DNA of 64,000 nt from Verminephrobacter eiseniae EF01-2 (GTDB lineage Bacteria > Pseudomonadota > Gammaproteobacteria > Burkholderiales > Burkholderiaceae_C): the NCBI RefSeq assembly GCF_000015565.1, contig NC_008786.1, forward strand, positions 4,390,501 through 4,454,500, given 5' to 3'. Positions within the stretch are counted from its first letter, which is position 1. Each line of letters begins with the position of its first letter. This document shows, piece by piece, positions 1 through 64,000 of this stretch. The notes under the pieces are model-generated. The model worked only from the letters and a program-made list of their open reading frames with translations, was not told where the DNA came from and did no database searches. The translations under genes were made by a program, and so were the position numbers.

Positions 1-827
1 ATCAGTTTCATCGCCGCCTTGGAGCCTTGGTAGCCCAGCGGGCCGACCCACAGCGGGTGGCTCGCCGGAAAGGAGTCGTTGCGCAAGTAGCCGTTGGCCA
101 CCGGCGCGCCCAGGCGTTCGGCCAGCGCCTGGCATTGGGCCACCGCATCGCCCATCACCACGCCGCCGCCGGAGAGGATCACCGGAAACCTGGCCGCAGC
201 CAGCAACTCGACCGCTGCGTCGAGGCTGTTCTCGCCGCCCGCGCCGCGCTCCACGCGCATCGGCTGCGCAATCTCGGTGCTGATCTCGCCGTAGAAGTAG
301 TCGCGCGGAATGTTCAACTGCGTCGGACCCATCTCGGAGATGGCGCGGTCAAAGCAGCGCGCGGCGTACTCGGCCATGCGCCGGGGGTTGTTCACATGGC
401 CCTGGTACTTGGTGAACTCCTGGAACATCGGCAGTTGGTTGGCCTCCTGAAAGCCGCCCAGGCCCATGCCCATGGTGCCAATCTCGGGCGTGATCAACAC
501 CACCGGGCTGTGCGCCCAGTAAGCGGCCGCGATCGCCGTCACGCAGTTGCTGATGCCGGGGCCGTTCTGGCCGATCACCAGGCCGTGGCGCCCGGAAACC
601 CGCGCATAGCCATCGGCCATATGGGCGCCCCCCTGCTCGTGCACCACCGGAATCAGGCGGATGCCGGCGGGGGCGAAGATATCCATTGCGTCCATGAAGG
701 CCGAGCCCATGATGCCGAAGATGTCGGTCACGCCATTGGCGACCAGGGTCTCGACGAGGGCCTCCGAAGGCGTCATCTTCTGCACGCCGGTGACGGCTTG
801 GCGGGGGGCGGGGGGGGTCTGGCTCAT
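1..827 (-). CDS. xsc: Sulfoacetaldehyde acetyltransferase (partial, N-terminal 275 codons)
   Basis: This is a ThDP-dependent enzyme that converts sulfoacetaldehyde and phosphate to acetyl phosphate and sulfite in taurine/sulfonate catabolism. The reading frame starts at ATG 827 behind a GGAGG-type ribosome site (AGGAGCCTCCTTCC) and runs off the window edge. The N-terminal ThDP pyrimidine domain shows MTPSEALVETLVANGVTDIF, the cofactor glutamate in VVHEQGG, and GQNGPGISNCVTAIAAAYWA, followed by LNIPRDYFYGE. The run GIMGSAFMDAMDIFAPAGI distinguishes Xsc from acetolactate synthase. About half of the usual ~600 residues is present. It diverges from an IclR gene. A pta gene downstream would be typical but lies outside the window. 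Confidence 0.9.
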   Translation of the reverse strand, partial: MSQTPPAPRQAVTGVQKMTPSEALVETLVANGVTDIFGIMGSAFMDAMDIFAPAGIRLIPVVHEQGGAHMADGYARVSGRHGLVIGQNGPGISNCVTAIAAAYWAHSPVVLITPEIGTMGMGLGGFQEANQLPMFQEFTKYQGHVNNPRRMAEYAARCFDRAISEMGPTQLNIPRDYFYGEISTEIAQPMRVERGAGGENSLDAAVELLAAARFPVILSGGGVVMGDAVAQCQALAERLGAPVANGYLRNDSFPASHPLWVGPLGYQGSKAAMKL

Positions 828-868
828 GGAAGGAGGCTCCTGAAAGGGTGGATGCTTGGAATTTCAAA

Positions 869-893
869 AATTCGGAACCATTTATTCCGAATT
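869..893. promoter_or_regulatory. Palindromic operator between xsc and the IclR gene
   Basis: A perfect 9-bp inverted repeat, AATTCGGAA / TTCCGAATT, is separated by 7 bp in a short AT-rich stretch (about 857-910) of an otherwise very GC-rich region. It lies about 40 bp upstream of the xsc start and about 85 bp upstream of the IclR start. Symmetric operators of this kind are typical of IclR regulators controlling a divergent target. Binding by the adjacent regulator is inferred. Confidence 0.6.
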
Positions 894-975
894 AATTTAT
901 ACGAAATATAGGCTGGCCAGGCCGTGGCGTCAAACGATCGATGAAAACCGGAACGCCCGGCTTGGTCAAAAGGCT

Positions 976-1860
976 ATGATCGGCCCGATGAAGACCGTCA
1001 TCACGCCGCCAGCGCCGCAAGCTGCGGACGGCACGCCCAAGGCCCCCGACCCGGCGGGCGACACGCCCAAAGCGCCGGAACTGGTGGGCGACACGCCCAC
1101 CATGCGCCTGATCGGGCTGCTCGAAGTCATTGCCGGCAAAGACCGGCGCTATTCGCTGCAGGGCCTGGTGCAAGAGACCGGCCTGCCCAAACCCACGCTG
1201 CACCGCATGTTGCAGCAGCTCGAAAGCACGGGACTGCTGCAACGCGAGGGCAACGGGCGCCACTACGGCATCGGCACGCGGCTGCGGCGCCTGGCCGAGA
1301 ACCTGCTGCTCAACGACAGCTTGCACGGCGCGCGCCACATGGTGCTGCGCCAACTGGTCCAGGAGATCGGCGAAAGCTGCAACCTGACGGCCCTGTCGGG
1401 CAGCGAGGTGGTGTACCTCGACCGCGTGGAAACCGCTGCGCCGCTGCGCTTTTACCTGCACCCGGGTTCGCGCGTGCCGGTGCACTGCTCGGCCAGCGGC
1501 AAGATCTTTCTCGCGCAAATGAGCCTGGCGCAGCGGCGCCGCCTGCTGTCGAACGCGCCGCTGGAGCCGTACACGCCCAAGACACTGACCGACCCCGAAG
1601 CGCTGGAGAAGGAAATGCGGCGCGTGCGCAAGAACGGCTTTGCCATCGACAACGAAGAATTCCTGCCGGGCCTGCTGTGCATCGCCGCGCTGGTGCCCTC
1701 GGGCGACGGGGGCCCGTCGAACCTGTGCATCGCGGTGCAGGCGCCGGTCATGCGGCTCGACGCCACCAAGGCCAAGGGACTGCTGCCCGCGCTGCAACGC
1801 GCCACGCTGGCGCTCAGCCGCATCGCCGCCGACAGCGCAGGCCCGGCCCCGGATGCCTGA
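976..1860 (+). CDS. IclR-family transcriptional regulator, probably of xsc
   Basis: A 294-residue IclR-type regulator. An N-terminal winged helix-turn-helix (about residues 45-105, with YSLQGLVQETGLPKPTLHRM) is followed by the effector domain (about 120-285, with VVYLDRVETAAPLRFYLHPG and VHCSASGKIFLA). ATG 976 is preferred because AAAAGG lies just upstream; ATG 988 is the alternative. Before the HTH is a low-complexity extension made by a 30-bp tandem duplication (1031-1100: TPKAP..GDTPKAP..GDTP). The divergent arrangement with xsc and the palindrome between them suggest it controls sulfonate degradation. Confidence 0.85.
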   Translation: MIGPMKTVITPPAPQAADGTPKAPDPAGDTPKAPELVGDTPTMRLIGLLEVIAGKDRRYSLQGLVQETGLPKPTLHRMLQQLESTGLLQREGNGRHYGIGTRLRRLAENLLLNDSLHGARHMVLRQLVQEIGESCNLTALSGSEVVYLDRVETAAPLRFYLHPGSRVPVHCSASGKIFLAQMSLAQRRRLLSNAPLEPYTPKTLTDPEALEKEMRRVRKNGFAIDNEEFLPGLLCIAALVPSGDGGPSNLCIAVQAPVMRLDATKAKGLLPALQRATLALSRIAADSAGPAPDA

Positions 1861-2095
1861 CCCCCGGGTTTTCCGGCAGACCCCCTAATCCCCCTACCCC
1901 CTGTGACCGATACCGCAGACCGCAGCGGATGCCGGGCGTGCGCGCCCTGCCCGGTATCGACACCGGCCGCAAACGCCCGCGTTCGGCGCACACGCCGGGG
2001 AATGCGCCGGGGAATGCGCCGGGCATCGCCTCGACCAGCCTCTGCGCACTGTGCCCGCGCGCGCTGGGCAGCGCGGCGACATCGGCATCGCGGGC
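1861..2095. other. Gene-free degraded stretch
   Basis: No supportable gene. The stretch is GC-rich and holds a 12-bp tandem repeat (CGGGGAATGCGC, near 1997-2025). It is probably the eroded continuation of the acyl-CoA synthetase fragment that follows on the minus strand. Confidence 0.4.
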
Positions 2096-2498
2096 ATGGC
2101 CGCGCTGTTTTGCCGGCGGCGCATGCGCGATCGGCCATGGCCTTTTGCGCTTTGCGGCCCTGCGCGCCGGCCTCGCCGAAGCCCGAGGCGATCACCACGG
2201 CCGATTTCACGCCGCGCGCCGCACCGTCGTCCACGGCGGCCACGGCCTTGTCGCCGCCGACGATGAGCAGCGCCAGTTCCGGGGCCTCGGGCAATGCGGC
2301 GAGCGAGGCGTCACTCTGGAGGCCCTGCACCTCGTCGTGCGCCGGATCGATCGGGTAGATGCGCCCGGCAAAGCCGTGCTTTTGCATGCAATGGATCGGC
2401 CGCCCGCCGATCTCGTGGATGTTCCCGGAAGCACCGATGACGGCAATGGACTGCGGGTGGAGCGCGGATTCGCGCAGATCGGACATGGACTTTTTCAT
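2096..2498 (-). pseudogene. Acyl-CoA synthetase (ADP-forming/CoA-binding) N-terminal fragment
   Basis: From ATG 2498, about 134 codons encode the start of a CoA-binding-domain acyl-CoA synthetase. Visible motifs are LHPQSIAVIGASGN, the Rossmann-like first strand and glycine loop, then GRIYPIDPAHDEVQGL, PELALLIVGGDKA and AVVIASGFGEAG. After about position 2110 the similarity stops and the frame continues as unrelated arginine-rich sequence. Roughly 550 residues of a normal ~700-residue protein are missing, so this is a truncated relic. Its neighbours (thiolase, DUF35, liv, tctC) fit an old acyl-CoA degradation operon. Confidence 0.75.
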
Positions 2499-2589
2499 CG
2501 GGATGGGGAACGACGCGGGCGTGTGGTCAGAAGGGTGGCAATGCCCCTTCGCCGCGTGCCGTCGCCGGGTCGCTCCTGCATGGGCATCG

Positions 2590-3597
2590 TCAGTCCACCT
2601 GGATGCGGGCTGCGCGAACCACTCCGGCCCACTTTGCGATCTCGGCATGCAGCATCTGGGCAAAGGCGCCGGGCGTGCCCGGCGCCGCCTCCGCGCCCAC
2701 CGCGTGCAGCCTCTGGCTGACCAGCGGGTCATTCAGCGCGCGGCCGATGTCGGTGCCCAGGCGCTGCACGATGTCTTTTGGCGTGCCCGCCGGTGCCATG
2801 AAACCGGCCCATGAATAGGCTTCGTAGCCGGGCAGGCCGGACTCGGCCACGGTCGGGATGTCCGGCGGCAGCACCGAGCGGCGTGCGCTCGCCACCGCCA
2901 GGGCGCGCACCTTGCCGCCGTTGATCTGCGGCAGCGCGGTCGGCGCGTCGGCAAACATCAGTTGCACCTGCCCGCCCAGCAGTCCGCTCATCGCGGGCGC
3001 GCTGCCCTTGTAGGGCACATGCAGCAGTCGGGTGCCCGCCTGCATGTTGAAAAGCTCGCCCGCCAGGTGCGTGCCGCCGCCGCTGCCGGACGATCCGAAA
3101 CTCAGTTGGCCCGGTGATTTCTTGTCGAGCGCAATGAGTTCGGCCACATTGTTCGCTGGCAGCGAAGGGTGCGCCACCAGCACCACCGGGAACATCGCGC
3201 CGAAGGTCAGCGGCACGAAGTCGCGCTCGATGTCGTAGGAGAGCCTGGGCCGCAGGCTCGGCAGCACCGTGTGGTGGATGCTGCACACCAGCAGGTGGTA
3301 GCCGTCGGCCACCGCCCGCGCCGCCACTTCCGCGCCGACGATGCCACCCGCGCCAGCCCGGTTGTCGATGATGGCTTGCTGCCCCCACAGCAGCGAGAGC
3401 TTGTGCGCCACGGCGCGGCCGATGGTGTCGACCGGGCCGCCGGCCGGAAACGGCACGATGAGGCGGACCGGCCGGTTCGGATAGGCCGGCTGCGCCAGCG
3501 CGGGCCATGCCAGCGCGGCAGTTGCGGCCGCAGCGCCGCCGAGGCAGCGCCGGCGTGTGGACTGCGGCATGCGCGCTTCGGTGTCCAGGATGTTCAT
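2590..3597 (-). CDS. Tripartite tricarboxylate transporter-type periplasmic binding protein (Bug/TctC family)
   Basis: A 335-residue periplasmic solute receptor. The N-terminus has an arginine-rich export signal (STRRRCLGG, then an Ala/Leu stretch ending ALAQPA). The mature protein carries family landmarks: YPNRPVRLIVPFPAGGPVD, IDNRAGAGGIVGAE, LLHVPYKGSAPAMSGLLGGQ and LPTVAESGLPGYEA-like text. ATG 3597 is used; ATG 3570, nearer the signal peptide, is possible. Burkholderiales carry many such receptors away from any permease. Its ligand is unknown, although the acyl-CoA catabolic context suggests an organic acid. Confidence 0.9.
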   Translation of the reverse strand: MNILDTEARMPQSTRRRCLGGAAAATAALAWPALAQPAYPNRPVRLIVPFPAGGPVDTIGRAVAHKLSLLWGQQAIIDNRAGAGGIVGAEVAARAVADGYHLLVCSIHHTVLPSLRPRLSYDIERDFVPLTFGAMFPVVLVAHPSLPANNVAELIALDKKSPGQLSFGSSGSGGGTHLAGELFNMQAGTRLLHVPYKGSAPAMSGLLGGQVQLMFADAPTALPQINGGKVRALAVASARRSVLPPDIPTVAESGLPGYEAYSWAGFMAPAGTPKDIVQRLGTDIGRALNDPLVSQRLHAVGAEAAPGTPGAFAQMLHAEIAKWAGVVRAARIQVD

Positions 3598-3615
3598 GGG
3601 TGTCCCTTCGATGAA

Positions 3616-3753
3616 TCAGGCGTCGATACGCGCGTGGCCGTGCTCGGGCATGGTGCCGTCGCGCGCGGGTGCGCAGCGCATGGGGTCGCCCGCCGCGTGG
3701 CGCTGAATGATGCCGGCAAAAGGCCGGGCTTTCCGTTGAACGGGGCCGATCAT
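3616..3753 (-). CDS. Small ORF of unknown reality between the two tctC genes
   Basis: A 45-codon open frame (MIGPVQRKARPFAG... ending GHARIDA) starts right beside the inserted repeat element. It matches nothing I recognise. A GC-rich hairpin (GCCGGCAAAAGGCCGGGC) overlaps it, so the stretch may be only the untranslated tail downstream of the second tctC gene, or a remnant. Confidence 0.2.
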   Translation of the reverse strand: MIGPVQRKARPFAGIIQRHAAGDPMRCAPARDGTMPEHGHARIDA

Positions 3754-3755
3754 GG

Positions 3756-3921
3756 CTAGTGTCGCGTCACGGATCAGATGTCGTAGGCTGCGCGCAGCCA
3801 TCGGAGCGCAGCGCAAGGCGCATCGCGCAGCCAATACCGAGCGTATTGGCAAGCGATGCAACGCCGCGATGCGCTTCGATGGCCAGCGCAGACCGACAGA
3901 TGATCGGTGACGCGACACTAG
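3756..3921 (-). mobile_element. CTAG-bounded palindromic element, copy 1 (166 bp)
   Basis: The element is bounded by perfect 15-bp terminal inverted repeats, CTAGTGTCGCGTCAC and GTGACGCGACACTAG. It contains a large internal imperfect palindrome around CCAATACCGAGCGTATTGG and no transposase. The same sequence recurs at 5823 and 6587 in the opposite orientation. CTAG at both ends suggests a duplicated CTAG (or TA) target. This copy sits exactly on the TAG stop codon of the adjacent tctC gene, whose stop is formed by the element boundary. Confidence 0.85.
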
Positions 3922-4937
3922 TCCAGCGTGGCGCCCGACACCTGCACCACCTGCGCCCATTTCTTGACCTGCGCGTTCATGAAGTCGCCGAAAGCCTCGG
4001 GCGTGTTCCACGCGGCGGCAAAGCCCTGGGCCTCGAACCTGTCCTTCACTTCGGGCAGCGCCAGCGCCTTCTTCAGTTCGGCGTTCAGGCGCGCGATCAC
4101 CTCCGGCGGCGTGCCGGCCGGCGCCAGCAGGCCATTCCAGGCGATGGCCTCGTAGCCCGGCAGGCCGGACTCGGCCACGGTCGGCAGTTCGGGCGCCGCG
4201 CCCGAGCGCTTGGCGCTGGTCACGGCCAGCGCCTTGAGCTTGCCGGCCTTCACCTGCGGCATGGCCGAGAGGATGGTGTCGAACATCAGCTGCGCCTGGC
4301 CGCCCATCACGTCGGTCAGCGCCGGGGCGCTGCCCTTGTACGGGATGTGCGCCATCTTCACGCCGGCCATCGAGGCGAACAGTTCGGCCGCGAGGTGGGT
4401 CGACTGGCCGTTGCCCGATGACGCGAAATTGAGCACGCCCGGCCTGGCCTTGGCCAGCGCGATGAGCTCGGTCACGTCGTTCGCTGGCAGTCCGGGGTGC
4501 GCCACGATCACGAGCGGGCCGCTGGTGAGCTGCGACACGGGCGCAAAGTCTTTGTCGAGCTTGTAGCCGAGGTTTTTGAAGAGCGCGGGGCTGATCGCAT
4601 GCGCAGTGGTTGCCAGCACCAGCGTGTAGCCATCGGGCGCGCTGCGCGCCGCCCACTCGGCACCCGTGTTGCCGCCCGCGCCGGGCCGGTTGTCGACGAT
4701 GAATTGCTGGCCGGTCTGCTCCGACAGCTTTTGCGCCAGCACGCGCGCCACGATATCCGTTGCGCCGCCCGGCGGGTACGCCACGACCAGCCGGACCGGC
4801 TTGTTCGGATAGCCTTGCGCCTGGCCTGCCGGGGCAGCGGCCGCAAGACACGCGGCGGTGCCCAGTGCGGCCAACAGCCGCCGCCGGTGGTGGTGATGGT
4901 GATGGTGGTGGAGGGAGGAAGATCGGAATGCATGCAT
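3918..4937 (-). CDS. Bug/TctC-family periplasmic binding protein with a histidine-rich signal peptide
   Basis: A 339-residue solute receptor paralogous to the one at 2590-3597. It has GYPNKPVRLVVAYPPGGATD, VDNRPGAGGNTGAE, MAHIPYKGSAPALTDVMGGQ and LPTVAESGLPGYEA. ATG 4937 has a clear ribosome site (GCAGGAGACAAGC). The signal peptide is odd: MHAFRSSSL is followed by eight consecutive histidines and RRRLLAALG before the hydrophobic core and an AQA-type cleavage site. The His tract comes from a GTG/GTGATG simple repeat on the plus strand. The stop codon coincides with the edge of repeat element copy 1. Confidence 0.9.
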   Translation of the reverse strand: MHAFRSSSLHHHHHHHHRRRLLAALGTAACLAAAAPAGQAQGYPNKPVRLVVAYPPGGATDIVARVLAQKLSEQTGQQFIVDNRPGAGGNTGAEWAARSAPDGYTLVLATTAHAISPALFKNLGYKLDKDFAPVSQLTSGPLVIVAHPGLPANDVTELIALAKARPGVLNFASSGNGQSTHLAAELFASMAGVKMAHIPYKGSAPALTDVMGGQAQLMFDTILSAMPQVKAGKLKALAVTSAKRSGAAPELPTVAESGLPGYEAIAWNGLLAPAGTPPEVIARLNAELKKALALPEVKDRFEAQGFAAAWNTPEAFGDFMNAQVKKWAQVVQVSGATLD

Positions 4938-5020
4938 GCTTGTCTCCTGCTGGTGGTCGTGTGGACAGATGCCGCGTTCGCGCAGCCGGCCCAAGGGCGC
5001 CGAAGAACCGCCGCTGCGCT

Positions 5021-5425
5021 TCATGGGGATGCTTCTTCGTCTTCTTGGGAAATCGGCTCGGCGCGCGGAATCAGCTGCCCGCCCAGACGCAGAAAGCCGA
5101 TCTGCACGCGATCGCCGATCGCCAGGCCGGCCGTGCCGTGCGCCATCACGCGCGGGCCGGCGTCCAGATCCACGAGCAGCAACGGATACGGTGCCAGGGC
5201 TTGCCATTCGGGCGTTGGCGCGCGCGCCACGATGGTCACGGCATACACGGTGCCCTTGCGCTGCGACACATGCACCGCGACCGGCGAGGCGCCGCAGCGC
5301 GGGCAGAAACCGCGCCGGAAATAGCTGCGCTGGCCGCAGGCGCTGCAGGCTTCGTAGAGCAGGGCTTCGTGGCCGGTGGTCCAGTCCGCAGCGGCGGATG
5401 CAGGTGTCGGTGCCGTGCCGCTCAT
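5021..5425 (-). CDS. DUF35 zinc-ribbon/OB-fold protein, thiolase partner
   Basis: A 134-residue protein with a four-cysteine zinc ribbon near the start (CSACG, 12 residues on, CPRCG) and an OB-fold afterwards (GTVYAVTIV...PYPLLLVDLDAGPRVMAHG). Proteins of this kind act as acyl-CoA-binding partners of SCP2-type thiolases. The start ATG 5425 overlaps the thiolase stop (ATGA), which is the usual gene pair and indicates translational coupling. If the thiolase frame is truly broken, this subunit may be orphaned. Confidence 0.85.
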   Translation of the reverse strand: MSGTAPTPASAAADWTTGHEALLYEACSACGQRSYFRRGFCPRCGASPVAVHVSQRKGTVYAVTIVARAPTPEWQALAPYPLLLVDLDAGPRVMAHGTAGLAIGDRVQIGFLRLGGQLIPRAEPISQEDEEASP

Positions 5426-5822
5426 CGCGTGCGCTCCAGGATCAGGCTGATGTGCGAGGACATGATTCCGCCGTCGCCGTGCAGCATTGCGACCGCAGGC
5501 TCGCGCGCGATCTGGCGCGCGCCGGCGCGCCGGGTCATTTGCAGGTGCGCCTCTGCCAGGTGGGCCAGAGCGCCGGCGACGCCGCAATGGCCGTATGAGA
5601 GCAGACCGCCGTGCGTGTTCAGCGGCAGTTCGCCATCGGCCGAAAAACGGCCGGCCGCCGCAGCCTGGCCGGCCTGGCCGCGCGCGCACAGCCCGATCTC
5701 TTCCAGCAGGATGGCCAGCGTGATCGTGAAGCTGTCGTAGATCGCGGCGTAGCCGACATCGCGCAGGTCCACGCCGGCCTGCGTCATCGCACGGGCCATT
5801 GCATCCTTGGCGCCGTAGTGCG

Positions 5823-5987
5823 CTAGTGTCGCGTCACCGATCATCTGTCGGTCCGCGCTGGCCATCGAAGCGCATCGCGGCGTTGCATCGCTTGCCAATA
5901 CGCTCGGTATTGGCAAGCGATGCGCCTTGCGCTGCGCTCCGATGGCTGCGCGCAGCCTACGACATCTGATCGGTGACGCGACACTAG
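5823..5987 (+). mobile_element. CTAG-bounded palindromic element, copy 2 (165 bp) in the thiolase gene
   Basis: It has the same 15-bp terminal inverted repeats as copies 1 and 3 and the same orientation as copy 3. Its centre is a perfect hairpin, GCATCGCTTGCCAATAC with its exact complement across GCTCG. The other copies have a mismatched right arm and are one base longer. The ancestral target reads GAC-CTAG-CGCAC, and CTAG is present at both ends. The missing base causes the thiolase frameshift. Confidence 0.85.
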
Positions 5988-6586
5988 GTCTGCGGCAGCG
6001 CTGACATGCTGGTGGCTGTGGCGCTGCGCGGTGCCGATGATGCGCAGCGAATGCGCCGACAGCGGCTCGCGGCTGATGATGAAGGCGGCTGCGCCGTCCG
6101 AGATCGGGCAGCAATCCATCCGTTTGAGCGGCAGCGCGACCGGCGGCGAGGCCAGCACGTCGTCGACCGTCAGCGCAGCGCGTAGCTGCGCGCCCGGATG
6201 GCTGCCCGCATGCCGGCGCATCAGGACGGCCAGTTCGGCCAGGTCGCGTTCGGTGGTGCTGAACTCGTGCATGTAGCGCGAGGCCACCAGCCCGTAGTAG
6301 GCGGGCACGGTCGCTCCCAGCGGCACCTCGTAGCGGGCGTGCCCAGCCTGCGCGAGGGTTTGCAGCGTCATGTCGCGGGTTTGGCCGCTGAGGCGGTTCT
6401 CGCCGGCCGCCACCAGCACATGGTCCGCCGCGCCGCCGGCGACGACCAGGTGCGCCAGCATGATCAGCGCGAAGCCGGTTGCGCCACCGGCCTGCACTGC
6501 ATGCGCATAGCGCGGCTGGACGCCGAAGTGCTCGGCGAACAGCGTCGCCAGCATGATGTGCGGCATGGTGGTCGCGTAACCGCACA

Positions 6587-6752
6587 CTAGTGTCGCGTCA
6601 CAGATCATCTGTCGGTCTGCGCTGGCCATCGAAGCGCATCGCGGCGTTGCATCGCTTGCCAATACGCTCGGTATGGGCTGCACGATGCGCCTTGCGCTGC
6701 GCTCCGATGGCTGCGCGCAGCCTACGACATCTGATCCGTGACGCGACACTAG
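6587..6752 (+). mobile_element. CTAG-bounded palindromic element, copy 3 (166 bp), in frame in the thiolase gene
   Basis: Perfect 15-bp terminal inverted repeats are present. Read with the thiolase (minus strand) it is stop-free and encodes a peptide starting SRHGSDVVGCAQPSERSARR and ending ASADRQMICDATL. The net addition is 162 bp, a multiple of three. The empty site would read GGC-CTAG-TGTGC, giving DGLVCGYAT, as expected for the thiolase family. Confidence 0.85.
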
Positions 6753-6901
6753 GCCGTCCACGCTGCGGCGCGTCAGCCCTGCGTCCCCGAGGGCGGCCGT
6801 CGCCGCCAGCGCCATCAGATCGAGGGAGCTTTTGCCCTCATGACGCCCGAAGGATGTCAGCCCCACGCCGGTGATCCAGGACACTGCTTGCTCCTTTTTC
6901 T

Positions 6902-7756
6902 CTACGCTTGGACGGGCGCGGCCATTTTTCGCGGGCTGGCGCCCTGATCATCTGCCGTGCCCATGGTGTTCGAGCGCCGCGCAGCCGCCATCGCAGGGCG
7001 TTGGCGCAGGCTGATTCCGATGTGCGCGGCCTCCTCGTGCAGCAGGCGCGCCAGCATGTCCTGGCGCGCCACCAGCCGCTTGGCGACAGCCGTCACACCG
7101 AGCGCGGCGACCGGCCTGCCATCGGTGTCGAGGATTGGCACCGCGATGCCGCCCGTGCCCTCGCAGATGACATTGCTCGTCAGCGCATAGCCGCGCGCGC
7201 GGGCAGCGCGCGCATCCTTGCGAATGCGCTCGGCGCTCAGGCGCGAGAAGCGCACCAGCGCTTCTCGGTTGCGTTCCATCATGCGGTCGATGGCGTCCTG
7301 CGGCAGCCAGGCCAGCAGCACCAGACCCGCACTGCCGACGCCCAGCGGCAGACGGCGCCCGACATGCACGTAGTTCGCGCGCAGCGGATAGGCCCCTTCC
7401 TCGCGGTCGATGCACACCGCGTCGCCGCCGCAGAGAATGCACAGGCAGGCGGAATCCCCGGACACCTCGGCCAGCCGCAGCACGCTGGGATGCGCGCATT
7501 GCGGAAAAGGCGAGCGGCCCGCGATCACGGCGGCCATCGCCAGCGCTTCGTTGCCCAGCGAGTAGGTCTTGTCCTGCGCGTCGCGCAGCACGAAACCATC
7601 CTCGATCAGCGACTCCAGCAGCCGCAGCACGGTGGCCTTGTTCAGGCGCGTGTTGGCAACGATGTTCGACAGTCGGTGCGGCCCCGGGTTGGTCAGTTCG
7701 GACAGGATGCGGCAGACTTTCTGCACCGATCTCGGTTCGGCGGTGGACGAATGCAT
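6902..7756 (-). CDS. IclR-family transcriptional regulator
   Basis: A 284-residue regulator. The N-terminal winged HTH (about residues 10-70) shows RSVQKVCRILSELTN and RLSNIVANTRLNKATVLRLL. The effector-binding domain follows (about 85-255), with VCIDREEGAYPLRANYVHVG, LPLGVGSAGLVLLAWLP and GTGGIAVPILDTDGRPVAAL. A hydrophilic tail of about 30 residues follows the domain. It lies between the thiolase and the cyclase/liv genes on the same strand, so it probably controls this acyl-CoA/organic-acid operon. Confidence 0.9.
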   Translation of the reverse strand: MHSSTAEPRSVQKVCRILSELTNPGPHRLSNIVANTRLNKATVLRLLESLIEDGFVLRDAQDKTYSLGNEALAMAAVIAGRSPFPQCAHPSVLRLAEVSGDSACLCILCGGDAVCIDREEGAYPLRANYVHVGRRLPLGVGSAGLVLLAWLPQDAIDRMMERNREALVRFSRLSAERIRKDARAARARGYALTSNVICEGTGGIAVPILDTDGRPVAALGVTAVAKRLVARQDMLARLLHEEAAHIGISLRQRPAMAAARRSNTMGTADDQGASPRKMAAPVQA

Positions 7757-7784
7757 GGAAAAAATCTCCTTGCGGCTGCGGCAG

Positions 7785-8072
7785 TCAGACCGTGCCCACC
7801 GGGGTGGCCGGCGAACCGGCCGCGCCGGGCAGGCGCAGCGGCGCTGCGGTCAGCAGGTTGCCGCCGGGGTGGCCGAGCGGCAGGCTCGGGCAACAACGGC
7901 TGCCTTCGCGCACCTCGGCCACGGCCCGCTTTACCCGCTCGGGCGTCGGCAGGTCGAGGCGACCGATGGGATCGCCGGCTCCGAAGTCGCCCCGGTTCGC
8001 GCCCTCTGGCCGCTGTTTCCAGCGCCGGGCATTGGCAGGGGTTGCGGCGCCGGGGCTGGTTGGGCAAGCCAT
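7785..8072 (-). pseudogene. Cyclase-family (kynurenine formamidase-like) N-terminal fragment
   Basis: About 80 codons match the opening of metal-dependent cyclase-family hydrolases: RRWKQRPEGANRGDFGAGDP, IGRLDLPTPERV, AVAEVREGSRCC and SLPLGHPGGNLL. The zinc-binding HxGTHxD region and the remaining ~200 residues are absent, and the frame ends shortly before the IclR gene. It follows livF on the same strand, so it looks like a deleted member of the liv-linked catabolic operon. Confidence 0.7.
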
Positions 8073-8093
8073 GAACGGGCAACCCTCCCCGAT

Positions 8094-8867
8094 TCAGTCC
8101 GTGGCGTGGCGGCCGAGGTAGACGCTGCGCAGCGCGTCGCTGTGGCGAATGGTTTCGGCGCTGCCTTCGCCGACGATTTTTCCGGTCTCGATCAGATAGC
8201 CGTGGTCGGCCAGGCGCAGCGCGGCCTCTACCATCTGCTCGACCAGCAGGATGGCCATGCCTTGGCGGCACAGCGCTGCCACCGCGTCCAGGATGCGCGT
8301 GATCACCATCGGCGCCAGGCCGGCCGAAGGCTCGTCCAGCACCAGCAGGCGGGGCTCGGCAATCACCCCGGCACCGAGCGCCAGGATTTGCTGCTGTCCG
8401 CCCGACAGGCGGGCCGCCAACTGGTGCCGCCTGTCGGCCAGCTCGGGAAAGAGCGCATAGATGCGCTCGAGCCGGCAACGGTCGCCGCGCATGCCGCGCG
8501 CCCAGGTGCCGAGCATCAGGTTCTGCTCGACACTCAGCGCATGGAACACGCGGTGGGCTTGCAGCACCTGCACCAGGCCGGCGCCGACGATGTGGGCGGG
8601 CTTGGCATCCGTCAGGTCCTCGCCCAGGAAGTCGACCTTGCCGCCGCGCTTGGGGATCAGCGCGGACACGGCCTGCAGCGTGGTGCTCTTGCCGGCGCCG
8701 TTGCGCCCCAGGAGCACCACGAACTCTCCGGCATGCACCTCGAAGGACACACCGTGCACGACCTGCGCCTTGCCGTAGCCAACCACCAGGTCACGGACAC
8801 GCAGGATGGTTTCACCGCAGCGCCCGTGCGCTGCGCTGTCGGGGCCATGGGCCGCAGGCTCGCGCAT
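8094..8867 (-). CDS. livF: Branched-chain amino acid-type ABC transporter ATPase LivF
   Basis: A 257-residue ATP-binding subunit at the cytoplasmic face of a Liv/HAAT importer. It shows Walker A GRNGAGKST, signature LSGGQQQILALG and Walker B LLVLDEPSAGLAP, followed by a LivF-type ending (ETGKIVGEGSAETIRHSD, VYLGRHATD). ATG 8867 lies a few bases after the livG stop; an upstream start at 8906 would overlap livG. Operon order is livK-H-M-G-F. With a thiolase and CoA-ligase remnant nearby, the substrate may be an aromatic or branched organic acid rather than an amino acid. Confidence 0.92.
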   Translation of the reverse strand: MREPAAHGPDSAAHGRCGETILRVRDLVVGYGKAQVVHGVSFEVHAGEFVVLLGRNGAGKSTTLQAVSALIPKRGGKVDFLGEDLTDAKPAHIVGAGLVQVLQAHRVFHALSVEQNLMLGTWARGMRGDRCRLERIYALFPELADRRHQLAARLSGGQQQILALGAGVIAEPRLLVLDEPSAGLAPMVITRILDAVAALCRQGMAILLVEQMVEAALRLADHGYLIETGKIVGEGSAETIRHSDALRSVYLGRHATD

Positions 8868-8871
8868 GGCT

Positions 8872-9645
8872 TCAGGCTCCGAGGTAGACGCGCACCACAT
8901 CTTCATGGGCGCGCACCTTGTCGGGCGTGTCGCAGACGATGACGCGGCCGAAGTCGATGGCCGTGACCCGGTCGCAGATCCGGAACACGAAGTCGGTGTG
9001 GTGTTCCACCAGCAGCACGCCGATGCCGCAGTTCTTCAGGGCCGCCAGCACTGCGCCCAGGCTGGCGATCTCGTTGCCGCTCAGGCCGCCGGCCGGCTCG
9101 TCCAGCAACACGAAGCGCGGTCGCGCCGCCAGGGCGCGCGCGATTTCCAGGAAGCGCTGCTCGCCATGCCTGAGCACATCGGCGCGTTCGTCGAGCGCAT
9201 GGGCCAGGCCCACGCCGCAGAGCAGTTCGAGCGCGCGCTCAGACAGCAGCTTGTCCTCGGCCCGTGCGCGCGGCGACGAGAGCATGGCGCCGATCATGCC
9301 GGCGCGCGCATCGCGCCAGCCGCCGAGCATCACGTTTTCGAGCGCGCTCAGGGTCGGCAGCAGGCGCGGCGTCTGGAAGGTGCGCGCGATGCCGGCGCAG
9401 GCGCGGCGCTGCACGGTAGCCCGCGTCAGGTCTTCGTTGCCGAGGTGGATGCTGCCCTCGTCGATCGGGTAGTAGCCGCTGAGCATGTTCAACAGGGTCG
9501 TCTTGCCGCTGCCGTTCGGCCCGATCAGGCCCTGGACCTCGCCCGGTCGCAGTTCGATCGATACGCCGGACAGCGCGGCGACGCCGCCGAAGTGCTTGCA
9601 CAGGCCGCGCACGGACAGCGCGCCGGTCGCGGTCTGCATCGTCAT
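8872..9645 (-). CDS. livG: Branched-chain amino acid-type ABC transporter ATPase LivG
   Basis: A 257-residue ATPase subunit. It has Walker A GPNGSGKTTLLNMLSGYY, Q-loop ARTFQTPRLLP, a signature variant LRHGEQRFLEIARALA and Walker B FVLLDEPAGGL. The C-terminal H-loop is LLVEHHTDFVF. ATG 9645 overlaps the livM stop (ATGA). A longer open frame extends upstream through livM but has no supporting homology. Confidence 0.93.
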   Translation of the reverse strand: MTMQTATGALSVRGLCKHFGGVAALSGVSIELRPGEVQGLIGPNGSGKTTLLNMLSGYYPIDEGSIHLGNEDLTRATVQRRACAGIARTFQTPRLLPTLSALENVMLGGWRDARAGMIGAMLSSPRARAEDKLLSERALELLCGVGLAHALDERADVLRHGEQRFLEIARALAARPRFVLLDEPAGGLSGNEIASLGAVLAALKNCGIGVLLVEHHTDFVFRICDRVTAIDFGRVIVCDTPDKVRAHEDVVRVYLGA

Positions 9646-10670
9646 GGCGCCGGCTCCGGCTGCGACATGGCGGCGGTCAACCGTGGCAGATCGGGCGCCA
9701 CCGGCGGCGCATGGCGGCGGACGCGGTGGCGCTCGACCCAGGCGGCCAGCGCGCTGCCGATGCCTTTGGGGATGAGCAGCACCGCCGTCAGCAGCAGCAC
9801 GCTGTACAGCAGGTTGCCCAGTTTTGCGAACGGCGCGGCGATCTCGGGCAGCAGCGTCAGCACGACGGTGCCGGCGAAGGGGCCGATGATGTTGCCGCGC
9901 CCGCCGATGATGATGCAGATGAAAAAGAACATGCCCAACTCGAACGTGAAGGCTTCCGGCGTGATGTAGTTCTGCAGCGAGGCGAAAAGGCAGCCCGCCA
10001 CGCCCGCCGTCACACCGCTGAAGGTGAACACCGCCAGTTTCAGCCGCAGCACCGGGATGCCGACCGCCGCAGCCGCCACGTCGCTGTCGCGCAGGGCGAT
10101 CAAACCACGGCCCCACATGCGACGGCTGATGTTCCAGGCCAGCCAAGTGACGGCCAGGCCGATCACGACCACCAGGTAATAAAAGCCGCGCGCGGTATCG
10201 AAAGGCGCAGCAAAGCGCGGCGCCGGCATGCCGGCGCCGCCGCCGGTGAGCGTGCTGTGCGCCACCAGTTGCTCGGTGACGATCAGCGAGAAAGCCAGCG
10301 TCGCCATCGCGAAGTAAAAGCCCGGCAGGCGCAGCGCGGGCAGGCCGAGCAAAAAGCCGCACAGGCCGCCGAGCATGCCGGCGACCGCCAGCGCCATCAG
10401 CGCATCGATGCCGGCCCGCCCGGTGAGGATGGCCAGCGTGTAGGCGCCGATGGCAAGCAGCCCGACATGCCCGACGGACAACTGCCCCGCATAGCCGACC
10501 ACCAAATTCAGGCCGGCCACCAGAACCCAGTAGACACCGATCAGGGTCAGCACATGCAACTGGTATTCATTGCCGACCAGGAAGGGCAGCGCCAGCGCGA
10601 ACAGCGGGATGCCGCGCGCCAGCGTGCGCGACACCAGGTCCGCAGCGGCGCGAGTCCCGATCTTGCTCAT
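9642..10670 (-). CDS. livM: Branched-chain amino acid-type ABC transporter permease LivM
   Basis: A 342-residue inner-membrane permease with about eight to ten hydrophobic segments. Family motifs include LNLVVGYAGQLSVGHVGLLA near residue 55, LRLPGFYFAMATLAFS, RDSDVAAAAVGI (the EAA-like coupling loop) and GGRGNIIGPFAGTVVL. The start ATG 10670 overlaps the livH stop (ATGA), and its own stop overlaps the livG start. The C-terminal ~30 residues are hydrophilic. Confidence 0.93.
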   Translation of the reverse strand: MSKIGTRAAADLVSRTLARGIPLFALALPFLVGNEYQLHVLTLIGVYWVLVAGLNLVVGYAGQLSVGHVGLLAIGAYTLAILTGRAGIDALMALAVAGMLGGLCGFLLGLPALRLPGFYFAMATLAFSLIVTEQLVAHSTLTGGGAGMPAPRFAAPFDTARGFYYLVVVIGLAVTWLAWNISRRMWGRGLIALRDSDVAAAAVGIPVLRLKLAVFTFSGVTAGVAGCLFASLQNYITPEAFTFELGMFFFICIIIGGRGNIIGPFAGTVVLTLLPEIAAPFAKLGNLLYSVLLLTAVLLIPKGIGSALAAWVERHRVRRHAPPVAPDLPRLTAAMSQPEPAP

Positions 10671-11527
10671 ACGGGGCGCACCATGCCCTTGCCGAACAGA
10701 CCGGCGGGCTTGAGCAGCAACACGATCAGCAGCAAGCCGACCGACACCGTCTGTTGGTACTCGGCACCAAAGAAATAGGTGCTGAAAGCGCAGAACAGGC
10801 CGAGCAACGAGCCGCCCACGAGGGCGCCGGCGTTGCTGCCGAGTCCGCCAGTGGCCAGCGCGATGAAGCCCGACAGCGTCAGCCATATGCCGAGCGCGAA
10901 GAAGGCAAAGGTCAGTTGTCCGGCCGCAAAGCCGGCCATGGCGCCCAGCATGCCCGCCAGCGCGAACGACATGGCGCGCACCCGCTCGACCGCGATGCCC
11001 CGCGCACGGGCGGCGAAGGGATCTTCGGCGACGGCGGTAAATACATGGCCGAGCATGGTGCGACGGTAGAACCAGACCAGGCCGGCGGCGGCGAGCGCGG
11101 CCAGTCCGATCGGCAACCAGTATTTCTGGTCCCATGGGCCGGCCGAGAAATCCTGCGGGATCAGGCGCGCAAAGGGCTTGGGCTCCGTGCCCCACCACAG
11201 CGCCACCAGGTGCTGGACGGCGGTGCCGAGCGCCAGCGTGCTCAGCACCCAGAGATGATCGTCGCCGACGCGCAGCACGCGGCGGATGGCGATCACCTCG
11301 GTCAGCAGGCCGAACACCGCGCCGAGGATCAGGGTCAGCGGAAAAGCGATCCAGGCCGAAAAACCCGGGATCGACATCATCCAGGCGCCGAACACGCCGC
11401 CGAGCATCGCCATGTGCCCGGTCGTCAGCGACAGCACCTTGGACGTGGAATACATGATGTTGAACACCATCGCGACGACGGCATACAGCGCCCCCGTGGC
11501 CAGACCGATCACGAACGTGTTCAGCAT
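10667..11527 (-). CDS. livH: Branched-chain amino acid-type ABC transporter permease LivH
   Basis: A 286-residue permease starting MLNTFVIGLATGALYAVVAM, the usual LivH opening. It has multiple transmembrane segments, the coupling-loop text RARGIAVERVRAMSFALAG, and ends with LLIVLLLKPAGLFGKG. It lies 40 bp downstream of livK and overlaps livM by four bases, consistent with one transcript. Confidence 0.93.
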   Translation of the reverse strand: MLNTFVIGLATGALYAVVAMVFNIMYSTSKVLSLTTGHMAMLGGVFGAWMMSIPGFSAWIAFPLTLILGAVFGLLTEVIAIRRVLRVGDDHLWVLSTLALGTAVQHLVALWWGTEPKPFARLIPQDFSAGPWDQKYWLPIGLAALAAAGLVWFYRRTMLGHVFTAVAEDPFAARARGIAVERVRAMSFALAGMLGAMAGFAAGQLTFAFFALGIWLTLSGFIALATGGLGSNAGALVGGSLLGLFCAFSTYFFGAEYQQTVSVGLLLIVLLLKPAGLFGKGMVRPV

Positions 11528-11567
11528 ATGGTTCTTGCGTTGGGAGAAAAGCGGGGGACGCCCGGCA

Positions 11568-12743
11568 TCACTTCGGTGCGCGCTTGAAACAGCCGTCCTT
11601 GAAGGTGTTGGCGATGTTGATCGCCATGCCGCCGTCCGGGAAGCCGTCGCGCTGGTCCGGCGCGTAACTCAGGGTCGACAGCATCGCCTTGAACTCCACC
11701 GTGCCTTCAAGCGCCTTCTGGATCGCTGCCGGGTCCGTCGAGCCGGCCTTGCGAATCGCATGCTCGGCGAGCTTGACTGCGTCGTAGCCCAAGCCGATCC
11801 ACCAGAGCAGGATGCCGACCTCCTTGCCGCCGAGCTTCGGGCGAATCTTGTCGAGCAGTGCCTGCGTGCGCTGCGGCAGCTTGCCGCTGGCGTCGTAGGA
11901 AGTGGCGGCATAGCCGGCGCCGTAGACGTTCTCCCAGTACGAAGGCTTGTTCAGCAATTGTTTCAGCGCCAGCGCCATCAGCGACGGATGGCCAATCACC
12001 GGCACGTCCCAGCCCGCGTCGCCGCGCGCGTTCAGCAACCGCGCCAGCACGCCGGTGGCAGCGGACCACGGCATAAGCACTTCGGCGCCGGCCGCGCGCG
12101 CCTTGCCGATTTCGTCGGACAAGTCGGTCTTGTTCGGGTCGACCAGCACGGTGTAGACCGGTGTCACCCCCTTTTTCTTCAGGTCCTCGGTGGCGGTGCG
12201 CACGCTGACCGTGCCGTAGCCCGTGGTGTCGCCGATGAGCGCAATTTTCCTGCGCTTCATTGCGTCGAGCACGTAGTCATCGGCGGCGCTCACCCACTGC
12301 GTGGTGGTGTTGATGACGCGGAAGGTGCGCGGGTACTTCCTGGCGTCGGTCAGTTCTTCGACGGCGCCGGTGACGATGTTCGGCGTGCCGGTGCGCGCGA
12401 CCAGCGGCACCGTCGCCAACGCCTCGCCGGAATTGACCGGCCCCAGGATGATCTGCGCCTTGTCGGAATGGATGAGTTGCTGGGCGAAAGTGGCGGCCTT
12501 GTTCGGGTCGCCGGCAGTATCGCGCGTCAGCAATTCGATCTTGCGGCCATCGATGCCACCGGCCGCGTTGATTTCCTCCACCGCAAACCGCACGCCGGTG
12601 TCGATGCCTATCGCGGCCGTGGCAAGAGGCCCGGTCAAGGAGGCCATCCAGCCGATGCGGATCGGCGCGCTGGTTTGTGCATGGGCGGCGAGTCCGGCGG
12701 AAAGAAAAACGGCGGTCGCCGCGAAGCGCACAATGAACTGCAT
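11568..12743 (-). CDS. livK: Liv-type ABC transporter periplasmic binding protein
   Basis: A 391-residue type I periplasmic binding protein. It starts at ATG 12743 behind GGAGACGAC and has a signal peptide (MQFIVRFAATAVFLSAGLAA-HAQ). Mature landmarks are IRIGWMASLTGPLATAAIG, GGIDGRKIELLTRDTAGDP and KAQIILGPVNSGEALATVP. It heads the livKHMGF operon and sets its specificity. The ligand cannot be deduced from the sequence. Confidence 0.9.
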   Translation of the reverse strand: MQFIVRFAATAVFLSAGLAAHAQTSAPIRIGWMASLTGPLATAAIGIDTGVRFAVEEINAAGGIDGRKIELLTRDTAGDPNKAATFAQQLIHSDKAQIILGPVNSGEALATVPLVARTGTPNIVTGAVEELTDARKYPRTFRVINTTTQWVSAADDYVLDAMKRRKIALIGDTTGYGTVSVRTATEDLKKKGVTPVYTVLVDPNKTDLSDEIGKARAAGAEVLMPWSAATGVLARLLNARGDAGWDVPVIGHPSLMALALKQLLNKPSYWENVYGAGYAATSYDASGKLPQRTQALLDKIRPKLGGKEVGILLWWIGLGYDAVKLAEHAIRKAGSTDPAAIQKALEGTVEFKAMLSTLSYAPDQRDGFPDGGMAINIANTFKDGCFKRAPK

Positions 12744-13266
12744 GTCGTCTCCAAATTGTTCAGCGCATCGACGCATGCGGCCCGGCCCGTCGGCAGAAGG
12801 CGGCAATCACCGGTTCGAAGGGCTGCCTTGCATCGCTTGAAAGAATGTTAGGGCGGTTCCAGCGAAAGGAATTCATGGTTCGGCAGCGCTGGCGAAAGAA
12901 GGGTTTGCCTGATGAACCTCCGCGCATTGCTGCTGACTTTGCCCGGCGACGAGGACTGGCCGCGCCAAGCTGCCGGCCGCATCCGGGCGATGGGCGCCAG
13001 GGCCTTGGCCTTGGCGTTGCCGGCAGCCCCGTGCTTCGTCAACCGCCGCGACAGGATGGCCGGGTTGCTGCAAATGATCGCACTGGCGCTCCGCCTGGGG
13101 CACTGGCGGCGGGTCCCGATGTCGATGACGGCATGCCCACGGCTCGGCGATACGTTGCTTGGCCGCGTGGATGGCTGCGGGGCTGCGGGGCTACTGGGCT
13201 ACTGGGCTGATGGGCTACGGGACTGCGGGGCTGTGCCCGGGCCCGATTCGGACCGGCCTTGGGGCC
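12744..13266. other. Intergenic region with low-complexity repeats
   Basis: Nothing in this ~520-bp stretch can be supported as a gene. The first ~100 bp presumably hold the liv promoter. From about 13173 to 13234 there is a degenerate tandem repeat of GGGCTACTG/GGGCTGCG units, probably slippage-derived. Confidence 0.5.
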
Positions 13267-13470
13267 GCGCTCGTGCGGTGCAAGCGCGGCCAGATCGGCG
13301 GCCTCGCGCCGGCGTCGCCAGGCACTCCGATTCGGCGAGCAGGCGCCCTCCCCGGCGCATCAGGGCGCCGATCGCGCCGGGCTGTGTGCAACGGTCGGCC
13401 GCTTCCGGAATCCACCGTTTGTCGGCGTTGGAGAATGGCCGGCGCCGCGCCCGGGGCACGGGCTCCCGGG
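13267..13470 (-). pseudogene. IS3-type transposase (OrfA/HTH) remnant
   Basis: Two overlapping minus-strand frames together restore a transposase helix-turn-helix region. The first reads RRRPFSNADKRWIPEAADRC then TQPGAIGALMRRGG. After a frameshift, another frame gives WRRRREAADLAALAPHERGP followed by KAGPNRARA. These match the start of the HTH subunit of IS3-like transposases (EADRCTxPGxIGALLRREGL...TWRxQREAGxLAALAPxKRG). There is no second subunit and there are no detectable ends, so this is a decayed footprint. Confidence 0.65.
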
Positions 13471-13599
13471 TCGGTGCCGGGTCCTGGCGGCGGCGCCGAT
13501 CCGGGCGCGTTGCTTCTCGGGAAGTGTCATCAGCCAAACGATCGGATCGCCGTTTTCGGCCCCGCCCAGGCGCACTTCTTGCCGGACGAGACCCGAGGC

Positions 13600-13794
13600 T
13601 CAGTCGCCTTTGATTTTTTTGACCATCGCTGCGCCAGTGAGCAGTTCCAACTGCGCCTCCAGCCGGATCACCCGCCCGGTGAGGTCTTCGATCTTCGCCT
13701 GCTGCACTTTCATGGCGTCGGCCTGGCGGTTCACCTTGTCTTCCATCTTGATCATGGCCGTGAGCGCGCCCCAGACCTTGTCGGTGACACCCAT
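13600..13794 (-). CDS. Small coiled-coil protein of unknown function
   Basis: A 64-residue protein, MGVTDKVWGALTAMIKMEDK with VNRQADAMKVQQAKIEDLTG and a short basic tail (MVKKIKGD). Heptad-like hydrophobics suggest a coiled coil that could oligomerise. The start ATG 13794 overlaps the stop of the upstream gene by one base (TGATG), so the two genes are translationally coupled. I do not recognise a characterised family. Confidence 0.6.
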   Translation of the reverse strand: MGVTDKVWGALTAMIKMEDKVNRQADAMKVQQAKIEDLTGRVIRLEAQLELLTGAAMVKKIKGD

Positions 13795-14084
13795 CAGGCC
13801 ACCTTGCCAGAGGCGTGCCTGGCCTCCATGGCCGCGATCCGCCGGTTGCTCGCCTCGATGCAGTCCAGCGCGTCGTCGATGGCCGCCCCCGCGCGTTCGG
13901 CCGCCGCTTTGGCGGCGTCGGCCAAAGCGCCCAAGGCTGCGTCGGCCTCGCCCGACTGGTACGCGAAGGCGCCGCGCCGCATCAACTCCGACATCGGGAT
14001 GTCGAGCTTCTTCGCCTTGGCCACGATGCTCTTCTTGTCCTGCGCGCTGGCCTGCACCACGATCCGTTGCACTGCTGATGCCAT
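13794..14084 (-). CDS. Small Ala-rich protein, possible DNA-binding antitoxin-like or plasmid-type regulator
   Basis: A 96-residue protein from ATG 14084 (ribosome site TGGAGC 8 bp upstream). The N-terminal half, ASAVQRIVVQASAQDKKSIV then AKKLDIPMSELMRRGAFAYQ, resembles ribbon-helix-helix-like small regulators: one strand and two helices with a SELMRR motif. The C-terminal half is an Ala-rich helix. It is coupled to the 64-residue coiled-coil gene downstream. Direct repeats just upstream (14109-14142) look like an operator, consistent with autoregulation. Function is unproven. Confidence 0.55.
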   Translation of the reverse strand: MASAVQRIVVQASAQDKKSIVAKAKKLDIPMSELMRRGAFAYQSGEADAALGALADAAKAAAERAGAAIDDALDCIEASNRRIAAMEARHASGKVA

Positions 14085-14108
14085 CGAATCTGCTCCAGAA
14101 AATGTAGA

Positions 14109-14142
14109 CATGGACAGTATATGTACATGGACGGCATATGTA
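14109..14142 (-). promoter_or_regulatory. Direct-repeat operator upstream of the small regulator pair
   Basis: Two adjacent 17-bp direct repeats, CATGGACAGTATATGTA and CATGGACGGCATATGTA, differ at two positions, and each contains a near-palindromic TATATGTA/CATATGTA core. They end 24 bp upstream of the gene starting at 14084 and lie in its promoter region, the usual position for a self-regulating RHH-type repressor. That role is inferred. Confidence 0.5.
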
Positions 14143-14162
14143 CACCGGCGGACCAGCGCAGG

Positions 14163-15455
14163 TCAGCCCTGCGCGTGAAACACGCGCCGGTGCAAGCGCC
14201 TGAGCAGGTACCATGTCGCGCCGGCAACCACGGGGATGGCCAGCGCCGCCGTGGTCTCTGGCGACAGGGGCCAGCCCAGTTTCTGCGCCCCCTTGGCCAG
14301 ATAGCTCACGAGCCCGACGATGTAGTAGGTGATGGCTGCCACCGACAGCCCTTCGACGGTCGATTGCATCCTGAGTTGCAAATCCTGGCGCTGGTTCATG
14401 GTGGTCAGCAGGGCCTGGCTGCTTTGCTGCTGCTCGATCTCCACGCGCGTGCGCAAAAGGTTGCTGATGCGCGAGACACGCCGGGACAGCGCATCCTGGC
14501 GCCGGACAGCCCATTCGCAGGTGCTGCGCGCCGGGGTCAGGCGCCGATCCATGAACTCGCGGATGGTCTGCATGCCCGCCAGACGCGACTCGGCGATGTC
14601 CTGGATGCGGCGGTCGAGCAACTCGAAGTAGGCGCTGCTGGCCGAGAACCGCGAATGCGTGGCCGCGTACTGGCTCTCCACCTGTCCGGCCAGGCGCGTC
14701 AGGCGATCGAGGAGCGCTGGCTCGTCGTCGCCCTTGGCCGTGCGGATGGCGTCGGCCAGTTCGGCCAATTCGCGCTCGGCAAAGGCCAGCACGTTGGCCG
14801 CTTCGCGCGCAGCGGGCAGGCCCAGCAAGGCCGCCATGCGATAGGTTTCGATCTCCAGCAGGCGCTGCACCAGGCGCCCCAGGCGGCGCGGCGTCAGACC
14901 GGTGGCCAGCAGCACCATGCGTGAGAAACCGTCGGCATGGATGGCAAAGTCGGTGTAGACCGCTCCATACCCGTCCGCCACGGTCGAGGCCACCAGTTGG
15001 TCTTCATGCAGCACCTGCCGGATCACAGAGTCGGGGGTGTCCATGGGCAGCACCCACAGGTTCAGACTGCACAGACATTGCCCGGGCAAAGCGGCCAGCC
15101 AGTCACGGGCAACGGCGTTCACCGCGCTCGCGGGCTCGCGCCCATCGATGGCATCCAGCGCAGCGGGCACCATGAAGGTCCAGGAGACAAACTCGGTGTG
15201 CAACTCCCAGCGCATGCGCAAGGGCCCCAGGTCGATGCGCAGGTGGGTGGTGTCGGCGCCAGGCTGCGCCATGTGGTGATCGCGCAAAAGCGCGGCCACA
15301 TGGCTGCGGCTCGCTTCACGCCCGGCAGCGTCGGCCAGCATCACGACATGGGCGATGGCCAAGGGGGCGATCATCGCCTCGGGTGGACGGGCGTGGATTT
15401 CGTTGTGCAGCATCACCCGGTATGGATGCTGCGCGGGGCGGACGGGAGTTGGCAT
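14163..15455 (-). CDS. DUF3422-family membrane protein
   Basis: A 430-residue protein of the DUF3422 family. The N-terminus has HPYRVMLHNEIHARPPEAM, typical of the family, then RMRWELHTEFVSWTFM. Long amphipathic helices occupy about 200-370 (QDALSRRVSRISNLLRTRVE). The C-terminus has two hydrophobic segments (SVAAITYYIVGLVSYLA and ALAIPVVAGATWYLL) and a basic tail, so it probably sits in the inner membrane by its C-terminus. The topology resembles CorA-like proteins, but function is unknown. It is transcribed towards the small gene pair. Confidence 0.85.
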   Translation of the reverse strand: MPTPVRPAQHPYRVMLHNEIHARPPEAMIAPLAIAHVVMLADAAGREASRSHVAALLRDHHMAQPGADTTHLRIDLGPLRMRWELHTEFVSWTFMVPAALDAIDGREPASAVNAVARDWLAALPGQCLCSLNLWVLPMDTPDSVIRQVLHEDQLVASTVADGYGAVYTDFAIHADGFSRMVLLATGLTPRRLGRLVQRLLEIETYRMAALLGLPAAREAANVLAFAERELAELADAIRTAKGDDEPALLDRLTRLAGQVESQYAATHSRFSASSAYFELLDRRIQDIAESRLAGMQTIREFMDRRLTPARSTCEWAVRRQDALSRRVSRISNLLRTRVEIEQQQSSQALLTTMNQRQDLQLRMQSTVEGLSVAAITYYIVGLVSYLAKGAQKLGWPLSPETTAALAIPVVAGATWYLLRRLHRRVFHAQG

Positions 15456-15535
15456 GCGCGGACCTCGGCCCGCGATTGTGCACCGGCCCCTTGGCGTGGC
15501 GGCGGCCTGGCGCTTGAAAAAAATACCGGCGCCCG

Positions 15536-15593
15536 AGGGTGGAAAAAGCAACGGCACCCGAAGGTGGAAAAAGCAACGGCACCCGAAGGTGCC
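15536..15593 (-). terminator. Tandem rho-independent terminators downstream of tctA
   Basis: On the minus strand directly after tctA there is a perfect 6-bp stem with a TTCG loop (GGCACC-TTCG-GGTGCC, 15578-15593), followed by GTTGCTTTTT. The module then repeats at ~26-bp spacing in degenerate form: CCACCTTCGGGTGCCGTTGC with TTTTT, then CACCCTCGGGCGCC followed by GGTATTTTTTT. Each has a stem-loop and a U-tract; the first is the strongest. Confidence 0.7.
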
Positions 15594-15613
15594 GGGGAGC
15601 CGAAAGAAAGCCC

Positions 15614-17125
15614 TCAGTCTTCCACGAAGACTTCTTCGCGCTTGTGCTTGATGGCAGGCAGCAGCACGATGGTCAGCAGCAGCACGGCAGCGGCGAGCAG
15701 GCCGGCCGACAGCGGACGGGTGATGAACACGCTCCAGACGCCACGCGAGAGCAGCAAGGCGCGGCGCAGGTTTTCTTCCATCATCGAGCCCAGGATGAAC
15801 CCGAGCAGCAAGGGGGCCGGTTCCGCGCCCAGTTTGTGAAACAGGTAACCGACCAGCCCGAAGATGCCCACGATCCAGATGTCGAAGGTGTTGTTGTTCA
15901 TGGAGTACACGCCCACCGCACAGAACAGCACGATCGACGGGTACAGCCAGCGATAGGGCACCGTCAGCAGTTTGATCCAGATGCCGATCAGCGGCAGGTT
16001 CAGGATGATCAGCATGGCGTTGCCGATCCACATCGAAGCGATCAGGCCCCAGAACAATTCGGGGTTGCTGGTCATCACCTGGGGGCCTGGCTGGATGTTG
16101 TGGATGGTCATCGCCCCCACCATCAGCGCCATCACGGCGTTGGGCGGGATACCCAGCGTCAGCAGCGGGATGAAGGAGGTCTGCGCGCCGGCATTGTTGG
16201 CCGCCTCGGGCGCTGCCACGCCACGGATGTTGCCCTGGCCGAACGGCACTTCGCCGGGCTGCAACCGGGTCTTCTTCTCGATCGTATAGGCCGCAAAGGC
16301 CGACAACAACGCGCCGCCGCCGGGCAGGATGCCCAGTCCGGCGCCCAGCGCAGTGCCACGCAGCACGGCGGGAATCATGCGTTTGAAATCTTCCTTGGTC
16401 GGGAACAGACCTTCGACCTTGGCCGTGAACACCTCGCGCTCGGTGTCGGGGCGGGCGAGGTTGGCAACGATTTCGCCATAACCGAACACCCCCATGGCAA
16501 TGGCCACAAAGCCGATGCCGTCGGTCAGTTCAGGAATATCGAAGCTGAAACGGGCCACGCCCGAATTCACGTCGGTGCCGACGAGCCCGAGCAACAGGCC
16601 CAGCACGATCATGGCCACCGCCTTGAGCAGGGAGCCCGAGGCCAGCACCACGGCGCCGATCAGGCCCAGCACCATCAGCGAAAAATACTCGGCCGGACCG
16701 AACTTGAAGGCCACTTCGGTCAGTGGCGGCGCGAATGCCGCCAAAATCAGCGTGCCTACGCAACCGGCAAAAAACGAGCCCAGGCCGGCGGCCGCCAGCG
16801 CCGGGCCGGCGCGCCCCTTGCGGGCCATCTGATAACCGTCGATCACGGTCACCACCGAGGAGGACTCGCCGGGAAGATTGACCAGGATCGCCGTGGTCGA
16901 ACCCCCATATTGGGCGCCGTAATAAATGCCTGCCAGCATGATCAGCGCCGCCACCGGAGGCAAGGCGTAGGTGGCGGGCAGCAGCATGGCGATGGTTGCC
17001 ACGGGGCCGATGCCGGGCAGGACGCCGATCAGCGTGCCCAGCAGGCAGCCAGCGAAGCAGTAGGCAAGGTTTTGCAACGTGAACGCGACGCTAAACCCGA
17101 GCGCCAGATGGTTAATGAGATCCAT
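15614..17125 (-). CDS. tctA: Tripartite tricarboxylate transporter large permease TctA
   Basis: A 503-residue inner-membrane permease with about a dozen hydrophobic segments. It carries the family motifs GVLPGIGPVATIAMLLPATY near residue 40, GIYYGAQYGGSTTAILVNLP, GILPGGGALLSAFAAY and GQGNIRGVAAPEAANNAGAQ. ATG 17125 follows tctB by 14 bp. No TctC receptor lies in this operon, so the permease probably works with a receptor encoded elsewhere, possibly one of the orphans at 2.6-4.9 kb. Confidence 0.93.
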   Translation of the reverse strand: MDLINHLALGFSVAFTLQNLAYCFAGCLLGTLIGVLPGIGPVATIAMLLPATYALPPVAALIMLAGIYYGAQYGGSTTAILVNLPGESSSVVTVIDGYQMARKGRAGPALAAAGLGSFFAGCVGTLILAAFAPPLTEVAFKFGPAEYFSLMVLGLIGAVVLASGSLLKAVAMIVLGLLLGLVGTDVNSGVARFSFDIPELTDGIGFVAIAMGVFGYGEIVANLARPDTEREVFTAKVEGLFPTKEDFKRMIPAVLRGTALGAGLGILPGGGALLSAFAAYTIEKKTRLQPGEVPFGQGNIRGVAAPEAANNAGAQTSFIPLLTLGIPPNAVMALMVGAMTIHNIQPGPQVMTSNPELFWGLIASMWIGNAMLIILNLPLIGIWIKLLTVPYRWLYPSIVLFCAVGVYSMNNNTFDIWIVGIFGLVGYLFHKLGAEPAPLLLGFILGSMMEENLRRALLLSRGVWSVFITRPLSAGLLAAAVLLLTIVLLPAIKHKREEVFVED

Positions 17126-17139
17126 GGTTTGGCTCCTGC

Positions 17140-17715
17140 TCAACCGGTGATGAAACTCGGCCACACAGGAAACTGCAGCTTGAGCGCCCAGATGAATACC
17201 ATATAACTGCCGATGGCCAGCACCGTGGAAAGAATGAACACGCCTTTGACGTTGAATTCTTTGCCCGCCAGGCTCGAGATGAAGGTCAGCGCGTAGATGC
17301 CGATGATCAGGCCCATCGCGGGAATTTTCACGTTGATCAAGTCAGGCAAGCCTTCCCGCGGAATGCGCAGGTGCAAGCCTCCGAGCAGGATGCCGAAAGC
17401 AAAGTTGGCGGCCAGGATGAAAAACAGCGGCCTCCAGGCCCATTTGCCGATCTGGTGACCATCCGGCGCTTGCACGGTGGCGGCATTGAAGACGATCACC
17501 GTGCCGATGACGGCCAGCAAAATGCCCAGCAGCAGCGGGAAGTAACCCGGGCCCATCCGCGCACCGGTGCCCAATTGGTATTTGGTGGCCCCCAGAGCAA
17601 ACGCCACCCCAATCCCCATGAACATGAGGCCGGCAAAAAAGTCTTTCTGGTTCTTGATCTTCATGTTCTTCACGAATCGCATGAGGCCGGAAAAAACGTC
17701 TTTTTTGATGTTCAC
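17140..17715 (-). CDS. tctB: Tripartite tricarboxylate transporter small permease TctB
   Basis: A 191-residue protein with four hydrophobic segments (FAGLMFMGIGVAFALG, GYFPLLLGILLAVIGTVIVF, PLFFILAANFAFGILLGG, IGIYALTFISSLAG) and the family text GTGARMGPGYFP. GTG 17715 is chosen because AAGGAGACTTTTC lies directly upstream. The N-terminus carries a partial 57-bp (19-codon) duplication, IKKDVFSGLMRFV followed by KNQKDFFAGLMFM (24-bp DNA copies at 17623 and 17680). ATG 17682 or 17664 would remove the first copy. Confidence 0.85.
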   Translation of the reverse strand: MNIKKDVFSGLMRFVKNMKIKNQKDFFAGLMFMGIGVAFALGATKYQLGTGARMGPGYFPLLLGILLAVIGTVIVFNAATVQAPDGHQIGKWAWRPLFFILAANFAFGILLGGLHLRIPREGLPDLINVKIPAMGLIIGIYALTFISSLAGKEFNVKGVFILSTVLAIGSYMVFIWALKLQFPVWPSFITG

Positions 17716-17830
17716 GAAAAGTCTCCTTGGCGCAATCTCGACGGCTCGATTGTGAGCGCAACCGCAGCGCGTGCAGATGTGGATTCCACCTATACATCCG
17801 CCCCCTGCCCGGCACCGCGCCGGCCACGAC

Positions 17831-19624
17831 TCAGGCCAGCGGCGGCGCTGCCGCAATCACCTCGTCCATCGTGGTCAGGCCCTCGGCCACCCGCAGCGCT
17901 CCGGCCAGGCGCAGCGGGCGCATGCCGTCTTGCACGGCCTGGCGGCGCAGCGCGTCGATGGACGGCGCATGGGTGACCTGCTCCTTGAGCGCCTCGCTGA
18001 CGACCAGCAGTTCATACAGACCCATGCGACCGCGAAAGCCGCCCATGCGGCAATCGACACAGCCTACGGGTTTGTACGGCTGGTAACTGCCATTGATCTT
18101 CCAGGGCTTGACGGCCTCGTCCAGCGTCTCGCGCACCGCCGCCGGGTCCTTTTGCTTGCACAGCGTGCACAGCGTGCGCACCAGCCGCTGGGCCAGCACG
18201 CCGAGCAGCGTGGCATTGAGCAGGTAGGCGGGCACGCCCAACTCCATCATGCGGGTGATGGCCGATGGCGCATCGTTGGTGTGCAGGGTGGAGAACACCA
18301 GGTGGCCCGTGAGCGCCGCCTGTACGGCCATTTCGGCCGTTTCCTGATCCCGGATTTCGCCGACCATGATGATGTCCGGGTCCTGGCGCATCAGCGCGCG
18401 CAGACCTTCGGCAAAGCTGAAGTCCAGTTGCGGCTGGACCTGCGTCTGGTTGAAGCTGGGCTCGATCATTTCGATCGGGTCTTCCACCGTGCTGACGTTG
18501 ACTTCTTCGGTCGCCACGCGCTTGAGGGTCGAGTACAGCGTGGTGGTCTTGCCCGAGCCGGTAGGCCCGGTCACCAGGATGATGCCGTGCGGGCGCTTGA
18601 CCAGGCTCTCCCAGCGCTGCGCATCGTGCTGCGCAAAGCCCAGTGCGTCCAGGTCTTTGACGGCGTTGTCGGGGTCGAAGATCCGCATCACCATTTTTTC
18701 GCCAAACGCGGTGGGCAGCGTGGACAAACGCATTTCCACCTCCTCGCCGCGCTGGTTGCGCGTCTTGATGCGGCCGTCCTGCGGGCGGCGCTTTTCCATC
18801 ACGTCGATGCGGCCAAGCAGTTTGATGCGCGCGACGATGGCGTTGTGCACCCCCATCGGCAGTTGATAGACCGGGTGCAGTATTCCATCGATGCGAAACC
18901 GGATCATGCCCTGATCGCGGCGCGGCTCCAGGTGGATGTCGCTGGCGCGCTGGTCGAACGCATACTGCCAGAGCCAGTCGACCACTCTGACCACGCTTTG
19001 GTCATTGGCGTCGAGCTGCTTGTTGCTCTTGCCCAGTTCCACCAGTTGCTCGAAGCTGTTGTTGCCCGCGTTGCTCCCGGCCTTTTGCGCCGCCCGCACC
19101 GATTTGGCCAGGGCAAAGAATTCGGCCGTGAAGCGGTGGATATCCTGTGGGTTGGACACCACACGCCGCACCGAGCGCCGCGCCTGGCGCTCCACCTCGG
19201 CCACCCAGTCGTCGATGAAAGGCTCGGCCGTGGCCACCACCACTTCCTGTGCCGTGACCTGCACCGGCAACACCTTGTGGCGCTCGGCGTAGGTGGCGCT
19301 CATCGTCTCGGCCACACGGCCGACATCCACCTTCAGCGGGTCGATGCGCAGATAGGGCAGCCCGGCCCGCTTGGCAAGGTATTCGGACAGTTCCTCGATG
19401 TCCAGCGGCTTGCCATCGCTGGCGCGCTCCATCGCGACATTGGCCAGCCGCACCAGCGCGTGCTGGGAACTCTCGGCCTGCGAACAGCGGGCGATGGTGC
19501 GCTGCGCCTCCTCGCGCGAGATGACCTGATCGTCGCGGAGCCACTGCACCAGCCGGAGCCAGTCGACCGGACCGACAGGGGGCCGCGCCATGCCCCGGCC
19601 CGGGGAAACTACGGGAACGCTCAT
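17831..19624 (-). CDS. GspE/PilB-family type II secretion / type IV pilus assembly ATPase
   Basis: A 597-residue hexameric secretion ATPase. The N-terminal regulatory domain (about 20-180, GspE/PilB-N type) is followed by the ATPase. Walker A is [13 protein letters not shown], the Asp box reads TVEDPIEMIEPSFNQTQVQP, Walker B is DPDIIMVGEIRDQETAEMAV and the His box is FSTLHTN. A CxxC...CxxC zinc site (CTLCK...CVDCR) is present. ATG 19624 has GAAAGG upstream. No other secretion or pilus gene is nearby, so its partners must be elsewhere. Confidence 0.88.
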   Translation of the reverse strand: MSVPVVSPGRGMARPPVGPVDWLRLVQWLRDDQVISREEAQRTIARCSQAESSQHALVRLANVAMERASDGKPLDIEELSEYLAKRAGLPYLRIDPLKVDVGRVAETMSATYAERHKVLPVQVTAQEVVVATAEPFIDDWVAEVERQARRSVRRVVSNPQDIHRFTAEFFALAKSVRAAQKAGSNAGNNSFEQLVELGKSNKQLDANDQSVVRVVDWLWQYAFDQRASDIHLEPRRDQGMIRFRIDGILHPVYQLPMGVHNAIVARIKLLGRIDVMEKRRPQDGRIKTRNQRGEEVEMRLSTLPTAFGEKMVMRIFDPDNAVKDLDALGFAQHDAQRWESLVKRPHGIILVTGPTGSGKTTTLYSTLKRVATEEVNVSTVEDPIEMIEPSFNQTQVQPQLDFSFAEGLRALMRQDPDIIMVGEIRDQETAEMAVQAALTGHLVFSTLHTNDAPSAITRMMELGVPAYLLNATLLGVLAQRLVRTLCTLCKQKDPAAVRETLDEAVKPWKINGSYQPYKPVGCVDCRMGGFRGRMGLYELLVVSEALKEQVTHAPSIDALRRQAVQDGMRPLRLAGALRVAEGLTTMDEVIAAAPPLA

Positions 19625-19718
19625 CGGAAACCTTTCAGGAGGACGCGCCGCGACGGCCCGGACGGTGCGGAATCGCCTGCCGGGTCTACGGCAGACTCGT
19701 TCATGCAGGCACGGATTG

Positions 19719-20486
19719 TCAAGCCACCACGGGCTTGAGCGAACGCAGCCATTTGACGCCAGGCAGTCCCCAGCGGGCCTCGATGACGGCGGCCCGCAGG
19801 AGCAACTCGGCACGCCGGGGCCGCGTCGCCGTGCGTTGCGCCAGCACCACCGTATTGCCTTCGCGCGTCGGCGTGAACGCCCAGAGCGCCCGGTCGCCAA
19901 ACGCATCGGCGATGCTTTGCAGGCTGCGTTCAAACTGCATGGACCGACCGAACAGGTTGACCGTCATGCAACCCGTATCGGTCAGCAGCGCGCGGCAATC
20001 GGCATAGAACTCGGCACTGTCGAGCACCGGCGCCGCCGCCTCGTGGTCGTACAGATCGACCGCCAGCGCATCCACGCTGCCCTGCCACAGGGGGCGGCGG
20101 ATCTCCTGCGCAGCATCGGCCAGCACCACCTGCAGCCGGGGGCCATCCGGGGGCAGTTTGAACCACTGCCGGCACACCAGCAGCACCTGCGGATTGAGCT
20201 CGATGGCGGTGGTGCGGGTGCGCAGTTGCCGGTGGCAGAACCGGGTGATGGCCCCGGCCCCCAGGCCCAGTTGCATCGCATGGCCTTTGGCGACCCGCGC
20301 AGGCTCGGCGAACAGCAGCCAGGCCATCATGCGCTGCACATACTCCAGTTCCAACGCGAACGGCTCGTCGATGCGCATCGAGCCTTGGATCCAGGGGGTG
20401 CCCAGATGCAGGTGGCGCACCCGGCCGTCGTCGGACACGCTGACTTCGGGCAGCACTCTGGAGGGGGTATTCGTCGCACGGCTCAT
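19719..20486 (-). CDS. Spermidine synthase-like (polyamine aminopropyltransferase fold) protein
   Basis: A 255-residue Rossmann-type protein. The nucleotide-binding loop is LGLGAGAITRFCHRQL, followed by the acidic residue in TTAIELNPQVL and an active-site-like segment ALAVDLYDHEAAAPVLDSAE. The family includes true spermidine synthases and many homologues of unknown substrate; this one is shorter and lacks a recognisable N-terminal beta domain. ATG 20486 is used (a TTG at 20495 is possible). It is separated by 9 bp from the upstream DNA glycosylase, which suggests co-transcription. Confidence 0.75.
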   Translation of the reverse strand: MSRATNTPSRVLPEVSVSDDGRVRHLHLGTPWIQGSMRIDEPFALELEYVQRMMAWLLFAEPARVAKGHAMQLGLGAGAITRFCHRQLRTRTTAIELNPQVLLVCRQWFKLPPDGPRLQVVLADAAQEIRRPLWQGSVDALAVDLYDHEAAAPVLDSAEFYADCRALLTDTGCMTVNLFGRSMQFERSLQSIADAFGDRALWAFTPTREGNTVVLAQRTATRPRRAELLLRAAVIEARWGLPGVKWLRSLKPVVA

Positions 20487-20495
20487 GTCAAACAA

Positions 20496-21086
20496 TCACA
20501 GCAGGTGGCAGGCAGACATCAGTGCCGCCCAGGCCGTCAATTTACGCTCGAAACTCCAGGAGGCATTGGCCGGACTGGTCGATGGCAGCCGGATCGCCGC
20601 CATCTGCACCGTCGCATCGGACAAGGGCCGGGCCAGGCAGGCCCGCACTGCATCGGCATACTTGAAGCTCGCACTGCCATTGTGGGCAACGGCCAGCAAC
20701 TGCGGGCAGCAGCCATGCAGACGGGCAAAGTCATTGGTCTGCGGGTTGCGGATGCGGCTGTCCAGGCTGCCCTCACGCTCGCAACTGGCGTGGACATCCC
20801 ACAGGCCCAGGCCCCGCGCCAGCAACCAGTCGCAGCGGGCCGGATAAGCGTTCGGCAAGGGATGCTGCGGCCACAGGGCCTGAAGAATGGGCCAAAAATG
20901 GTTCCGGGGATGCGCGTAGTACTGACCGGCCTGCAAGGACGCGGCGCCAGGAAAGCTGCCCAGAATCAGCACCACCGTCTGCGCAGAAACCACCGCAGGC
21001 AGGCCCTGCCAACGCGCGGACAGGCCCCGGGCCTGCGCTTCGGACTTCGTCGGCAAGGAAGCGGCGGCAGCAGTGGCTTCAGGCAT
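20496..21086 (-). CDS. DNA-deoxyinosine (hypoxanthine-DNA) glycosylase, UDG family 6
   Basis: A 196-residue base-excision repair enzyme of the uracil-DNA glycosylase superfamily. The motif VLILGSFPGAASLQAGQYYA followed by HPRNHFWPIL is characteristic of the family that removes hypoxanthine (deaminated adenine). Further motifs are GLGLWDVHASCEREGSLDS and an LPSTSPAN segment near the C-terminus, where the catalytic fold has its second conserved loop. It probably acts in the cytoplasm as a single-subunit repair enzyme. Confidence 0.85.
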   Translation of the reverse strand: MPEATAAAASLPTKSEAQARGLSARWQGLPAVVSAQTVVLILGSFPGAASLQAGQYYAHPRNHFWPILQALWPQHPLPNAYPARCDWLLARGLGLWDVHASCEREGSLDSRIRNPQTNDFARLHGCCPQLLAVAHNGSASFKYADAVRACLARPLSDATVQMAAIRLPSTSPANASWSFERKLTAWAALMSACHLL

Positions 21087-21164
21087 CTTCCGTTACGTGC
21101 AACCGGGCTGCCGGCGCGGACGACAGCCATGCGGTGCAACCCAAGCAGTGACCCAATGCCGCGT

Positions 21165-22028
21165 TCAACCTTTGCCGCTCCGGTCATCCACCAAAGCCGC
21201 TGCATGGTGGGCGAAATGCTCGGCCAGAAAACTGGCGATGAAATAGTAGCTATGACCGTGGCCTGGTTGCAGCCGAAGGGTCAGCGGGTAGTTTGCGGCC
21301 TTGCAGGCGGCCTGCAACAGCTCGGGGCGCAGTTGGTTCGCCAGGAATTCGTCGGCCTCGCCCTGGTCGATCAGAAGCGGCAACCGCTCCTGCGCCGTTG
21401 CCATCAGTTCGCACGCATCCCAGGCCCGCCATGCCTGGCGCTCCTGGCCGAGATACGCCGTGAATGCCTTCTCGCCCCAGGGCACGCGCGTCGGCGCAAC
21501 GATGGGCGCGAAGGCCGAGACGCTGCGGTAGCGCCCCGGGTTCTTCAGCGCCGTCACCAGCGCACCATGTCCGCCCATCGAATGTCCGGCAATGCTGCGC
21601 GCCGCGCCGGCAGGGAAATGCTGCTCGACCAGAGCGGGTAGTTCCCGGGCCACATAGTCTTGCATGCGGTAATGCTGCGCCCAGGGCGCCTGCGTCGCAT
21701 CGAGGTAAAAGCCTGCGCCTTGGCCCAGGTCGTAGGCCGGGTCATCGGCCACGTCGTCACCGCGCGGGCTGGTATCGGGTGCGACCACGATCAGGCCATG
21801 CCGGGCGGCATGCGCTTGCGCGCCGGCCTTGGTGATGAAGTTCTGCTCGGTGCAGGTCAGGCCCGAGAGCCAGTACAGCACCGGGCAACTTTGGCCACCC
21901 AGAGCGGCCGCAGGCAGGTAAATGCCGAATTTCATCGCGCAACCGAGCGCGCGGCTGTGGTGTCGCCACACCTCCTGCCGGCCACCGAAGCTGGCGTGTT
22001 GCTCGATGCGCTCCATATCCGGCTTCAT
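21165..22028 (-). CDS. fghA: S-formylglutathione hydrolase
   Basis: A 287-residue esterase-D-type alpha/beta hydrolase that converts S-formylglutathione to formate and glutathione, the last step of glutathione-dependent formaldehyde oxidation. It shows [30 protein letters not shown], the nucleophile elbow [11 protein letters not shown] and the catalytic His in [17 protein letters not shown]. The start overlaps the gfa stop (ATGA), so adhC-gfa-fghA form one operon. Confidence 0.94.
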
Positions 22029-22600
22029 GCTTCGCGGTAGGTGCCCTTGGCTTTCGCGGAGTGCCCGGCCAGCAGGTCCATCAATGTCGGACTCAGGCAG
22101 TCGTAGGGCTCCAGCCCCTTGTCGCGCAGCGTTTGGCGCACCTCACCCATCTTCGCCACCGGCGCACCGCTTTCGATGATCGACGAGACGAAGGCGGCAA
22201 AGCCGGGGCCGTCCCAGCCGGCGTCCCGCGACAGTTCAGTGTGGATGAAGTCCAGGCCGTGGAACGCATGCTCCTGGTTCTCGATACGTCCATACAGATG
22301 CGCGCCACATGCGCGGCAGGCGTGGCGCTGGATCAGGGCCTTGTCGTCGACCACGGCCAGTTTTTCGGCATGGGCGGTCACCGCCAGTTTGTCGCGCGGC
22401 ACCACCCCGACCACGGAGAACAGTGCGCCTGCGGGCTTCCAGCATTTGGTGCAGCCGCAGGCGTGGTTGAACAAGACCTGGGTGGATATCGCCACTTCGA
22501 CCGGCTCGCTTTGGCACAGGCAGCGCAATGTGCCGCCGGCAAAGCCGGCCGCGCCCCGGGCGACGCCGTTGTCGACGGATGGATGAATGGATGTGCTCAT
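22025..22600 (-). CDS. gfa: S-(hydroxymethyl)glutathione synthase / glutathione-dependent formaldehyde-activating enzyme
   Basis: A 191-residue Gfa-fold zinc protein. Zinc ligands are visible as [23 protein letters not shown] and [12 protein letters not shown]. The C-terminal region, [14 protein letters not shown] with [16 protein letters not shown], matches dedicated Gfa proteins rather than the wider CENP-V group. It promotes or binds the adduct of formaldehyde with glutathione for AdhC. It lies in an operon between adhC and fghA. Confidence 0.92.
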
Positions 22601-22641
22601 GTCTGTCTCCTGGTAGTAATGATGATGACGATGATGAATGG

Positions 22642-23802
<1,161 letters not shown>

Positions 23803-23934
23803 TCAGGTTCTGTGGGCAGGTCAGGCGCACACGGGCGCGCTCCACGGCTGCAAATCATAGCGTGAACAGAGGCTCCGCCAGTGCCTGATCCAGAGGCCGC
23901 CGGGGCCGCCTCATCGGGAAAGCGGGATCCCGGA

Positions 23935-24630
23935 TCATGGCGCAGATTCCTGTGCGGGCGATATGCGCGGCGGGTCGATCACCGCGACCGGGCGGTCCAG
24001 CCGAACCGGCCCGGCGACCCATTGCGGCAGCGCACCGACCGCCAAGCCCGCCACCAATGCCCGGGGGACGAAATGGCCGTCTTGCAGGTCGAAGACGCCG
24101 ATGTCGGTGTAGACCCGGTGGACGACCCCGGCCCCCGTCAGCGGCAGGGCGCACTGTGCGACCAGGCGCGACTGGCCTTCGCGCGTGCGCGCTTGCATCA
24201 TCACCCACAGCGCGCGGGCGCCGATGGCCAGATCCATGGCCCCGCCCACCGAGGGCAGCAGGTCGTCGGCGCCGAGCGACCAGTTGGCCAAGTCGCCACC
24301 GGCGGAAACCTCGAACGCGCCCAGCACGCTCACGTCGAGGTGGCCGCCGCGCATGATGGCGAACGAGCAGGCGTGATCGAAGATGGCCGCCCCCTCCATC
24401 AGCGCAATGGATTGCTTGCCGGCGTTGATGAGGTCGGCATCCGGCGACTCGTCGGCGCCCAGCAGGCGCATGCCGAGGATCCCGTTCTCGCTGTGCAGGA
24501 GCACGCCGTGGTCGGCGGGCAGGTAATCGGTCACCTGCGTCGGCATGCCGATGCCCAGGTTGACCACGGCGTTCATCGGCAGGTCGCGGGCCACCAGCGC
24601 GGCCATTTGTTCACGGCTGAGGTGTTTCAT
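23935..24630 (-). CDS. scoB: 3-oxoacid CoA-transferase subunit B
   Basis: A 231-residue beta subunit of a heteromeric CoA transferase (succinyl-CoA:acetoacetate type). It carries the catalytic glutamate in LLHSENGILGM, VVNLGIGMPTQVTDYLPAD near the start, and GGAMDLAIGARALWVMMQ. The C-terminal ~25 residues are Pro-rich. The start overlaps the scoA stop (ATGA). It activates or recycles a ketoacid; exact specificity is not readable. Confidence 0.88.
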   Translation of the reverse strand: MKHLSREQMAALVARDLPMNAVVNLGIGMPTQVTDYLPADHGVLLHSENGILGMRLLGADESPDADLINAGKQSIALMEGAAIFDHACSFAIMRGGHLDVSVLGAFEVSAGGDLANWSLGADDLLPSVGGAMDLAIGARALWVMMQARTREGQSRLVAQCALPLTGAGVVHRVYTDIGVFDLQDGHFVPRALVAGLAVGALPQWVAGPVRLDRPVAVIDPPRISPAQESAP

Positions 24631-25298
24631 GCGGTACCGTCCTGCACGATGCGATCGACGAACAGGCCGGGCGTGACGATCACGTCCGGCGCCAGCGCAC
24701 CCGGCGCCACCATGCGCTCGACTTCCACGATGGTCGTGCCCGCTCCCATGCACATGACGGGCCCGAAGTTGCGCTGCGCGTACCGGTACACCAGGTTGCC
24801 GGCGGGGTCGGCCTGGCTGGCACGGACAAACGCGAAGTCGGCCGCGAGCGGTTCTTCCAGCACGTAGCCACGCCCTTTGTACATGCGGGTCTCCTTGCCT
24901 TGCGCCAGCGGCGTGCCAAAGCCGGTCGGTGTGTAAAACGGCCCCAGCCCGGCTCCTGCGGCGCGAATGCACTCGACCAGGGTGCCTTGCGGCAGCACCA
25001 CTACTTGCAGCCGGCCGGCCACGATCTGCTCGCGCAATACTTCGCTGCCCGGCAGGCGGGGGTAGGAGCACACGATGCGGCTGACCCGGCCCGCCCGCAC
25101 CAGGCCGAGAAAGCTCTCCTCGCCAGCGCCGGCGTTGTTGTTGATCAGGGTCAGGTCGCTCACCCCTTCCTTGTCGAGCAGGCCGCGCAGCAGCCGGGCC
25201 GGAATGCCCGAGCCGCCAAAGCCGCCGACATAGATCGACGCGCCAGACATCACGTCGCGCAATGCCTGGGCCACCGAGTGGCAGACCTTATCGCGCAT
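24627..25298 (-). CDS. scoA: 3-oxoacid CoA-transferase subunit A
   Basis: A 223-residue alpha subunit. It shows the CoA-binding text IYVGGFGGSGIPARLLRGLL, TLINNNAGAGEESFLGL, FYTPTGFGTPLAQGKETRMY and the C-terminal VTPGLFVDRIV. It is paired by a 4-bp overlap with scoB. It follows the mxa-like operon on the same strand with a 69-bp gap, so read-through transcription is possible. Confidence 0.88.
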   Translation of the reverse strand: MRDKVCHSVAQALRDVMSGASIYVGGFGGSGIPARLLRGLLDKEGVSDLTLINNNAGAGEESFLGLVRAGRVSRIVCSYPRLPGSEVLREQIVAGRLQVVVLPQGTLVECIRAAGAGLGPFYTPTGFGTPLAQGKETRMYKGRGYVLEEPLAADFAFVRASQADPAGNLVYRYAQRNFGPVMCMGAGTTIVEVERMVAPGALAPDVIVTPGLFVDRIVQDGTA

Positions 25299-25367
25299 CG
25301 CGATATCCGATGCGAATCCGGTTCGCGTTGCCTGTCGCCAGGCCGGTGAACGCGAAAGTGTTGCGTT

Positions 25368-26318
25368 TCATCGTTGTTTCCTCTGCAGCCCGCGCCACGG
25401 AGAGCGGGGCAACGCTGGCAAGAAATGCCAAATCATCAACAGCAGCGCCAGCGCGGCCGGCAGCCAGTGCACGTCGGTTCTGACCGGCTTGCGCTGTGCC
25501 AGGGCTGCGTCGAGCAGTGCGCTGGTCAATGCTTCGGGGCTGGCCAGGCGGCGATAGCCCAGGCCGGCCTGCTTGGCCAGCGATTGTAGATGCGCTTCAT
25601 GCAAGGCGGAAAGATGCTCCTGGCTGGGCCCCGGCGTCGCGGTGTCCGATATGGCATTGCGCTGCACCACCTCGTCGGCGCGCCAGTAGCCGATGCGCTG
25701 GCCGTCCGGATCGGACTTCGGGATCGGCACCGGGCGGTCACCCCCGACGCCGACCAGCCAGCCAGCGCTCTCGCCCGGCGTGGCGTTCTGCATCGAATGC
25801 TCCGATGGCCGCAGCGGCGGCGACTCATGGCCATCGGTGATGAAGACCACGCGCGTGCCGTCGCCGATGCTCCGGCCCATGCGCAGCACCCAATAAAACC
25901 CCTTCGTGATGTTGCTGGCGTTGACCCAGGCCATGCGGGCGTCGATACGTTCGAGCGACGACAGCAGGGCATCGTAGTGGGCGCAGACTTCCAGCGGCAT
26001 CAGCAGGGGCAGCGCGCGGTAGTCGGAGAAAACGGCCCAACCCACTTCAGAGCCGCAGGGCAGGTGCTTCAACGCCTCGCGCATGGCGCTGCGCGCGTAT
26101 GCCAGGCGGCTCACGGGCGCTGCCGGGCTGCCCATGTCCTCCACGTTCATGCTTTGCGTGATGTCGAAGGTGACCATGTAGCGGAAGGTGGCGCGCGGCA
26201 GGGTCAGCGGCGGCATCCGGACTGCGGCCAGCAACAGCAGCGCGGCCAGCGTCAGCAGCCAGTGGCCCCGCGCGAAGAGCAGGCCCAAGAGCCGCTCAGC
26301 CAGCGCCCGCAGCCTCAA
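25368..26318 (-). CDS. mxaL: VWA-domain protein, MxaL-like (methanol dehydrogenase maturation)
   Basis: A 316-residue membrane-anchored von Willebrand A protein. An N-terminal hydrophobic helix (about 20-40), the MIDAS motif in VTFDITQSMNVED (threonine replacing the first serine), FITDGHESPPL, and a C-terminal hydrophobic helix near LPAALALLLMIWHFLPALP. The start is TTG 26318, overlapping the mxaK stop (TTGA), with GGGAGACC upstream; no ATG fits. It is the last of six overlapping genes in the order mxaR-S-A-C-K-L. In methylotrophs these genes help insert calcium into methanol dehydrogenase. The name rests on order and domains, hence moderate confidence. Confidence 0.7.
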   Translation of the reverse strand: MRLRALAERLLGLLFARGHWLLTLAALLLLAAVRMPPLTLPRATFRYMVTFDITQSMNVEDMGSPAAPVSRLAYARSAMREALKHLPCGSEVGWAVFSDYRALPLLMPLEVCAHYDALLSSLERIDARMAWVNASNITKGFYWVLRMGRSIGDGTRVVFITDGHESPPLRPSEHSMQNATPGESAGWLVGVGGDRPVPIPKSDPDGQRIGYWRADEVVQRNAISDTATPGPSQEHLSALHEAHLQSLAKQAGLGYRRLASPEALTSALLDAALAQRKPVRTDVHWLPAALALLLMIWHFLPALPRSPWRGLQRKQR

Positions 26319-26854
26319 GGCAGGTCTCCCGGCGGCAGGCTCGGCACCTTCACGCGCAGCAGTTCCTTGGGCATGTCGTCGGTCTCGGCGCCGAACATGT
26401 CCTGTATCTCGGGGGCCAGCCACAGCGCGCGTTCGAGGTTGTAGCGGGCGTCCCAGTCGTCGGGCTGGGCGCGCAGCACATCGCGATAGCGCTGCTTGGC
26501 AAGCTCCAGCAGCGCCTGGGCCGCAAAGGCATCGTCGGCGGCGCTCGCGCGCGCCTTGCGCAGGAGCATGTTGCCCAGGTTGAAGCGCGCCGTCTGGCCG
26601 AGCGCATCGATCCGGCCGGGCTGTATCAGGCCGTCGTAGATGGCCAGTGCTGCATCGTGCCGGCCGGCACGGGCCAGGGCCAGGGCCTGCGCCAGCCGGG
26701 CCTCGGGAATGTCGGCAGCGGTGTCTGCATTGGCCGCTGCCACGGCCTGCCGGATTCGCCCGAGCTGGTGCAGTTGCAGGGCGTGGTCGGCCGCGAACGC
26801 GCCGCAGGCCAGGGCCGCCGCAGCAAACAGCAGGTGGATGGTGCCGCGTCTCAT
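26315..26854 (-). CDS. mxaK: MxaK-like protein
   Basis: A 179-residue protein with an N-terminal membrane anchor or signal (GTIHLLFAAAALACGAFAAD) and a mainly helical, TPR-like periplasmic part (ARLAQALALARAGRHDAALA, QTARFNLGNMLLRKA, DWDARYNLERALWLAPE). Both ends overlap neighbours by four bases. The size, the anchor-plus-helical-repeat layout and the position between two VWA genes match MxaK. Confidence 0.7.
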   Translation of the reverse strand: MRRGTIHLLFAAAALACGAFAADHALQLHQLGRIRQAVAAANADTAADIPEARLAQALALARAGRHDAALAIYDGLIQPGRIDALGQTARFNLGNMLLRKARASAADDAFAAQALLELAKQRYRDVLRAQPDDWDARYNLERALWLAPEIQDMFGAETDDMPKELLRVKVPSLPPGDLP

Positions 26855-27843
26855 GTCCAACTGCGCAATTGCAGGCCCCGGCAGCACAGCAGCAGCCCGC
26901 AGCAAACCAGCGCCGCGCCAAAGAAATGGCGGCTGTCATCCTTGCGCGGCACGCGCTCCATGAACGTCAGCGGCAGGTTTTGCTGGCGCCCGACGGCGGC
27001 GATGGCGGCGGCCATGGCACTGGCGTCCTCGGCCTCGTAGGCGCGATAGGGCGTGCCCAAGCCCTGGAAGAAACGGTGCAGCGCGATCTCCTGCGCCGAC
27101 CCGTCGTCCGGGGCCTCGGTGTGCAGGCTCGGACTGTTGCCGGTGCGCAGGTAAATCCAGTACAGCGCGATGCGGTTGCGGGCCAGGCCGGTCTCGATAC
27201 GCTTGCGCGTGCCGGCATCGAGCTGCGCGCCGCCGTCCGACACCAGCATGATGATGCGGCTGCCGGAATAGGGGCGGCCGTCGAATTCCCCGATCGCGGC
27301 CAGCATGGCCCGGCCGATGTCGGTGTTCATCAGCCCCCGGCCGATGCCGGTGGCCGCAATGCCGGCCAGGATGGCCTGCTTGCGCTCGGTGAACGGCAGC
27401 ACGCGCAACGGGCTGGTGCTGAACATCACGAAGGCGTAGCGGTCGTCGGGCCGCTGCTCGACGAAGCGCATGAGCAGTTCGCGCGCGGCATCGGCCTTGG
27501 TATTGCCCTGCGTGCGCAGCGCGGCTTGCTCGCCCTGGGCCACGATGGCCGAATTCATGCTGCCGCTGCGGTCCAGCAATATCAGTATCTCCATGCCATG
27601 GCCGGTGCGCGCCAGTTGCGTTTGCGCACGCCCGGGGCCGGCCAGGCCGACGATGATGCCGGCCAGCGCAAGCACGGCAAGGCCGCGCCACGACAGGCCG
27701 AGGGCGCGGCCGATGCGCTGCGGCGGCAGCCATGCGGCATGGGCAAATGGCAGCGTGTCGCCGCGCCGGCGCAGCAACGGCAGCAGGGCCAGCGGCAACA
27801 AGGCCAACACCCAGGGATGAACGAAGTCGAAGGCAGGCGTCAT
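26851..27843 (-). CDS. mxaC: VWA-domain protein, MxaC-like
   Basis: A 330-residue BatA-like membrane protein. Two N-terminal hydrophobic segments (VLALLPLALLPLL and GLAVLALAGIIVGLAG) precede a periplasmic VWA domain with a complete MIDAS, ILLDRSGSMNS, plus RYAFVMFSTSPLR and MNTDIGRAML. A C-terminal hydrophobic segment (FFGAALVCCGLLLCC) follows. It starts at ATG 27843 overlapping mxaA, and its stop overlaps mxaK. The position fits MxaC, a component of the methanol dehydrogenase calcium-insertion system. Confidence 0.72.
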   Translation of the reverse strand: MTPAFDFVHPWVLALLPLALLPLLRRRGDTLPFAHAAWLPPQRIGRALGLSWRGLAVLALAGIIVGLAGPGRAQTQLARTGHGMEILILLDRSGSMNSAIVAQGEQAALRTQGNTKADAARELLMRFVEQRPDDRYAFVMFSTSPLRVLPFTERKQAILAGIAATGIGRGLMNTDIGRAMLAAIGEFDGRPYSGSRIIMLVSDGGAQLDAGTRKRIETGLARNRIALYWIYLRTGNSPSLHTEAPDDGSAQEIALHRFFQGLGTPYRAYEAEDASAMAAAIAAVGRQQNLPLTFMERVPRKDDSRHFFGAALVCCGLLLCCRGLQLRSWT

Positions 27844-28925
27844 GACCGGGCCTGTTTCTCCGCGCGATAGAGCGCACGGCAGAACGCGCGCAACGGAAAC
27901 GGTGCGCCGGCGGGCTGGTCCGAAAAAAACCGCTGGTCCGAGCAGGCGTAGAAATGCTGGAGTTGCGCGTGCAGCGGTTGCAGGTGCGGCGCCCGCGCCA
28001 GCAGCCCGGGCAGCGCCGGGGCGCGCAGCACCGTCGCGGCGGTCTCGTTGAGCGCCTGGTGCAGGCACAGCCAGGCCTCGCTCTGGTCCGGGTCGAGCTG
28101 CCGCAGCCGGCGCCAGGCGCGCGCAAATGGCAGGCGCCGGGATTCGCGCCGGTGGCGCCACGCCCACCAGCCCATCCAGGCGGCCAAGGTGCCCGCAAGC
28201 GCGAGCAGCCACCGTTGCAGACGCCGCGCGATCGGCGCGCTGGGCGCCACGCTTGCGGGCCGGTCAGGGCGGATGTCGAGCAAGCCGCCTTTGCCCAGCA
28301 CCGTCTGCGGCGTCAGCGGGCCGACGCTGATCAACTGCGCGTCGGTCTCGAGCGCCGGGCCTGCGCTCATCGGCAGCGACAAGGCCGGCAGCGCGATCGC
28401 GGTCAGGGTTTGCGGCGCGTTGACGATCTGGTAGCTCACGAGCAGCCATTGGCGGCCTTCGGCATCGGTCTCCCACTGGAACGGGCGCCGTTCCAGCCAG
28501 CCGCTGATGCGTTCTGCGCGTGGCAGCGCGGCGGTTTCGAGCCGGCGGCCATCGGCGGGCAGCAGCAGCCGCTGTGTGACCAGGTCGCCCAACTGGTAGC
28601 CAAAGGCACGGGGCGGCTGCACGATCGGTCCGCCCACGCGGACGCCGCCGGTGGTGCCGGTGGCGCCGCTCCCATTGGTCTGCGCCCGTGCCGGGCACGG
28701 CAGCATCACGGCCAACGTTGCGCAAGCGACCGCGCCAGCCAGACGCACAAATCGTTGCCGGCGCCGCCTGACTGGAGCACCTTCGGGCGGCCGGGCGGCG
28801 AAGGATGGAGCACCTTCGCCTCCGGCTACGGTATGAGCGCCTTCGGGCGGCCGGGCAGCGAAGGATGGAGCACCTTCGCCTTCGGCTACGGTATGAGCGC
28901 CTTCGGGCGGCCGGGCGGCGCTCAT
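27840..28925 (-). CDS. mxaA: MxaA-like protein with an N-terminal 60-bp coding-repeat array
   Basis: A 361-residue protein. Residues 1-50 are two and a half copies of a 20-residue repeat (ARPPEGAHTVAEGEGAPSFA). The real protein seems to begin after them with a signal peptide, VRRRRQRFVRLAGAVACATL, ending PARAQ. A periplasmic domain follows, then a transmembrane helix near LLALAGTLAAWMGWWAWRH and a cytoplasmic tail, matching MxaA. The array is stop-free and lies immediately after the start codon that overlaps mxaS. An N-terminal extension of ~50 residues before a signal peptide could impair export, and the mature start could be internal. Confidence 0.68.
   Translation of the reverse strand: MSAARPPEGAHTVAEGEGAPSFAARPPEGAHTVAGGEGAPSFAARPPEGAPVRRRRQRFVRLAGAVACATLAVMLPCPARAQTNGSGATGTTGGVRVGGPIVQPPRAFGYQLGDLVTQRLLLPADGRRLETAALPRAERISGWLERRPFQWETDAEGRQWLLVSYQIVNAPQTLTAIALPALSLPMSAGPALETDAQLISVGPLTPQTVLGKGGLLDIRPDRPASVAPSAPIARRLQRWLLALAGTLAAWMGWWAWRHRRESRRLPFARAWRRLRQLDPDQSEAWLCLHQALNETAATVLRAPALPGLLARAPHLQPLHAQLQHFYACSDQRFFSDQPAGAPFPLRAFCRALYRAEKQARS
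28775..28925 (-). repeat. 60-bp coding-repeat array at the mxaA start (2.5 units)
   Basis: Two full 60-bp units (28775-28834 and 28835-28894) and a half unit (28895-28925) read ARPPEGAHTVAEGEGAPSFA on the minus strand. The DNA core GAGCRCCTTCGGGCGGCCG is shared with the arrays at 42135 and 57026, in unrelated genes. The last five codons of the unit differ from the other arrays (APSFA instead of IPVSx or TPVxT). Confidence 0.9.
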
Positions 28926-29785
28926 GCAACAGCCTCCAGGAAATACCGGGACAGGGCCTCGGCCTCGAAAGCCCCCTGTATGTAGACGGGCCGCAGCCCG
29001 CGCGCCAGGAACAAGCCATCGAGCCGGGCGCGCCGGCGCGCCACGGCGGCGCGCCAGCCGACGCGCAGCGACCGACCCACCCACAGCGTGCGCCGCCGAC
29101 CGTTCTCGGCATCGTGCACGGCCAGCAGCCCGTTGCCCGGCGGGGGTTCGGTTTCGGCCGGGTCCCAGATGATCAGTGGCACCACATGGGCGTGCGCGAG
29201 CAGGTCCAGAATGCCGTCGAGCGCCTGGAGATCCCAGTGAAAGTCCGAGACCAGAAAAACCAGCCCCGGCCGATCGGCCAGGCGCTGCGCCACCTGCGCC
29301 AGCCCTTGGGCGCCACCGGCATGGCCCGGGGCGCTGGCGCATTCCCGCAGCAGCCGCGCCATGGCATGGCCGGCGCCGCGACTGTGCCGCGCCGGCAGCC
29401 ACAGGTCGCTGCGCTCGGTCGCGTCGAAAGCCAACATGCCCACCGGGTCGCCGGCGCGAAAAGCGCTATGCCCCAGCCCTTCGAGAAAATCCGCCGCCAC
29501 CTGCAGCTTGCTGGCCCGGGCACCGAATTGCATCGAGGCCGACACGTCCACCACGGCGTGCACCGGCACACTCACGCGCTGCCGGTACACGCGCACCAGC
29601 CAGTCCTGCCGGGGGTTGCGCAGACTGGCGCGCAGGTCGATGCGCCGTGGATCCGGGTTGTCGAACAGGCGCACATGCGTGGCAAATTCCTGCCCCGGGC
29701 CGAGGCTGCGACCCCGGTGGGAGCCTGGCCGGAACCCGCCCGCGCGAGCGGGCAGGCGGTAGTGGAATTCGTGCAGGCTGCTCAC
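28922..29785 (-). CDS. mxaS: DUF58-domain protein, MxaS-like
   Basis: A 287-residue DUF58 protein. It has GRSLGPGQEFATHVRLFDNP, the DUF58 signature region DLRASLRNPRQDWLVRVYRQ, and a degenerate VWA-like core VDVSASMQFG, then VFLVSDFHWDLQALDGILD. No transmembrane segment is evident, unlike many DUF58 proteins but like MxaS. GTG 29785 is the chosen start (the frame upstream lies within the MoxR gene); the ribosome site is weak. It overlaps mxaA (ATGA). Confidence 0.72.
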   Translation of the reverse strand: MSSLHEFHYRLPARAGGFRPGSHRGRSLGPGQEFATHVRLFDNPDPRRIDLRASLRNPRQDWLVRVYRQRVSVPVHAVVDVSASMQFGARASKLQVAADFLEGLGHSAFRAGDPVGMLAFDATERSDLWLPARHSRGAGHAMARLLRECASAPGHAGGAQGLAQVAQRLADRPGLVFLVSDFHWDLQALDGILDLLAHAHVVPLIIWDPAETEPPPGNGLLAVHDAENGRRRTLWVGRSLRVGWRAAVARRRARLDGLFLARGLRPVYIQGAFEAEALSRYFLEAVA

Positions 29786-29807
29786 GGCGCGCTGATCCGT
29801 TGGCCCC

Positions 29808-30827
29808 TCAGGGCGCGGCGATGGTGTCCATGATTTTTTGCACCAGCGCGTCGGACAGTTCCGCCCGGCGCAGTTCGTACACCGGCGTGAAAAACACGCG
29901 ATGGCCCAGCGCCGCCGGCAATACCGCGTGAACGTCTTCCGGCACGAGGTGGCTGCGACCGGCCATCCATGCCAGCACACGCGCGGCCCGCACCAGCGCG
30001 CTGACGCCCCGGGGACTGGCGCCGGCGAGAATCAGCCGCCCCATGTCGACGCCGTCCAGGTGGATGCCGAAACGCTGGGGCGCTTCGCTCGCTTGCCACA
30101 ATTGCAGCACATAGCGCTCGATGGTGGCGCTCGCCTGTACGCTGCGCTGTATCAGCGCGGCGATGTCGTTCAACTGCTCCCAGCGCAAGACCGCCGGCTC
30201 GACCTGCTCCAGCAAGGCCTCGGTATCGTGGAACGCCGGATCGAAAACCAGCGCGCGGCGCACGGCGGGGTCGGTGGGCTTGCCGATGTTCAACTCGAAC
30301 ATGAAGCGGTCGCGGGCGGCCGAGGCCAGCTCGAAGGTCTCTTCTTTCTCGACCTTGTTGCGGTCGGCGAACACCGTCATATGCGGGAAATGGTGCTCGC
30401 GGTTGAAGGCCGACACCGAGCGCTCGGCCATCGCCCGCAGCAACAGCGACTGCACCTGCGGCCGGGCACGGTTGATCTCGTTGAAAAAAAAGGTGCTCAA
30501 CTTTTCACCATGGCGCAGCAGCGGGCCCGGGTCGATGCGCGGCCTGCCGTGCTCATCGACATAGCTGTGATAGACCAGATCGCCCGGCATCAGGTCGATG
30601 GTCCCTTCCACGCGCTCGAATTCGCCGCCGATGGCGCGGGCAAAGGCGCGCAGCACCGTGGTCTTGCCGACGCCGACATCGCCTTCGAGCAGCACATGGC
30701 CGCGCGCGAACAGCGCCACATTGATCAGGCGGATGATCTGCGGCTGGCCGATCACCGCCTTGGCCACCTCGCACTCCACACGCCGGGCGCTGCTCTGCCA
30801 GTCCTGGAGCTTCTCGTCTGCTGTCAT
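29808..30827 (-). CDS. mxaR: MoxR-family AAA+ ATPase, MxaR-like
   Basis: A 339-residue AAA+ chaperone-like ATPase. Walker A is LLEGDVGVGKTTVLRAFA. The Walker B segment is STFFFNEINRARPQVQSLLL, with Asn in the position that is usually Asp. Sensor and arginine-finger regions follow (AAARDRFMFELNIGKPTDP, LILAGASPRGVSALVRAARV). ATG 30827 has AAGAGGATCCG upstream. It heads the six-gene mxaRSACKL-like operon and diverges from pqqA. MoxR ATPases act with VWA proteins to mature metal or cofactor enzymes. Confidence 0.78.
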   Translation of the reverse strand: MTADEKLQDWQSSARRVECEVAKAVIGQPQIIRLINVALFARGHVLLEGDVGVGKTTVLRAFARAIGGEFERVEGTIDLMPGDLVYHSYVDEHGRPRIDPGPLLRHGEKLSTFFFNEINRARPQVQSLLLRAMAERSVSAFNREHHFPHMTVFADRNKVEKEETFELASAARDRFMFELNIGKPTDPAVRRALVFDPAFHDTEALLEQVEPAVLRWEQLNDIAALIQRSVQASATIERYVLQLWQASEAPQRFGIHLDGVDMGRLILAGASPRGVSALVRAARVLAWMAGRSHLVPEDVHAVLPAALGHRVFFTPVYELRRAELSDALVQKIMDTIAAP

Positions 30828-31206
30828 CGGATCCTCTTGGGCAATAACTGGCACGGCAACGGCGCCAGCGCCGGTGACGAATCCCGGGCCTGTGCACAGG
30901 GGTCACAGGGGTTACCGATCGATCCCCACGCCAGCCATGTGCACGAGACGTGCCATGGCCGCGCCCCGCCAAGGAAGAAACTCGGGAAAATGGCACCGCG
31001 CCAGAGCGCCAAGCAGGCAATGTGTTGCACATCTGGCGGGAACAGCCCGGTGCTGCCGTGACACTTTGTCCATCCGACGAACAGATCGGTCGCGCCGTCA
31101 GCCGCTGTATGGCCCCAGGGCCGTGCGCAGCCGTCGCCAACCCCGTCCTGGCATGTTTGCTGCGTCATTGTTACGCTCACCACCCACCCTTGAAGGAGAC
31201 AGCACC
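30828..31206. other. Divergent promoter region between mxaR and pqqA
   Basis: This 379-bp gap contains no supportable gene. It must carry promoters for both divergent operons. Directly before pqqA is a strong ribosome site, TTGAAGGAGACAGCACC. I cannot assign -35/-10 boxes with confidence. Confidence 0.5.
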
Positions 31207-31281
31207 ATGACCTGGACCACACCCGCATACACCGACATCCGGTTCGGATTCGAAATCACGATGTACATCGCCAACCGCTGA
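31207..31281 (+). CDS. pqqA: PQQ precursor peptide PqqA
   Basis: A 24-residue peptide, MTWTTPAYTDIRFGFEITMY followed by IANR. It contains the conserved Glu-x3-Tyr (EITMY), the two residues cross-linked by PqqE and converted to pyrroloquinoline quinone. It starts at ATG 31207 behind AAGGAGACAGCACC. It leads pqqABCDE, and a strong stem-loop follows at once, which normally makes the pqqA transcript more abundant than the rest of the operon. Confidence 0.97.
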   Translation: MTWTTPAYTDIRFGFEITMYIANR

Positions 31282-31314
31282 TCCGGCGGATGGTCGGAGT
31301 CCGGCAAGACCCCA

Positions 31315-31437
31315 AGCCCGCCAACCGGCGGGCTTTTTCCTGCCCTCCCGTCAACCGGTGGGCCTTTCCCTATCCCCCCGACAGTTGGCAAGCTCCTTTC
31401 TGCCCCGTCGATCGGCGGGCCTCTTCCTGAACCCTGA
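31315..31437 (+). terminator. Attenuator/terminator after pqqA plus three degenerate tandem copies
   Basis: A perfect 8-bp stem with an AACC loop (AGCCCGCC-AACC-GGCGGGCT, 31315-31334) is followed by a T-run to 31338. The unit is then repeated about every 30 bp in decayed form: CCCGTCAACCGGTGGGCCTT, then CCCGACAGTTGGCAAGCTCC, then CGTCGATCGGCGGGCCTCTT. Only the first looks efficient. The position between pqqA and pqqB suggests partial termination. Confidence 0.75.
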
Positions 31438-31454
31438 CTGGACGACACCAGGCC

Positions 31455-32369
31455 ATGACGACCCTTCGGGTACTGGGATCGGCCGCCGGCGGCGGCTTTC
31501 CCCAATGGAACTGCAACTGCTTCAACTGCGACGGGCTGCGCCGTGGCGTGATTGCCGCATCAGCGCGCACCCAGTCGTCGATCGCACTCTCCGAGGATGG
31601 CGTGCACTGGCTGCTGGTCAATGCCTCGCCGGACATCCTGGCGCAGATCCGCGCCACCCCGGCCCTGCAACCGGCGCGCGCGGCGCGCGACACCGGCATC
31701 GTCGCCGTGCTGCTGGTCGACGCGCAGATCGACCATGCCGCCGGCCTGCTGATGCTGCGCGAGCACCGCAGCGCGTTGCCGGTCTACGCCACGCCTGCGG
31801 TGCTGCAGGACTTGGCCGAGGGTTTCCCGCTGACGCGCATCCTGTCCCACTATTGCAGGCTGCAAGCCCATCCGCTGGCCCTGGATGCCAGCCCTTTTTG
31901 CGTGCCGCCGCTCACCGGCCTGCGCTTGCATGCGATCGCGCTGGACAGCAAACCGCCGCCCTATTCCCCCCACCGCGCAGCGCCGCAGCGTGGCGACAAT
32001 ATCGGCCTGCGCATCGTCAGCGCCAGCGGCAAGCGGGTGTTCTACGCGCCCGGGCTGGGCCATATGACGCCGCATGTGCAAGCCGAACTGGCGCAGGCCG
32101 ACGTGATCCTGGTCGACGGCAGTTTCTGGAGCGACGATGAAATGCAGCGGCTCGGCCTGTCGCCCCAGAGCGCCCGCGATATGGGCCACTTGGCGCAGTC
32201 CGGCCCGCAAGGCATGATTGCCGCGCTCGACCAAGTGCCGGCAGCACGCAAGATACTGATTCACATCAACAACACCAACCCGATCCTGGTGGACGACGCG
32301 CCCGAGCGGCGCGAACTGGCCGCGCACGGCATCGAGGTTGCCCATGACGGCATGGAGATCGCCCTGTGA
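31455..32369 (+). CDS. pqqB: PQQ biosynthesis protein PqqB
   Basis: A 304-residue metallo-beta-lactamase-fold oxidoreductase acting on the tyrosine moiety during PQQ formation. It starts [20 protein letters not shown] with the structural zinc cysteines (NCNCFNC), then [49 protein letters not shown] and [15 protein letters not shown] 31455 follows the attenuator. The stop overlaps the pqqC start (TGATG). Confidence 0.97.
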
Positions 32370-33103
32370 TGCCCGCCCCCGTTGCCCCAGCCATTGCGCC
32401 CACCGTCCCGCCAGCCATCCCCGACGCCGAGCGCGCCGCCTTCGAGGCCCGGCTGCGCGCACTGCAAGCGCGCTACCACATCCACCACCCGTTCAACCAA
32501 CGCATGGCCAGCGGGCAATGCTCACGCGCCCAGATACAGGGCTGGGTGGCGAACCGCTTTTACTACCAGGTCAACATTCCGCTCAAGGATGCGGCCATCC
32601 TGTCGAACTGCCCCGACCGCGCAACGCGGCGCGAATGGGTGGTGCGCATTCTCGACCACGATGGCAGCGCCGCCGAGCCCGGCGGCATCGAAGCCTGGAG
32701 CCGGCTCGGCGAGGCCGTGGGGCTGACGCGCGCGGCCCTGTGGTCACAGCAGATGGTGCTGCCCGGGGTGCGCTTTGCGGTCGATGCCTACGTCAACTTT
32801 GCGCGGCGCGCACCTTGGCAGGAAGCCGTGTGCTCGTCGCTGACCGAGATGTTCGCGCCCGCCATCCACCAGGAACGGCTGGCCGGCTGGCCGCAGCACT
32901 ACCCCTGGATCGAAGCCGAAGGTCTGGCCTATTTCCGTTCACGCATCCCGCTGGCGCAGCGCGATGTCGAGCATGGCCTGCGCGTCACGCTCGAGCACTT
33001 TCGCACGCCGGCCGAGCAGCAGCGCGCCACGCAAATCCTGCAGTTCAAGCTCGACATCCTGTGGTCGATGCTCGACGCGATCGAAAAGGCGTACCCCGAA
33101 TGA
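32369..33103 (+). CDS. pqqC: Pyrroloquinoline-quinone synthase PqqC
   Basis: A 244-residue oxidase that catalyses the final ring closure and oxidation to PQQ. Motifs include [59 protein letters not shown] and [16 protein letters not shown] 32369 overlaps the pqqB stop; a GTG at 32366 directly precedes it. An Ala/Pro-rich stretch of about 15 residues leads in. Confidence 0.97.
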
Positions 33104-33360
33104 ACCCCTGCGCCCGGCCGCAGCTCGACCCGCTGTACCGCCTGCAGTGGGAGCCGGCCCAGCAAGCCTGGGTGCTGCTCTACCCCGAAGGCATGGTCAA
33201 GCTCAACGACAGCGCCGCCGCCATTTTGCAGCGCTGCGACGGCGCCCATACGCTGGATATGCTGATCGACGAACTGCAAACCACCTTTGGCGCGCAGGAC
33301 CTGGCCAATGACATACACCGCTTTGTCCAACATGCCGGCGAACGTGGCTGGATCGCCTGA
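33100..33360 (+). CDS. pqqD: PqqA-binding chaperone PqqD
   Basis: An 86-residue RiPP precursor recognition element. It shows [20 protein letters not shown] then [15 protein letters not shown] and [18 protein letters not shown]. It presents PqqA to the radical SAM enzyme PqqE. It overlaps pqqC by four bases and pqqE by about 29. Confidence 0.95.
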
Positions 33361-34540
33361 GTCGGGCCCCGCCGCCCGGTCCTGCCCGCCCGCGGCGGCA
33401 GGCCCGCCGCTGTGGCTGCTGGCCGAGTTGACCTACCGCTGCCCGCTGCACTGCGCCTTCTGCTCCAACCCGGTCGACTACATGCGCCACCGCCAGGAAC
33501 TGGACTCGGCGCAGTGGCGCCAGGTGCTGAGCCAGGCGCGCGCGCTCGGCGCCGCGCAACTGGGCCTGTCGGGCGGCGAGCCACTGCTGCGCGACGACCT
33601 CGAAGACCTGGTCGGCCATGCCCGGCAACTGGGTTTCTACACCAACCTGATCACCTCCGGCGTGGGCCTGACCGATGCGCGCCTGGGCGCGCTGCGCGCA
33701 GCCGGGCTCGACCATATACAACTGTCATTCCAGGACTCGACGCGGGAACTGAACGACTTCCTGTCGAGCACCCGCACCTTCGACCTGAAGCAGCGGGTGG
33801 CCCGGCTGATCAAGGCGCATGGCTACCCGATGGTGCTCAACTGCGTGCTGCACCGGCACAACCTGGCCCATGTCGGCGCCATCATCGAGATGGCGCTGCA
33901 AATGGGCGCCGAATACCTGGAACTGGCCAATACGCAGTACTACGGCTGGGCCTGGGAAAACCGGCTCGGCCTGATGCCCACCGAGGAGCAACTGCGCACG
34001 GCCGAGGCGGTGGTCGCGACCTACCGCGCCAGGATTGGCAAGCGCTGCCGCATCCTGTACGTGGTGCCGGACTATTTCGAGAAGCGGCCGAAAAAATGCA
34101 TGAACGGCTGGGGTTCGGTATTTCTCGGGGTCGCCCCCGATGGCGCCGCCCTGCCCTGCCATGCCGCGCGCATGCTGCCGGGCCTGACCCTGCCGAACGT
34201 GCGCACGCAATCGCTGCACGACATCTGGTACCACAGCGAAGCCTTCCAGCGCTTTCGCGGCACCGCGTGGATGCCCGAGCCATGCCGCTCCTGCGACGAA
34301 AAAGAGCGCGACCTGGGCGGCTGCCGCTGCCAGGCCTGGCTACTGACCGGCGATGCCGGGCGCACCGACCCGGTGTGCGACAAATCGCCGGACCACGCCA
34401 GCGTGCATGCCGTGGTCATGCATGGCCGCCTGGCCGACCACCCCCTGGCCCCTCATCGACCCCTGGCCCCGGTGCCTGAGGCGCCGCTGGTATTTCGCAC
34501 GGACGCGGCGTCGCTGCGCTTGAGCGGGATGGCACGGTGA
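33332..34540 (+). CDS. pqqE: PqqA peptide cyclase PqqE (radical SAM)
   Basis: A 402-residue radical SAM/SPASM enzyme that makes the Glu-Tyr carbon cross-link in PqqA. The radical SAM cluster is CPLHCAFC, followed by [18 protein letters not shown] and [17 protein letters not shown]. The C-terminal SPASM cysteines lie in [35 protein letters not shown] 33332 gives a short Pro/Ala-rich lead (GTG 33344 is possible). The last ~40 residues ([16 protein letters not shown]...) overlap the tail of a convergent acyl-CoA dehydrogenase gene. Confidence 0.95.
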
Positions 34541-35564
34541 CATCCGTGGTTGCGCGCAGCAAATCCAGCGTCAGGCCCTGGTGCTGATCCACGAGCGCCG
34601 CACCGGCGACGGCGTGCCAAAAAGATTCGGAGCCGGCCGTCTGGCGCCAGGCATGCAGCCGGCGTGTGAACAGTTGCAAATCACATTCCTGCGTGAAGCC
34701 TATCGCGCCATGGATGGCATGGCTCGCCTCGGCCACCGCCAACGCGGCCTGGCTGGTTCGGGCCTTGGCCACCGCCACGCGCAGACGCTCGGGCAGCCAG
34801 TCGGCGCTTTGGCAACCCAGTTGCGCGGCCATGCGCGCGGCGCACACATGCTCGCTCATCACCGCAAGCTGGTGCTGAATGGCCTGGAATTTGCCGATCG
34901 GCCGGCCGAACTGCTGGCGCGTGTTGGCGTACTCCAGCGTGCGCAGCAAAACGCTGGCCAGATTGCCACTGAGCAGCGCCGCCGTCAGGCAGGCTTGCAG
35001 GGTGCGCAGATCCAGCCCATGGCGGAGCACCAGCGGCAGCAACGGTGCCGCAGCCACTTGCGCGGCGCTCCAGTGCAGATGGGCATCGAGACAGAATGCC
35101 GCAGGCTCGGCCCGCGCCTGCGCAACGGGCAGCAACTGCCAACCGCCGGCGTGCTGGACCAGGGCCGCATCGGCGACCCGGCCCAGGCTCGCATTGGCGC
35201 AGTGCAGGCCGCCCGCTGCATCGACCCGGCCTTGCGCGAGGGTGATGCTGCCGCCGGCGGCAGCGGCGCAGCCGGCCTGCGCGAGCAGCGCGCGCGCCAC
35301 CATGGTCTCGGCCAGCGGAACGGGCAGATGGTGAGCGCCACACAGTTCCCAGACCGCAAACACCTGTGCCAGCGACAGGCCCGCGCCGCCCTGGTCTTCG
35401 GGCAGCAGCGCATCGGCAAAGCCCGCGTTTTCGAGATGCGTCCACAGCGCCCGGGGCGAACCCCCGGCCTCGATGGCACGCACCTGCCCGGCGCTGCATT
35501 GGTCGCGCAGCAACGGGCCGGCGGCGTCGGCAAAAAGATCGTCGCGGGTGTCCAGGGTGTCCAT
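34416..35564 (-). CDS. Acyl-CoA dehydrogenase, small/second subunit-like
   Basis: A 382-residue ACAD-fold protein. It has [60 protein letters not shown] and [20 protein letters not shown]. The N-terminal FAD-contact motif is weak, as in the second subunit of heteromeric acyl-CoA dehydrogenases. It follows the larger dehydrogenase by 8 bp on the same strand. Its final ~42 codons (after about 34543) are low-complexity and overlap convergent pqqE by 125 bp, so the ancestral stop was probably earlier. Confidence 0.85.
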
Positions 35565-35572
35565 GGCGCTCC

Positions 35573-36733
35573 TCAGCGCAGTCCGAGTCCGCGCGCAATC
35601 ATTGCGCGCAGGATGTCGCGCGTGCCGCCGCGCAGGGAAAACGACGGCGCCACCCCGGTCACATAGTTCAACGTGCGCAGCAGTTCGAGCGGAACCTCGG
35701 CGGTGTCGTCGCGCGCGAACAGATCGTCGGCGATGGCGGCAGGAATGTATTGCTCCAGCGTGGTGCCAAGCTCCTTGACCAGCGCCGCCGGCACCACGGG
35801 ACTTGCGCCGCGCATGAGTTGCTGCTGGATCGAGACGGACATCGCGCGCAGCGGCGCCAACTGTGTGAACACCTGGCCGGCCAGCCGCAAGGCGCTCTGG
35901 CTGCGGCCCTGCGGGGTGCGAACCCAGGCCAGCCACTGGTCGAACAGCACGATGCTGGAAAACAGGCGCTCAGGCCCGCTGCGCTCGAATGCCAGTTCGG
36001 CCGTGACCTGCTCCCAGCCCTGGCCCTCCTGGCCAATCAGCGCCTCGGGCGACAGTTGCACCTGATCGAAAAACACTTCGCAAAAGTGGCTATCGCCGGC
36101 AAGGTCGGTGATCGGCCGCACCGACACGCCGGGCAGCGCCAGGTCGACGATGACCTGCGAGAGCCCCTGGTGCCGGTCGGCAGCCGCGCCTGAACTGCGC
36201 ACCAGCGCGATCATGTACTGGCAGCGCTGGGCATTGGTGGTCCAGATCTTCTGGCCATCGAGCAGGAAACCCTGTGCGTTGGGCCGGACACGGGTTTTCA
36301 CGCTCGCCAGGTCCGAGCCGGCGCCAGGCTCGCTCATGCCGATACAAAAGAACGCCTCGCCCCGGCAAATGCGCGGCAGGTAGAACTGCTTTTGCGCCTC
36401 GGTGCCGTACTTCAGGATCAGCGGGCCGCTTTGGCGATCGGCGATCCAATGCGCGCCCACGGGCGCGCCGAAGTTGAGGAATTCCTCCACCAGCACATAG
36501 CGCGCAAACGGGCTGCGGCCAGCGCCGCCATATGCGCGCGGCAAGGTGATGCCAAGCCAGCCGCGCTGGCCCAGCGCGCGGCTGAACGCGGCGTCATGCC
36601 CGCCCCAGGAGCGCGCGCGCCGATGGGGCGGCAGGTCTTTGATGGCCTGCGCGAGAAAGGCGCGCACCTGCGGGCGCAACGCCTCGTCCTCGGCGGGGAT
36701 TGGGGTGATGCCCAGGGAGTCGAGCGGGTTCAT
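35573..36733 (-). CDS. Acyl-CoA dehydrogenase
   Basis: A 386-residue flavoprotein. It has RGWLGITLPRAYGGAGRSPF, the FAD motif FFCIGMSEPGAGSDLASVKT, LDGQKIWTTNAQRCQYMIAL and a C-terminal SLRGGTRDILRAMIARGLGL. Starts at 36733 (MNPLDSLGITP) and 36805 (MGWASTD) are both open; 36733 is chosen from the family's usual beginning. Together with the next gene it probably forms a heteromeric dehydrogenase for a bulky acyl-CoA. Confidence 0.88.
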   Translation of the reverse strand: MNPLDSLGITPIPAEDEALRPQVRAFLAQAIKDLPPHRRARSWGGHDAAFSRALGQRGWLGITLPRAYGGAGRSPFARYVLVEEFLNFGAPVGAHWIADRQSGPLILKYGTEAQKQFYLPRICRGEAFFCIGMSEPGAGSDLASVKTRVRPNAQGFLLDGQKIWTTNAQRCQYMIALVRSSGAAADRHQGLSQVIVDLALPGVSVRPITDLAGDSHFCEVFFDQVQLSPEALIGQEGQGWEQVTAELAFERSGPERLFSSIVLFDQWLAWVRTPQGRSQSALRLAGQVFTQLAPLRAMSVSIQQQLMRGASPVVPAALVKELGTTLEQYIPAAIADDLFARDDTAEVPLELLRTLNYVTGVAPSFSLRGGTRDILRAMIARGLGLR

Positions 36734-36804
36734 GGGGCCGGTGGAGGGGTCATCGATGGTCTTTGCTGCCGCGCCGGTCGATGAATCCGTCGATGCCCAT
36801 CCCA

Positions 36805-38385
36805 TCAAAAGGGCAAATGTTTGCCACAGTGGCCGATAACGATTTTTCTCTCGTCTGCGACCCACTCGAAATAAACACGCAAGGTCTCGGCCAAGCTATC
36901 TTTCACGCCATGCTTCAAATGTTTTTCCATCACGAGCTTGCGCCCCTGGTAGATGAATGTACGACGCTGCTTTCCGTCGTTGGTGAGCGCTTGGGCTTCG
37001 TTGGCCGCATAATTGGATTGTCCGAACACGGCTTTGGCCTGTTGTTCGGTTTTGCCGTCGGCAAGCGCCGACCAATAATCGGTCGCCAGTTTCAACAAGA
37101 GTTCGCAGGCGGTGGCGCCTTTCGAGAATCCACCCCGGTCCGACTCTTTCGCCGAACTGGCGGCCGTCTTCAGAAACACGAGCCGGTCCGCGTATAAGGT
37201 GGATATCAGTTCCTGAACCTGCTGCAGACCGGGGCTGCCCTTCAGTACTGCGGCAACCAGTTCGCGTAGCGGCTCTGGCGCTGGGGCCATGTCATCCCGG
37301 ACTTCGTCGTTGGCCCGATATCCACGCCGGACATGCTTCAGACTTTCGATCGTCGCCTGGAATTCCCGCTCCTTTTGATCGTGCTCGGCGCGGATGCCTT
37401 TTATCTCGTCATCCTTGGCGCGCGACTCTTCCCCGGCCGTTTCCAGCAGTTTCATGTATTCAGTCAACTCGACAGACTGTTCGCCGCCCCCTGCCTGCTC
37501 GATCATCCGCGCCAGTTGGGCACGGAGGCGGGCCTGGCTTACCATCTCTTGGGAAATGTGTCTCCATGAGTTCGGCAAGTTGGTGCGGTGAGTGACTGTA
37601 GCCAGAATCTCCGGCACCAGGATGTCGGCAGTTTTCCCCGGGAGAATCAATGAACTCTTGCAAAGACTTCTTTGATCGCCCCAGCGTGGGAAAACTGTGT
37701 TGACCGCTCCGCCAAAAGCCATATAGCGCCGGCCCACGATATTTTCGATGGCAAAGGTATCTGCCATGGCAGGCACCTCGACGACATCGGCCAGCCCCAC
37801 CAATATGGAGCGCAAACGCTCCGGGTCCACAGGATAAGCATCATATGCAGTGCTGCTGATCAGCACGATCGGAAAGTCGCGCTCGATGCGCTCCACCTCA
37901 CACAGAAATGCGGGGGCGCTCTCTTCGGTCAAGCGCTTGACCATCAGCCCGGGTGTCTGTTCGACCGGATTGCATTCCTTGATCAGTTGCTCCACCAGAT
38001 CGGGGCGCGTCGGCCGAACCGGTGCCGTCACGAGCACGCTGATCTCATCGGTTTTCAGCAGCAGCGAACACTCGACGGCCTGGTCCGCCGCTTCTTGCCG
38101 CAAGCCCACTTCGGTGGTTCGCCTTCTGCCAGGCACCTCGGCGTCACCATGACTGAAGCGCGCGCAGAACAGGTAGGGATAGGTGGTCTGGTTGTCATCG
38201 ACCGCAGTGGTCCTCGAACTGAGGGTGCTGCCGTCTTTCAATTTGAATTCGCGAATGCCTTGCGCCAGTCGCGTGCCATCGACATAACTGCATGTGCGTT
38301 GCCCCACCCATTTCGCAACCAATTGAATGATCTTGTCAGGCCCACCAATCGGTTTCAATACCAAACTATTGGCGTAGATCAGCAT
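36805..38385 (-). CDS. 526-residue protein of unknown function, probable accessory gene
   Basis: I do not recognise a characterised family. The first ~280 residues look like a globular mixed alpha/beta region (MLIYANSLVLKPIGG, VLISSTAYDAYPVDPERLRS, GRRYMAFGGAVNTVFPRWGD). A charged coiled coil follows at about 285-350 (AGEESRAKDDEIKGIRAEHD), then a helical segment, then a compact C-terminal module ending RVYFEWVADERKIVIGHCGK. Codon use is visibly less GC-rich than in the neighbours, suggesting transfer. It begins 3 bp after gabD on the same strand, so it may be expressed from that operon. No membrane segment or signal peptide is seen. Confidence 0.7.
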   Translation of the reverse strand: MLIYANSLVLKPIGGPDKIIQLVAKWVGQRTCSYVDGTRLAQGIREFKLKDGSTLSSRTTAVDDNQTTYPYLFCARFSHGDAEVPGRRRTTEVGLRQEAADQAVECSLLLKTDEISVLVTAPVRPTRPDLVEQLIKECNPVEQTPGLMVKRLTEESAPAFLCEVERIERDFPIVLISSTAYDAYPVDPERLRSILVGLADVVEVPAMADTFAIENIVGRRYMAFGGAVNTVFPRWGDQRSLCKSSLILPGKTADILVPEILATVTHRTNLPNSWRHISQEMVSQARLRAQLARMIEQAGGGEQSVELTEYMKLLETAGEESRAKDDEIKGIRAEHDQKEREFQATIESLKHVRRGYRANDEVRDDMAPAPEPLRELVAAVLKGSPGLQQVQELISTLYADRLVFLKTAASSAKESDRGGFSKGATACELLLKLATDYWSALADGKTEQQAKAVFGQSNYAANEAQALTNDGKQRRTFIYQGRKLVMEKHLKHGVKDSLAETLRVYFEWVADERKIVIGHCGKHLPF

Positions 38386-38388
38386 GAT

Positions 38389-39891
38389 TTACTTGTTGCC
38401 TTCCTGCTGTATATCCCCCAGGCACAGGTACTTGATTTCCACATAGTCATCGATGCCGTGGTGCGAGCCTTCGCGGCCCAGGCCCGATTGCTTGACGCCG
38501 CCGAAGGGCACATGCTCGGTGGCCAGGATGCCGACGTTGACGCCGACCATGCCGTATTCCAGCGCTTCGCCGACACGGAAGATGCGGCCCAGGTCGCGGC
38601 TGTAGAAGTAGCTGGCCAGGCCAAACTCGGTGTCGTTGGCGGCGGCGATGGCCTCTTGCTCGGTCTTGAATTTGAAGATCGGCGCAAAGGGGCCGAAGGT
38701 TTCTTCGCGGGCGCACAGCATGTCCGGCCTGGCGTCGGCCAGCACGGTAGGCTCGAAGAACTGGCCCGAGCCCAGGTTTGGCAGGCGCTGGCCGCCGGTG
38801 ACGACCCGGCCGCCCTTGGCGATGGCGTCCGCCACATGGCGCTGCACCTTCAGCACGGCGGCTTCTTCGATCAGCGGGCCTTGGTTCACGCCGGCGTCGA
38901 AGCCGTTGCCGACCTTGGCGGTCAACACCTTGGCAGCGAACTTTTGCACGAATTCGTCGTACACGGCTTCCTGCACGTAAAAGCGGTTCGTGCACACGCA
39001 GGTCTGGCCGGCGTTGCGGTACTTGCTGGCAAAAGCGCCTTCCACGGCGCTGTCGATGTCGGCGTCGGCAAACACGATGAACGGCGCGTTGCCGCCCAGT
39101 TCCAGCGACATCTTCTTGACCGTGGGGGCGCTTTGCGCCATCAGGATGCGGCCCACTTCGGTGGAGCCGGTGAAACTGATGTGGCGCACCACGTCGCTGG
39201 CGCACAGCACCTTGCCGATGGCGATGGAGTTGTCGCCGTCGGCGCACAGGATGTTGAACACGCCTGCCGGTATGCCGGCGCGCAACGCCAGTTCGGCGGC
39301 GGCCAGCGCCGTCAGCGGCGTCAACTCGGCCGGCTTGATGATCACCGGGCAACCGGCGGCCAGCGCCGGCGCCACCTTGCGCGTGATCATGGCCAGCGGG
39401 AAGTTCCAGGGCGTGATCGCCGCGCAGACGCCGATCGACTGCCGCAGCACCAGCAGGCGGCGGCTGTTGTCGAACTGGGGCAGGGTCTCGCCGTTGATAC
39501 GCTTGGCTTCTTCGGCAAACCATTCGACGAAGCTGGCGCCGTAGCCGACCTCGCCCTTGGCCTCGGCCAGCGGCTTGCCCTGCTCGGCGGTCATGATGCG
39601 GGCCAGGTCGTCCTGGTGGGCCAGCAGCAACTCACACCATTTGCGCAAGATGATGCTGCGCTCTTTGGCGGTTCTGGATTTCCAGGGGCCCCAGGCGGCG
39701 TTCGCTGCGGCGATGGCGGCGTCGGCGTCGGCCGGTCCCAGGTTGGCCACGTCGGCCAGTTTCAGGCCGGTGGCCGGGTCGAGCACGTCAAAACGCCGGC
39801 TGCCGGCAACCCAGCGGCCATCGATGAGTCCGTCGGTCTTGAGCAGGCTGGGGTCGTTGAGCGTGGCGAGGGGTGAGGTCTTCATGTCCAT
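38389..39891 (-). CDS. gabD: Succinate-semialdehyde dehydrogenase
   Basis: A 500-residue NAD(P)-dependent aldehyde dehydrogenase converting succinate semialdehyde to succinate in GABA and putrescine breakdown. It shows AAITPWNFPLAMITRKVAPA, ISFTGSTEVGRILM, the general base in SLELGGNAPFIVFADAD, the catalytic cysteine in NAGQTCVCTNRFYVQ and the C-terminal FGGVKQSGLGREGSHHGID. ATG 39891 has GGAAG 7 bp upstream. It closes the polyamine/GABA ABC transporter block on the same strand. Confidence 0.93.
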   Translation of the reverse strand: MDMKTSPLATLNDPSLLKTDGLIDGRWVAGSRRFDVLDPATGLKLADVANLGPADADAAIAAANAAWGPWKSRTAKERSIILRKWCELLLAHQDDLARIMTAEQGKPLAEAKGEVGYGASFVEWFAEEAKRINGETLPQFDNSRRLLVLRQSIGVCAAITPWNFPLAMITRKVAPALAAGCPVIIKPAELTPLTALAAAELALRAGIPAGVFNILCADGDNSIAIGKVLCASDVVRHISFTGSTEVGRILMAQSAPTVKKMSLELGGNAPFIVFADADIDSAVEGAFASKYRNAGQTCVCTNRFYVQEAVYDEFVQKFAAKVLTAKVGNGFDAGVNQGPLIEEAAVLKVQRHVADAIAKGGRVVTGGQRLPNLGSGQFFEPTVLADARPDMLCAREETFGPFAPIFKFKTEQEAIAAANDTEFGLASYFYSRDLGRIFRVGEALEYGMVGVNVGILATEHVPFGGVKQSGLGREGSHHGIDDYVEIKYLCLGDIQQEGNK

Positions 39892-39988
39892 GGCAAGGCT
39901 TCCGGGGAGATACGGCACAGGTTGCCAATGTAGCACCGACCAGTGCCCGGGGGTTGCCGCGCGGCCATGGCCAGCGCAGATCGCGCCA

Positions 39989-40825
39989 TCATGCCCGCCG
40001 CCCGCGCAGCCATTCCAGCACCAGCAGCAAACTGGTGGTGAACAGGATCAGCAAGGTGGCCACGGCGGCAATGGTCGGGGTGATGTTTTCGCGGATGCCG
40101 GTGAGCATCTGGCGCGGCAAGGTGGCCTGCCCGGCTCCGGCCAGAAAGAGCGTGACCACCACTTCATCGAACGAGGTGGCAAACGCCAGCAGGGCGCCCG
40201 AGATCACCCCGGGCGCAATCACCGGCAGCGTGACGCGAAAGAAACTGCGCAGCGGTGTCGCGCCCAGGCTCAGCGAGGCGCGCACCAGGTTGTGGTCAAA
40301 GCCCGCCAGCGTGGCCAGCACGGTGGTCAGCACGAAGGGTGCGCCCAACGCGGCGTGCACGATGATCAGCCCGAAGTAGCTGTCTGCCAGGCCCAGCGGC
40401 GCAAAGTACAGATAGGTGGCCACGCCCACGACGACGATGGGCACCACCATGGGGGCGATCAGCAGGCTCATCAGCAGGCCCTTGCAGGGCAACTCTGCCC
40501 GCGCCAGGCCCACCGCCGCCAGCGTGCCCAGGGCCGTGGCGATCACCGTGGCGGCCGGCGCGACGATGGCGCTGTTGCGCGCCGCGCGGGCCCATTCGGC
40601 CGACTCGAACAGATGGCGATACCACTTGAGCGACCAGCCGGGGATGGGGTAGACCAAAAAGGAACTGCCCGAGAACGACAGCGGCACCATCACCAGGATG
40701 GGCGCGAGCAAAAACACCAGCACCGCCACGCACAGCGCGCGCAGCAGCCACCAGGCGATCTTGTCGGCCAGCGTGGCGTAACGGGGAAATCGGGGCAAGA
40801 AGGGAAAAAGGGGCCGGGGCAACAT
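39989..40825 (-). CDS. Polyamine-type ABC transporter permease (PotC/YdcV-like)
   Basis: A 278-residue inner-membrane permease with six hydrophobic segments. It has LAPILVMVPLSFSGSSFLVY, PIPGWSLKWYRHLFESAEWA (the PotC-like periplasmic segment), the coupling loop LSLGATPLRSFFRVTLPVIA and TSFDEVVVTLFLAG. ATG 40825 is the start. It follows the other permease by 71 bp and belongs to a four-gene ATPase-receptor-permease-permease operon with gabD downstream. Confidence 0.92.
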   Translation of the reverse strand: MLPRPLFPFLPRFPRYATLADKIAWWLLRALCVAVLVFLLAPILVMVPLSFSGSSFLVYPIPGWSLKWYRHLFESAEWARAARNSAIVAPAATVIATALGTLAAVGLARAELPCKGLLMSLLIAPMVVPIVVVGVATYLYFAPLGLADSYFGLIIVHAALGAPFVLTTVLATLAGFDHNLVRASLSLGATPLRSFFRVTLPVIAPGVISGALLAFATSFDEVVVTLFLAGAGQATLPRQMLTGIRENITPTIAAVATLLILFTTSLLLVLEWLRGRRA

Positions 40826-40864
40826 GGGCTGGGCCGCTCGATGGCCGCCGTGAAGGTGAGCGCC

Positions 40865-40906
40865 GAACGGGTGGGCTAATGGACTGAACGGGTGGGCTAA
40901 TGGATC
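40865..40906 (-). repeat. 21-bp tandem duplication across the end of the upstream permease gene
   Basis: Two adjacent 21-bp copies of GAACGGGTGGGCTAATGGA plus two bases (40865-40885 and 40886-40906). The second copy contains the stop codon of the permease at 40897, so the stop region itself has been duplicated. Confidence 0.8.
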
Positions 40907-42480
40907 GGTTGCTCCTTGCCGATGCGGCGGTACACACCATACAGCAGCAGCGTGGCGAGCAGCAGCAGGGCACTCAATGCACAGGCCATGCCCCAGTTGA
41001 CATCCACATTCGTATAACGGGCGATGTAGTAGCTCAGCATCTGGTCGTCGGCCCCGCCGAGCAGCGCCGGGGTGATGTAGTAGCCCAGGGCCAGGATGAA
41101 CACCAGCAGCGCCCCGGCGCCGATTCCCGGATAGGTCTGCGGCACGTAGACGCGCAAGAAGGCGGCCCAGGGCGGACTGCCCAGCGACACCGCTGCGCGC
41201 AGGTAGCTCGGCGGCACGTTCTTCATCACGCTGTACAGCGGCAAGATCATGAAGGGCAGCAGGATATGCACCATCGCAATCACCACCCCGGTGCGGTTGA
41301 ACAGCAGCGCCAGCGGTTCGGCCACCAGGCCCAGGCCGATCAAGGCGCGGTTGACCAAGCCTTCGGACTGCAACAGCACGATCCAGGCGGCCACGCGCAC
41401 CAGCACCGAGGTCCAGAACGGCACCAGCACCAGGATCATCAGCACATTGGCCGCGCGCGCCGGCAGCGCGGCCAGCCACCAGGCCAGCGGGTAGCCCAGC
41501 AGCAGGCAGCACAGCGTGACCACCAGGCTGATCTGGAAGGTGCGCAGCAGAATGCCGACAAACGCGCGCTGGTCTGCGGGCATGCGCTCGATCCGGCCCT
41601 GCGCATCGCGCTGCAGGTCCAGCGCGGCCAGCAGGTAGTCGGGCGTCCAGCGCGCGCCATTCTTGGCGATCGCGCGCCACAGCGGGGCCTGGCCCCAGCG
41701 CGGGTCGGCCTGCAGCAGTCGCTGCCGGATGGCCTCGTCGGAGCCGGCAAAAGGCCGGCTGCGGTAGGCGCCCATCACCATCGAGCGCGCACCCGGCACT
41801 TCGGAGTTCAGGCGCCGCGCCAGCGCGCCGGCGTCCGCACCGTCGGGCAGATCGGCCAGGTCGCGCACCAGCGCTGCATAGGCGGCGGCCGGGGGCGCGT
41901 CGCGCCGGTCCCAGCCATCGAGCGCACGTATGGTACCGGGCAAGGCCCGGGCCACCTCGGGGTTTTCCACGGCGCGCAGCAGCAGCGCGGCAATGGGCAG
42001 CAGCAGCGTGAGCAGCAGGAACAGCAGCAGCGGCAACGTCAGGCTGAACGCCCGCCATTGGCGCCGCCGCTGCGCGCGCGCCAGGGCTTGGCGCAATGCG
42101 CCGGGGGCGCTGCCGTCCGCTGCGCCCACCGGAGCACCTTCGGGCGGCCGTGCAGCGCTCACCGGGATACCTTCGCCTTCGGCTGCGGTGTGAGCGCCTT
42201 CGGGCGGCCGTGCGGCGCTCACCGGGATACCTTCGCCTTCGGCTGCGGTGTGAGCACCTTCGGGCGGCCGTGCGCCGCTCACCGGGATACCTTCGCCTCC
42301 GGCTGCGGTGTGAGCGCCTTCGGGCGGCCGTGCAGCGCTCACCGGGATACCTTCGCCTTCGGCTGCGGTGTGAGCGCCTTCGGGCGGCCGTGCGCCGCTC
42401 ACCGGGATACCTTCGCCTTCGGCTGCGGTGTGAGCGCCTTCGGGCGGCCGTGCGCCGCTCACGCCAAGTCGTTCCTGCAT
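40897..42480 (-). CDS. Polyamine-type ABC transporter permease (PotB-like) with an N-terminal 60-bp coding-repeat array
   Basis: A 527-residue permease. Residues ~10-118 are five and a half copies of a 20-residue repeat (ARPPEGAHTAAEGEGIPVSx). The normal protein begins after it: ALARAQRRRQWRAFSLTLPL then a hydrophobic helix. A periplasmic loop of ~150 residues follows, then LLRTFQISLVVTLCCLLLGY, LVPFWTSVLVRVAAWIVLLQ and the coupling loop AAVSLGSPPWAAFLRVYVPQ. ATG 42480 is the only upstream ATG, but GTG codons inside each repeat could also start translation. It follows the receptor gene by 29 bp. Confidence 0.88.
   Translation of the reverse strand: MQERLGVSGARPPEGAHTAAEGEGIPVSGARPPEGAHTAAEGEGIPVSAARPPEGAHTAAGGEGIPVSGARPPEGAHTAAEGEGIPVSAARPPEGAHTAAEGEGIPVSAARPPEGAPVGAADGSAPGALRQALARAQRRRQWRAFSLTLPLLLFLLLTLLLPIAALLLRAVENPEVARALPGTIRALDGWDRRDAPPAAAYAALVRDLADLPDGADAGALARRLNSEVPGARSMVMGAYRSRPFAGSDEAIRQRLLQADPRWGQAPLWRAIAKNGARWTPDYLLAALDLQRDAQGRIERMPADQRAFVGILLRTFQISLVVTLCCLLLGYPLAWWLAALPARAANVLMILVLVPFWTSVLVRVAAWIVLLQSEGLVNRALIGLGLVAEPLALLFNRTGVVIAMVHILLPFMILPLYSVMKNVPPSYLRAAVSLGSPPWAAFLRVYVPQTYPGIGAGALLVFILALGYYITPALLGGADDQMLSYYIARYTNVDVNWGMACALSALLLLATLLLYGVYRRIGKEQPIH
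42135..42463 (-). repeat. 60-bp coding-repeat array in the permease gene (5.5 units)
   Basis: Five 60-bp units (42135, 42195, 42255, 42315, 42375) and a partial sixth (42435-42463) are nearly identical. In the coding direction each contains GGCCGCCCGAAGGCGCTCAC, ACCGCAGCCGAAGGCGAAGG, then TATCCCG and an in-frame GTG. Differences are single substitutions, for example Glu/Gly (GEG/GGEG) and Ala/Gly at the unit end, so expansion is recent. Confidence 0.95.
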
Positions 42481-42509
42481 GGCAAGGGCGGGCTTGCGGG
42501 CTTACCCGC

Positions 42510-43547
42510 TCACTGTGTGGCCCAGACGGCAAAGCGCTTTTCCAGCATCTCGCCCTGGTCGGCCCAGAAACCCACGTCGAACCGCAGCGCTTGCCGGGCA
42601 TTGTTGGCCGAGGTGGGCAGTCGTTCCAGGGTCTTTGCGTCGAGTTGGGCCATGGCCTTGGTGTTGGTCGGGCCATAGGCGATTTGCCGCACGTACACCG
42701 CCTGGTTGTCGGCCTGCAGGCTGAAGGCGATGAATTTCAGCGCCTCATCCTTGTTCGGCGCGCCTTTGGGGATGGTCCAGTATTCCAGGTCGTAGATGCT
42801 GCCGGGCCAATGGATGCGAAGGTTGCGCCCTTCGCGGTTGGCCGCGTCGATGCGCCCGTTGTAGGCCGTGCTCAGCACCACATCGCCGGCCACCAGGAAC
42901 TGCGGCACCTGCGCGCCGGCGGCCCACCACTGGATATGGGGCTTGAGCGCGGTGAGCTTTTTGAAGGCCCGGTCGGCGCCCTCCCGGGTGGCCAGCAGCG
43001 GGTACACATCGGCGGGCTTGACGCCATCGGCCAGCAGCGCAAATTCGAGGTTGTAGCGGGCGCCCTTGCGCATGCCGCGCTTGCCGGGAATCTTTTGCGT
43101 GTCGAAGAAGTCGGCCCAACCGCCGGGGGCGGTCTTGAGCTTGTCGCCGTTGTAGGCCATCACGGTCGACCACACCAGGAAACCCACGGCGCAGTCGGTG
43201 ATGGCGTCAGGCATCAGCTCGTTCTTGCTGGCGATCCGGCTGTAGTCGATCTTCTCGAACAGCCCTTCATCGCAGCCGCGCACGGCGTCGGGGGTCTCGA
43301 CTTCGAGCACATCCCAAGTGACTTTTTTGGCCTCGACCATGGCCTTGAGCTTGGCCTGCTCGCCGTTGTACTCCAGCGCCACGATCTTGCTGCCGGTCTG
43401 CTTCTCGTAAGGCTCGTAATAGGCTTTCTTCTGGGCGTTGGCGGCGGCGCCGCCAAAGTTCACGACGGTGATGGACTGCTGCGCCAGACCGGGCAGGGCC
43501 ATGCCGGCACACAGGGCGGCGCAGGCGAGCAGGCATTGGTTTTTCAT
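42510..43547 (-). CDS. Polyamine/GABA-type ABC transporter periplasmic binding protein
   Basis: A 345-residue PotD-like receptor. It has a signal peptide (MKNQCLLACAALCAGMALPG ending LAQ), ITVVNFGGAAANAQKKAYYE, WDVLEVETPDAVRGCDEGLF, WADFFDTQKIPGKRGMRKGA and LSTAYNGRIDAANREGRNLR. It follows the ATPase gene by 48 bp. gabD in the same block suggests putrescine or GABA as ligand, which is inference. Confidence 0.9.
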   Translation of the reverse strand: MKNQCLLACAALCAGMALPGLAQQSITVVNFGGAAANAQKKAYYEPYEKQTGSKIVALEYNGEQAKLKAMVEAKKVTWDVLEVETPDAVRGCDEGLFEKIDYSRIASKNELMPDAITDCAVGFLVWSTVMAYNGDKLKTAPGGWADFFDTQKIPGKRGMRKGARYNLEFALLADGVKPADVYPLLATREGADRAFKKLTALKPHIQWWAAGAQVPQFLVAGDVVLSTAYNGRIDAANREGRNLRIHWPGSIYDLEYWTIPKGAPNKDEALKFIAFSLQADNQAVYVRQIAYGPTNTKAMAQLDAKTLERLPTSANNARQALRFDVGFWADQGEMLEKRFAVWATQ

Positions 43548-43595
43548 GGGGCGGTTTCCTTCCGGGAGGGGCTGTGGGGACGGGCGGGCGGGACA

Positions 43596-44699
43596 TCAGG
43601 GCGGGCTGGCAGCGCAGGCATAGATGCGCATGGCTTCGGGCGGGAACTGCAACTGCACGGCGTCACCGGCCTGCGGGTGGGCACCGGCGCCGGTCAACGG
43701 CAGTTTGACGGTGGCCAGCGCCTGGCCGGGGGCGATGGCGCAGAGCAGGCGCAGGTGGTCGCCATGGTAGATGACGCGGGCCACCGTGGCATCCAGCGCC
43801 GGGCCTTGCGGCGTGGCGGCGGTGCGCAGCGCGATGCGCTCGGGGCGGATGCAGGCCTCGGCCCGCGTGCCGGGGGCGGCGTGGTTCACATTCACGCCCG
43901 GCAGCCGCCGGCCATCGGGCAGTTGCAATGCGCAGCACGCTCCGCTGCCTTGCAAGGTGCCGCCAAGCACGGTGCTGTCGCCGACGAAGCCGGCCACGAA
44001 GCGGTTGGCCGGGGTTTCGTACAACGCCTGCACATCGGCCAACTGCTCGATCGCGCCCTGGTTGAACACGGCCACGCGGTCGCTCATGGTCAGGGCCTCG
44101 CCCTGGTCATGGGTGACATAGACGAAGCTCAGGCCCAGTTGGTGGTGCAGTTCCTTGAGCTCGATCTGCAACTGCTCGCGCAACTGCTTGTCGAGCGCGC
44201 CCAGCGGTTCATCCATCAGCACCAGCCGGGGGTTGAACACCAGGGCGCGGGCCAGCGCCACACGCTGCTGCTGGCCGCCTGACAGGCTGGCCGGCCGGCG
44301 CTCTTCCAGGCCCGACAGGCGCACCATCGCCAACGCCTTGCGCACCCGCTCGGCCTGCTCGGCGCGGGGCACTTTGCGCACCGACAGCGGGTAGGCCAGG
44401 TTCTGGCCCACCGTCAGGTGCGGGAACAGCGCGTAGTTCTGAAACACCATGCCGAAGTTGCGCTGGTGCGGCGGCGTGCGGGTGATGGGCTGGCCATCGA
44501 GAAAAATCTCGCCGGCGGTCGGCGATTCAAACCCGGCCAGCATCATCAGCGTGGTGGTCTTGCCCGAACCGGATGGCCCGAGCAGGCTCAGAAACTCGCC
44601 GCGCCGGATATCCAGGTCCAGCGCGCGCACCGCCAGTTGTTCGCCGTCGTAGCTCTTTTGCACGCCGCTGAAGCGGACCAGGGGTTGCGCGTCGTTCAT
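43596..44699 (-). CDS. Polyamine-type ABC transporter ATPase (PotA-like)
   Basis: A 367-residue ATP-binding protein. Walker A is [20 protein letters not shown]-loop [20 protein letters not shown], signature [16 protein letters not shown], Walker [21 protein letters not shown]-terminal TOBE domain occupies about 280-360 ([32 protein letters not shown]). Start ATG 44699 is chosen; ATG 44741 would add 14 residues. It is the first gene of the transporter operon. Confidence 0.92.
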
Positions 44700-44741
44700 G
44701 GTGGGTGGCGGTCTGGGCTGTATCTCGGCGGGGCGGCTCAT

Positions 44742-45239
44742 GAAGCTCGGCAGCGGTTGAATATAGCGGTTTTGGCCGCAGGCGAATGATTTTCGTGCAC
44801 CGCAGCTATTAAAAAGGTAGCGTTCGAGTGTGCCGGCCCAGGGCGTGCGGGCCGGTACTAGCACTGGCTGCGGTACCGGCCGGTGCTGCCCGCACCAGCG
44901 ATCGATGGCCTGAGCATGAATCGCGCCAAGTCGTCGATCGCAACGCGCTTGGCCGTCGCCATGGCCGATGCGGCGCGGTGTGCCAGCTCGGGTTCGAGCC
45001 GGCTGTCGGCAGCGGGGTGCGCAAGACGGGATGTGCAAGGCGGCATGCGCCAGACCTGCCCGGCGGTCATCGTGGGCAACGCTGCGGCCCGGCGGATACC
45101 GGATGCGGTGCGGCGGCATGTCGGGTTTGAACAAGTGTGCGTCTGTCAGACGCAAGCCTGCGCAGCACAGGCAGAGACAATGCAAGCGGATTCGCCGGCC
45201 CCCTTACTCCACGATTGCCCACGATCCCCACGAGATCAC
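44742..45239. other. Divergent intergenic region before soxB
   Basis: This ~500-bp gap separates the polyamine transporter (minus) from the sarcosine oxidase operon (plus). I find no gene I can support; open frames in it have no recognisable similarity. It should hold the sox promoter and probably a regulator site, but no motif is clear enough to report. Confidence 0.5.
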
Positions 45240-46508
45240 ATGCGACCAATGCGCGGCCAAAATTACTCGCTCTGGAGCCTGTTCAAGCATGGCCTGGGCC
45301 ACCATCTGCGCTGGGAGCCGGCCTGGGAGCGGGTGGCGCTCAAGCCGGACTACGACGTGGTGATCGTCGGCGGCGGCGGACATGGCCTGGCGACGGCCTA
45401 CTACCTGGCCAAGAACCACCCGACGGTGGGCCGCATCGCGGTGCTGGAAAAGGGCTATCTGGGCGGCGGCAACACGGCGCGCAACACCACCATCGTGCGC
45501 TCGAACTATCTGTGGGACGAGGCGGCGCAGCTCTACGAGCACTCGCTCAAGCTGTGGGAGGGCTTGAGCCAGGAACTGAACATGAATGTGATGTTCAGCC
45601 AGCGCGGCGTGTTCAACCTGGGCCATACGCTGCAAGACATGCGCGACATCGAGCGCAGGGTCAACGCCAACGCGCTGCAAGGCATCGATGCCCAGGTGCT
45701 CAGCGCCAGCGAGGTGCAGCAAAAAATCCCGCAACTCGATTGCAGCCGCAGCCGCCGCTACCCGGTGCTGGGCGCCAGTTGGCAGCCGCGCGCCGGGGTG
45801 GCGCACCACGATGCGGTGGCGCGCGGCTTCGCCCGTGCCGCAAGCCGGCTGGGGGTGGACCTGATCGAGGGCTGCGAGGTCACCGGCATGGACATCGAGG
45901 GCGGGCGGATCCGCGCGCTGCAAACCAGCCTCGGGCCGGTCAAGGCCGAGCGCGTCGGTTGCGTGGCCGCCGGGCATTCGTCGGAGCTGGCCCGCATGGC
46001 CGGGCTGCGCCTGCCGCTGCAAAGCCATCCGCTGCAAGCCTTTGTCTCGGAGTCGATGCAGCCCGTGATCGACACCGTGATCATGTCCAACGCCGTGCAT
46101 GGCTACCTGAGCCAGTCCGACAAGGGCGAACTGGTGATAGGCGCCGGCATCGACGGCTATCTGGGCTACGGCCAGCGCGGCAGCCCGCATGTCATCGAGC
46201 ACACGGCGGCGGCCATCATCGAGCTGTTTCCGCAGTTCTCGCGCGTGCGCATGAACCGCCAATGGGGCGGCATCGTCGATGTGGCGCCGGACGCCTGCCC
46301 GATCATTTCCGCGACCGCAGTGCAGGGCCTGTACTTCAACTGCGGCTGGGGCACCGGCGGCTTCAAGGCCACGCCCGGCTCGGGCCATGTCTTTGCCGAC
46401 ATGCTGGCGCATGGCCGTCCGCCCCCGCTGGCCCAAGCCTTCGCGCTGGAGCGCTTCGCCTCCGGCCACCTGATCGACGAGCACGGCGCCGCCGGCGTCG
46501 CCCACTGA
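45240..46508 (+). CDS. soxB: Sarcosine oxidase beta subunit
   Basis: A 422-residue FAD/FMN subunit of heterotetrameric sarcosine oxidase, which oxidatively demethylates sarcosine to glycine. It begins YSLWSLFKHGLGHH, has the FAD loop DVVIVGGGGHGLATAYYLAK, TARNTTIVRSNYLWDEAAQL and the region of the covalently flavinylated histidine (PRAGVAHHDAVARGFARA). The C-terminus shows YFNCGWGTGGFKATPGSGH. ATG 45240 or 45249 may be used. It leads the order soxB-D-A-G. Confidence 0.95.
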   Translation: MRPMRGQNYSLWSLFKHGLGHHLRWEPAWERVALKPDYDVVIVGGGGHGLATAYYLAKNHPTVGRIAVLEKGYLGGGNTARNTTIVRSNYLWDEAAQLYEHSLKLWEGLSQELNMNVMFSQRGVFNLGHTLQDMRDIERRVNANALQGIDAQVLSASEVQQKIPQLDCSRSRRYPVLGASWQPRAGVAHHDAVARGFARAASRLGVDLIEGCEVTGMDIEGGRIRALQTSLGPVKAERVGCVAAGHSSELARMAGLRLPLQSHPLQAFVSESMQPVIDTVIMSNAVHGYLSQSDKGELVIGAGIDGYLGYGQRGSPHVIEHTAAAIIELFPQFSRVRMNRQWGGIVDVAPDACPIISATAVQGLYFNCGWGTGGFKATPGSGHVFADMLAHGRPPPLAQAFALERFASGHLIDEHGAAGVAH

Positions 46509-46510
46509 AT

Positions 46511-46864
46511 ATGTTTTTATTGCATTGCCCCCACTGCGGCGAGTTGCGCGACGAACAAGAGTTCGGCTACGCCGGCGAAGCCTTCATTGCCCGCCCGGCC
46601 CAGCCCGAGGCGGTCGATGACGCCCTCTGGGGCGACTATCTCTTCATGCGCCAGAACCCGAAGGGCTGGTTCTGGGAGCAGTGGCAGCACACTGCGGCCT
46701 GCCGCAAGGTGTTCGTCGTCAAGCGCCACACCGCCAGCTACGAGGTCGCAGGCAGTTGGACGCTGGCCGAAGGCCAGGCCCTGTGGCTGACGGAAAAGAC
46801 CCGCGCCCCGGCCCGGGACATGGACCCCCGGATGCAGATGAACCCCCAGGGGGCGGCGGCATGA
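46511..46864 (+). CDS. soxD: Sarcosine oxidase delta subunit
   Basis: A 117-residue zinc-binding subunit, MFLLHCPHCGELRDEQEFGY, with zinc ligands Cys-x2-Cys near the start and a His-x3-Cys (HTAACRKVF) near residue 60. The text DALWGDYLFMRQNPKGWFWE QWQH matches the family. It lies 2 bp after soxB and overlaps soxA by four bases (ATGA). Confidence 0.94.
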   Translation: MFLLHCPHCGELRDEQEFGYAGEAFIARPAQPEAVDDALWGDYLFMRQNPKGWFWEQWQHTAACRKVFVVKRHTASYEVAGSWTLAEGQALWLTEKTRAPARDMDPRMQMNPQGAAA

Positions 46865-49800
46865 GCGGCACCAGGGTCAGGCAGCCGGCCGCCCGCATCG
46901 ACGGCTCGCGCCAGTTGCGCTTTAGCTTCAACGGCCGCGACTACACCGGCCACCCCGGCGACACGCTGGCCTCGGCGCTGCTCGCGCAAGGGGTGCGGTG
47001 CGTGGCGCGCAGCTTCAAGTACGGGCGGCCGCGCGGCATCATCGGCGCCGGCGCAGAAGAGCCGAATGCGCTGGTGCAGCTCGGCGTGGGCGCGCTCACG
47101 ACGCCGAACGTCAAAGCCACGCAGGCCGAGCTGTATGAGGGCTTGGTCGCCCATTCCACGTCGGGCTGGCCGGCGCTGGCTTTCGACCTGAAATCGCTGC
47201 TCGGCCGGGGCGCGCGCTCCATGATGCCGGCCGGGTTCTACGGCAAGACCTTCAAATGGCCGCGCCGGCTGTGGCCGCTGTACGAGGCGGTGCTGCGCCG
47301 GTGCGCCGGCTGGGGCGCGGCACCCGGGTTGCCCGACCCCGAGCGCTACGACCACTTGCACCACCATGTGGATGTGCTGGTGGTCGGCGCCGGCGCCTGC
47401 GGCCTGCTGGCCGCGTTGCAGGCCGGGCAGGCGGGCCTGAAGACCTTGCTGCTCGACGAGCAAAACGAGTTGGGCGGCTGGCTGTTGTCCGACCCGCGGG
47501 CGCGCATCGACGGCCGCGACGGCCCGGCCTACATCCGCTCGGTGCAGTCCGCCTTGGCGGGCTTGCCGCAGGTGCGCGTGCTGACCCGCACCACCGCCTT
47601 CGGCATGTACGAGCACAACCTGGTGCAAGCGGTCGAACTGGTGCAAGACCATATCGCCCCGGCCGAGCGCCAGGCCCATCTGCCGCGCCAGCGCCTGCAC
47701 AAGATCCGCGCGCGCCAGGTGGTTCTGGCCACCGGCGCCATCGAGCGCCCGCTGGTCTTTGGCAACAACGACCTGCCGGGCGTGATGACAGTCTCTGCCG
47801 GGCAGACTTTTTTGCAGCGCTACGGCGTGCGGGTCGGGCAGCGCGTGGTGATTTGCGGCACCAGCGATCTGATCCACGATTGCGCCGAAGACCTGGCCCA
47901 GGCCGGCGCCCGCGTCGTCGTGGCCGATGTGCGCCATGGCGTGACCGCCCGCAGCAGCGCCTACCAGGTGTTGGGCGGCCACGGCATTGCCCGGGCCATG
48001 GGCCGCGGCCACGTCAAAAGCGCGCACCTGGTGCCGCTGCACGCCACGCGCGAGGAGGCCACAAGCGCGGGCCGGCATGTGGCCTGCGACGTGGTGCTCA
48101 GTTCTGGCGGGCTGTCGCCAACGGTGCATCTGTTTTGCCATGACGGCAGCCGCCCGCTCTGGGACGACGCAGCGGCGGCCTTCGTGGCCCCCGGCACCGG
48201 GCGCCCGGGCGTGGCCTGCGTCGGGGCGGTCACCGGCGCGTTCGAATTGCCGGCGGCGCTGGCGCAGACCACACAGGCCATGCACCGGGTGCTGGCCGCC
48301 TGCGGCCGGCAGCGGTCATTGCAGACACCGGTTTGCCCGCCCCCGCCCCAACGACGGGCGGCGCGGCCGATGTTCCTGATGCCCTCCTGCTGCGCGTCCG
48401 ATGGCAAGCGGGCCAAGCTCCATGCCAAGGCTTTCGTCGACTACCAAAACGACGTGACCGCCGCCGACATCGGGTTGGCCGTGCGCGAGAACTACCACAG
48501 CATCGAGCATGTCAAGCGCTACACCGCGCTGGGTTTCGGCACCGACCAGGGCAAGCTGTCGAACGTCAACGGCGTGGTGCTGACCGCGCGCGCGCTGCAG
48601 CGCCCGGTCGGCGAGGTCGGCACCACCACCTACCGCCCGGCCTACACCCCGGTGAGCCTGGGCGCGCTGGCCGGGACGATGGTGCAAGACTGCTTCGACC
48701 CGAGCCGCTACACCGCGCTGCATGAGGCCCATGTGGCGCGCGGCGCGGCGCTGGAGCCGGTGGGCCAGTGGCTGCGGCCCTGGTATTTCGCCCGCGCCGG
48801 CGAGGACCTGCGCGCTGCCGTGAACCGCGAATGCCTGGCGGCGCGCCATGGGGTGGCGCTGATGGACGCCTCGACGCTGGGCAAGATACAGATCGACGGC
48901 CCGGACGCGCGCGAATTCCTCAACCGCATCTACGCCAACGCCTGGAGCCAGTTGGCGGTGGGCAAATGCCGCTACGGCCTGATGCTCGATGAAAACGGCA
49001 TGGTGATGGACGACGGCGTGACCGCCTGCATCACGCCCCGGCAGTTCTACATGACCACCACCACCGGCGGCGCCGCCCGGGTGCTGAACTGGCTCGAACG
49101 CTGGCACCAGACCGAGTGGCCCGAGCTGAAGGTCTGGATGACCTCGGTGACCGACCACTGGACGACCATCGCCCTGGTCGGCCCCAAGGCCCGGACGGTG
49201 CTGGCCAGGCTGTGCCCGGACATCGACCTGCGCGCCGACAGCTTCCAATTCATGGACTGGCGCGCCGGCACGGTGCATGGCCTGCCGGCCCGGGTGTTTC
49301 GCATCAGCTTTTCCGGCGAACTGGCGTATGAGCTGAATGTCGAATCCGGCTACGGCCACGCGCTGTGGGAAGCCGTGATGGCCGCCGGCGCCGAGTTCGA
49401 CATCACGCCCTACGGCACCGAGACCATGCATGTGCTGCGCGCGGAAAAGGGTTTCATCATCGTCGGCCAGGACACCGACGGCTCGATCAGCCCGCTGGAC
49501 CTGGGGATGGGCTGGGCCGTGGGCATGAAAAAAACGTACAGCTTCCTGGGCAAACGCTCGCTGGCGCGCAGCGACACCGCGCGCGACGACCGCAAGCAGT
49601 GGGTCGGCCTGCTGACGCAAGACCCGTCGGTGGTGCTGCCCGAAGGCGCGCAAATCATGGACAGCGCCCGCACCGGCGCGCACAACCGGATGCTCGGCCA
49701 TGTGACTTCCAGCTACCACAGCGCCTTCCTGGGCCGCTCCATCGCGCTGGCCGTGGTCGCTGCGGGCCGGCAGCGGATCGGCCAGACCCTGTATGCGCAC

Positions 49801-49878
49801 GCCCATGGACGCGCCACCGCCGCGCAGGTGGTCGGCAGCGTGTTCGTCGACCCGAAGGGGGAGCGACAAAATGTCTGA
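46861..49878 (+). CDS. soxA: Sarcosine oxidase alpha subunit
   Basis: A 1005-residue subunit of normal length. The N-terminal 2Fe-2S-fold-like part (FSFNGRDYTGHPGDTLASAL, VARSFKYGRPRGIIGAG) is followed by an NAD-binding domain with VDVLVVGAGACGLLAALQAG and RVVICGTSDLIHDCAEDLAQ. The C-terminal half is a GcvT-like THF-binding domain (GVALMDASTLGKIQIDGPDA, YGTETMHVLRAEKGFIIVGQ, RDDRKQWVGLL). It transfers the sarcosine methyl group to THF or releases formaldehyde. It overlaps soxD and soxG. Confidence 0.95.
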   Translation: MSGTRVRQPAARIDGSRQLRFSFNGRDYTGHPGDTLASALLAQGVRCVARSFKYGRPRGIIGAGAEEPNALVQLGVGALTTPNVKATQAELYEGLVAHSTSGWPALAFDLKSLLGRGARSMMPAGFYGKTFKWPRRLWPLYEAVLRRCAGWGAAPGLPDPERYDHLHHHVDVLVVGAGACGLLAALQAGQAGLKTLLLDEQNELGGWLLSDPRARIDGRDGPAYIRSVQSALAGLPQVRVLTRTTAFGMYEHNLVQAVELVQDHIAPAERQAHLPRQRLHKIRARQVVLATGAIERPLVFGNNDLPGVMTVSAGQTFLQRYGVRVGQRVVICGTSDLIHDCAEDLAQAGARVVVADVRHGVTARSSAYQVLGGHGIARAMGRGHVKSAHLVPLHATREEATSAGRHVACDVVLSSGGLSPTVHLFCHDGSRPLWDDAAAAFVAPGTGRPGVACVGAVTGAFELPAALAQTTQAMHRVLAACGRQRSLQTPVCPPPPQRRAARPMFLMPSCCASDGKRAKLHAKAFVDYQNDVTAADIGLAVRENYHSIEHVKRYTALGFGTDQGKLSNVNGVVLTARALQRPVGEVGTTTYRPAYTPVSLGALAGTMVQDCFDPSRYTALHEAHVARGAALEPVGQWLRPWYFARAGEDLRAAVNRECLAARHGVALMDASTLGKIQIDGPDAREFLNRIYANAWSQLAVGKCRYGLMLDENGMVMDDGVTACITPRQFYMTTTTGGAARVLNWLERWHQTEWPELKVWMTSVTDHWTTIALVGPKARTVLARLCPDIDLRADSFQFMDWRAGTVHGLPARVFRISFSGELAYELNVESGYGHALWEAVMAAGAEFDITPYGTETMHVLRAEKGFIIVGQDTDGSISPLDLGMGWAVGMKKTYSFLGKRSLARSDTARDDRKQWVGLLTQDPSVVLPEGAQIMDSARTGAHNRMLGHVTSSYHSAFLGRSIALAVVAAGRQRIGQTLYAHAHGRATAAQVVGSVFVDPKGERQNV

Positions 49879-50527
49879 TGCCGCCTGCAGCACGCTGCTG
49901 CGCTCCCCGCTGCACGCCTTCGACCTGCCGGCCCGGGCCGCCCTGCCCGGCGCGCACCACCGCGTGCTGCTCAGCGAACTGGCGCACCTGGGCTATCTGG
50001 TGCTGCGCGGCAAGGCCGACGACGCGGCCTTCATGCAGGCCGTGGCCCAAGTCTTGGGCCAGTCGCCGCCCACCCGGCCGATGACGCTGGCCAGCACGGC
50101 CGGCGGCGCGCTGCTGTGGCTCTCGCCCGACGAATGGCTGCTGGTCTGCAAGCGCTCCGACCGCACGGCGTCGTTGCAGGCGCTGAACGCCGCGCTGGGC
50201 GATGCCTTTGCCCAGGTCGTGGACAACAGCGGGGGCCTGACCACGCTGCGCCTGGCCGGCCCCGATCACCTGCTGCTGCTGCGTCAACTGGGCCCCTACG
50301 ACTTCGAGAGCCTGGCGCCGGGCCGCTGCGTCAGCAGCGTGATCTCCAAGGCCACGGTGATCGTGGCGCGCAGCGACGAGGCCGGCGTGCTGCTGGTCTT
50401 GCGCCGCAGTTTTGCCGACTACCTCTGGCGCCTGATCGAGCGCAGCGCGCAGCCCTACCGACCCTGCATCGTCGCCCCGGCGCAGTGCGCCGATCCGGTG
50501 TTTGCGCCGTTGCTGGAAAGCGCCTGA
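49871..50527 (+). CDS. soxG: Sarcosine oxidase gamma subunit
   Basis: A 218-residue GcvT-like small subunit. It has LLWLSPDEWLLVCKRSDR, AQVVDNSGGLTTLRLAGPD, KATVIVARSDEAGVLLVLRR and SFADYLWRLI. It overlaps the end of soxA by eight bases. It stabilises the alpha-beta core in known heterotetramers. Confidence 0.92.
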   Translation: MSDAACSTLLRSPLHAFDLPARAALPGAHHRVLLSELAHLGYLVLRGKADDAAFMQAVAQVLGQSPPTRPMTLASTAGGALLWLSPDEWLLVCKRSDRTASLQALNAALGDAFAQVVDNSGGLTTLRLAGPDHLLLLRQLGPYDFESLAPGRCVSSVISKATVIVARSDEAGVLLVLRRSFADYLWRLIERSAQPYRPCIVAPAQCADPVFAPLLESA

Positions 50528-50575
50528 CCCGACCCCCCTGCCCCGCATTCCTGCCCACGCCTGAAAGAACACACC

Positions 50576-51547
50576 ATGAGCAACCTGCACCAGAACGCAT
50601 TGGTCTTCGACGGCCTGATCATTTCCAACTGGGACCGCTCGGTCTTCGAGGACATGCGCAAAGGCGGCCTGAGCGGCGCCAATTGCACGGTCTCGGTGTG
50701 GGAGGACTTCAAGGGCACGGTGGCCAACATCGCCCGCATGAAGCGGCTGATCCGCGACAACGGCGATTTGCTGGCCCTGGCGCGCAACACGGCCGACATC
50801 GAGCAGGCCAAGCAGGACGGCAAGACCGCCATCGTGCTCGGATTCCAGAACGCCCATGCGTTCGAGGACCAGCTCGGCTACATCGAAGCCTTCCACGACA
50901 TGGGCGTGCGCGTGGTGCAGCTTTGCTACAACACGCAGAACCTGATCGGCACCGGCTGCTACGAACGCGATGGCGGCCTGTCGGGCTACGGCCACGAGGT
51001 GGTGGCCGAGATGAACCGCGTCGGCATCATGATCGACCTGTCGCATGTCGGCGCCAAGACCTCCGACGAGGCGATCCGCGCCTCCAAAAAGCCGGTCACC
51101 TACTCGCATTGCCTGCCGGCGGGTCTGAAGAAACACCCGCGCAACAAGAGCGATACGCAGCTCAAATTCATCGCCGACCAGGGCGGTTTCATCGGGGTGA
51201 CCATGTTCCCGCCCTTTCTCAAGCGCGGCATCGATGCCACGGTCGAGGACTATGTGCAGGCGCTGGACTATGTAGTCAACCTGGTCGGCGAGGACTGCGT
51301 GGGCATAGGCACCGACTTCACCCAGGGCTACGGCCAGGCGTTCTTCGATTGGCTCACGCATGACAAGGGCGTGCACCGCCGCCTGACCGAGTTCGGCGTG
51401 GTCCAGAACCCGCAGGGCATACGCACCATCGGCGAGATGCCCAACCTGACCGCAGCGATGGAACGGGCGCGCTGGCCGGCACGCAAGATCACCAAGGTGA
51501 TGGGGCGCAACTGGCTGCGGGTTTTCAACGAAGTCTGGAGTGTGTGA
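50576..51547 (+). CDS. M19-type (renal dipeptidase-like) amidohydrolase of the betaine locus
   Basis: A 323-residue membrane-dipeptidase-family protein found with betaine/dimethylglycine genes in pseudomonads. It has FDGLIISNWDRSVFEDMRKG, NAHAFEDQLGYIEAFHDMGV, VQLCYNTQNLIGTGCYERDG, DLSHVGAKTSDEAI, SHCLPAGLKKHPRNKS and IGTDFTQGYGQ. The first zinc motif of true M19 enzymes (HxD just after DG) is replaced by LIIS, so metal binding and substrate probably differ; the exact reaction is unknown. The stop overlaps the next start (TGATG). Confidence 0.85.
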   Translation: MSNLHQNALVFDGLIISNWDRSVFEDMRKGGLSGANCTVSVWEDFKGTVANIARMKRLIRDNGDLLALARNTADIEQAKQDGKTAIVLGFQNAHAFEDQLGYIEAFHDMGVRVVQLCYNTQNLIGTGCYERDGGLSGYGHEVVAEMNRVGIMIDLSHVGAKTSDEAIRASKKPVTYSHCLPAGLKKHPRNKSDTQLKFIADQGGFIGVTMFPPFLKRGIDATVEDYVQALDYVVNLVGEDCVGIGTDFTQGYGQAFFDWLTHDKGVHRRLTEFGVVQNPQGIRTIGEMPNLTAAMERARWPARKITKVMGRNWLRVFNEVWSV

Positions 51548-52452
51548 TGACCATGAAATCGAACCTCGTCGCGCGGCAACGCCGCCAGTTCCTGACGAAA
51601 ACCCTGGGCGGGCTATCGGCGCTGTCCACGCTGGCGGCGCTTTCCGGCCGGAGCGCCCGGGCGCAGGCCAAGCCCCTGATCAAGATCGGCTTCGTCGACG
51701 GTTGGGCCGACAGCGTGGCCACCACCCATCTGGCGGCGGCCATCATCCGCACCAGGCTCGGCCACCCGGTCGAAACCGTGCCGCTGGCGGCGGGCATCAT
51801 GTGGCAAGGCGTCGCGCGCGGCGACCTCGACACCACGCTGTCGGCCTGGCTGCCGGTCACGCATGAGGCTTACCTGGCCAACTTCAAGGACAAGGTGCAG
51901 ATCGTCGGCGTCAACTACTCCGGCGCCAGGATCGGCCTGATCGTGCCCGACTACGTCAAGATCGACAGCCTGGCGCAGTTGAACGACGCGCGCGCGGATT
52001 TCGACAACCGCATCGTCGGCATAGACTCCGGCGCCGGCATCATGCGCAAGACCGAGGAAGCCATCAAAGCCTATGGCCTGGCGCTGCGCCTGCAACCGAG
52101 TTCGGGGCCGGCAATGACCGCCGAACTCGATCGCGCCTACCGCGCCAACAAGCCCATCGCCGTCACCGGCTGGATGCCGCACTGGGTGTTTGCCAAGTAC
52201 AAACTGCGCTTCCTGGCCGACCCCAAGGGCATCTACGGCGGCGAAGAACATACCTCCAACGTGATCCACCCCGGGCTGCACGGCAAGGCCCCGGCGGTCG
52301 TGGCCCTGCTGAAAAAGCTGTCCTGGAATTCCGAAGAGATCGGCAGCGTGATGCTGGCCATCGATGGCGGCGCCAAACCCGAGGCGGCGGTCGACAAGTG
52401 GATCGCCGACAACCCGGCGCGCGTAGCCTCCTGGCTCGACCCGGCGAACTGA
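51547..52452 (+). CDS. Glycine betaine/carnitine-type ABC periplasmic binding protein
   Basis: A 301-residue OpuAC/CaiX-like receptor. A twin-arginine-like signal (RQRRQFLTKTLGGLSALSTL) ends at RSARAQA. The mature part shows IKIGFVDGWADSVATTHLAA, LDTTLSAWLPVTHEAYLANF, VGIDSGAGIMRKTEEAIKAY and AVTGWMPHWVFAKYKLRFLA, with aromatic cage residues typical of quaternary-ammonium binding. ATG 51547 overlaps the dipeptidase stop; a GTG directly precedes it. It may feed the ProVW transporter encoded at 62-64 kb. Confidence 0.88.
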   Translation: MTMKSNLVARQRRQFLTKTLGGLSALSTLAALSGRSARAQAKPLIKIGFVDGWADSVATTHLAAAIIRTRLGHPVETVPLAAGIMWQGVARGDLDTTLSAWLPVTHEAYLANFKDKVQIVGVNYSGARIGLIVPDYVKIDSLAQLNDARADFDNRIVGIDSGAGIMRKTEEAIKAYGLALRLQPSSGPAMTAELDRAYRANKPIAVTGWMPHWVFAKYKLRFLADPKGIYGGEEHTSNVIHPGLHGKAPAVVALLKKLSWNSEEIGSVMLAIDGGAKPEAAVDKWIADNPARVASWLDPAN

Positions 52453-52488
52453 AAACCCGTCCACCCCTTGGCCAGCGAGACCCATCCG

Positions 52489-53091
52489 ATGACCCCGCAA
52501 CTGCCCATTGACGTGGACGCCGACACCGGCGTCTGGACCACCGACGGTCTGCCGATGATTTATGTGCCACGGCATTTCTTCGTCAACAACCATGTCGAGA
52601 CCGAAGCCGTCGTCGGCCGGGCGCTCTATGCCCCGGCGCTGTACAAGGCCGGGCACCGCTCGGCGTATTTCTGGTGCCAGCAGGAAGCCGCCACCCACGG
52701 CCTGGCGGGCATGGCGGTCTGCGAGCATTACCTCAAACGCCTGTCGCAACGCGGCTGGGGCCGGTTCTCGCTGCTCAGCGCCGACGCCGGCGCGGGCCGC
52801 GCCCGGGTCAGGGTCGAGCATTCGGTCTTCGTGCTGGCGCAAGGCATTGCCGGCGTTCCGGTGCGGCACGACAAGCTGTGCTATGCCTTCGCGGGCTGGT
52901 TCTCGGGCGCGATGGACTGGGTGCTGGAGTCCGGCGGCTCGGCCGTGCGCACCACCTGCGCCGAGGATCGATGCGCCGCGCAAGCGCCTGCCGCAGACGC
53001 TGCCGCAGCAGACGCCGCGCCGCGCGATTGCATCTTCGACGTGCACCCACTGGAAGAAGGGCCGCGCCATGCAGTACCCGCATCTGTTTGA
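52489..53091 (+). CDS. DUF5943-family protein (V4R-like) of the dimethylglycine locus
   Basis: A 200-residue protein conserved directly before dgcA in pseudomonads. It has GVWTTDGLPMIYVPRHFFVN, YKAGHRSAYFWCQQEAATHG, VEHSVFVLAQG and YAFAGWFSGAMDWVLESGGS. ATG 52489 is used. The last ~25 residues overlap dgcA. Its role in dimethylglycine catabolism is unknown. An Ala-rich insert (APAADAAAADAAP) sits before the conserved C-terminus. Confidence 0.8.
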   Translation: MTPQLPIDVDADTGVWTTDGLPMIYVPRHFFVNNHVETEAVVGRALYAPALYKAGHRSAYFWCQQEAATHGLAGMAVCEHYLKRLSQRGWGRFSLLSADAGAGRARVRVEHSVFVLAQGIAGVPVRHDKLCYAFAGWFSGAMDWVLESGGSAVRTTCAEDRCAAQAPAADAAAADAAPRDCIFDVHPLEEGPRHAVPASV

Positions 53092-55129
53092 GCCGATCCG
53101 CCTGAACCAGGTGCTGCTGCGCAACCGCATCGTCAGCACCGCCCATGCCGAGGTCTATGGCCAAGGCGGCGCGCCGAGCGCGCGCTACATCCGCTACTAC
53201 GAAGAAAAGGCCCGGGGCGGCCTGGGCCTGGCGATTTGCGGCGGCTCCAGCCCGGTATCGCGCGACAGCCCCTGGTCGTGGTGGAATTCCATCAATCTGG
53301 CGCGCAACCCGGTGATCGAGCCGCTGGCCCGGCTGGCCGACACCATGCACCGGCATGGCGCCAAACTGATGATACAAGCCACCCATATGGGGCGGCGCAA
53401 CGCCTGGAACGGCTTTGACTGGCCGCACCTGGTCAGCCCCTCGGGCATCCGCGAGCCGGTGCACCGGGGCAACGCCAAAACCATAGAGATCGAGGACATC
53501 CGGCGCATCGTGGCCGACTTCGGCCGGGCCGCCAGGCGCGTCAAGGACGCCGGGCTCGACGGCATCGAGATCTCCGCCGCGCACCAGCATCTGATCGACC
53601 AGTTCTGGAGCCCGCGCGTCAACCACCGCAGCGACGAGTACGGCGGCAGCCTGGCCAACCGCCTGCGCTTCGGCATCGAGGTGCTGCAAGCCGTGCGCGA
53701 GCAGGTCGGCGCCGACTTTTGCGTCGGCCTGCGCGTCTGCGGCGATGAGTTCCACGAAGATGGCATCAACCACGAGATGGCCAAAGAAATCGCCCAGGCC
53801 ATGTCCGAAAGCGGCCTGATCGATTTCCTGAGCGTGGCCGGCTCCGGCGCCGACACCCACAACACGCTGGCCAACTGCATGCCGCCGATGGCCCTGCCGC
53901 CCGAGCCTTTCGTGCATCTGGCCGCCGGCATCAAGTCGGTGTCCCGGGTGCCGGTGATGCACGCGCAAGGCATCCGCGACCCGGGGCAGGCCGAGCGCAT
54001 TCTGGCCGCCGGCATGGTCGATCTGGTGGGCATGACGCGCGCGCAGATCGCCGACCCGCATATGGTCGGCAAAATCCGCGACGGCCGCCTGGACCAAATC
54101 AAGCAATGCGTCGGCGCCAATTACTGTATCGACCGGCAATACCAGGGCCTGGACGTGCTGTGCCTGCAAAACGCCGCCACCGGCCGTGAAGAAATCATGC
54201 CGCACCTGATCGGCAAGAGCGCCGGGCGCCGCCGCAAGGTGGTGGTGGTCGGCGCCGGGCCGGCGGGCCTGGAAGCCGCGCGCGTGGCGCGCGAGCGCGG
54301 GCACGAGGTGCTGCTGTTCGAGCAAGCGCCGGTGGTCGGCGGTCAGGTGAATCTGGCCGCCAAGCCGCCGCAGCGCGAGCAGATGGCCGGCATCATCCGC
54401 TGGTTCGACATGGAAACCCGGCGCCTGGGCGTGCAGCGGCGCCTGGGCGTGGCGGCCGACCAGGCGCTGATCCTGGCCGAAGCGCCCGACATCGTGGTGC
54501 TGGCCACCGGCGGCCTGCCGAACATGGCGCAGACGCCGGCCTGGGGCGCCGCGCAGGGGCTGTGCGTGAGCAGTTGGGACATCCTGTCGGGCGCCGTCGC
54601 GCCCGGCGACAACGTGCTGGTGTACGACAGCATCAGCGCCCATGCCGGCACCGGCGTGGCCGACTTCATTGCCGCGCGCGGCAAGCAGGTGGAGATCGTG
54701 ACGCCCGACGTGAAAGTCGCCGACGACGTGGGCGGCACCACCTTCCCGATCTTCTACCGCCAGCTCTACGCCCACGGCGTGATCCTGACGCCGAACCACT
54801 GGCTGCACCAGATCTACCGTGAAGGCGAGCAGCTGATCGCGGTGCTGAAAAACGAATACACCGAGGCGCTGCAAGAACGCGCGGTCGACCAGGTGGTGGT
54901 GGAAAACGGCATCCGGCCGAACGACAGCCTGTACTGGCAGCTCAAGCCGCTATCGCTCAACCAGGGGCAGACCGACATCGACGCGCTGTATGACGCGCTG
55001 CCGCAACCGGATTTGCAGCGGCCCACCGGCGACGGCCAGTTCCTGCTCTACCGCATCGGCGACTGCGTCTCGATGCACGACATCCACGGCGCCATCTACG
55101 ACGCGCTGCGGCTGTGCAAGGATTTTTGA
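53069..55129 (+). CDS. dgcA: Dimethylglycine catabolism flavoprotein DgcA
   Basis: A 686-residue old-yellow-enzyme-type oxidoreductase that demethylates dimethylglycine to sarcosine. The N-terminal FMN TIM barrel (YPHLFEPIRLNQVLLRNRIV, MIQATHMGRRNAWNGFDWPH, EISAAHQHLIDQFWSPRVNH) is followed by a 4Fe-4S site (CVGANYC... LCLQNAATGRE). An NAD/FAD domain follows with VVVVGAGPAGLEAARVARER. ATG 53069 has GAAGAAGG upstream and overlaps the previous gene by 23 bp. Electrons pass to DgcB and Etf. Confidence 0.93.
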   Translation: MQYPHLFEPIRLNQVLLRNRIVSTAHAEVYGQGGAPSARYIRYYEEKARGGLGLAICGGSSPVSRDSPWSWWNSINLARNPVIEPLARLADTMHRHGAKLMIQATHMGRRNAWNGFDWPHLVSPSGIREPVHRGNAKTIEIEDIRRIVADFGRAARRVKDAGLDGIEISAAHQHLIDQFWSPRVNHRSDEYGGSLANRLRFGIEVLQAVREQVGADFCVGLRVCGDEFHEDGINHEMAKEIAQAMSESGLIDFLSVAGSGADTHNTLANCMPPMALPPEPFVHLAAGIKSVSRVPVMHAQGIRDPGQAERILAAGMVDLVGMTRAQIADPHMVGKIRDGRLDQIKQCVGANYCIDRQYQGLDVLCLQNAATGREEIMPHLIGKSAGRRRKVVVVGAGPAGLEAARVARERGHEVLLFEQAPVVGGQVNLAAKPPQREQMAGIIRWFDMETRRLGVQRRLGVAADQALILAEAPDIVVLATGGLPNMAQTPAWGAAQGLCVSSWDILSGAVAPGDNVLVYDSISAHAGTGVADFIAARGKQVEIVTPDVKVADDVGGTTFPIFYRQLYAHGVILTPNHWLHQIYREGEQLIAVLKNEYTEALQERAVDQVVVENGIRPNDSLYWQLKPLSLNQGQTDIDALYDALPQPDLQRPTGDGQFLLYRIGDCVSMHDIHGAIYDALRLCKDF

Positions 55130-55130
55130 A

Positions 55131-57029
55131 ATGCTGCCGCAACTGGTGCGCATCCTGTTCTGGCTGGCGCTGCTGACCTTGGCCTGGGGCCTGGCGCGGC
55201 GCGCGCTGCTCTGGCGCACGGGGCGCGGCGCCGATGTCGATCTGCGCGGCTTGCTGCAAATTCCAAAACGCTATCTGGTCGACCTGCACGACGTGGTGGC
55301 GCGCGAGCCGCTGGTCGCGCGGGCCCATGTCGGCGCCGCCGGCGGCGCCGTGCTGGCCTTGGCGCTGGTGGCGTTGAACTACGGCCTGGGCCTGTACTGG
55401 CGCAGCCTGGACGCGCTGCTGCTGCTGGCCGGCCTGGTGCTGCTGGCCGGCGCCGCCACCATGGCCTGGCGCCGGCGCAACCCGCCCGCGCGCCTGTCCC
55501 GGGGCGCATGGCAGCGCCTGCCCCACAGCCTGCTGCTGTTCGCGCTGGCCGTGGCGCTGACCGGCGCCGTGGCCTGCACCGGCACCGCGCTGGCCCCCTG
55601 GCTGGCCGCGCTGATCAGCCTGGCGTTTGCCGCCGGCGCCGCCGAACTGGCGCTGGGCATCGGCCTCGGCGGACCGATGAAACATGCCGTGGCCGGTCTG
55701 CTGCACCTGGGCCTGCACCCCCGGCCCGAGCGCTTTGGCGAGCGGCGCTTTGCCACGGCCCTGCGGCCCCTGCGCCTGAATGCCGACGACCTGCGCGCCG
55801 ACGATCTGGGGGTGGGCAAACCGGCCGATTTCGCCTGGAACCGGCTGCTGTCCTTCGATGCCTGCGTGCAATGCGGCAAATGCGAAGCCGCTTGCCCGGC
55901 CTTCGCCGCAGGCCAGCCGTTGAACCCGAAGAAATTGGTGCAGGACCTGGTCGCCGGCCTGAGCGCCGGCAGCGACGCCGGCTACGCCGGCAGCCCCCAC
56001 CCCGGCCGGCCGATCGGCGCGCACCAGGGGGCACCCGGGCAGCCCATCGTGCCGGGCCTGATCGACAGCGACACGCTGTGGTCCTGCACCACCTGCCGCG
56101 CCTGCGTGCAGGAATGCCCGATGCTGATCGAGCATGTGGACGCGATCGTGGACATGCGCCGCCATCTGACGCTGGTCACGGGCCTGGTGCCGAACCAGGG
56201 CCGGCAGGCGCTGGAACAACTGCGCGACACCGATACCGTGGGCGGCTTCCCGCTGGCTGCGCGCCACCACTGGGCCGTCGACCTGAATGTGCCGGTGCTG
56301 GCGCCCGGCGCGCAGACCGACTGGCTGGTGCTGGTCGGCGAAGGCGGCTTTGACATGCGCTACCAGCGCAGCCTGCGGGCGCTGGTCAAGACGCTGCAAA
56401 AAGCCGGGCTGGACATCGCGCTGCTGGGCGCGGCCGAGACCGATGGCGGCGATCTGGCGCGGCGCCTGGGCGACGAGGCCGGCTTTCAGCGCCTGGCCGC
56501 GCAACTCATCGCCACCCTCGGTGCGCGCCGGTTTGCGCATATCGTGACCCCCGACCCGCATCTGTTTCATCTGCTGAAGAACGAATACCCGGCGCTGGGC
56601 GCAGATTTCGATGTCTGGCACCACAGCCAACTGCTGGCCGATCTGCTGGCCCGGGGCCGGTTGCAGCCCACGCGCGCCGCCAGCCACGAGGCCGTGACCT
56701 ACCACGACCCCTGTTACCTGGGCCGCTACGGCGGCGAAGTGCAGGCCCCGCGCGCGCTGCTCCAGGGCATTGGCATCGAGGTGCGCGAGATGCAACGCAA
56801 CCGCGCGCAGGGCCGCTGCTGCGGCGGCGGCGGCGGCGCGCCGTTCACCGACATCCCCGGCAGCACCCGCATCCCGGACATCCGCATCGCGGACGCAAAA
56901 AGCACAGGCGCCGGCGTGGTGGCCGTCGCCTGCCCGAACTGCACGACCATGCTCGAAGGCGTGGTCGGCCCGCGCCCGCAGGTGCTGGACATCGCCGAAC
57001 TGCTGGCGCAGGCACTGGAATTGGCATGA
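55131..57029 (+). CDS. dgcB: Dimethylglycine catabolism iron-sulfur membrane protein DgcB
   Basis: A 632-residue membrane electron carrier. Several N-terminal hydrophobic segments (about residues 1-190) are followed by two 4Fe-4S ferredoxin motifs (CVQCGKCEAACPAF and CTTCRACVQECP) and CCG-type domains (TYHDPCYLGRYGG, GRCCGGGGGAPF, VACPNCTTMLEG). The layout resembles heterodisulfide-reductase D/E-like proteins linking flavoenzymes to the respiratory chain. It starts one base after dgcA and overlaps etfA (ATGA). Confidence 0.92.
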   Translation: MLPQLVRILFWLALLTLAWGLARRALLWRTGRGADVDLRGLLQIPKRYLVDLHDVVAREPLVARAHVGAAGGAVLALALVALNYGLGLYWRSLDALLLLAGLVLLAGAATMAWRRRNPPARLSRGAWQRLPHSLLLFALAVALTGAVACTGTALAPWLAALISLAFAAGAAELALGIGLGGPMKHAVAGLLHLGLHPRPERFGERRFATALRPLRLNADDLRADDLGVGKPADFAWNRLLSFDACVQCGKCEAACPAFAAGQPLNPKKLVQDLVAGLSAGSDAGYAGSPHPGRPIGAHQGAPGQPIVPGLIDSDTLWSCTTCRACVQECPMLIEHVDAIVDMRRHLTLVTGLVPNQGRQALEQLRDTDTVGGFPLAARHHWAVDLNVPVLAPGAQTDWLVLVGEGGFDMRYQRSLRALVKTLQKAGLDIALLGAAETDGGDLARRLGDEAGFQRLAAQLIATLGARRFAHIVTPDPHLFHLLKNEYPALGADFDVWHHSQLLADLLARGRLQPTRAASHEAVTYHDPCYLGRYGGEVQAPRALLQGIGIEVREMQRNRAQGRCCGGGGGAPFTDIPGSTRIPDIRIADAKSTGAGVVAVACPNCTTMLEGVVGPRPQVLDIAELLAQALELA

Positions 57030-57265
57030 GCACCGCCCGGCCGCCCGAAGGTGCTCATACCGCAGCCGAAGGCGAAGGCACTCCAGTGACCACCGCCCGG
57101 CCGCCCGAAAGCGCTCATACCGCAGCCGAAGGCGAAGGCACTCCAGTGAGCACCGCACGGCCACCCGAAAGCGCTCATGCCGCAGCCGAAGGCGGAGGCA
57201 CTCCAATGACCACCGCCCGGCCACCCGAAAGCGCCCATGCCGCAGCCGAAGGCGGAGGCACTCCA
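57026..57265 (+). repeat. 60-bp coding-repeat array at the etfA start (4 units)
   Basis: Four exact-length 60-bp units at 57026, 57086, 57146 and 57206 begin with ATG, GTG, GTG and ATG; the sequence after the fourth again starts GTG (57266). Each ends GAAGGCACTCCA or GGAGGCACTCCA, a Shine-Dalgarno-like core 7 bp before the next start codon. The units share the CGGCCRCCCGAA core with the arrays at 28775 and 42135. Confidence 0.95.
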
Positions 57266-58414
57266 GTGAGCACCACCCCGGTACCCCGCATCGACCCGCG
57301 CCGCCCGGCAATCACCACGGCGCAGGGGCTGCGCCGCATCGTGCCCGGCCACCGCGCCGCTGCGCCGCCGACCGCCCGGCAGGCCGGCCCGGGCGCACCG
57401 CTTGCCAGTCCGGGCGCCCATCCGGGCGCCAAACCGCTGCGCAGCGCCGGCCCGTTCAACCGCAGCACGCTGGTCGTGACCCATGCCGAGCGCGGCACAT
57501 TGACCGATGCGGCGCGCCAGGCGCTGGCGGCAGCGGCCATCCTGGCCAGCGCCGAGACCCAGGTCGTGCTGGCCGTGCTGGGCCCCTGCCGCGATGGCAG
57601 CGACGCCGTGGCGGCGCTCGGCGCCGATCGCCTGCTGGCATTGGACAGCTTCGACGCCAGCCGCTACCAACCCGGCGCCTGCGTGCAATGGCTGCAAGCG
57701 CTGCATGCGGCCTGGGCCCCTGCGCATTGGCTGTTCGCCGACAGCGGGGCCGACGGCGAACTGGGCCGGCGGTTTGCACTGCACACCGGGCTGGGGCTCG
57801 CCTGCGGCGTGGTGGAACTGGGCGCCGAGAGCCTGCGCATACGCGCCAGCGCCAGCGACGACTGGCTGTGCCCGCATGCCCCGGTGATGCTGCTGGCCCC
57901 GGGCCTGGCCAGCACCCGGCTGCCGTTTGTCGGCCAGGGGCTGCGCGCCGCCGCGCCAGCGCTGCCGGCCCTGCCCGAGCCGGGCATCGAAGACCTGGGC
58001 GTGCAGCCGGGCGACCCGCAGAGCTTGGCGCTGGAAGAGGCCGATCTGATCCTGGCCGCCGGCAATGGGGTCCGGCACGGCGATTTGCCGCTGCTGCATG
58101 CGCTGGCGCAGGAGATCGGCGCCAGCGTCGGGGCCTCGCGCGTTGCGGTCGACGCCGGGCACTTTGCCCGCCACCAGCAAATCGGCGCCACCGGCAAGGC
58201 CGTTTCGGCATCGGCCTATCTGGCGCTGGGCATCTCGGGCGCGGTGCAGCATCTGCAAGGCATCAAGGACTGCCGCCATGTGATCGCGGTGAACCTGGAC
58301 GCATCGGCCCCGATCACCGGCCGCGCCCATCTGAGCGTGATCGAAGACAGCGCGGCGCTGATGCAAGCGCTGATCGAACTGGTGCGCAAGGAAAGGGACA
58401 AGGCCGGCGCATGA
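57026..58414 (+). CDS. etfA: Electron transfer flavoprotein alpha subunit with an N-terminal 60-bp coding-repeat array
   Basis: A 462-residue EtfA. Residues 1-80 are four copies of a 20-residue repeat (ARPPEGAHTAAEGEGTPVTT and variants). A Pro-rich linker, PRIDPRRPAITTAQGLRRIV, then leads to the Etf fold (RSTLVVTHAERGTLTDAARQ). The C-terminal FAD site is GASRVAVDAGHFARHQQIGA then TGKAVSASAYLALGISGAVQ and HVIAVNLDASAPI. ATG 57026 overlaps dgcB, but in-frame GTG 57086, GTG 57146, ATG 57206 and GTG 57266 each lie 7 bp after AAGG or GGAGG, so shorter forms are plausible. Confidence 0.9.
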   Translation: MSTARPPEGAHTAAEGEGTPVTTARPPESAHTAAEGEGTPVSTARPPESAHAAAEGGGTPMTTARPPESAHAAAEGGGTPVSTTPVPRIDPRRPAITTAQGLRRIVPGHRAAAPPTARQAGPGAPLASPGAHPGAKPLRSAGPFNRSTLVVTHAERGTLTDAARQALAAAAILASAETQVVLAVLGPCRDGSDAVAALGADRLLALDSFDASRYQPGACVQWLQALHAAWAPAHWLFADSGADGELGRRFALHTGLGLACGVVELGAESLRIRASASDDWLCPHAPVMLLAPGLASTRLPFVGQGLRAAAPALPALPEPGIEDLGVQPGDPQSLALEEADLILAAGNGVRHGDLPLLHALAQEIGASVGASRVAVDAGHFARHQQIGATGKAVSASAYLALGISGAVQHLQGIKDCRHVIAVNLDASAPITGRAHLSVIEDSAALMQALIELVRKERDKAGA

Positions 58415-58458
58415 ACCACCCGATGAGCCACCCGATGAATCACCCCATGCGCCACCCC
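58411..58458 (+). repeat. 12-bp tandem repeat at the etfB start (4 units, each with ATG)
   Basis: ATGAACCACCCG, ATGAGCCACCCG, ATGAATCACCCC and ATGCGCCACCCC follow one another in frame. Any of the four ATGs could be the initiator. Confidence 0.9.
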
Positions 58459-59214
58459 GTCACCGTGCTGGTGGCCCCGCGCAGCCACCCCGTCAGCCAG
58501 CGCCCGACCCGCTGCCCGGCCGATGCCCGGGCGGTCACGCTGGCCTTGGGCCTGTCGCTGCCGGTGCGCCTGCTGACTGCGGGGGCCATGCCCGAGCAGG
58601 TCGCCCGCGACTACCTGGCCTTGGGTGCGGGCCAGATCGACATCCTGCCCTGCGCCGACGATTCGCTGCTGCTGCCCGCCTTGCTGCCCGCGCTGCGCGC
58701 GGCGGACTGGGTGCTGACCGGCACCCGCTCGGCCGTCGATCACGGCAGCGGCGTCTTGCCCCATGCGCTGGCCGCCGCGCTGCAACGGCCGCTGGTGACC
58801 GAGGTGTTGGCGCTCCAGATCGAAGGCGCGTCCGGCATCGTCACCCAGGCCCTGCCCCGGGGCGCGCGGCGCCGTTTGCGCGTGCAGGCCCCGGCCCTGC
58901 TGGCCGTCAGCGCAGCCGCAGCGCCGGCCTTGCGCCATTCGCTGGCCGACGCCATGGCCGGCCGAATCCGGCATGGCGCTGGCGCTGGCGACACCGCCCC
59001 GGCGCCACTGGGCCCGCCCTGCGGCCAGCGCGTTCCGGCAAACCAGCGGCGCCAGGTGCTGCAGGCCACGATCGTGCAAAGCGGCCACGCCCGGATGCTG
59101 GGGGCCATCGCCCCGGCAACCACCGGCGGCACCATCGTCCGCGACGGCACTGCCCATACCAAGGCGCAGGCAGTGCTCGATTACCTGCGCCGCCACTCAC
59201 TTGTGTCCTTCTGA
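58411..59214 (+). CDS. etfB: Electron transfer flavoprotein beta subunit
   Basis: A 267-residue EtfB-fold protein paired with EtfA to accept electrons from DgcA. It shows DARAVTLALGLSLPVRLLTA, ADWVLTGTRSAVDHGSGVLP, VTEVLALQIEGASGI and LPRGARRRLRVQAPALLAVS. It starts at ATG 58411 overlapping etfA (ATGA). The first residues are a 12-bp tandem repeat (MNHP-MSHP-MNHP-MRHP), each unit starting with ATG. The motif text is more diverged than in housekeeping EtfB, as expected for the dgc-linked type. Confidence 0.85.
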   Translation: MNHPMSHPMNHPMRHPVTVLVAPRSHPVSQRPTRCPADARAVTLALGLSLPVRLLTAGAMPEQVARDYLALGAGQIDILPCADDSLLLPALLPALRAADWVLTGTRSAVDHGSGVLPHALAAALQRPLVTEVLALQIEGASGIVTQALPRGARRRLRVQAPALLAVSAAAAPALRHSLADAMAGRIRHGAGAGDTAPAPLGPPCGQRVPANQRRQVLQATIVQSGHARMLGAIAPATTGGTIVRDGTAHTKAQAVLDYLRRHSLVSF

Positions 59215-59230
59215 AAGGACCGAAAGGACC
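59213..59230 (+). promoter_or_regulatory. Duplicated ribosome-binding site before gbcA
   Basis: GAAAGGACC occurs twice in direct tandem (59213-59221 and 59222-59230), six bases before ATG 59237. The downstream copy has the proper spacing. Confidence 0.7.
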
Positions 59231-59236
59231 TTCGCC

Positions 59237-60502
59237 ATGACGAGCCCATGCCAATCCCTGTCAGCCCCCGGAGAACTGGTGCGCGAACTGCTGGCCCGGC
59301 GCCGCCCCGGTTACAGCCTGGAGGCCCCGTTCTACCTGAGCGAGGCGCTGTACCAAGTCGACATGGAGCATATCTTCGGCCAGCACTGGATCTTCGTTGC
59401 CGTCGAGCCGCAAATTGCCGATGCCGGGGACTACATCACGGTCGACCTGGGCGTCGATTCGATCCTGATCGTGCGCGACGACGAAATGCAAATCCGGGCC
59501 TTCCACAACGTCTGCCGCCATCGCGGCACGCGCCTGTGCGCCAGCCGGCAAGGCATGGTGGGCAACATCGTCTGCCCCTACCACCAATGGACCTACGACC
59601 TGGCGGGCCAGCTGATCCACGCCAAGCACATGAGCGACGACTTCGACCTGCGCAGCCATGGCCTCAAGCCCGTGCATGTGCGCAGCCTGTCGGGGCTGAT
59701 CTTCATCTGCCTGGCCGAGCAGGCACCGCAGGACTTCGAGCAGATGGCCGCCGAAATGACGCCCTACATCGCGCCGCACCAACTGTCGCAGTGCAAGGTG
59801 GCGGCCCAGGTCGATCTGGTGGAGAACTGCAACTGGAAACTGACGATGGAAAACAACCGGGAGTGCTACCACTGCGTGGGCAACCACCCCGAACTGACCA
59901 TCTCGCTGTACGAGTACGGCTTTGGCTACAAGCCCGATGCGCTGAACATCGGGCGGCTGCAACGCTTCGAGGAAATCCTGGCCGCCAACCACAAACGCTG
60001 GGAAGGCATGGGCCTGCCATCGGCCGAGATCGACACCCTGGAGCGGCGCGTCACCGGTTTTCGCACGCAGCGCCTGCCGATCGATCGCAGCGGGCAGTCG
60101 CAAACCATGAGCACCGAAGTCGCATCCCGCAAGCTGCTGGCCGACTTCGTCGAGCCGGCCCTCGGCGGCCTGTCGTTCTGGACCCAGCCCAACTCCTGGC
60201 ACCACTTCATGAGCGACCACACCGTCAACTTCACCGTGCTGCCGATCTCGGCCACCAAGACGCTGGTGCGCAGCACCTGGTGCGTGCACAAGGACGCGAT
60301 CGAGGGCGTGGACTACAGCGTGGAGAACCTGACCTCGGTCTGGAACGCGACCAACGAACAAGACCGCCGCCTGGTCGAGGAGTCGCAGATCGGCATCGCC
60401 AGTGGCGCCTACCAACCCGGCCCGTACTCACCGTTCACCGAAGGCTTGGTCGAGAAGTTTTGCAACTGGTATGTGAACCGCCTGCGCGCCCTGGTCCGCT
60501 GA
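59237..60502 (+). CDS. gbcA: Glycine betaine monooxygenase, oxygenase subunit
   Basis: A 421-residue Rieske non-heme iron oxygenase that demethylates glycine betaine to dimethylglycine with release of formaldehyde. The Rieske cluster motif is CRHRGTRLC... CPYHQWTYDLAG. The catalytic iron region reads LVENCNWKLTMENNRECYHC with a following VGNHPEL. WTQPNSWHHFMSDHTVNF is conserved in GbcA. It pairs with gbcB 37 bp downstream. Confidence 0.95.
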   Translation: MTSPCQSLSAPGELVRELLARRRPGYSLEAPFYLSEALYQVDMEHIFGQHWIFVAVEPQIADAGDYITVDLGVDSILIVRDDEMQIRAFHNVCRHRGTRLCASRQGMVGNIVCPYHQWTYDLAGQLIHAKHMSDDFDLRSHGLKPVHVRSLSGLIFICLAEQAPQDFEQMAAEMTPYIAPHQLSQCKVAAQVDLVENCNWKLTMENNRECYHCVGNHPELTISLYEYGFGYKPDALNIGRLQRFEEILAANHKRWEGMGLPSAEIDTLERRVTGFRTQRLPIDRSGQSQTMSTEVASRKLLADFVEPALGGLSFWTQPNSWHHFMSDHTVNFTVLPISATKTLVRSTWCVHKDAIEGVDYSVENLTSVWNATNEQDRRLVEESQIGIASGAYQPGPYSPFTEGLVEKFCNWYVNRLRALVR

Positions 60503-60539
60503 ACGCCCGCCCAACACCCGCTCCTGCCGCGAGCCACCC

Positions 60540-61691
60540 ATGCCCACCGTTGCTTTGCCTGGTTCACCGGGTTCACCGGACCTTCCCGATTTCGCGGCCC
60601 CGGCCCCGCCGCCCTGGTCCGCCGAGCAAGACCACAGCCTGCGCTGCGTGCATATCCGGCAAGAGACCCATGACGTCAAAACCTTCGTGCTGGCACCGCG
60701 CGCGCCGCGCAGCTTTCGCTACCTGCCGGGCCAATTCATCACGCTGGAGCTGGACATCGCGGGCCGCAGGATCAACCGCTGCTACACCCTGTCATCGACC
60801 CCGACCCGCCCCGACTTGGTCAGCATCACGGTCAAACGGGTGCCGGGCGGCCCGGTGTCGAACTGGCTGCACGAGCAGTTGCGCGTGGGCATGGCGCTGG
60901 ACGTGCTGGGCCCCGGCGGCGCGTTCAGTTGTTTGGCAGCGCCAGCGCAGCGCTACCTGTTTCTATCGGGCGGCAGCGGCATCACGCCGCTGATGTCGAT
61001 GACGCGGGCGCTGCACGACCTGGGCAGCGACGCCGACATCGTGTTCGTGCACTGCGCGCGCAGCCCCGCCGATGTGCTGTTTTCCGACGAGTTGGGCCTG
61101 ATGGCGCGCCACATGCCGCATCTGCGGCTGGCCACGGTGTGCGAGCAACAAGCGCCCGGCAGCGCCTATGCCGGCCATCTGGGGCGCCTGGATGCGGCGC
61201 TGCTCGCGCGCATCGCCCCGGACTTGCAGCAGCGCGACATCTATACCTGCGGGCCGGCGCCGTTCATGGCCGCGATCCATGCGTATCTGTCCGGCGCGGG
61301 CTTTCCGATGGCCCGCTACCGGCAAGAGAGCTTCGCGTTCGAATCGTTGGCGCAGCCCGTGGCCACACCGATGCCAGCCGCCGGCGCCAGCACCGCGCCA
61401 GCCCACGCCAGCCCCCGAACCGGCGCCCCCGCCTACCAGGTGCGCTTGCAAAAAACCGGCCACCAATTCGATTGCCCAGCCGAGCAAACCCTGCTGCAGG
61501 CGGCCATCGCGGCCGGACTGCGGCTGCCTTTTTCCTGCACCAGCGGCGCCTGCGGCACCTGCAAAAGCAAAAAAATCGCGGGCCAGGTCCGCATCGAACA
61601 TGCCGGCGGCATCCGGCAACGAGAAATCGATCAGGGCTGGATCCTGCCCTGCTGCAGCAAGCCTTTGTCTGACATCGTGCTGGACCGATAG
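60540..61691 (+). CDS. gbcB: Glycine betaine monooxygenase, reductase subunit
   Basis: A 383-residue ferredoxin reductase that passes electrons from NAD(P)H to GbcA. The FAD domain has RRINRCYTLSSTPTRPDLVS, the NAD domain LFLSGGSGITPLMSMTRAL and DIYTCGPAPFMAAIHAYLSG. The C-terminal plant-type 2Fe-2S ferredoxin has FSCTSGACGTCKSKKIAG and the final cysteine in ILPCCSKPL. An Ala/Pro-rich linker (about 280-300) joins the last domain. It starts at ATG 60540. Confidence 0.95.
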   Translation: MPTVALPGSPGSPDLPDFAAPAPPPWSAEQDHSLRCVHIRQETHDVKTFVLAPRAPRSFRYLPGQFITLELDIAGRRINRCYTLSSTPTRPDLVSITVKRVPGGPVSNWLHEQLRVGMALDVLGPGGAFSCLAAPAQRYLFLSGGSGITPLMSMTRALHDLGSDADIVFVHCARSPADVLFSDELGLMARHMPHLRLATVCEQQAPGSAYAGHLGRLDAALLARIAPDLQQRDIYTCGPAPFMAAIHAYLSGAGFPMARYRQESFAFESLAQPVATPMPAAGASTAPAHASPRTGAPAYQVRLQKTGHQFDCPAEQTLLQAAIAAGLRLPFSCTSGACGTCKSKKIAGQVRIEHAGGIRQREIDQGWILPCCSKPLSDIVLDR

Positions 61692-62044
61692 CGCAGCGAT
61701 GGCATCTCGTTTACAGTGTTTACGGTTCATCGGGAGGTAAGAACCATTGTCGATGGCTCGATGGCCATCCCGCAAATGGCCATGGCGCACACAATGAAAT
61801 CGACGCGGTTCGTGTCAGGGCCAGGTGCCAACCCCGGCGCAACCTGCAGCTGCCGCGAGGACTTGCAACGCCACCTTGGCACGAAAGGTGCTGGAAAAGC
61901 GCTCATTTCATGCAATGATTTGCGGGACAGCGCGCCCCAGCGCCCAGACAGCCTCGAAAACCAGCGCCGCGCCGAATGGCGGCACATCGTCCAACCAAAA
62001 AGCACGGCCGCCCCGATGGGCCGTCGAAATCCATGGAGCCCCCG
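61692..62044 (+). promoter_or_regulatory. Intergenic region upstream of proVW
   Basis: About 350 bp without a supportable gene, between gbcB and proV on the same strand. It is less GC-rich in places (for example TCATTTCATGCAATGATTTG near 61904-61923), so a separate proV promoter is likely. I cannot define its boxes. The ribosome site GGAG lies 8 bp before ATG 62045. Confidence 0.4.
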
Positions 62045-63082
62045 ATGTCAAGCCCGAAAATCAGCGTCAAAAATCTCTACAAGGTCTTTGGCAGCAACCC
62101 CTCGCAAGCCATCCGACTGCTCGACGAAGGGCGCAGCAAAGACGAGATTTTTGCCCAGACCGGGCAGGTGGTGGGCATCAACAAGGTCAGCTTCGACGTG
62201 CTGGCCGGCGAAATTTATGTGCTGATGGGCTTGTCAGGCTCGGGCAAATCGACCCTGATCCGGCTGATCAACCGACTGGTCGAACCGTCCTGCGGTTCGA
62301 TCAACATCGACGGGCTGGACATCGCCGCGCTGTCGCAGGCCGAACTGGTCAAGTGGCGCCGCAAACGGGTGGCGATGGTGTTCCAGTCGTTTGCGCTGAT
62401 GCCGCACCGCAATGTGCTGTCCAACACCGCCCTCGGGCTGGAGATGGCCGGCACGCCGCGCCAGCAGCGCGAAGCCCGCGCCATGGAGGTGCTGGCCCAG
62501 GTCGGCCTGCAAACCTACGCCGCCAAATACCCGGCGCAACTGTCCGGCGGCATGCAGCAGCGCGTCGGGCTGGCCCGGGCTTTGGCGGTGGACCCCGACA
62601 TCCTGCTGATGGACGAGGCCTTCTCGGCGCTCGATCCGCTCAAGCGGGTCGAAATGCAAAGCCTGCTGCTCGACTTGCAGCGCGAGCAGCAGCGCACCGT
62701 GCTGTTCGTCTCGCACGACCTGGAGGAGGCGCTGCGCATAGGCAACCGCATCGCCATCATGGAAGGCGGCAACCTGGTGCAGGAAGGCACGGCCCACCAG
62801 ATCATCACCGAGCCGGCCAACGCCTACGTGCGCAAATTCTTCGAAGGCGTGGACACCTCGCGCTATCTGACGGCGGCAGACCTGCTCGACCCCCGGCTCA
62901 ACGGCCACTCCTGGGACGGCGGTGCGCGCCTGTCCTGGTCGACGCCGTTGCCCGAAGCGATGAAGATCGTGCTCGACAGGGACCAGCCGATCGGCGTCTT
63001 CGATGCCAGCGACCGCTTGCTCGGCTGCATCTCCGCGCGCAGCCTGCTCGACAGAATGTCCCGGGAGGCACGCCATGTCTGA
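62045..63082 (+). CDS. proV: Glycine betaine/proline ABC transporter ATPase
   Basis: A 345-residue ATPase of the ProU/OpuA type. The family-specific opening VKNLYKVFGSNPSQAIRLLD and RSKDEIFAQTGQVVGINKVS is present. Walker A is MGLSGSGKSTLIRLINRL, Q-loop VAMVFQSFALMPHRNV, signature QLSGGMQQRVGLARALAVDP, Walker B ILLMDEAFSALDPLKR. A single short CBS-like segment ends the protein (DQPIGVFDASDRLLGCISAR). It overlaps proW by eight bases. Confidence 0.95.
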   Translation: MSSPKISVKNLYKVFGSNPSQAIRLLDEGRSKDEIFAQTGQVVGINKVSFDVLAGEIYVLMGLSGSGKSTLIRLINRLVEPSCGSINIDGLDIAALSQAELVKWRRKRVAMVFQSFALMPHRNVLSNTALGLEMAGTPRQQREARAMEVLAQVGLQTYAAKYPAQLSGGMQQRVGLARALAVDPDILLMDEAFSALDPLKRVEMQSLLLDLQREQQRTVLFVSHDLEEALRIGNRIAIMEGGNLVQEGTAHQIITEPANAYVRKFFEGVDTSRYLTAADLLDPRLNGHSWDGGARLSWSTPLPEAMKIVLDRDQPIGVFDASDRLLGCISARSLLDRMSREARHV

Positions 63083-63947
63083 ACTGCTCGGCCGTGCCAT
63101 CGACGCCTTGCGCGAACTGCTGCCGCTCGGGCGCTGGGTCAACGAAGGCGTCAAGCTGCTGCTCGACCATGGCGCCACCGTCTTCGATTCGGTGGGCGTG
63201 ATGGTCGAAGCCTTCGCCCAATGGATAGAACAGGGCATGCTGGCGATTCCGTTCTGGTTGACGATTGCCGTCGTCAGCGTGATCGGATGGCGCCGCCTCG
63301 GCGCCGGCTTTGGCATGTTCGTGCTGCTGGCGCTGGCGCTGATCGTGGTCACCGGCTTCTGGCCGCAAACCATGGTCACCTTGGCGCTGACCTTGTCGGC
63401 CACGCTGATCAGCCTGTTTTTTGGCATCCCGCTGGGCATTGGCTGCGCCCGCAGCAACCGTGTGAACGCCTGCGTGCGCCCGGTGCTGGACTTCATGCAG
63501 ACCATGCCGGCCTTCGTCTATCTGATACCCGCGGCCATGCTGTTTGGCCTGGGCCGGGTGCCCGGAACGATCGCCACCGTGATCTTCGCCATGCCGCCGG
63601 TGGTCAGGCTCACCAGCCTGGGCATCCGCCAGGTGAGCACCGAGCAGGTCGAAGCCGGCAACGCCTTTGGCTGCACCTCGACCCAACTGCTGTTCAAGGT
63701 GCAACTGCCGATCGCCATGCCGACCATCATGGCCGGTGTCAACCAGACCATCATGATGGCCTTGTCCATGGTCATCATTGCCTCCATGGTCGGCGCCGGC
63801 GGCCTGGGCAACGACGTGCTGGCCAGCATACAGCGGCTGGACATCGGTCTGGGCTTTGAAAGCGGCCTGGCGGTGGTGCTGCTGGCCATCATCCTGGACC
63901 GGCTCACCGAAAGCTTCGGCGTGGCCCGCCGGGGCCGCGACAACTGA
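63075..63947 (+). CDS. proW: Glycine betaine/proline ABC transporter permease
   Basis: A 290-residue permease with about seven hydrophobic segments. It shows LALTLSATLISLFFGIPLGI, VLDFMQTMPAFVYLIPAAML, FGLGRVPGTIATVIFAMPPV, the coupling segment VEAGNAFGCTSTQLLFKVQL and MVGAGGLGNDVLASIQRLDI. ATG 63075 has GGGAGG 6 bp upstream. It completes a betaine importer with proV; the receptor may be the protein at 51547 or one just beyond the window. Confidence 0.95.
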   Translation: MSELLGRAIDALRELLPLGRWVNEGVKLLLDHGATVFDSVGVMVEAFAQWIEQGMLAIPFWLTIAVVSVIGWRRLGAGFGMFVLLALALIVVTGFWPQTMVTLALTLSATLISLFFGIPLGIGCARSNRVNACVRPVLDFMQTMPAFVYLIPAAMLFGLGRVPGTIATVIFAMPPVVRLTSLGIRQVSTEQVEAGNAFGCTSTQLLFKVQLPIAMPTIMAGVNQTIMMALSMVIIASMVGAGGLGNDVLASIQRLDIGLGFESGLAVVLLAIILDRLTESFGVARRGRDN

Positions 63948-63977
63948 GCCGGCGCCAACGACCAGGACGCGCGCCCC

Positions 63978-64000
63978 ATGCCCGCACGCATGCCCGTCAA
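63978..64000 (+). CDS. Possible start of the next gene (partial)
   Basis: ATG 63978 opens a frame MPARMPV that runs off the window 30 bp after proW. A ProX-type receptor is the usual third gene of this operon, but too little is visible to identify it. Confidence 0.25.

Follow-up and report, generated by a model that had tools for sequence, protein, structure and literature searches.

The etfA gene of Verminephrobacter eiseniae EF01-2 is preceded by a 60-bp coding repeat whose units resemble translation-initiation sites, and the locus raises the question of whether this repeat belongs to EtfA or to a more general element, and of how the genes on its two sides stay readable. The window is the whole stretch of DNA that was analysed, with a length of 64,000 nucleotides. 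Around etfA it features the following:

57026..57265 (+): tandem array of four 60-bp units, open in the etfA frame (sequence, Tandem Repeats Finder, reading of the units)
57026..57058 (+): 33-nt palindrome of unit 1, with the 5' arm ATGAGCACC, which holds the start codon, and the 3' arm GGTGCTCAT (MFE stem; covariation over 61 loci)
57027..57029 (+): TGA stop of the upstream ORF 54990-57029, overlapping ATG 57026 (sequence, ORF list, Pfam, comparison with relatives)
57065..57073 (+): possible short second hairpin, GCC-GAA-GGC, directly 5' of the Shine-Dalgarno-like sequence (sequence; absent from the MFE fold)
57075..57085 (+): AAGG (57075-57078) and a 7-nt spacer to GTG 57086, the ribosome-binding-like site of unit 1 (sequence)
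57266..58414 (+): etfA from GTG 57266, the probable native start (sequence, Pfam, orthologue starts, empty sites)

The etfA array and its empty sites

Reading of the sequence places the four units at 57026-57085, 57086-57145, 57146-57205 and 57206-57265 of the + strand, where they open with ATG, GTG, GTG and ATG and are followed by GTG at 57266. Units 1 and 2 end in GAAGG-CACTCCA, units 3 and 4 end in GGAGG-CACTCCA, and in every unit 7 nt separate the AAGG or GGAGG from the next start. The initial annotation had described four 60-bp units of this kind, and its description agrees with the sequence and with Tandem Repeats Finder, which reports positions 57027-57278 with a period of 60, 4.2 copies, 92% matches, no indels and a score of 406. 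The five starts that it had listed (57026, 57086, 57146, 57206 and 57266) do share one frame, that of etfA, and its term translation-initiation unit is apt in that each unit has the sequence of an initiation module. The ORF 57026-58414 features the ETF and ETF_alpha Pfam domains 3' of the array and ends in an ATGA overlap with an etfB-like start at 58411. The upstream ORF 54990-57029 carries DUF3483, Fer4 and CCG domains, its product is one that we take to be DgcB-like, and its TGA forms an ATGA overlap with the ATG of unit 1. The predicted extension consists of the ARPPEGAHTAAEGEG peptide series, the same type that is predicted on MutY and an ABC permease. A 120-nt fold containing the palindrome of unit 1 has a whole-fold z-score of -1.93. 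The position of the possible hairpin at 57065-57073 is that of a covarying second hairpin in the elements of other genera.

Comparison with relatives bears on the native start of the gene. Nine etfA relatives (EtfA 60-75% identical, E <1e-100) were taken from among 399 genomes. In all nine the TGA of the dgcB-like gene overlaps the etfA ATG in a plain ATGA (for example GGAGGTCGCATGAGCACT), and in none of them do the 500 nt preceding the RIDPRRP motif contain the element core. The order in the window is the conserved end of dgcB (DIAELLAQALELA and the stop), then the array beginning with ATGAGCACC, then GTGAGCACCACC. One match in the etfA set (L263) has an internal TGA. Among the proteins, a V. 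eiseniae EtfA of another genome (P0002) has its annotated start at the residue matching 57266, and the absence of the array there rests on that start. Seven further EtfA orthologues, from Variovorax, V. aporrectodeae, Hydrogenophaga and others, start 1-11 residues farther from the motif and are without the repeat. An EtfA named V. eiseniae is 96% identical to that of the window, and a 98% identical EtfA (P0001) features four repeats, the units of which differ from those of the window. The extension had been called unknown in the Etf family; it is absent from eight EtfA relatives at the protein level and from the nine at the DNA level, but a variant of it is present in P0001. From these comparisons the native etfA start is likely 57266, so that the array would be an insertion at the old start.

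A similar situation is found at mutY, the ATG of which overlaps the upstream TGA (ATGA) in 11 of 13 relatives. Within this set L111 has Ns at the junction, in L113 the upstream stop precedes the ATG by 13 nt, and the junctions of L121 and L122 appear to be the same. The ORF upstream of mutY has about 490 codons in the relatives versus 233 in this genome, and the upstream neighbour may differ between them.

Dispersal and placement in the genome

The genome (5,597,943 bases, two contigs) was searched with an 18-base core at no more than 2 mismatches, which gave 184 matches, compared with a single match for the reversed pattern; together with the Tandem Repeats Finder score this rules out a chance origin of the repeat. 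Arrays were taken from 61 fetched stretches around matches and from the window. At no more than 4 mismatches these form 74 clusters, of which five were removed as chance matches (genome positions 4440133, 4444511 and 4453982, all in the window, 4761320 and 3273037), leaving the 69 that are used for all later counts. The genome thus features at least 69 arrays with at least 164 units, and the list is incomplete, with further sites of the family at, for example, 2342734, 3797688, 3936076 and 4529881. The initial annotation had treated the repeat as a feature of EtfA, which it is not, since the etfA array is one of at least 69 at unrelated genes. With a 25-base core at no more than 3 mismatches, 70 of 399 genomes of the same bacterial family have at least one match; the window's genome has 177 and any other has 30 or fewer. 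A 75-bp relative, a candidate for identity with the BRE discussed below, is present in L094-L097.

The spacing of units is exactly 60 in 40 of the 41 multi-unit arrays, and array L009 has a period of mostly 59 bp. The first unit begins with ATG (41 arrays) or GTG (19 arrays) four codons before the CGGCCGCCCGAA core in 60 of the 69 arrays, and nine have neither codon at the expected position. Later units begin with ATG or GTG in 38 of 95 cases, the remainder having TCC, TCG, GCG and similar codons. When 138 of the 164 units were compared, excluding L009 and units less than 75% identical to the consensus, identity was 0.922 within arrays (160 pairs) versus 0.856 between arrays (9293 pairs), which fits local amplification. 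Variability at codon positions 1, 2 and 3 was 0.058, 0.069 and 0.092 in first units and 0.081, 0.121 and 0.099 in later units; the variation in these 138 units does not lie mainly at third positions, and no protein-level selection on the units is seen.

The window contains two more arrays, both on the - strand:

28775..28925 (-): second array, about 2.4 units, in frame at the 5' end of ORF 27843-28925 (Tandem Repeats Finder, sequence)
42132..42462 (-): third array, about 5.5 units, in frame near the 5' end of an ABC permease, BPD_transp_1 (Tandem Repeats Finder, sequence, Pfam)

ORF 27843-28925 has no Pfam match, and the TGA within the ATGAGC of its array is the stop of an upstream ORF. The permease (40900-42462) has an in-frame ATG at 42480, 6 codons upstream of its array. 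Three related proteins have about 2.5-3 units versus 5.5 here and feature MQERLG ahead of the repeat, and two of three remoter orthologues start with MQ. The comparison suggests that the insertion point of this array is probably 6 codons inside the gene.

Placement was determined relative to neighboring genes. The TGA of the first RTGAGC ends an upstream ORF of at least 150 codons in 36 of the 57 arrays that are testable, in that they have TGA at that position, versus 39 of the 369 remaining RTGAGC sites of these loci. This placement, mostly at stop/start overlaps, points to translational coupling that is kept on insertion and not to tuning of EtfA. The frame stays open for at least 75 codons beyond the array in 51 of 69 arrays when read in frame, in 46 of 69 in frame +2 and in 10 of 69 in frame +1; an open frame alone is weak evidence because GC-rich DNA leaves frame +2 nearly as open. 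The 75-codon cut for a fused array admits chance open frames, and 11 of the 51 are without a Pfam domain. Only the Pfam matches carry weight for frame fusion, and a Pfam domain lies in the array's own frame in 40 of the 51. The targets include ABC transporter parts, MutY, dihydrouridine synthase, O6-methylguanine methyltransferase, glutamine amidotransferase, short-chain dehydrogenases, a molybdopterin dehydrogenase subunit, ETF, among others. Eighteen of the 69 arrays are unfused and run into a stop; an ORF of 90 or more codons starts from -8 to +30 nt of that stop in 11 of the 18, and none does in seven.

The junction between array and gene features a GTG in 26 of the 51 fused arrays. The domain start was mapped in 38 fused proteins; in four of these no start codon separates it from the array, and three of the four are insertions inside genes: one unit within a hydantoinase-like ORF (L032), two units within a short-chain dehydrogenase (L048), and two units before a CobW_C domain where the frame is open for 584 codons upstream (L057). 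In these three cases the in-gene position and the lack of an intervening start indicate that the peptide is likely translated. The L032 hydantoinase offers no clean empty site, since over long matches its nearest relatives outside the genome are about 28-32% identical. With units inside genes at three loci or more, placement is biased to gene junctions and not restricted to them, and insertion at a gene's start codon or stop/start overlap holds for most sites, not all.

The palindrome and the element in other genera

A palindrome spans positions 1-33 of the first unit, and its 5' arm includes the start codon. Among 61 first units, A1 (ATG) occurs with T33 in 39, G1 (GTG) with C33 in 15, and other combinations in seven; the association between start codon and position 33 has a Fisher p of 2.4e-9 (59 units of the 2x2 table). 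In these units 94.6% of cells are paired, and 15 cells are changed on both sides versus 4.7 in shuffles (0/500) and 6 or fewer in slid versions, the shuffles ignoring the relatedness of the sequences. Two of the five covariation measures do not stand out clearly from shuffles over these 61 units: both-side changes count 4 pairs versus 2.3 (36/500), and further pair types give 173/500. Pairs 2-5 are kept in 60-61 of 61 first units versus 43-56 of 89 later units. Folding predicts lower accessibility for the starts of first units than for control RTGAGC sites, with unpaired probabilities of 0.23 versus 0.38 (Mann-Whitney p 9.5e-5). Occlusion peculiar to the first start was not seen, as later and junction RTG codons are as closed or more closed (means of 0.14 and 0.22). 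In the window no Rfam match reached the gathering score, and a search of 11 loci with E up to 1 returned only two microRNA matches, far below the cut-offs.

A GTDB scan with an ATGAGC-led core found at least 120 stretches and at least 80 loci, with several loci per genome in places. The pattern required ATGAGC, and the start codon in this set is therefore not independent evidence. The genera among the matches listed are Variovorax, Hydrogenophaga, Ramlibacter, Aquabacterium, Xenophilus, Albitalea, Rhodoferax, Pseudorhodoferax and Methylibium. The 81 sites in other Burkholderiales among the matches listed include 60 ORFs of 20-21 codons, mostly overlapping the next start. On the 3' side, 48 of these 81 have an NTGA overlap, five have TGATG, 13 are in-frame fusions, four have a start within 30 nt, and 11 are of other kinds. 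Of 56 elements with 19-22 codons, 42 are followed by an NTGA start with 90 or more open codons, versus 148 of 1100 control RTG ORFs of that length in the same loci. On the 5' side, the TGA of ATGAGC serves as the stop of an upstream gene of at least 150 codons in 53 of 71 usable other-genus sites, versus 33 of 245 control ATGAGC sites. Tandem copies in other genera often have a spacing of 62 bp, the length of a 22-codon ORF with its stop less the 4-nt overlap. Judged from this arrangement, the usual other-genus element would be a micro-ORF that joins two genes via two stop/start overlaps.

The fold was also assessed in 59 other-genus micro-ORFs, over stem 1 and over another stem that directly precedes GGAGG. 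Here 97.7% of cells are paired, with 49 changes on both sides versus 17.7 in shuffles (0/500), although stem 1 was free to vary at few letters only under the ATGAGC-led pattern. The measures of pairs (419/500) and of types (345/500) were not above shuffles in this set. Covariation of the start-codon arm across loci and in other genera suggests that the fold is maintained.

Proposed mechanism and known systems

The preferred reading, to which we give a probability of roughly 0.75, is that the repeat is a dispersed, MIRU-like translational coupler of operon junctions and that its stop-less form in this genome extends N-termini. The etfA array would be a local amplification of this operon-junction repeat. 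The 5' end of the cassette would be RTGAGC, whose start codon overlaps the TGA of the upstream gene, the palindrome would fold across that start codon, and next would come another small hairpin and a Shine-Dalgarno-like sequence, leading into the start of the following gene. On reaching the stop, a ribosome would unfold the hairpin and start again at RTGA; having translated the short ORF, it would pass to the next start. Insertion into an ATGA overlap would neither disrupt the upstream protein nor uncouple the downstream gene; both genes would stay readable because the insertion has RTGA at its front and a Shine-Dalgarno-like sequence and start at its end. The stop-less 60-bp form would add 20 residues per unit to the downstream protein, and because 60 bp without a stop preserve the frame, it could duplicate in tandem. 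The predicted outcome at dgcB-etfA is 80 residues ahead of EtfA, with the internal RTG codons as possible alternative starts. The accessible part of one source describes two proposed models of coupling, reinitiation after termination and a start-codon hairpin that is unfolded by the upstream ribosome (PMC12548453). By its sequence, the element appears to have parts for both models.

A more specific scenario is tentative, and the odds lean against it as a whole. A mobile bicistronic cassette of the Burkholderiales would enter ATGA overlaps, its 3' arm would be matched to the start of the target (ATG/CAT, GTG/CAC) by copying during or after insertion, and the stop-less form would have been amplified in one earthworm symbiont, placing the same N-terminal repeat peptide on dozens of unrelated proteins. 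The ATG/CAT and GTG/CAC matching may reflect either palindrome correction, for which template switching is a candidate route, or selection for the stem. The initial annotation had called the module mobile or self-expanding, which is a fair description in that it is dispersed and its copy number varies between related proteins, but mobility itself is something we infer, as are coupling and translation of the extension. The analysis found no mobilising enzyme for the element. A Y1 transposase (RAYT) was rejected as the mobiliser, as 35 of 40 chosen genomes have PF01797 whether they are element-rich or not; G096 has 21 element matches and no PF01797, and the window's genome has one PF01797.

The strongest competitor, at a little short of an even chance, is that the repeat is only selfish: a palindrome would survive at stop/start overlaps because a stop-free, start-containing 60-bp insertion is harmless there, the native start would be used, and the array would have no role. 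Dispersal with little sign of protein selection fits this explanation, as does a unit that preserves the frame and whose own Shine-Dalgarno-like sequence keeps the native start usable at the 26 of 51 fused arrays with a junction GTG. It accounts less well for the covarying start-codon arm across loci and other genera, which suggests a maintained fold, and for the four of 38 fused proteins that are without a start between array and domain, where, in the three in-gene cases, the peptide is likely translated. A self-expanding initiation module that tunes EtfA output via copy number, with slippage gaining or losing starts, is unlikely. Units are more alike within than between arrays, copy number differs among the related permeases, and the close EtfA relative has a different unit set, all of which speak for such a module; however, the extra starts are not conserved, as ATG or GTG begins only 38 of the 95 later units. 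Least probable is a peptide tag with a role at the protein level, such as a disordered Pro/Glu/Ala N-terminus for solubility or localisation. Although the same peptide precedes an in-frame Pfam domain in 40 ORFs, the target proteins are functionally unrelated, the peptide in other genera is usually a separate micro-ORF that ends before the gene, and variability at third codon positions exceeds that at second positions only slightly in first units and falls below it in later ones.

Comparative evidence for the anatomy of the coupler and for its insertion is good, with most of the weight borne by the Pfam matches, the stop overlaps and the empty sites. If the coupler reading is true, start-codon repeats carrying their own coupling, known from mycobacteria, arose or spread in the Burkholderiales too, and such repeats can alter many N-termini simultaneously. 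Related genomes, in which some junctions have the element and others do not, would offer a natural series for the study of termination-reinitiation and of harmless insertion. For annotation, each unit would add 20 residues of uncertainty to the start site, and many ORFs of 20 codons may be overlooked.

Several known systems resemble the element in part. Rickettsia palindromic elements are palindromic repeats that are inserted in frame in protein genes, and the in-gene insertions L032, L048 and L057 are similar to them; the present element differs in that it lies mostly at gene starts or stop/start overlaps and carries initiation signals. In the open-access literature, among the top-ranked results, no published description of the element was recognised, BRE apart. 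The available text on BRE (Hot et al. 2011) describes a repeat of about 90 bp, tandem, VNTR and mostly intergenic, some copies of which overlap ORF ends by a few bases, and which occurs in Comamonadaceae and Bordetella (PMC3110155). Compared by description, its habit is similar, with tandem copies and overlap of gene ends. However, Table 2 of that source gives a copy number of 1 in V. eiseniae EF01-2 versus at least 164 units of the present family, so that the counts disagree, and in the portion of the source available a coupling ORF is not part of the description of BRE (PMC3110155), unlike the present element. VeiPR1 (Pinel 2009) is likewise palindromic and from the same species; it is described in the part of the source at hand as very abundant, making up about 2.3% of the V. 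eiseniae genome, and is said to be unique to the species (PMC3975124). The present family makes up about 0.2% of the genome (184 x 60 bp), too little to be VeiPR1, and occurs in many genera, and VeiPR1 may instead be a 166-bp palindrome at 3756-3922. Synthetic upstream short ORFs in E. coli are non-functional, in frame or frame-shifted, have an internal ribosome-binding site and, according to the accessible section of the source, boost expression up to 20-fold (PMC13255528). The shared feature is a short ORF with a ribosome-binding site immediately 5' of the target gene; those boosters were engineered in E. coli, whereas the present element is natural and dispersed.

The closest known system, compared by description, is the MIRU, which features short dispersed repeats, tandem copies of variable number and a micro-ORF with a stop/start overlap. 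Supply et al. 1997 is reportedly the source named for the mycobacterial MIRUs. As described in the available parts of two sources, MIRUs are apparently mobile, insert at start codons and have an internal ORF coupled to the gene at -4 nt (PMC12548453), and three 77-bp MIRUs lie between senX3 and regX3 in H37Rv (PMC4213456). By its layout the Burkholderiales element would act in the same manner. An overlap of this -4 nt (NTGA) type is found at 48 of the 81 other-genus sites listed and neither at EtfA nor at the 50 other in-frame arrays of this genome. The start codon of the Burkholderiales element lies in a covarying palindrome, and the comparison with MIRUs, made by description, does not extend to a palindrome. 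MIRUs belong to another phylum, and the V. eiseniae unit differs from them in being mostly stop-less and fused in frame to the downstream gene.

Operon around the array

The array of four 60-bp units ahead of etfA sits within an apparent operon for the catabolism of glycine betaine and dimethylglycine (window 52562-63082), whose members we take to be DgcA-like and DgcB-like proteins, EtfA, EtfB, a Rieske oxygenase and its reductase, and an ABC ATPase. The 5' end of the etfB-like gene, which is next after etfA, is likewise a repeat with start codons (window 58411-58457), and this repeat consists of ~3.9 copies of a 12-bp unit like ATGAACCACCCG (MNHPMSHPMNHPMRHP).

Units within genes and the 59-bp array

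Unit(s) of the 60-bp family are also found in frame within genes at three loci:

Genome 2049045 (L032), within a hydantoinase-like gene
Genome 3284767 (L048), within a short-chain dehydrogenase gene
Genome 4740712 (L057), within a gene, ahead of its CobW_C domain

The 60-bp element can therefore add internal peptide too. Among the arrays read, only one features steps other than 60 bp:

Genome about 55732-56263, minus strand, array of nine units (L009)

The period of this array is mostly 59 bp, and its later units mostly carry GTCCGC in place of GTGAGC. No partner gene was recognised at the locus.

Other repeats and published elements

Two further repeats occur in the window:

Window 15515-15589, a 25-bp repeat (consensus CGGCACCCGAAGGTGGAAAAAGCAA) present three times
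Window 3756-3922, ~166-bp palindromic element, copy 1
Window 5823-5988, the same element, copy 2
Window 6587-6753, the same element, copy 3

The 25-bp repeat and the 60-bp family have a CCCGAAGGTG core in common. The three copies of the palindromic element have the ends CTAGTGTCGCGTCAC/GTGACGCGACACTAG, and the element is possibly VeiPR1, a repeat that makes up 2.3% of the V. eiseniae genome according to a passage of PMC3975124. A 75-bp relative of the 60-bp family (ATGAGCCCCGCCCGGCCGCCCGAAGGGGCTCATTCCCTCTCGGAGGGAC...) is found at loci L094-L097, in tandem copies in L096 and L097; its 5' end bears a start codon, as in the 60-bp family, and it could be the published Beta-proteobacterial repeat element, BRE (Hot et al. 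2011, PMC3110155).
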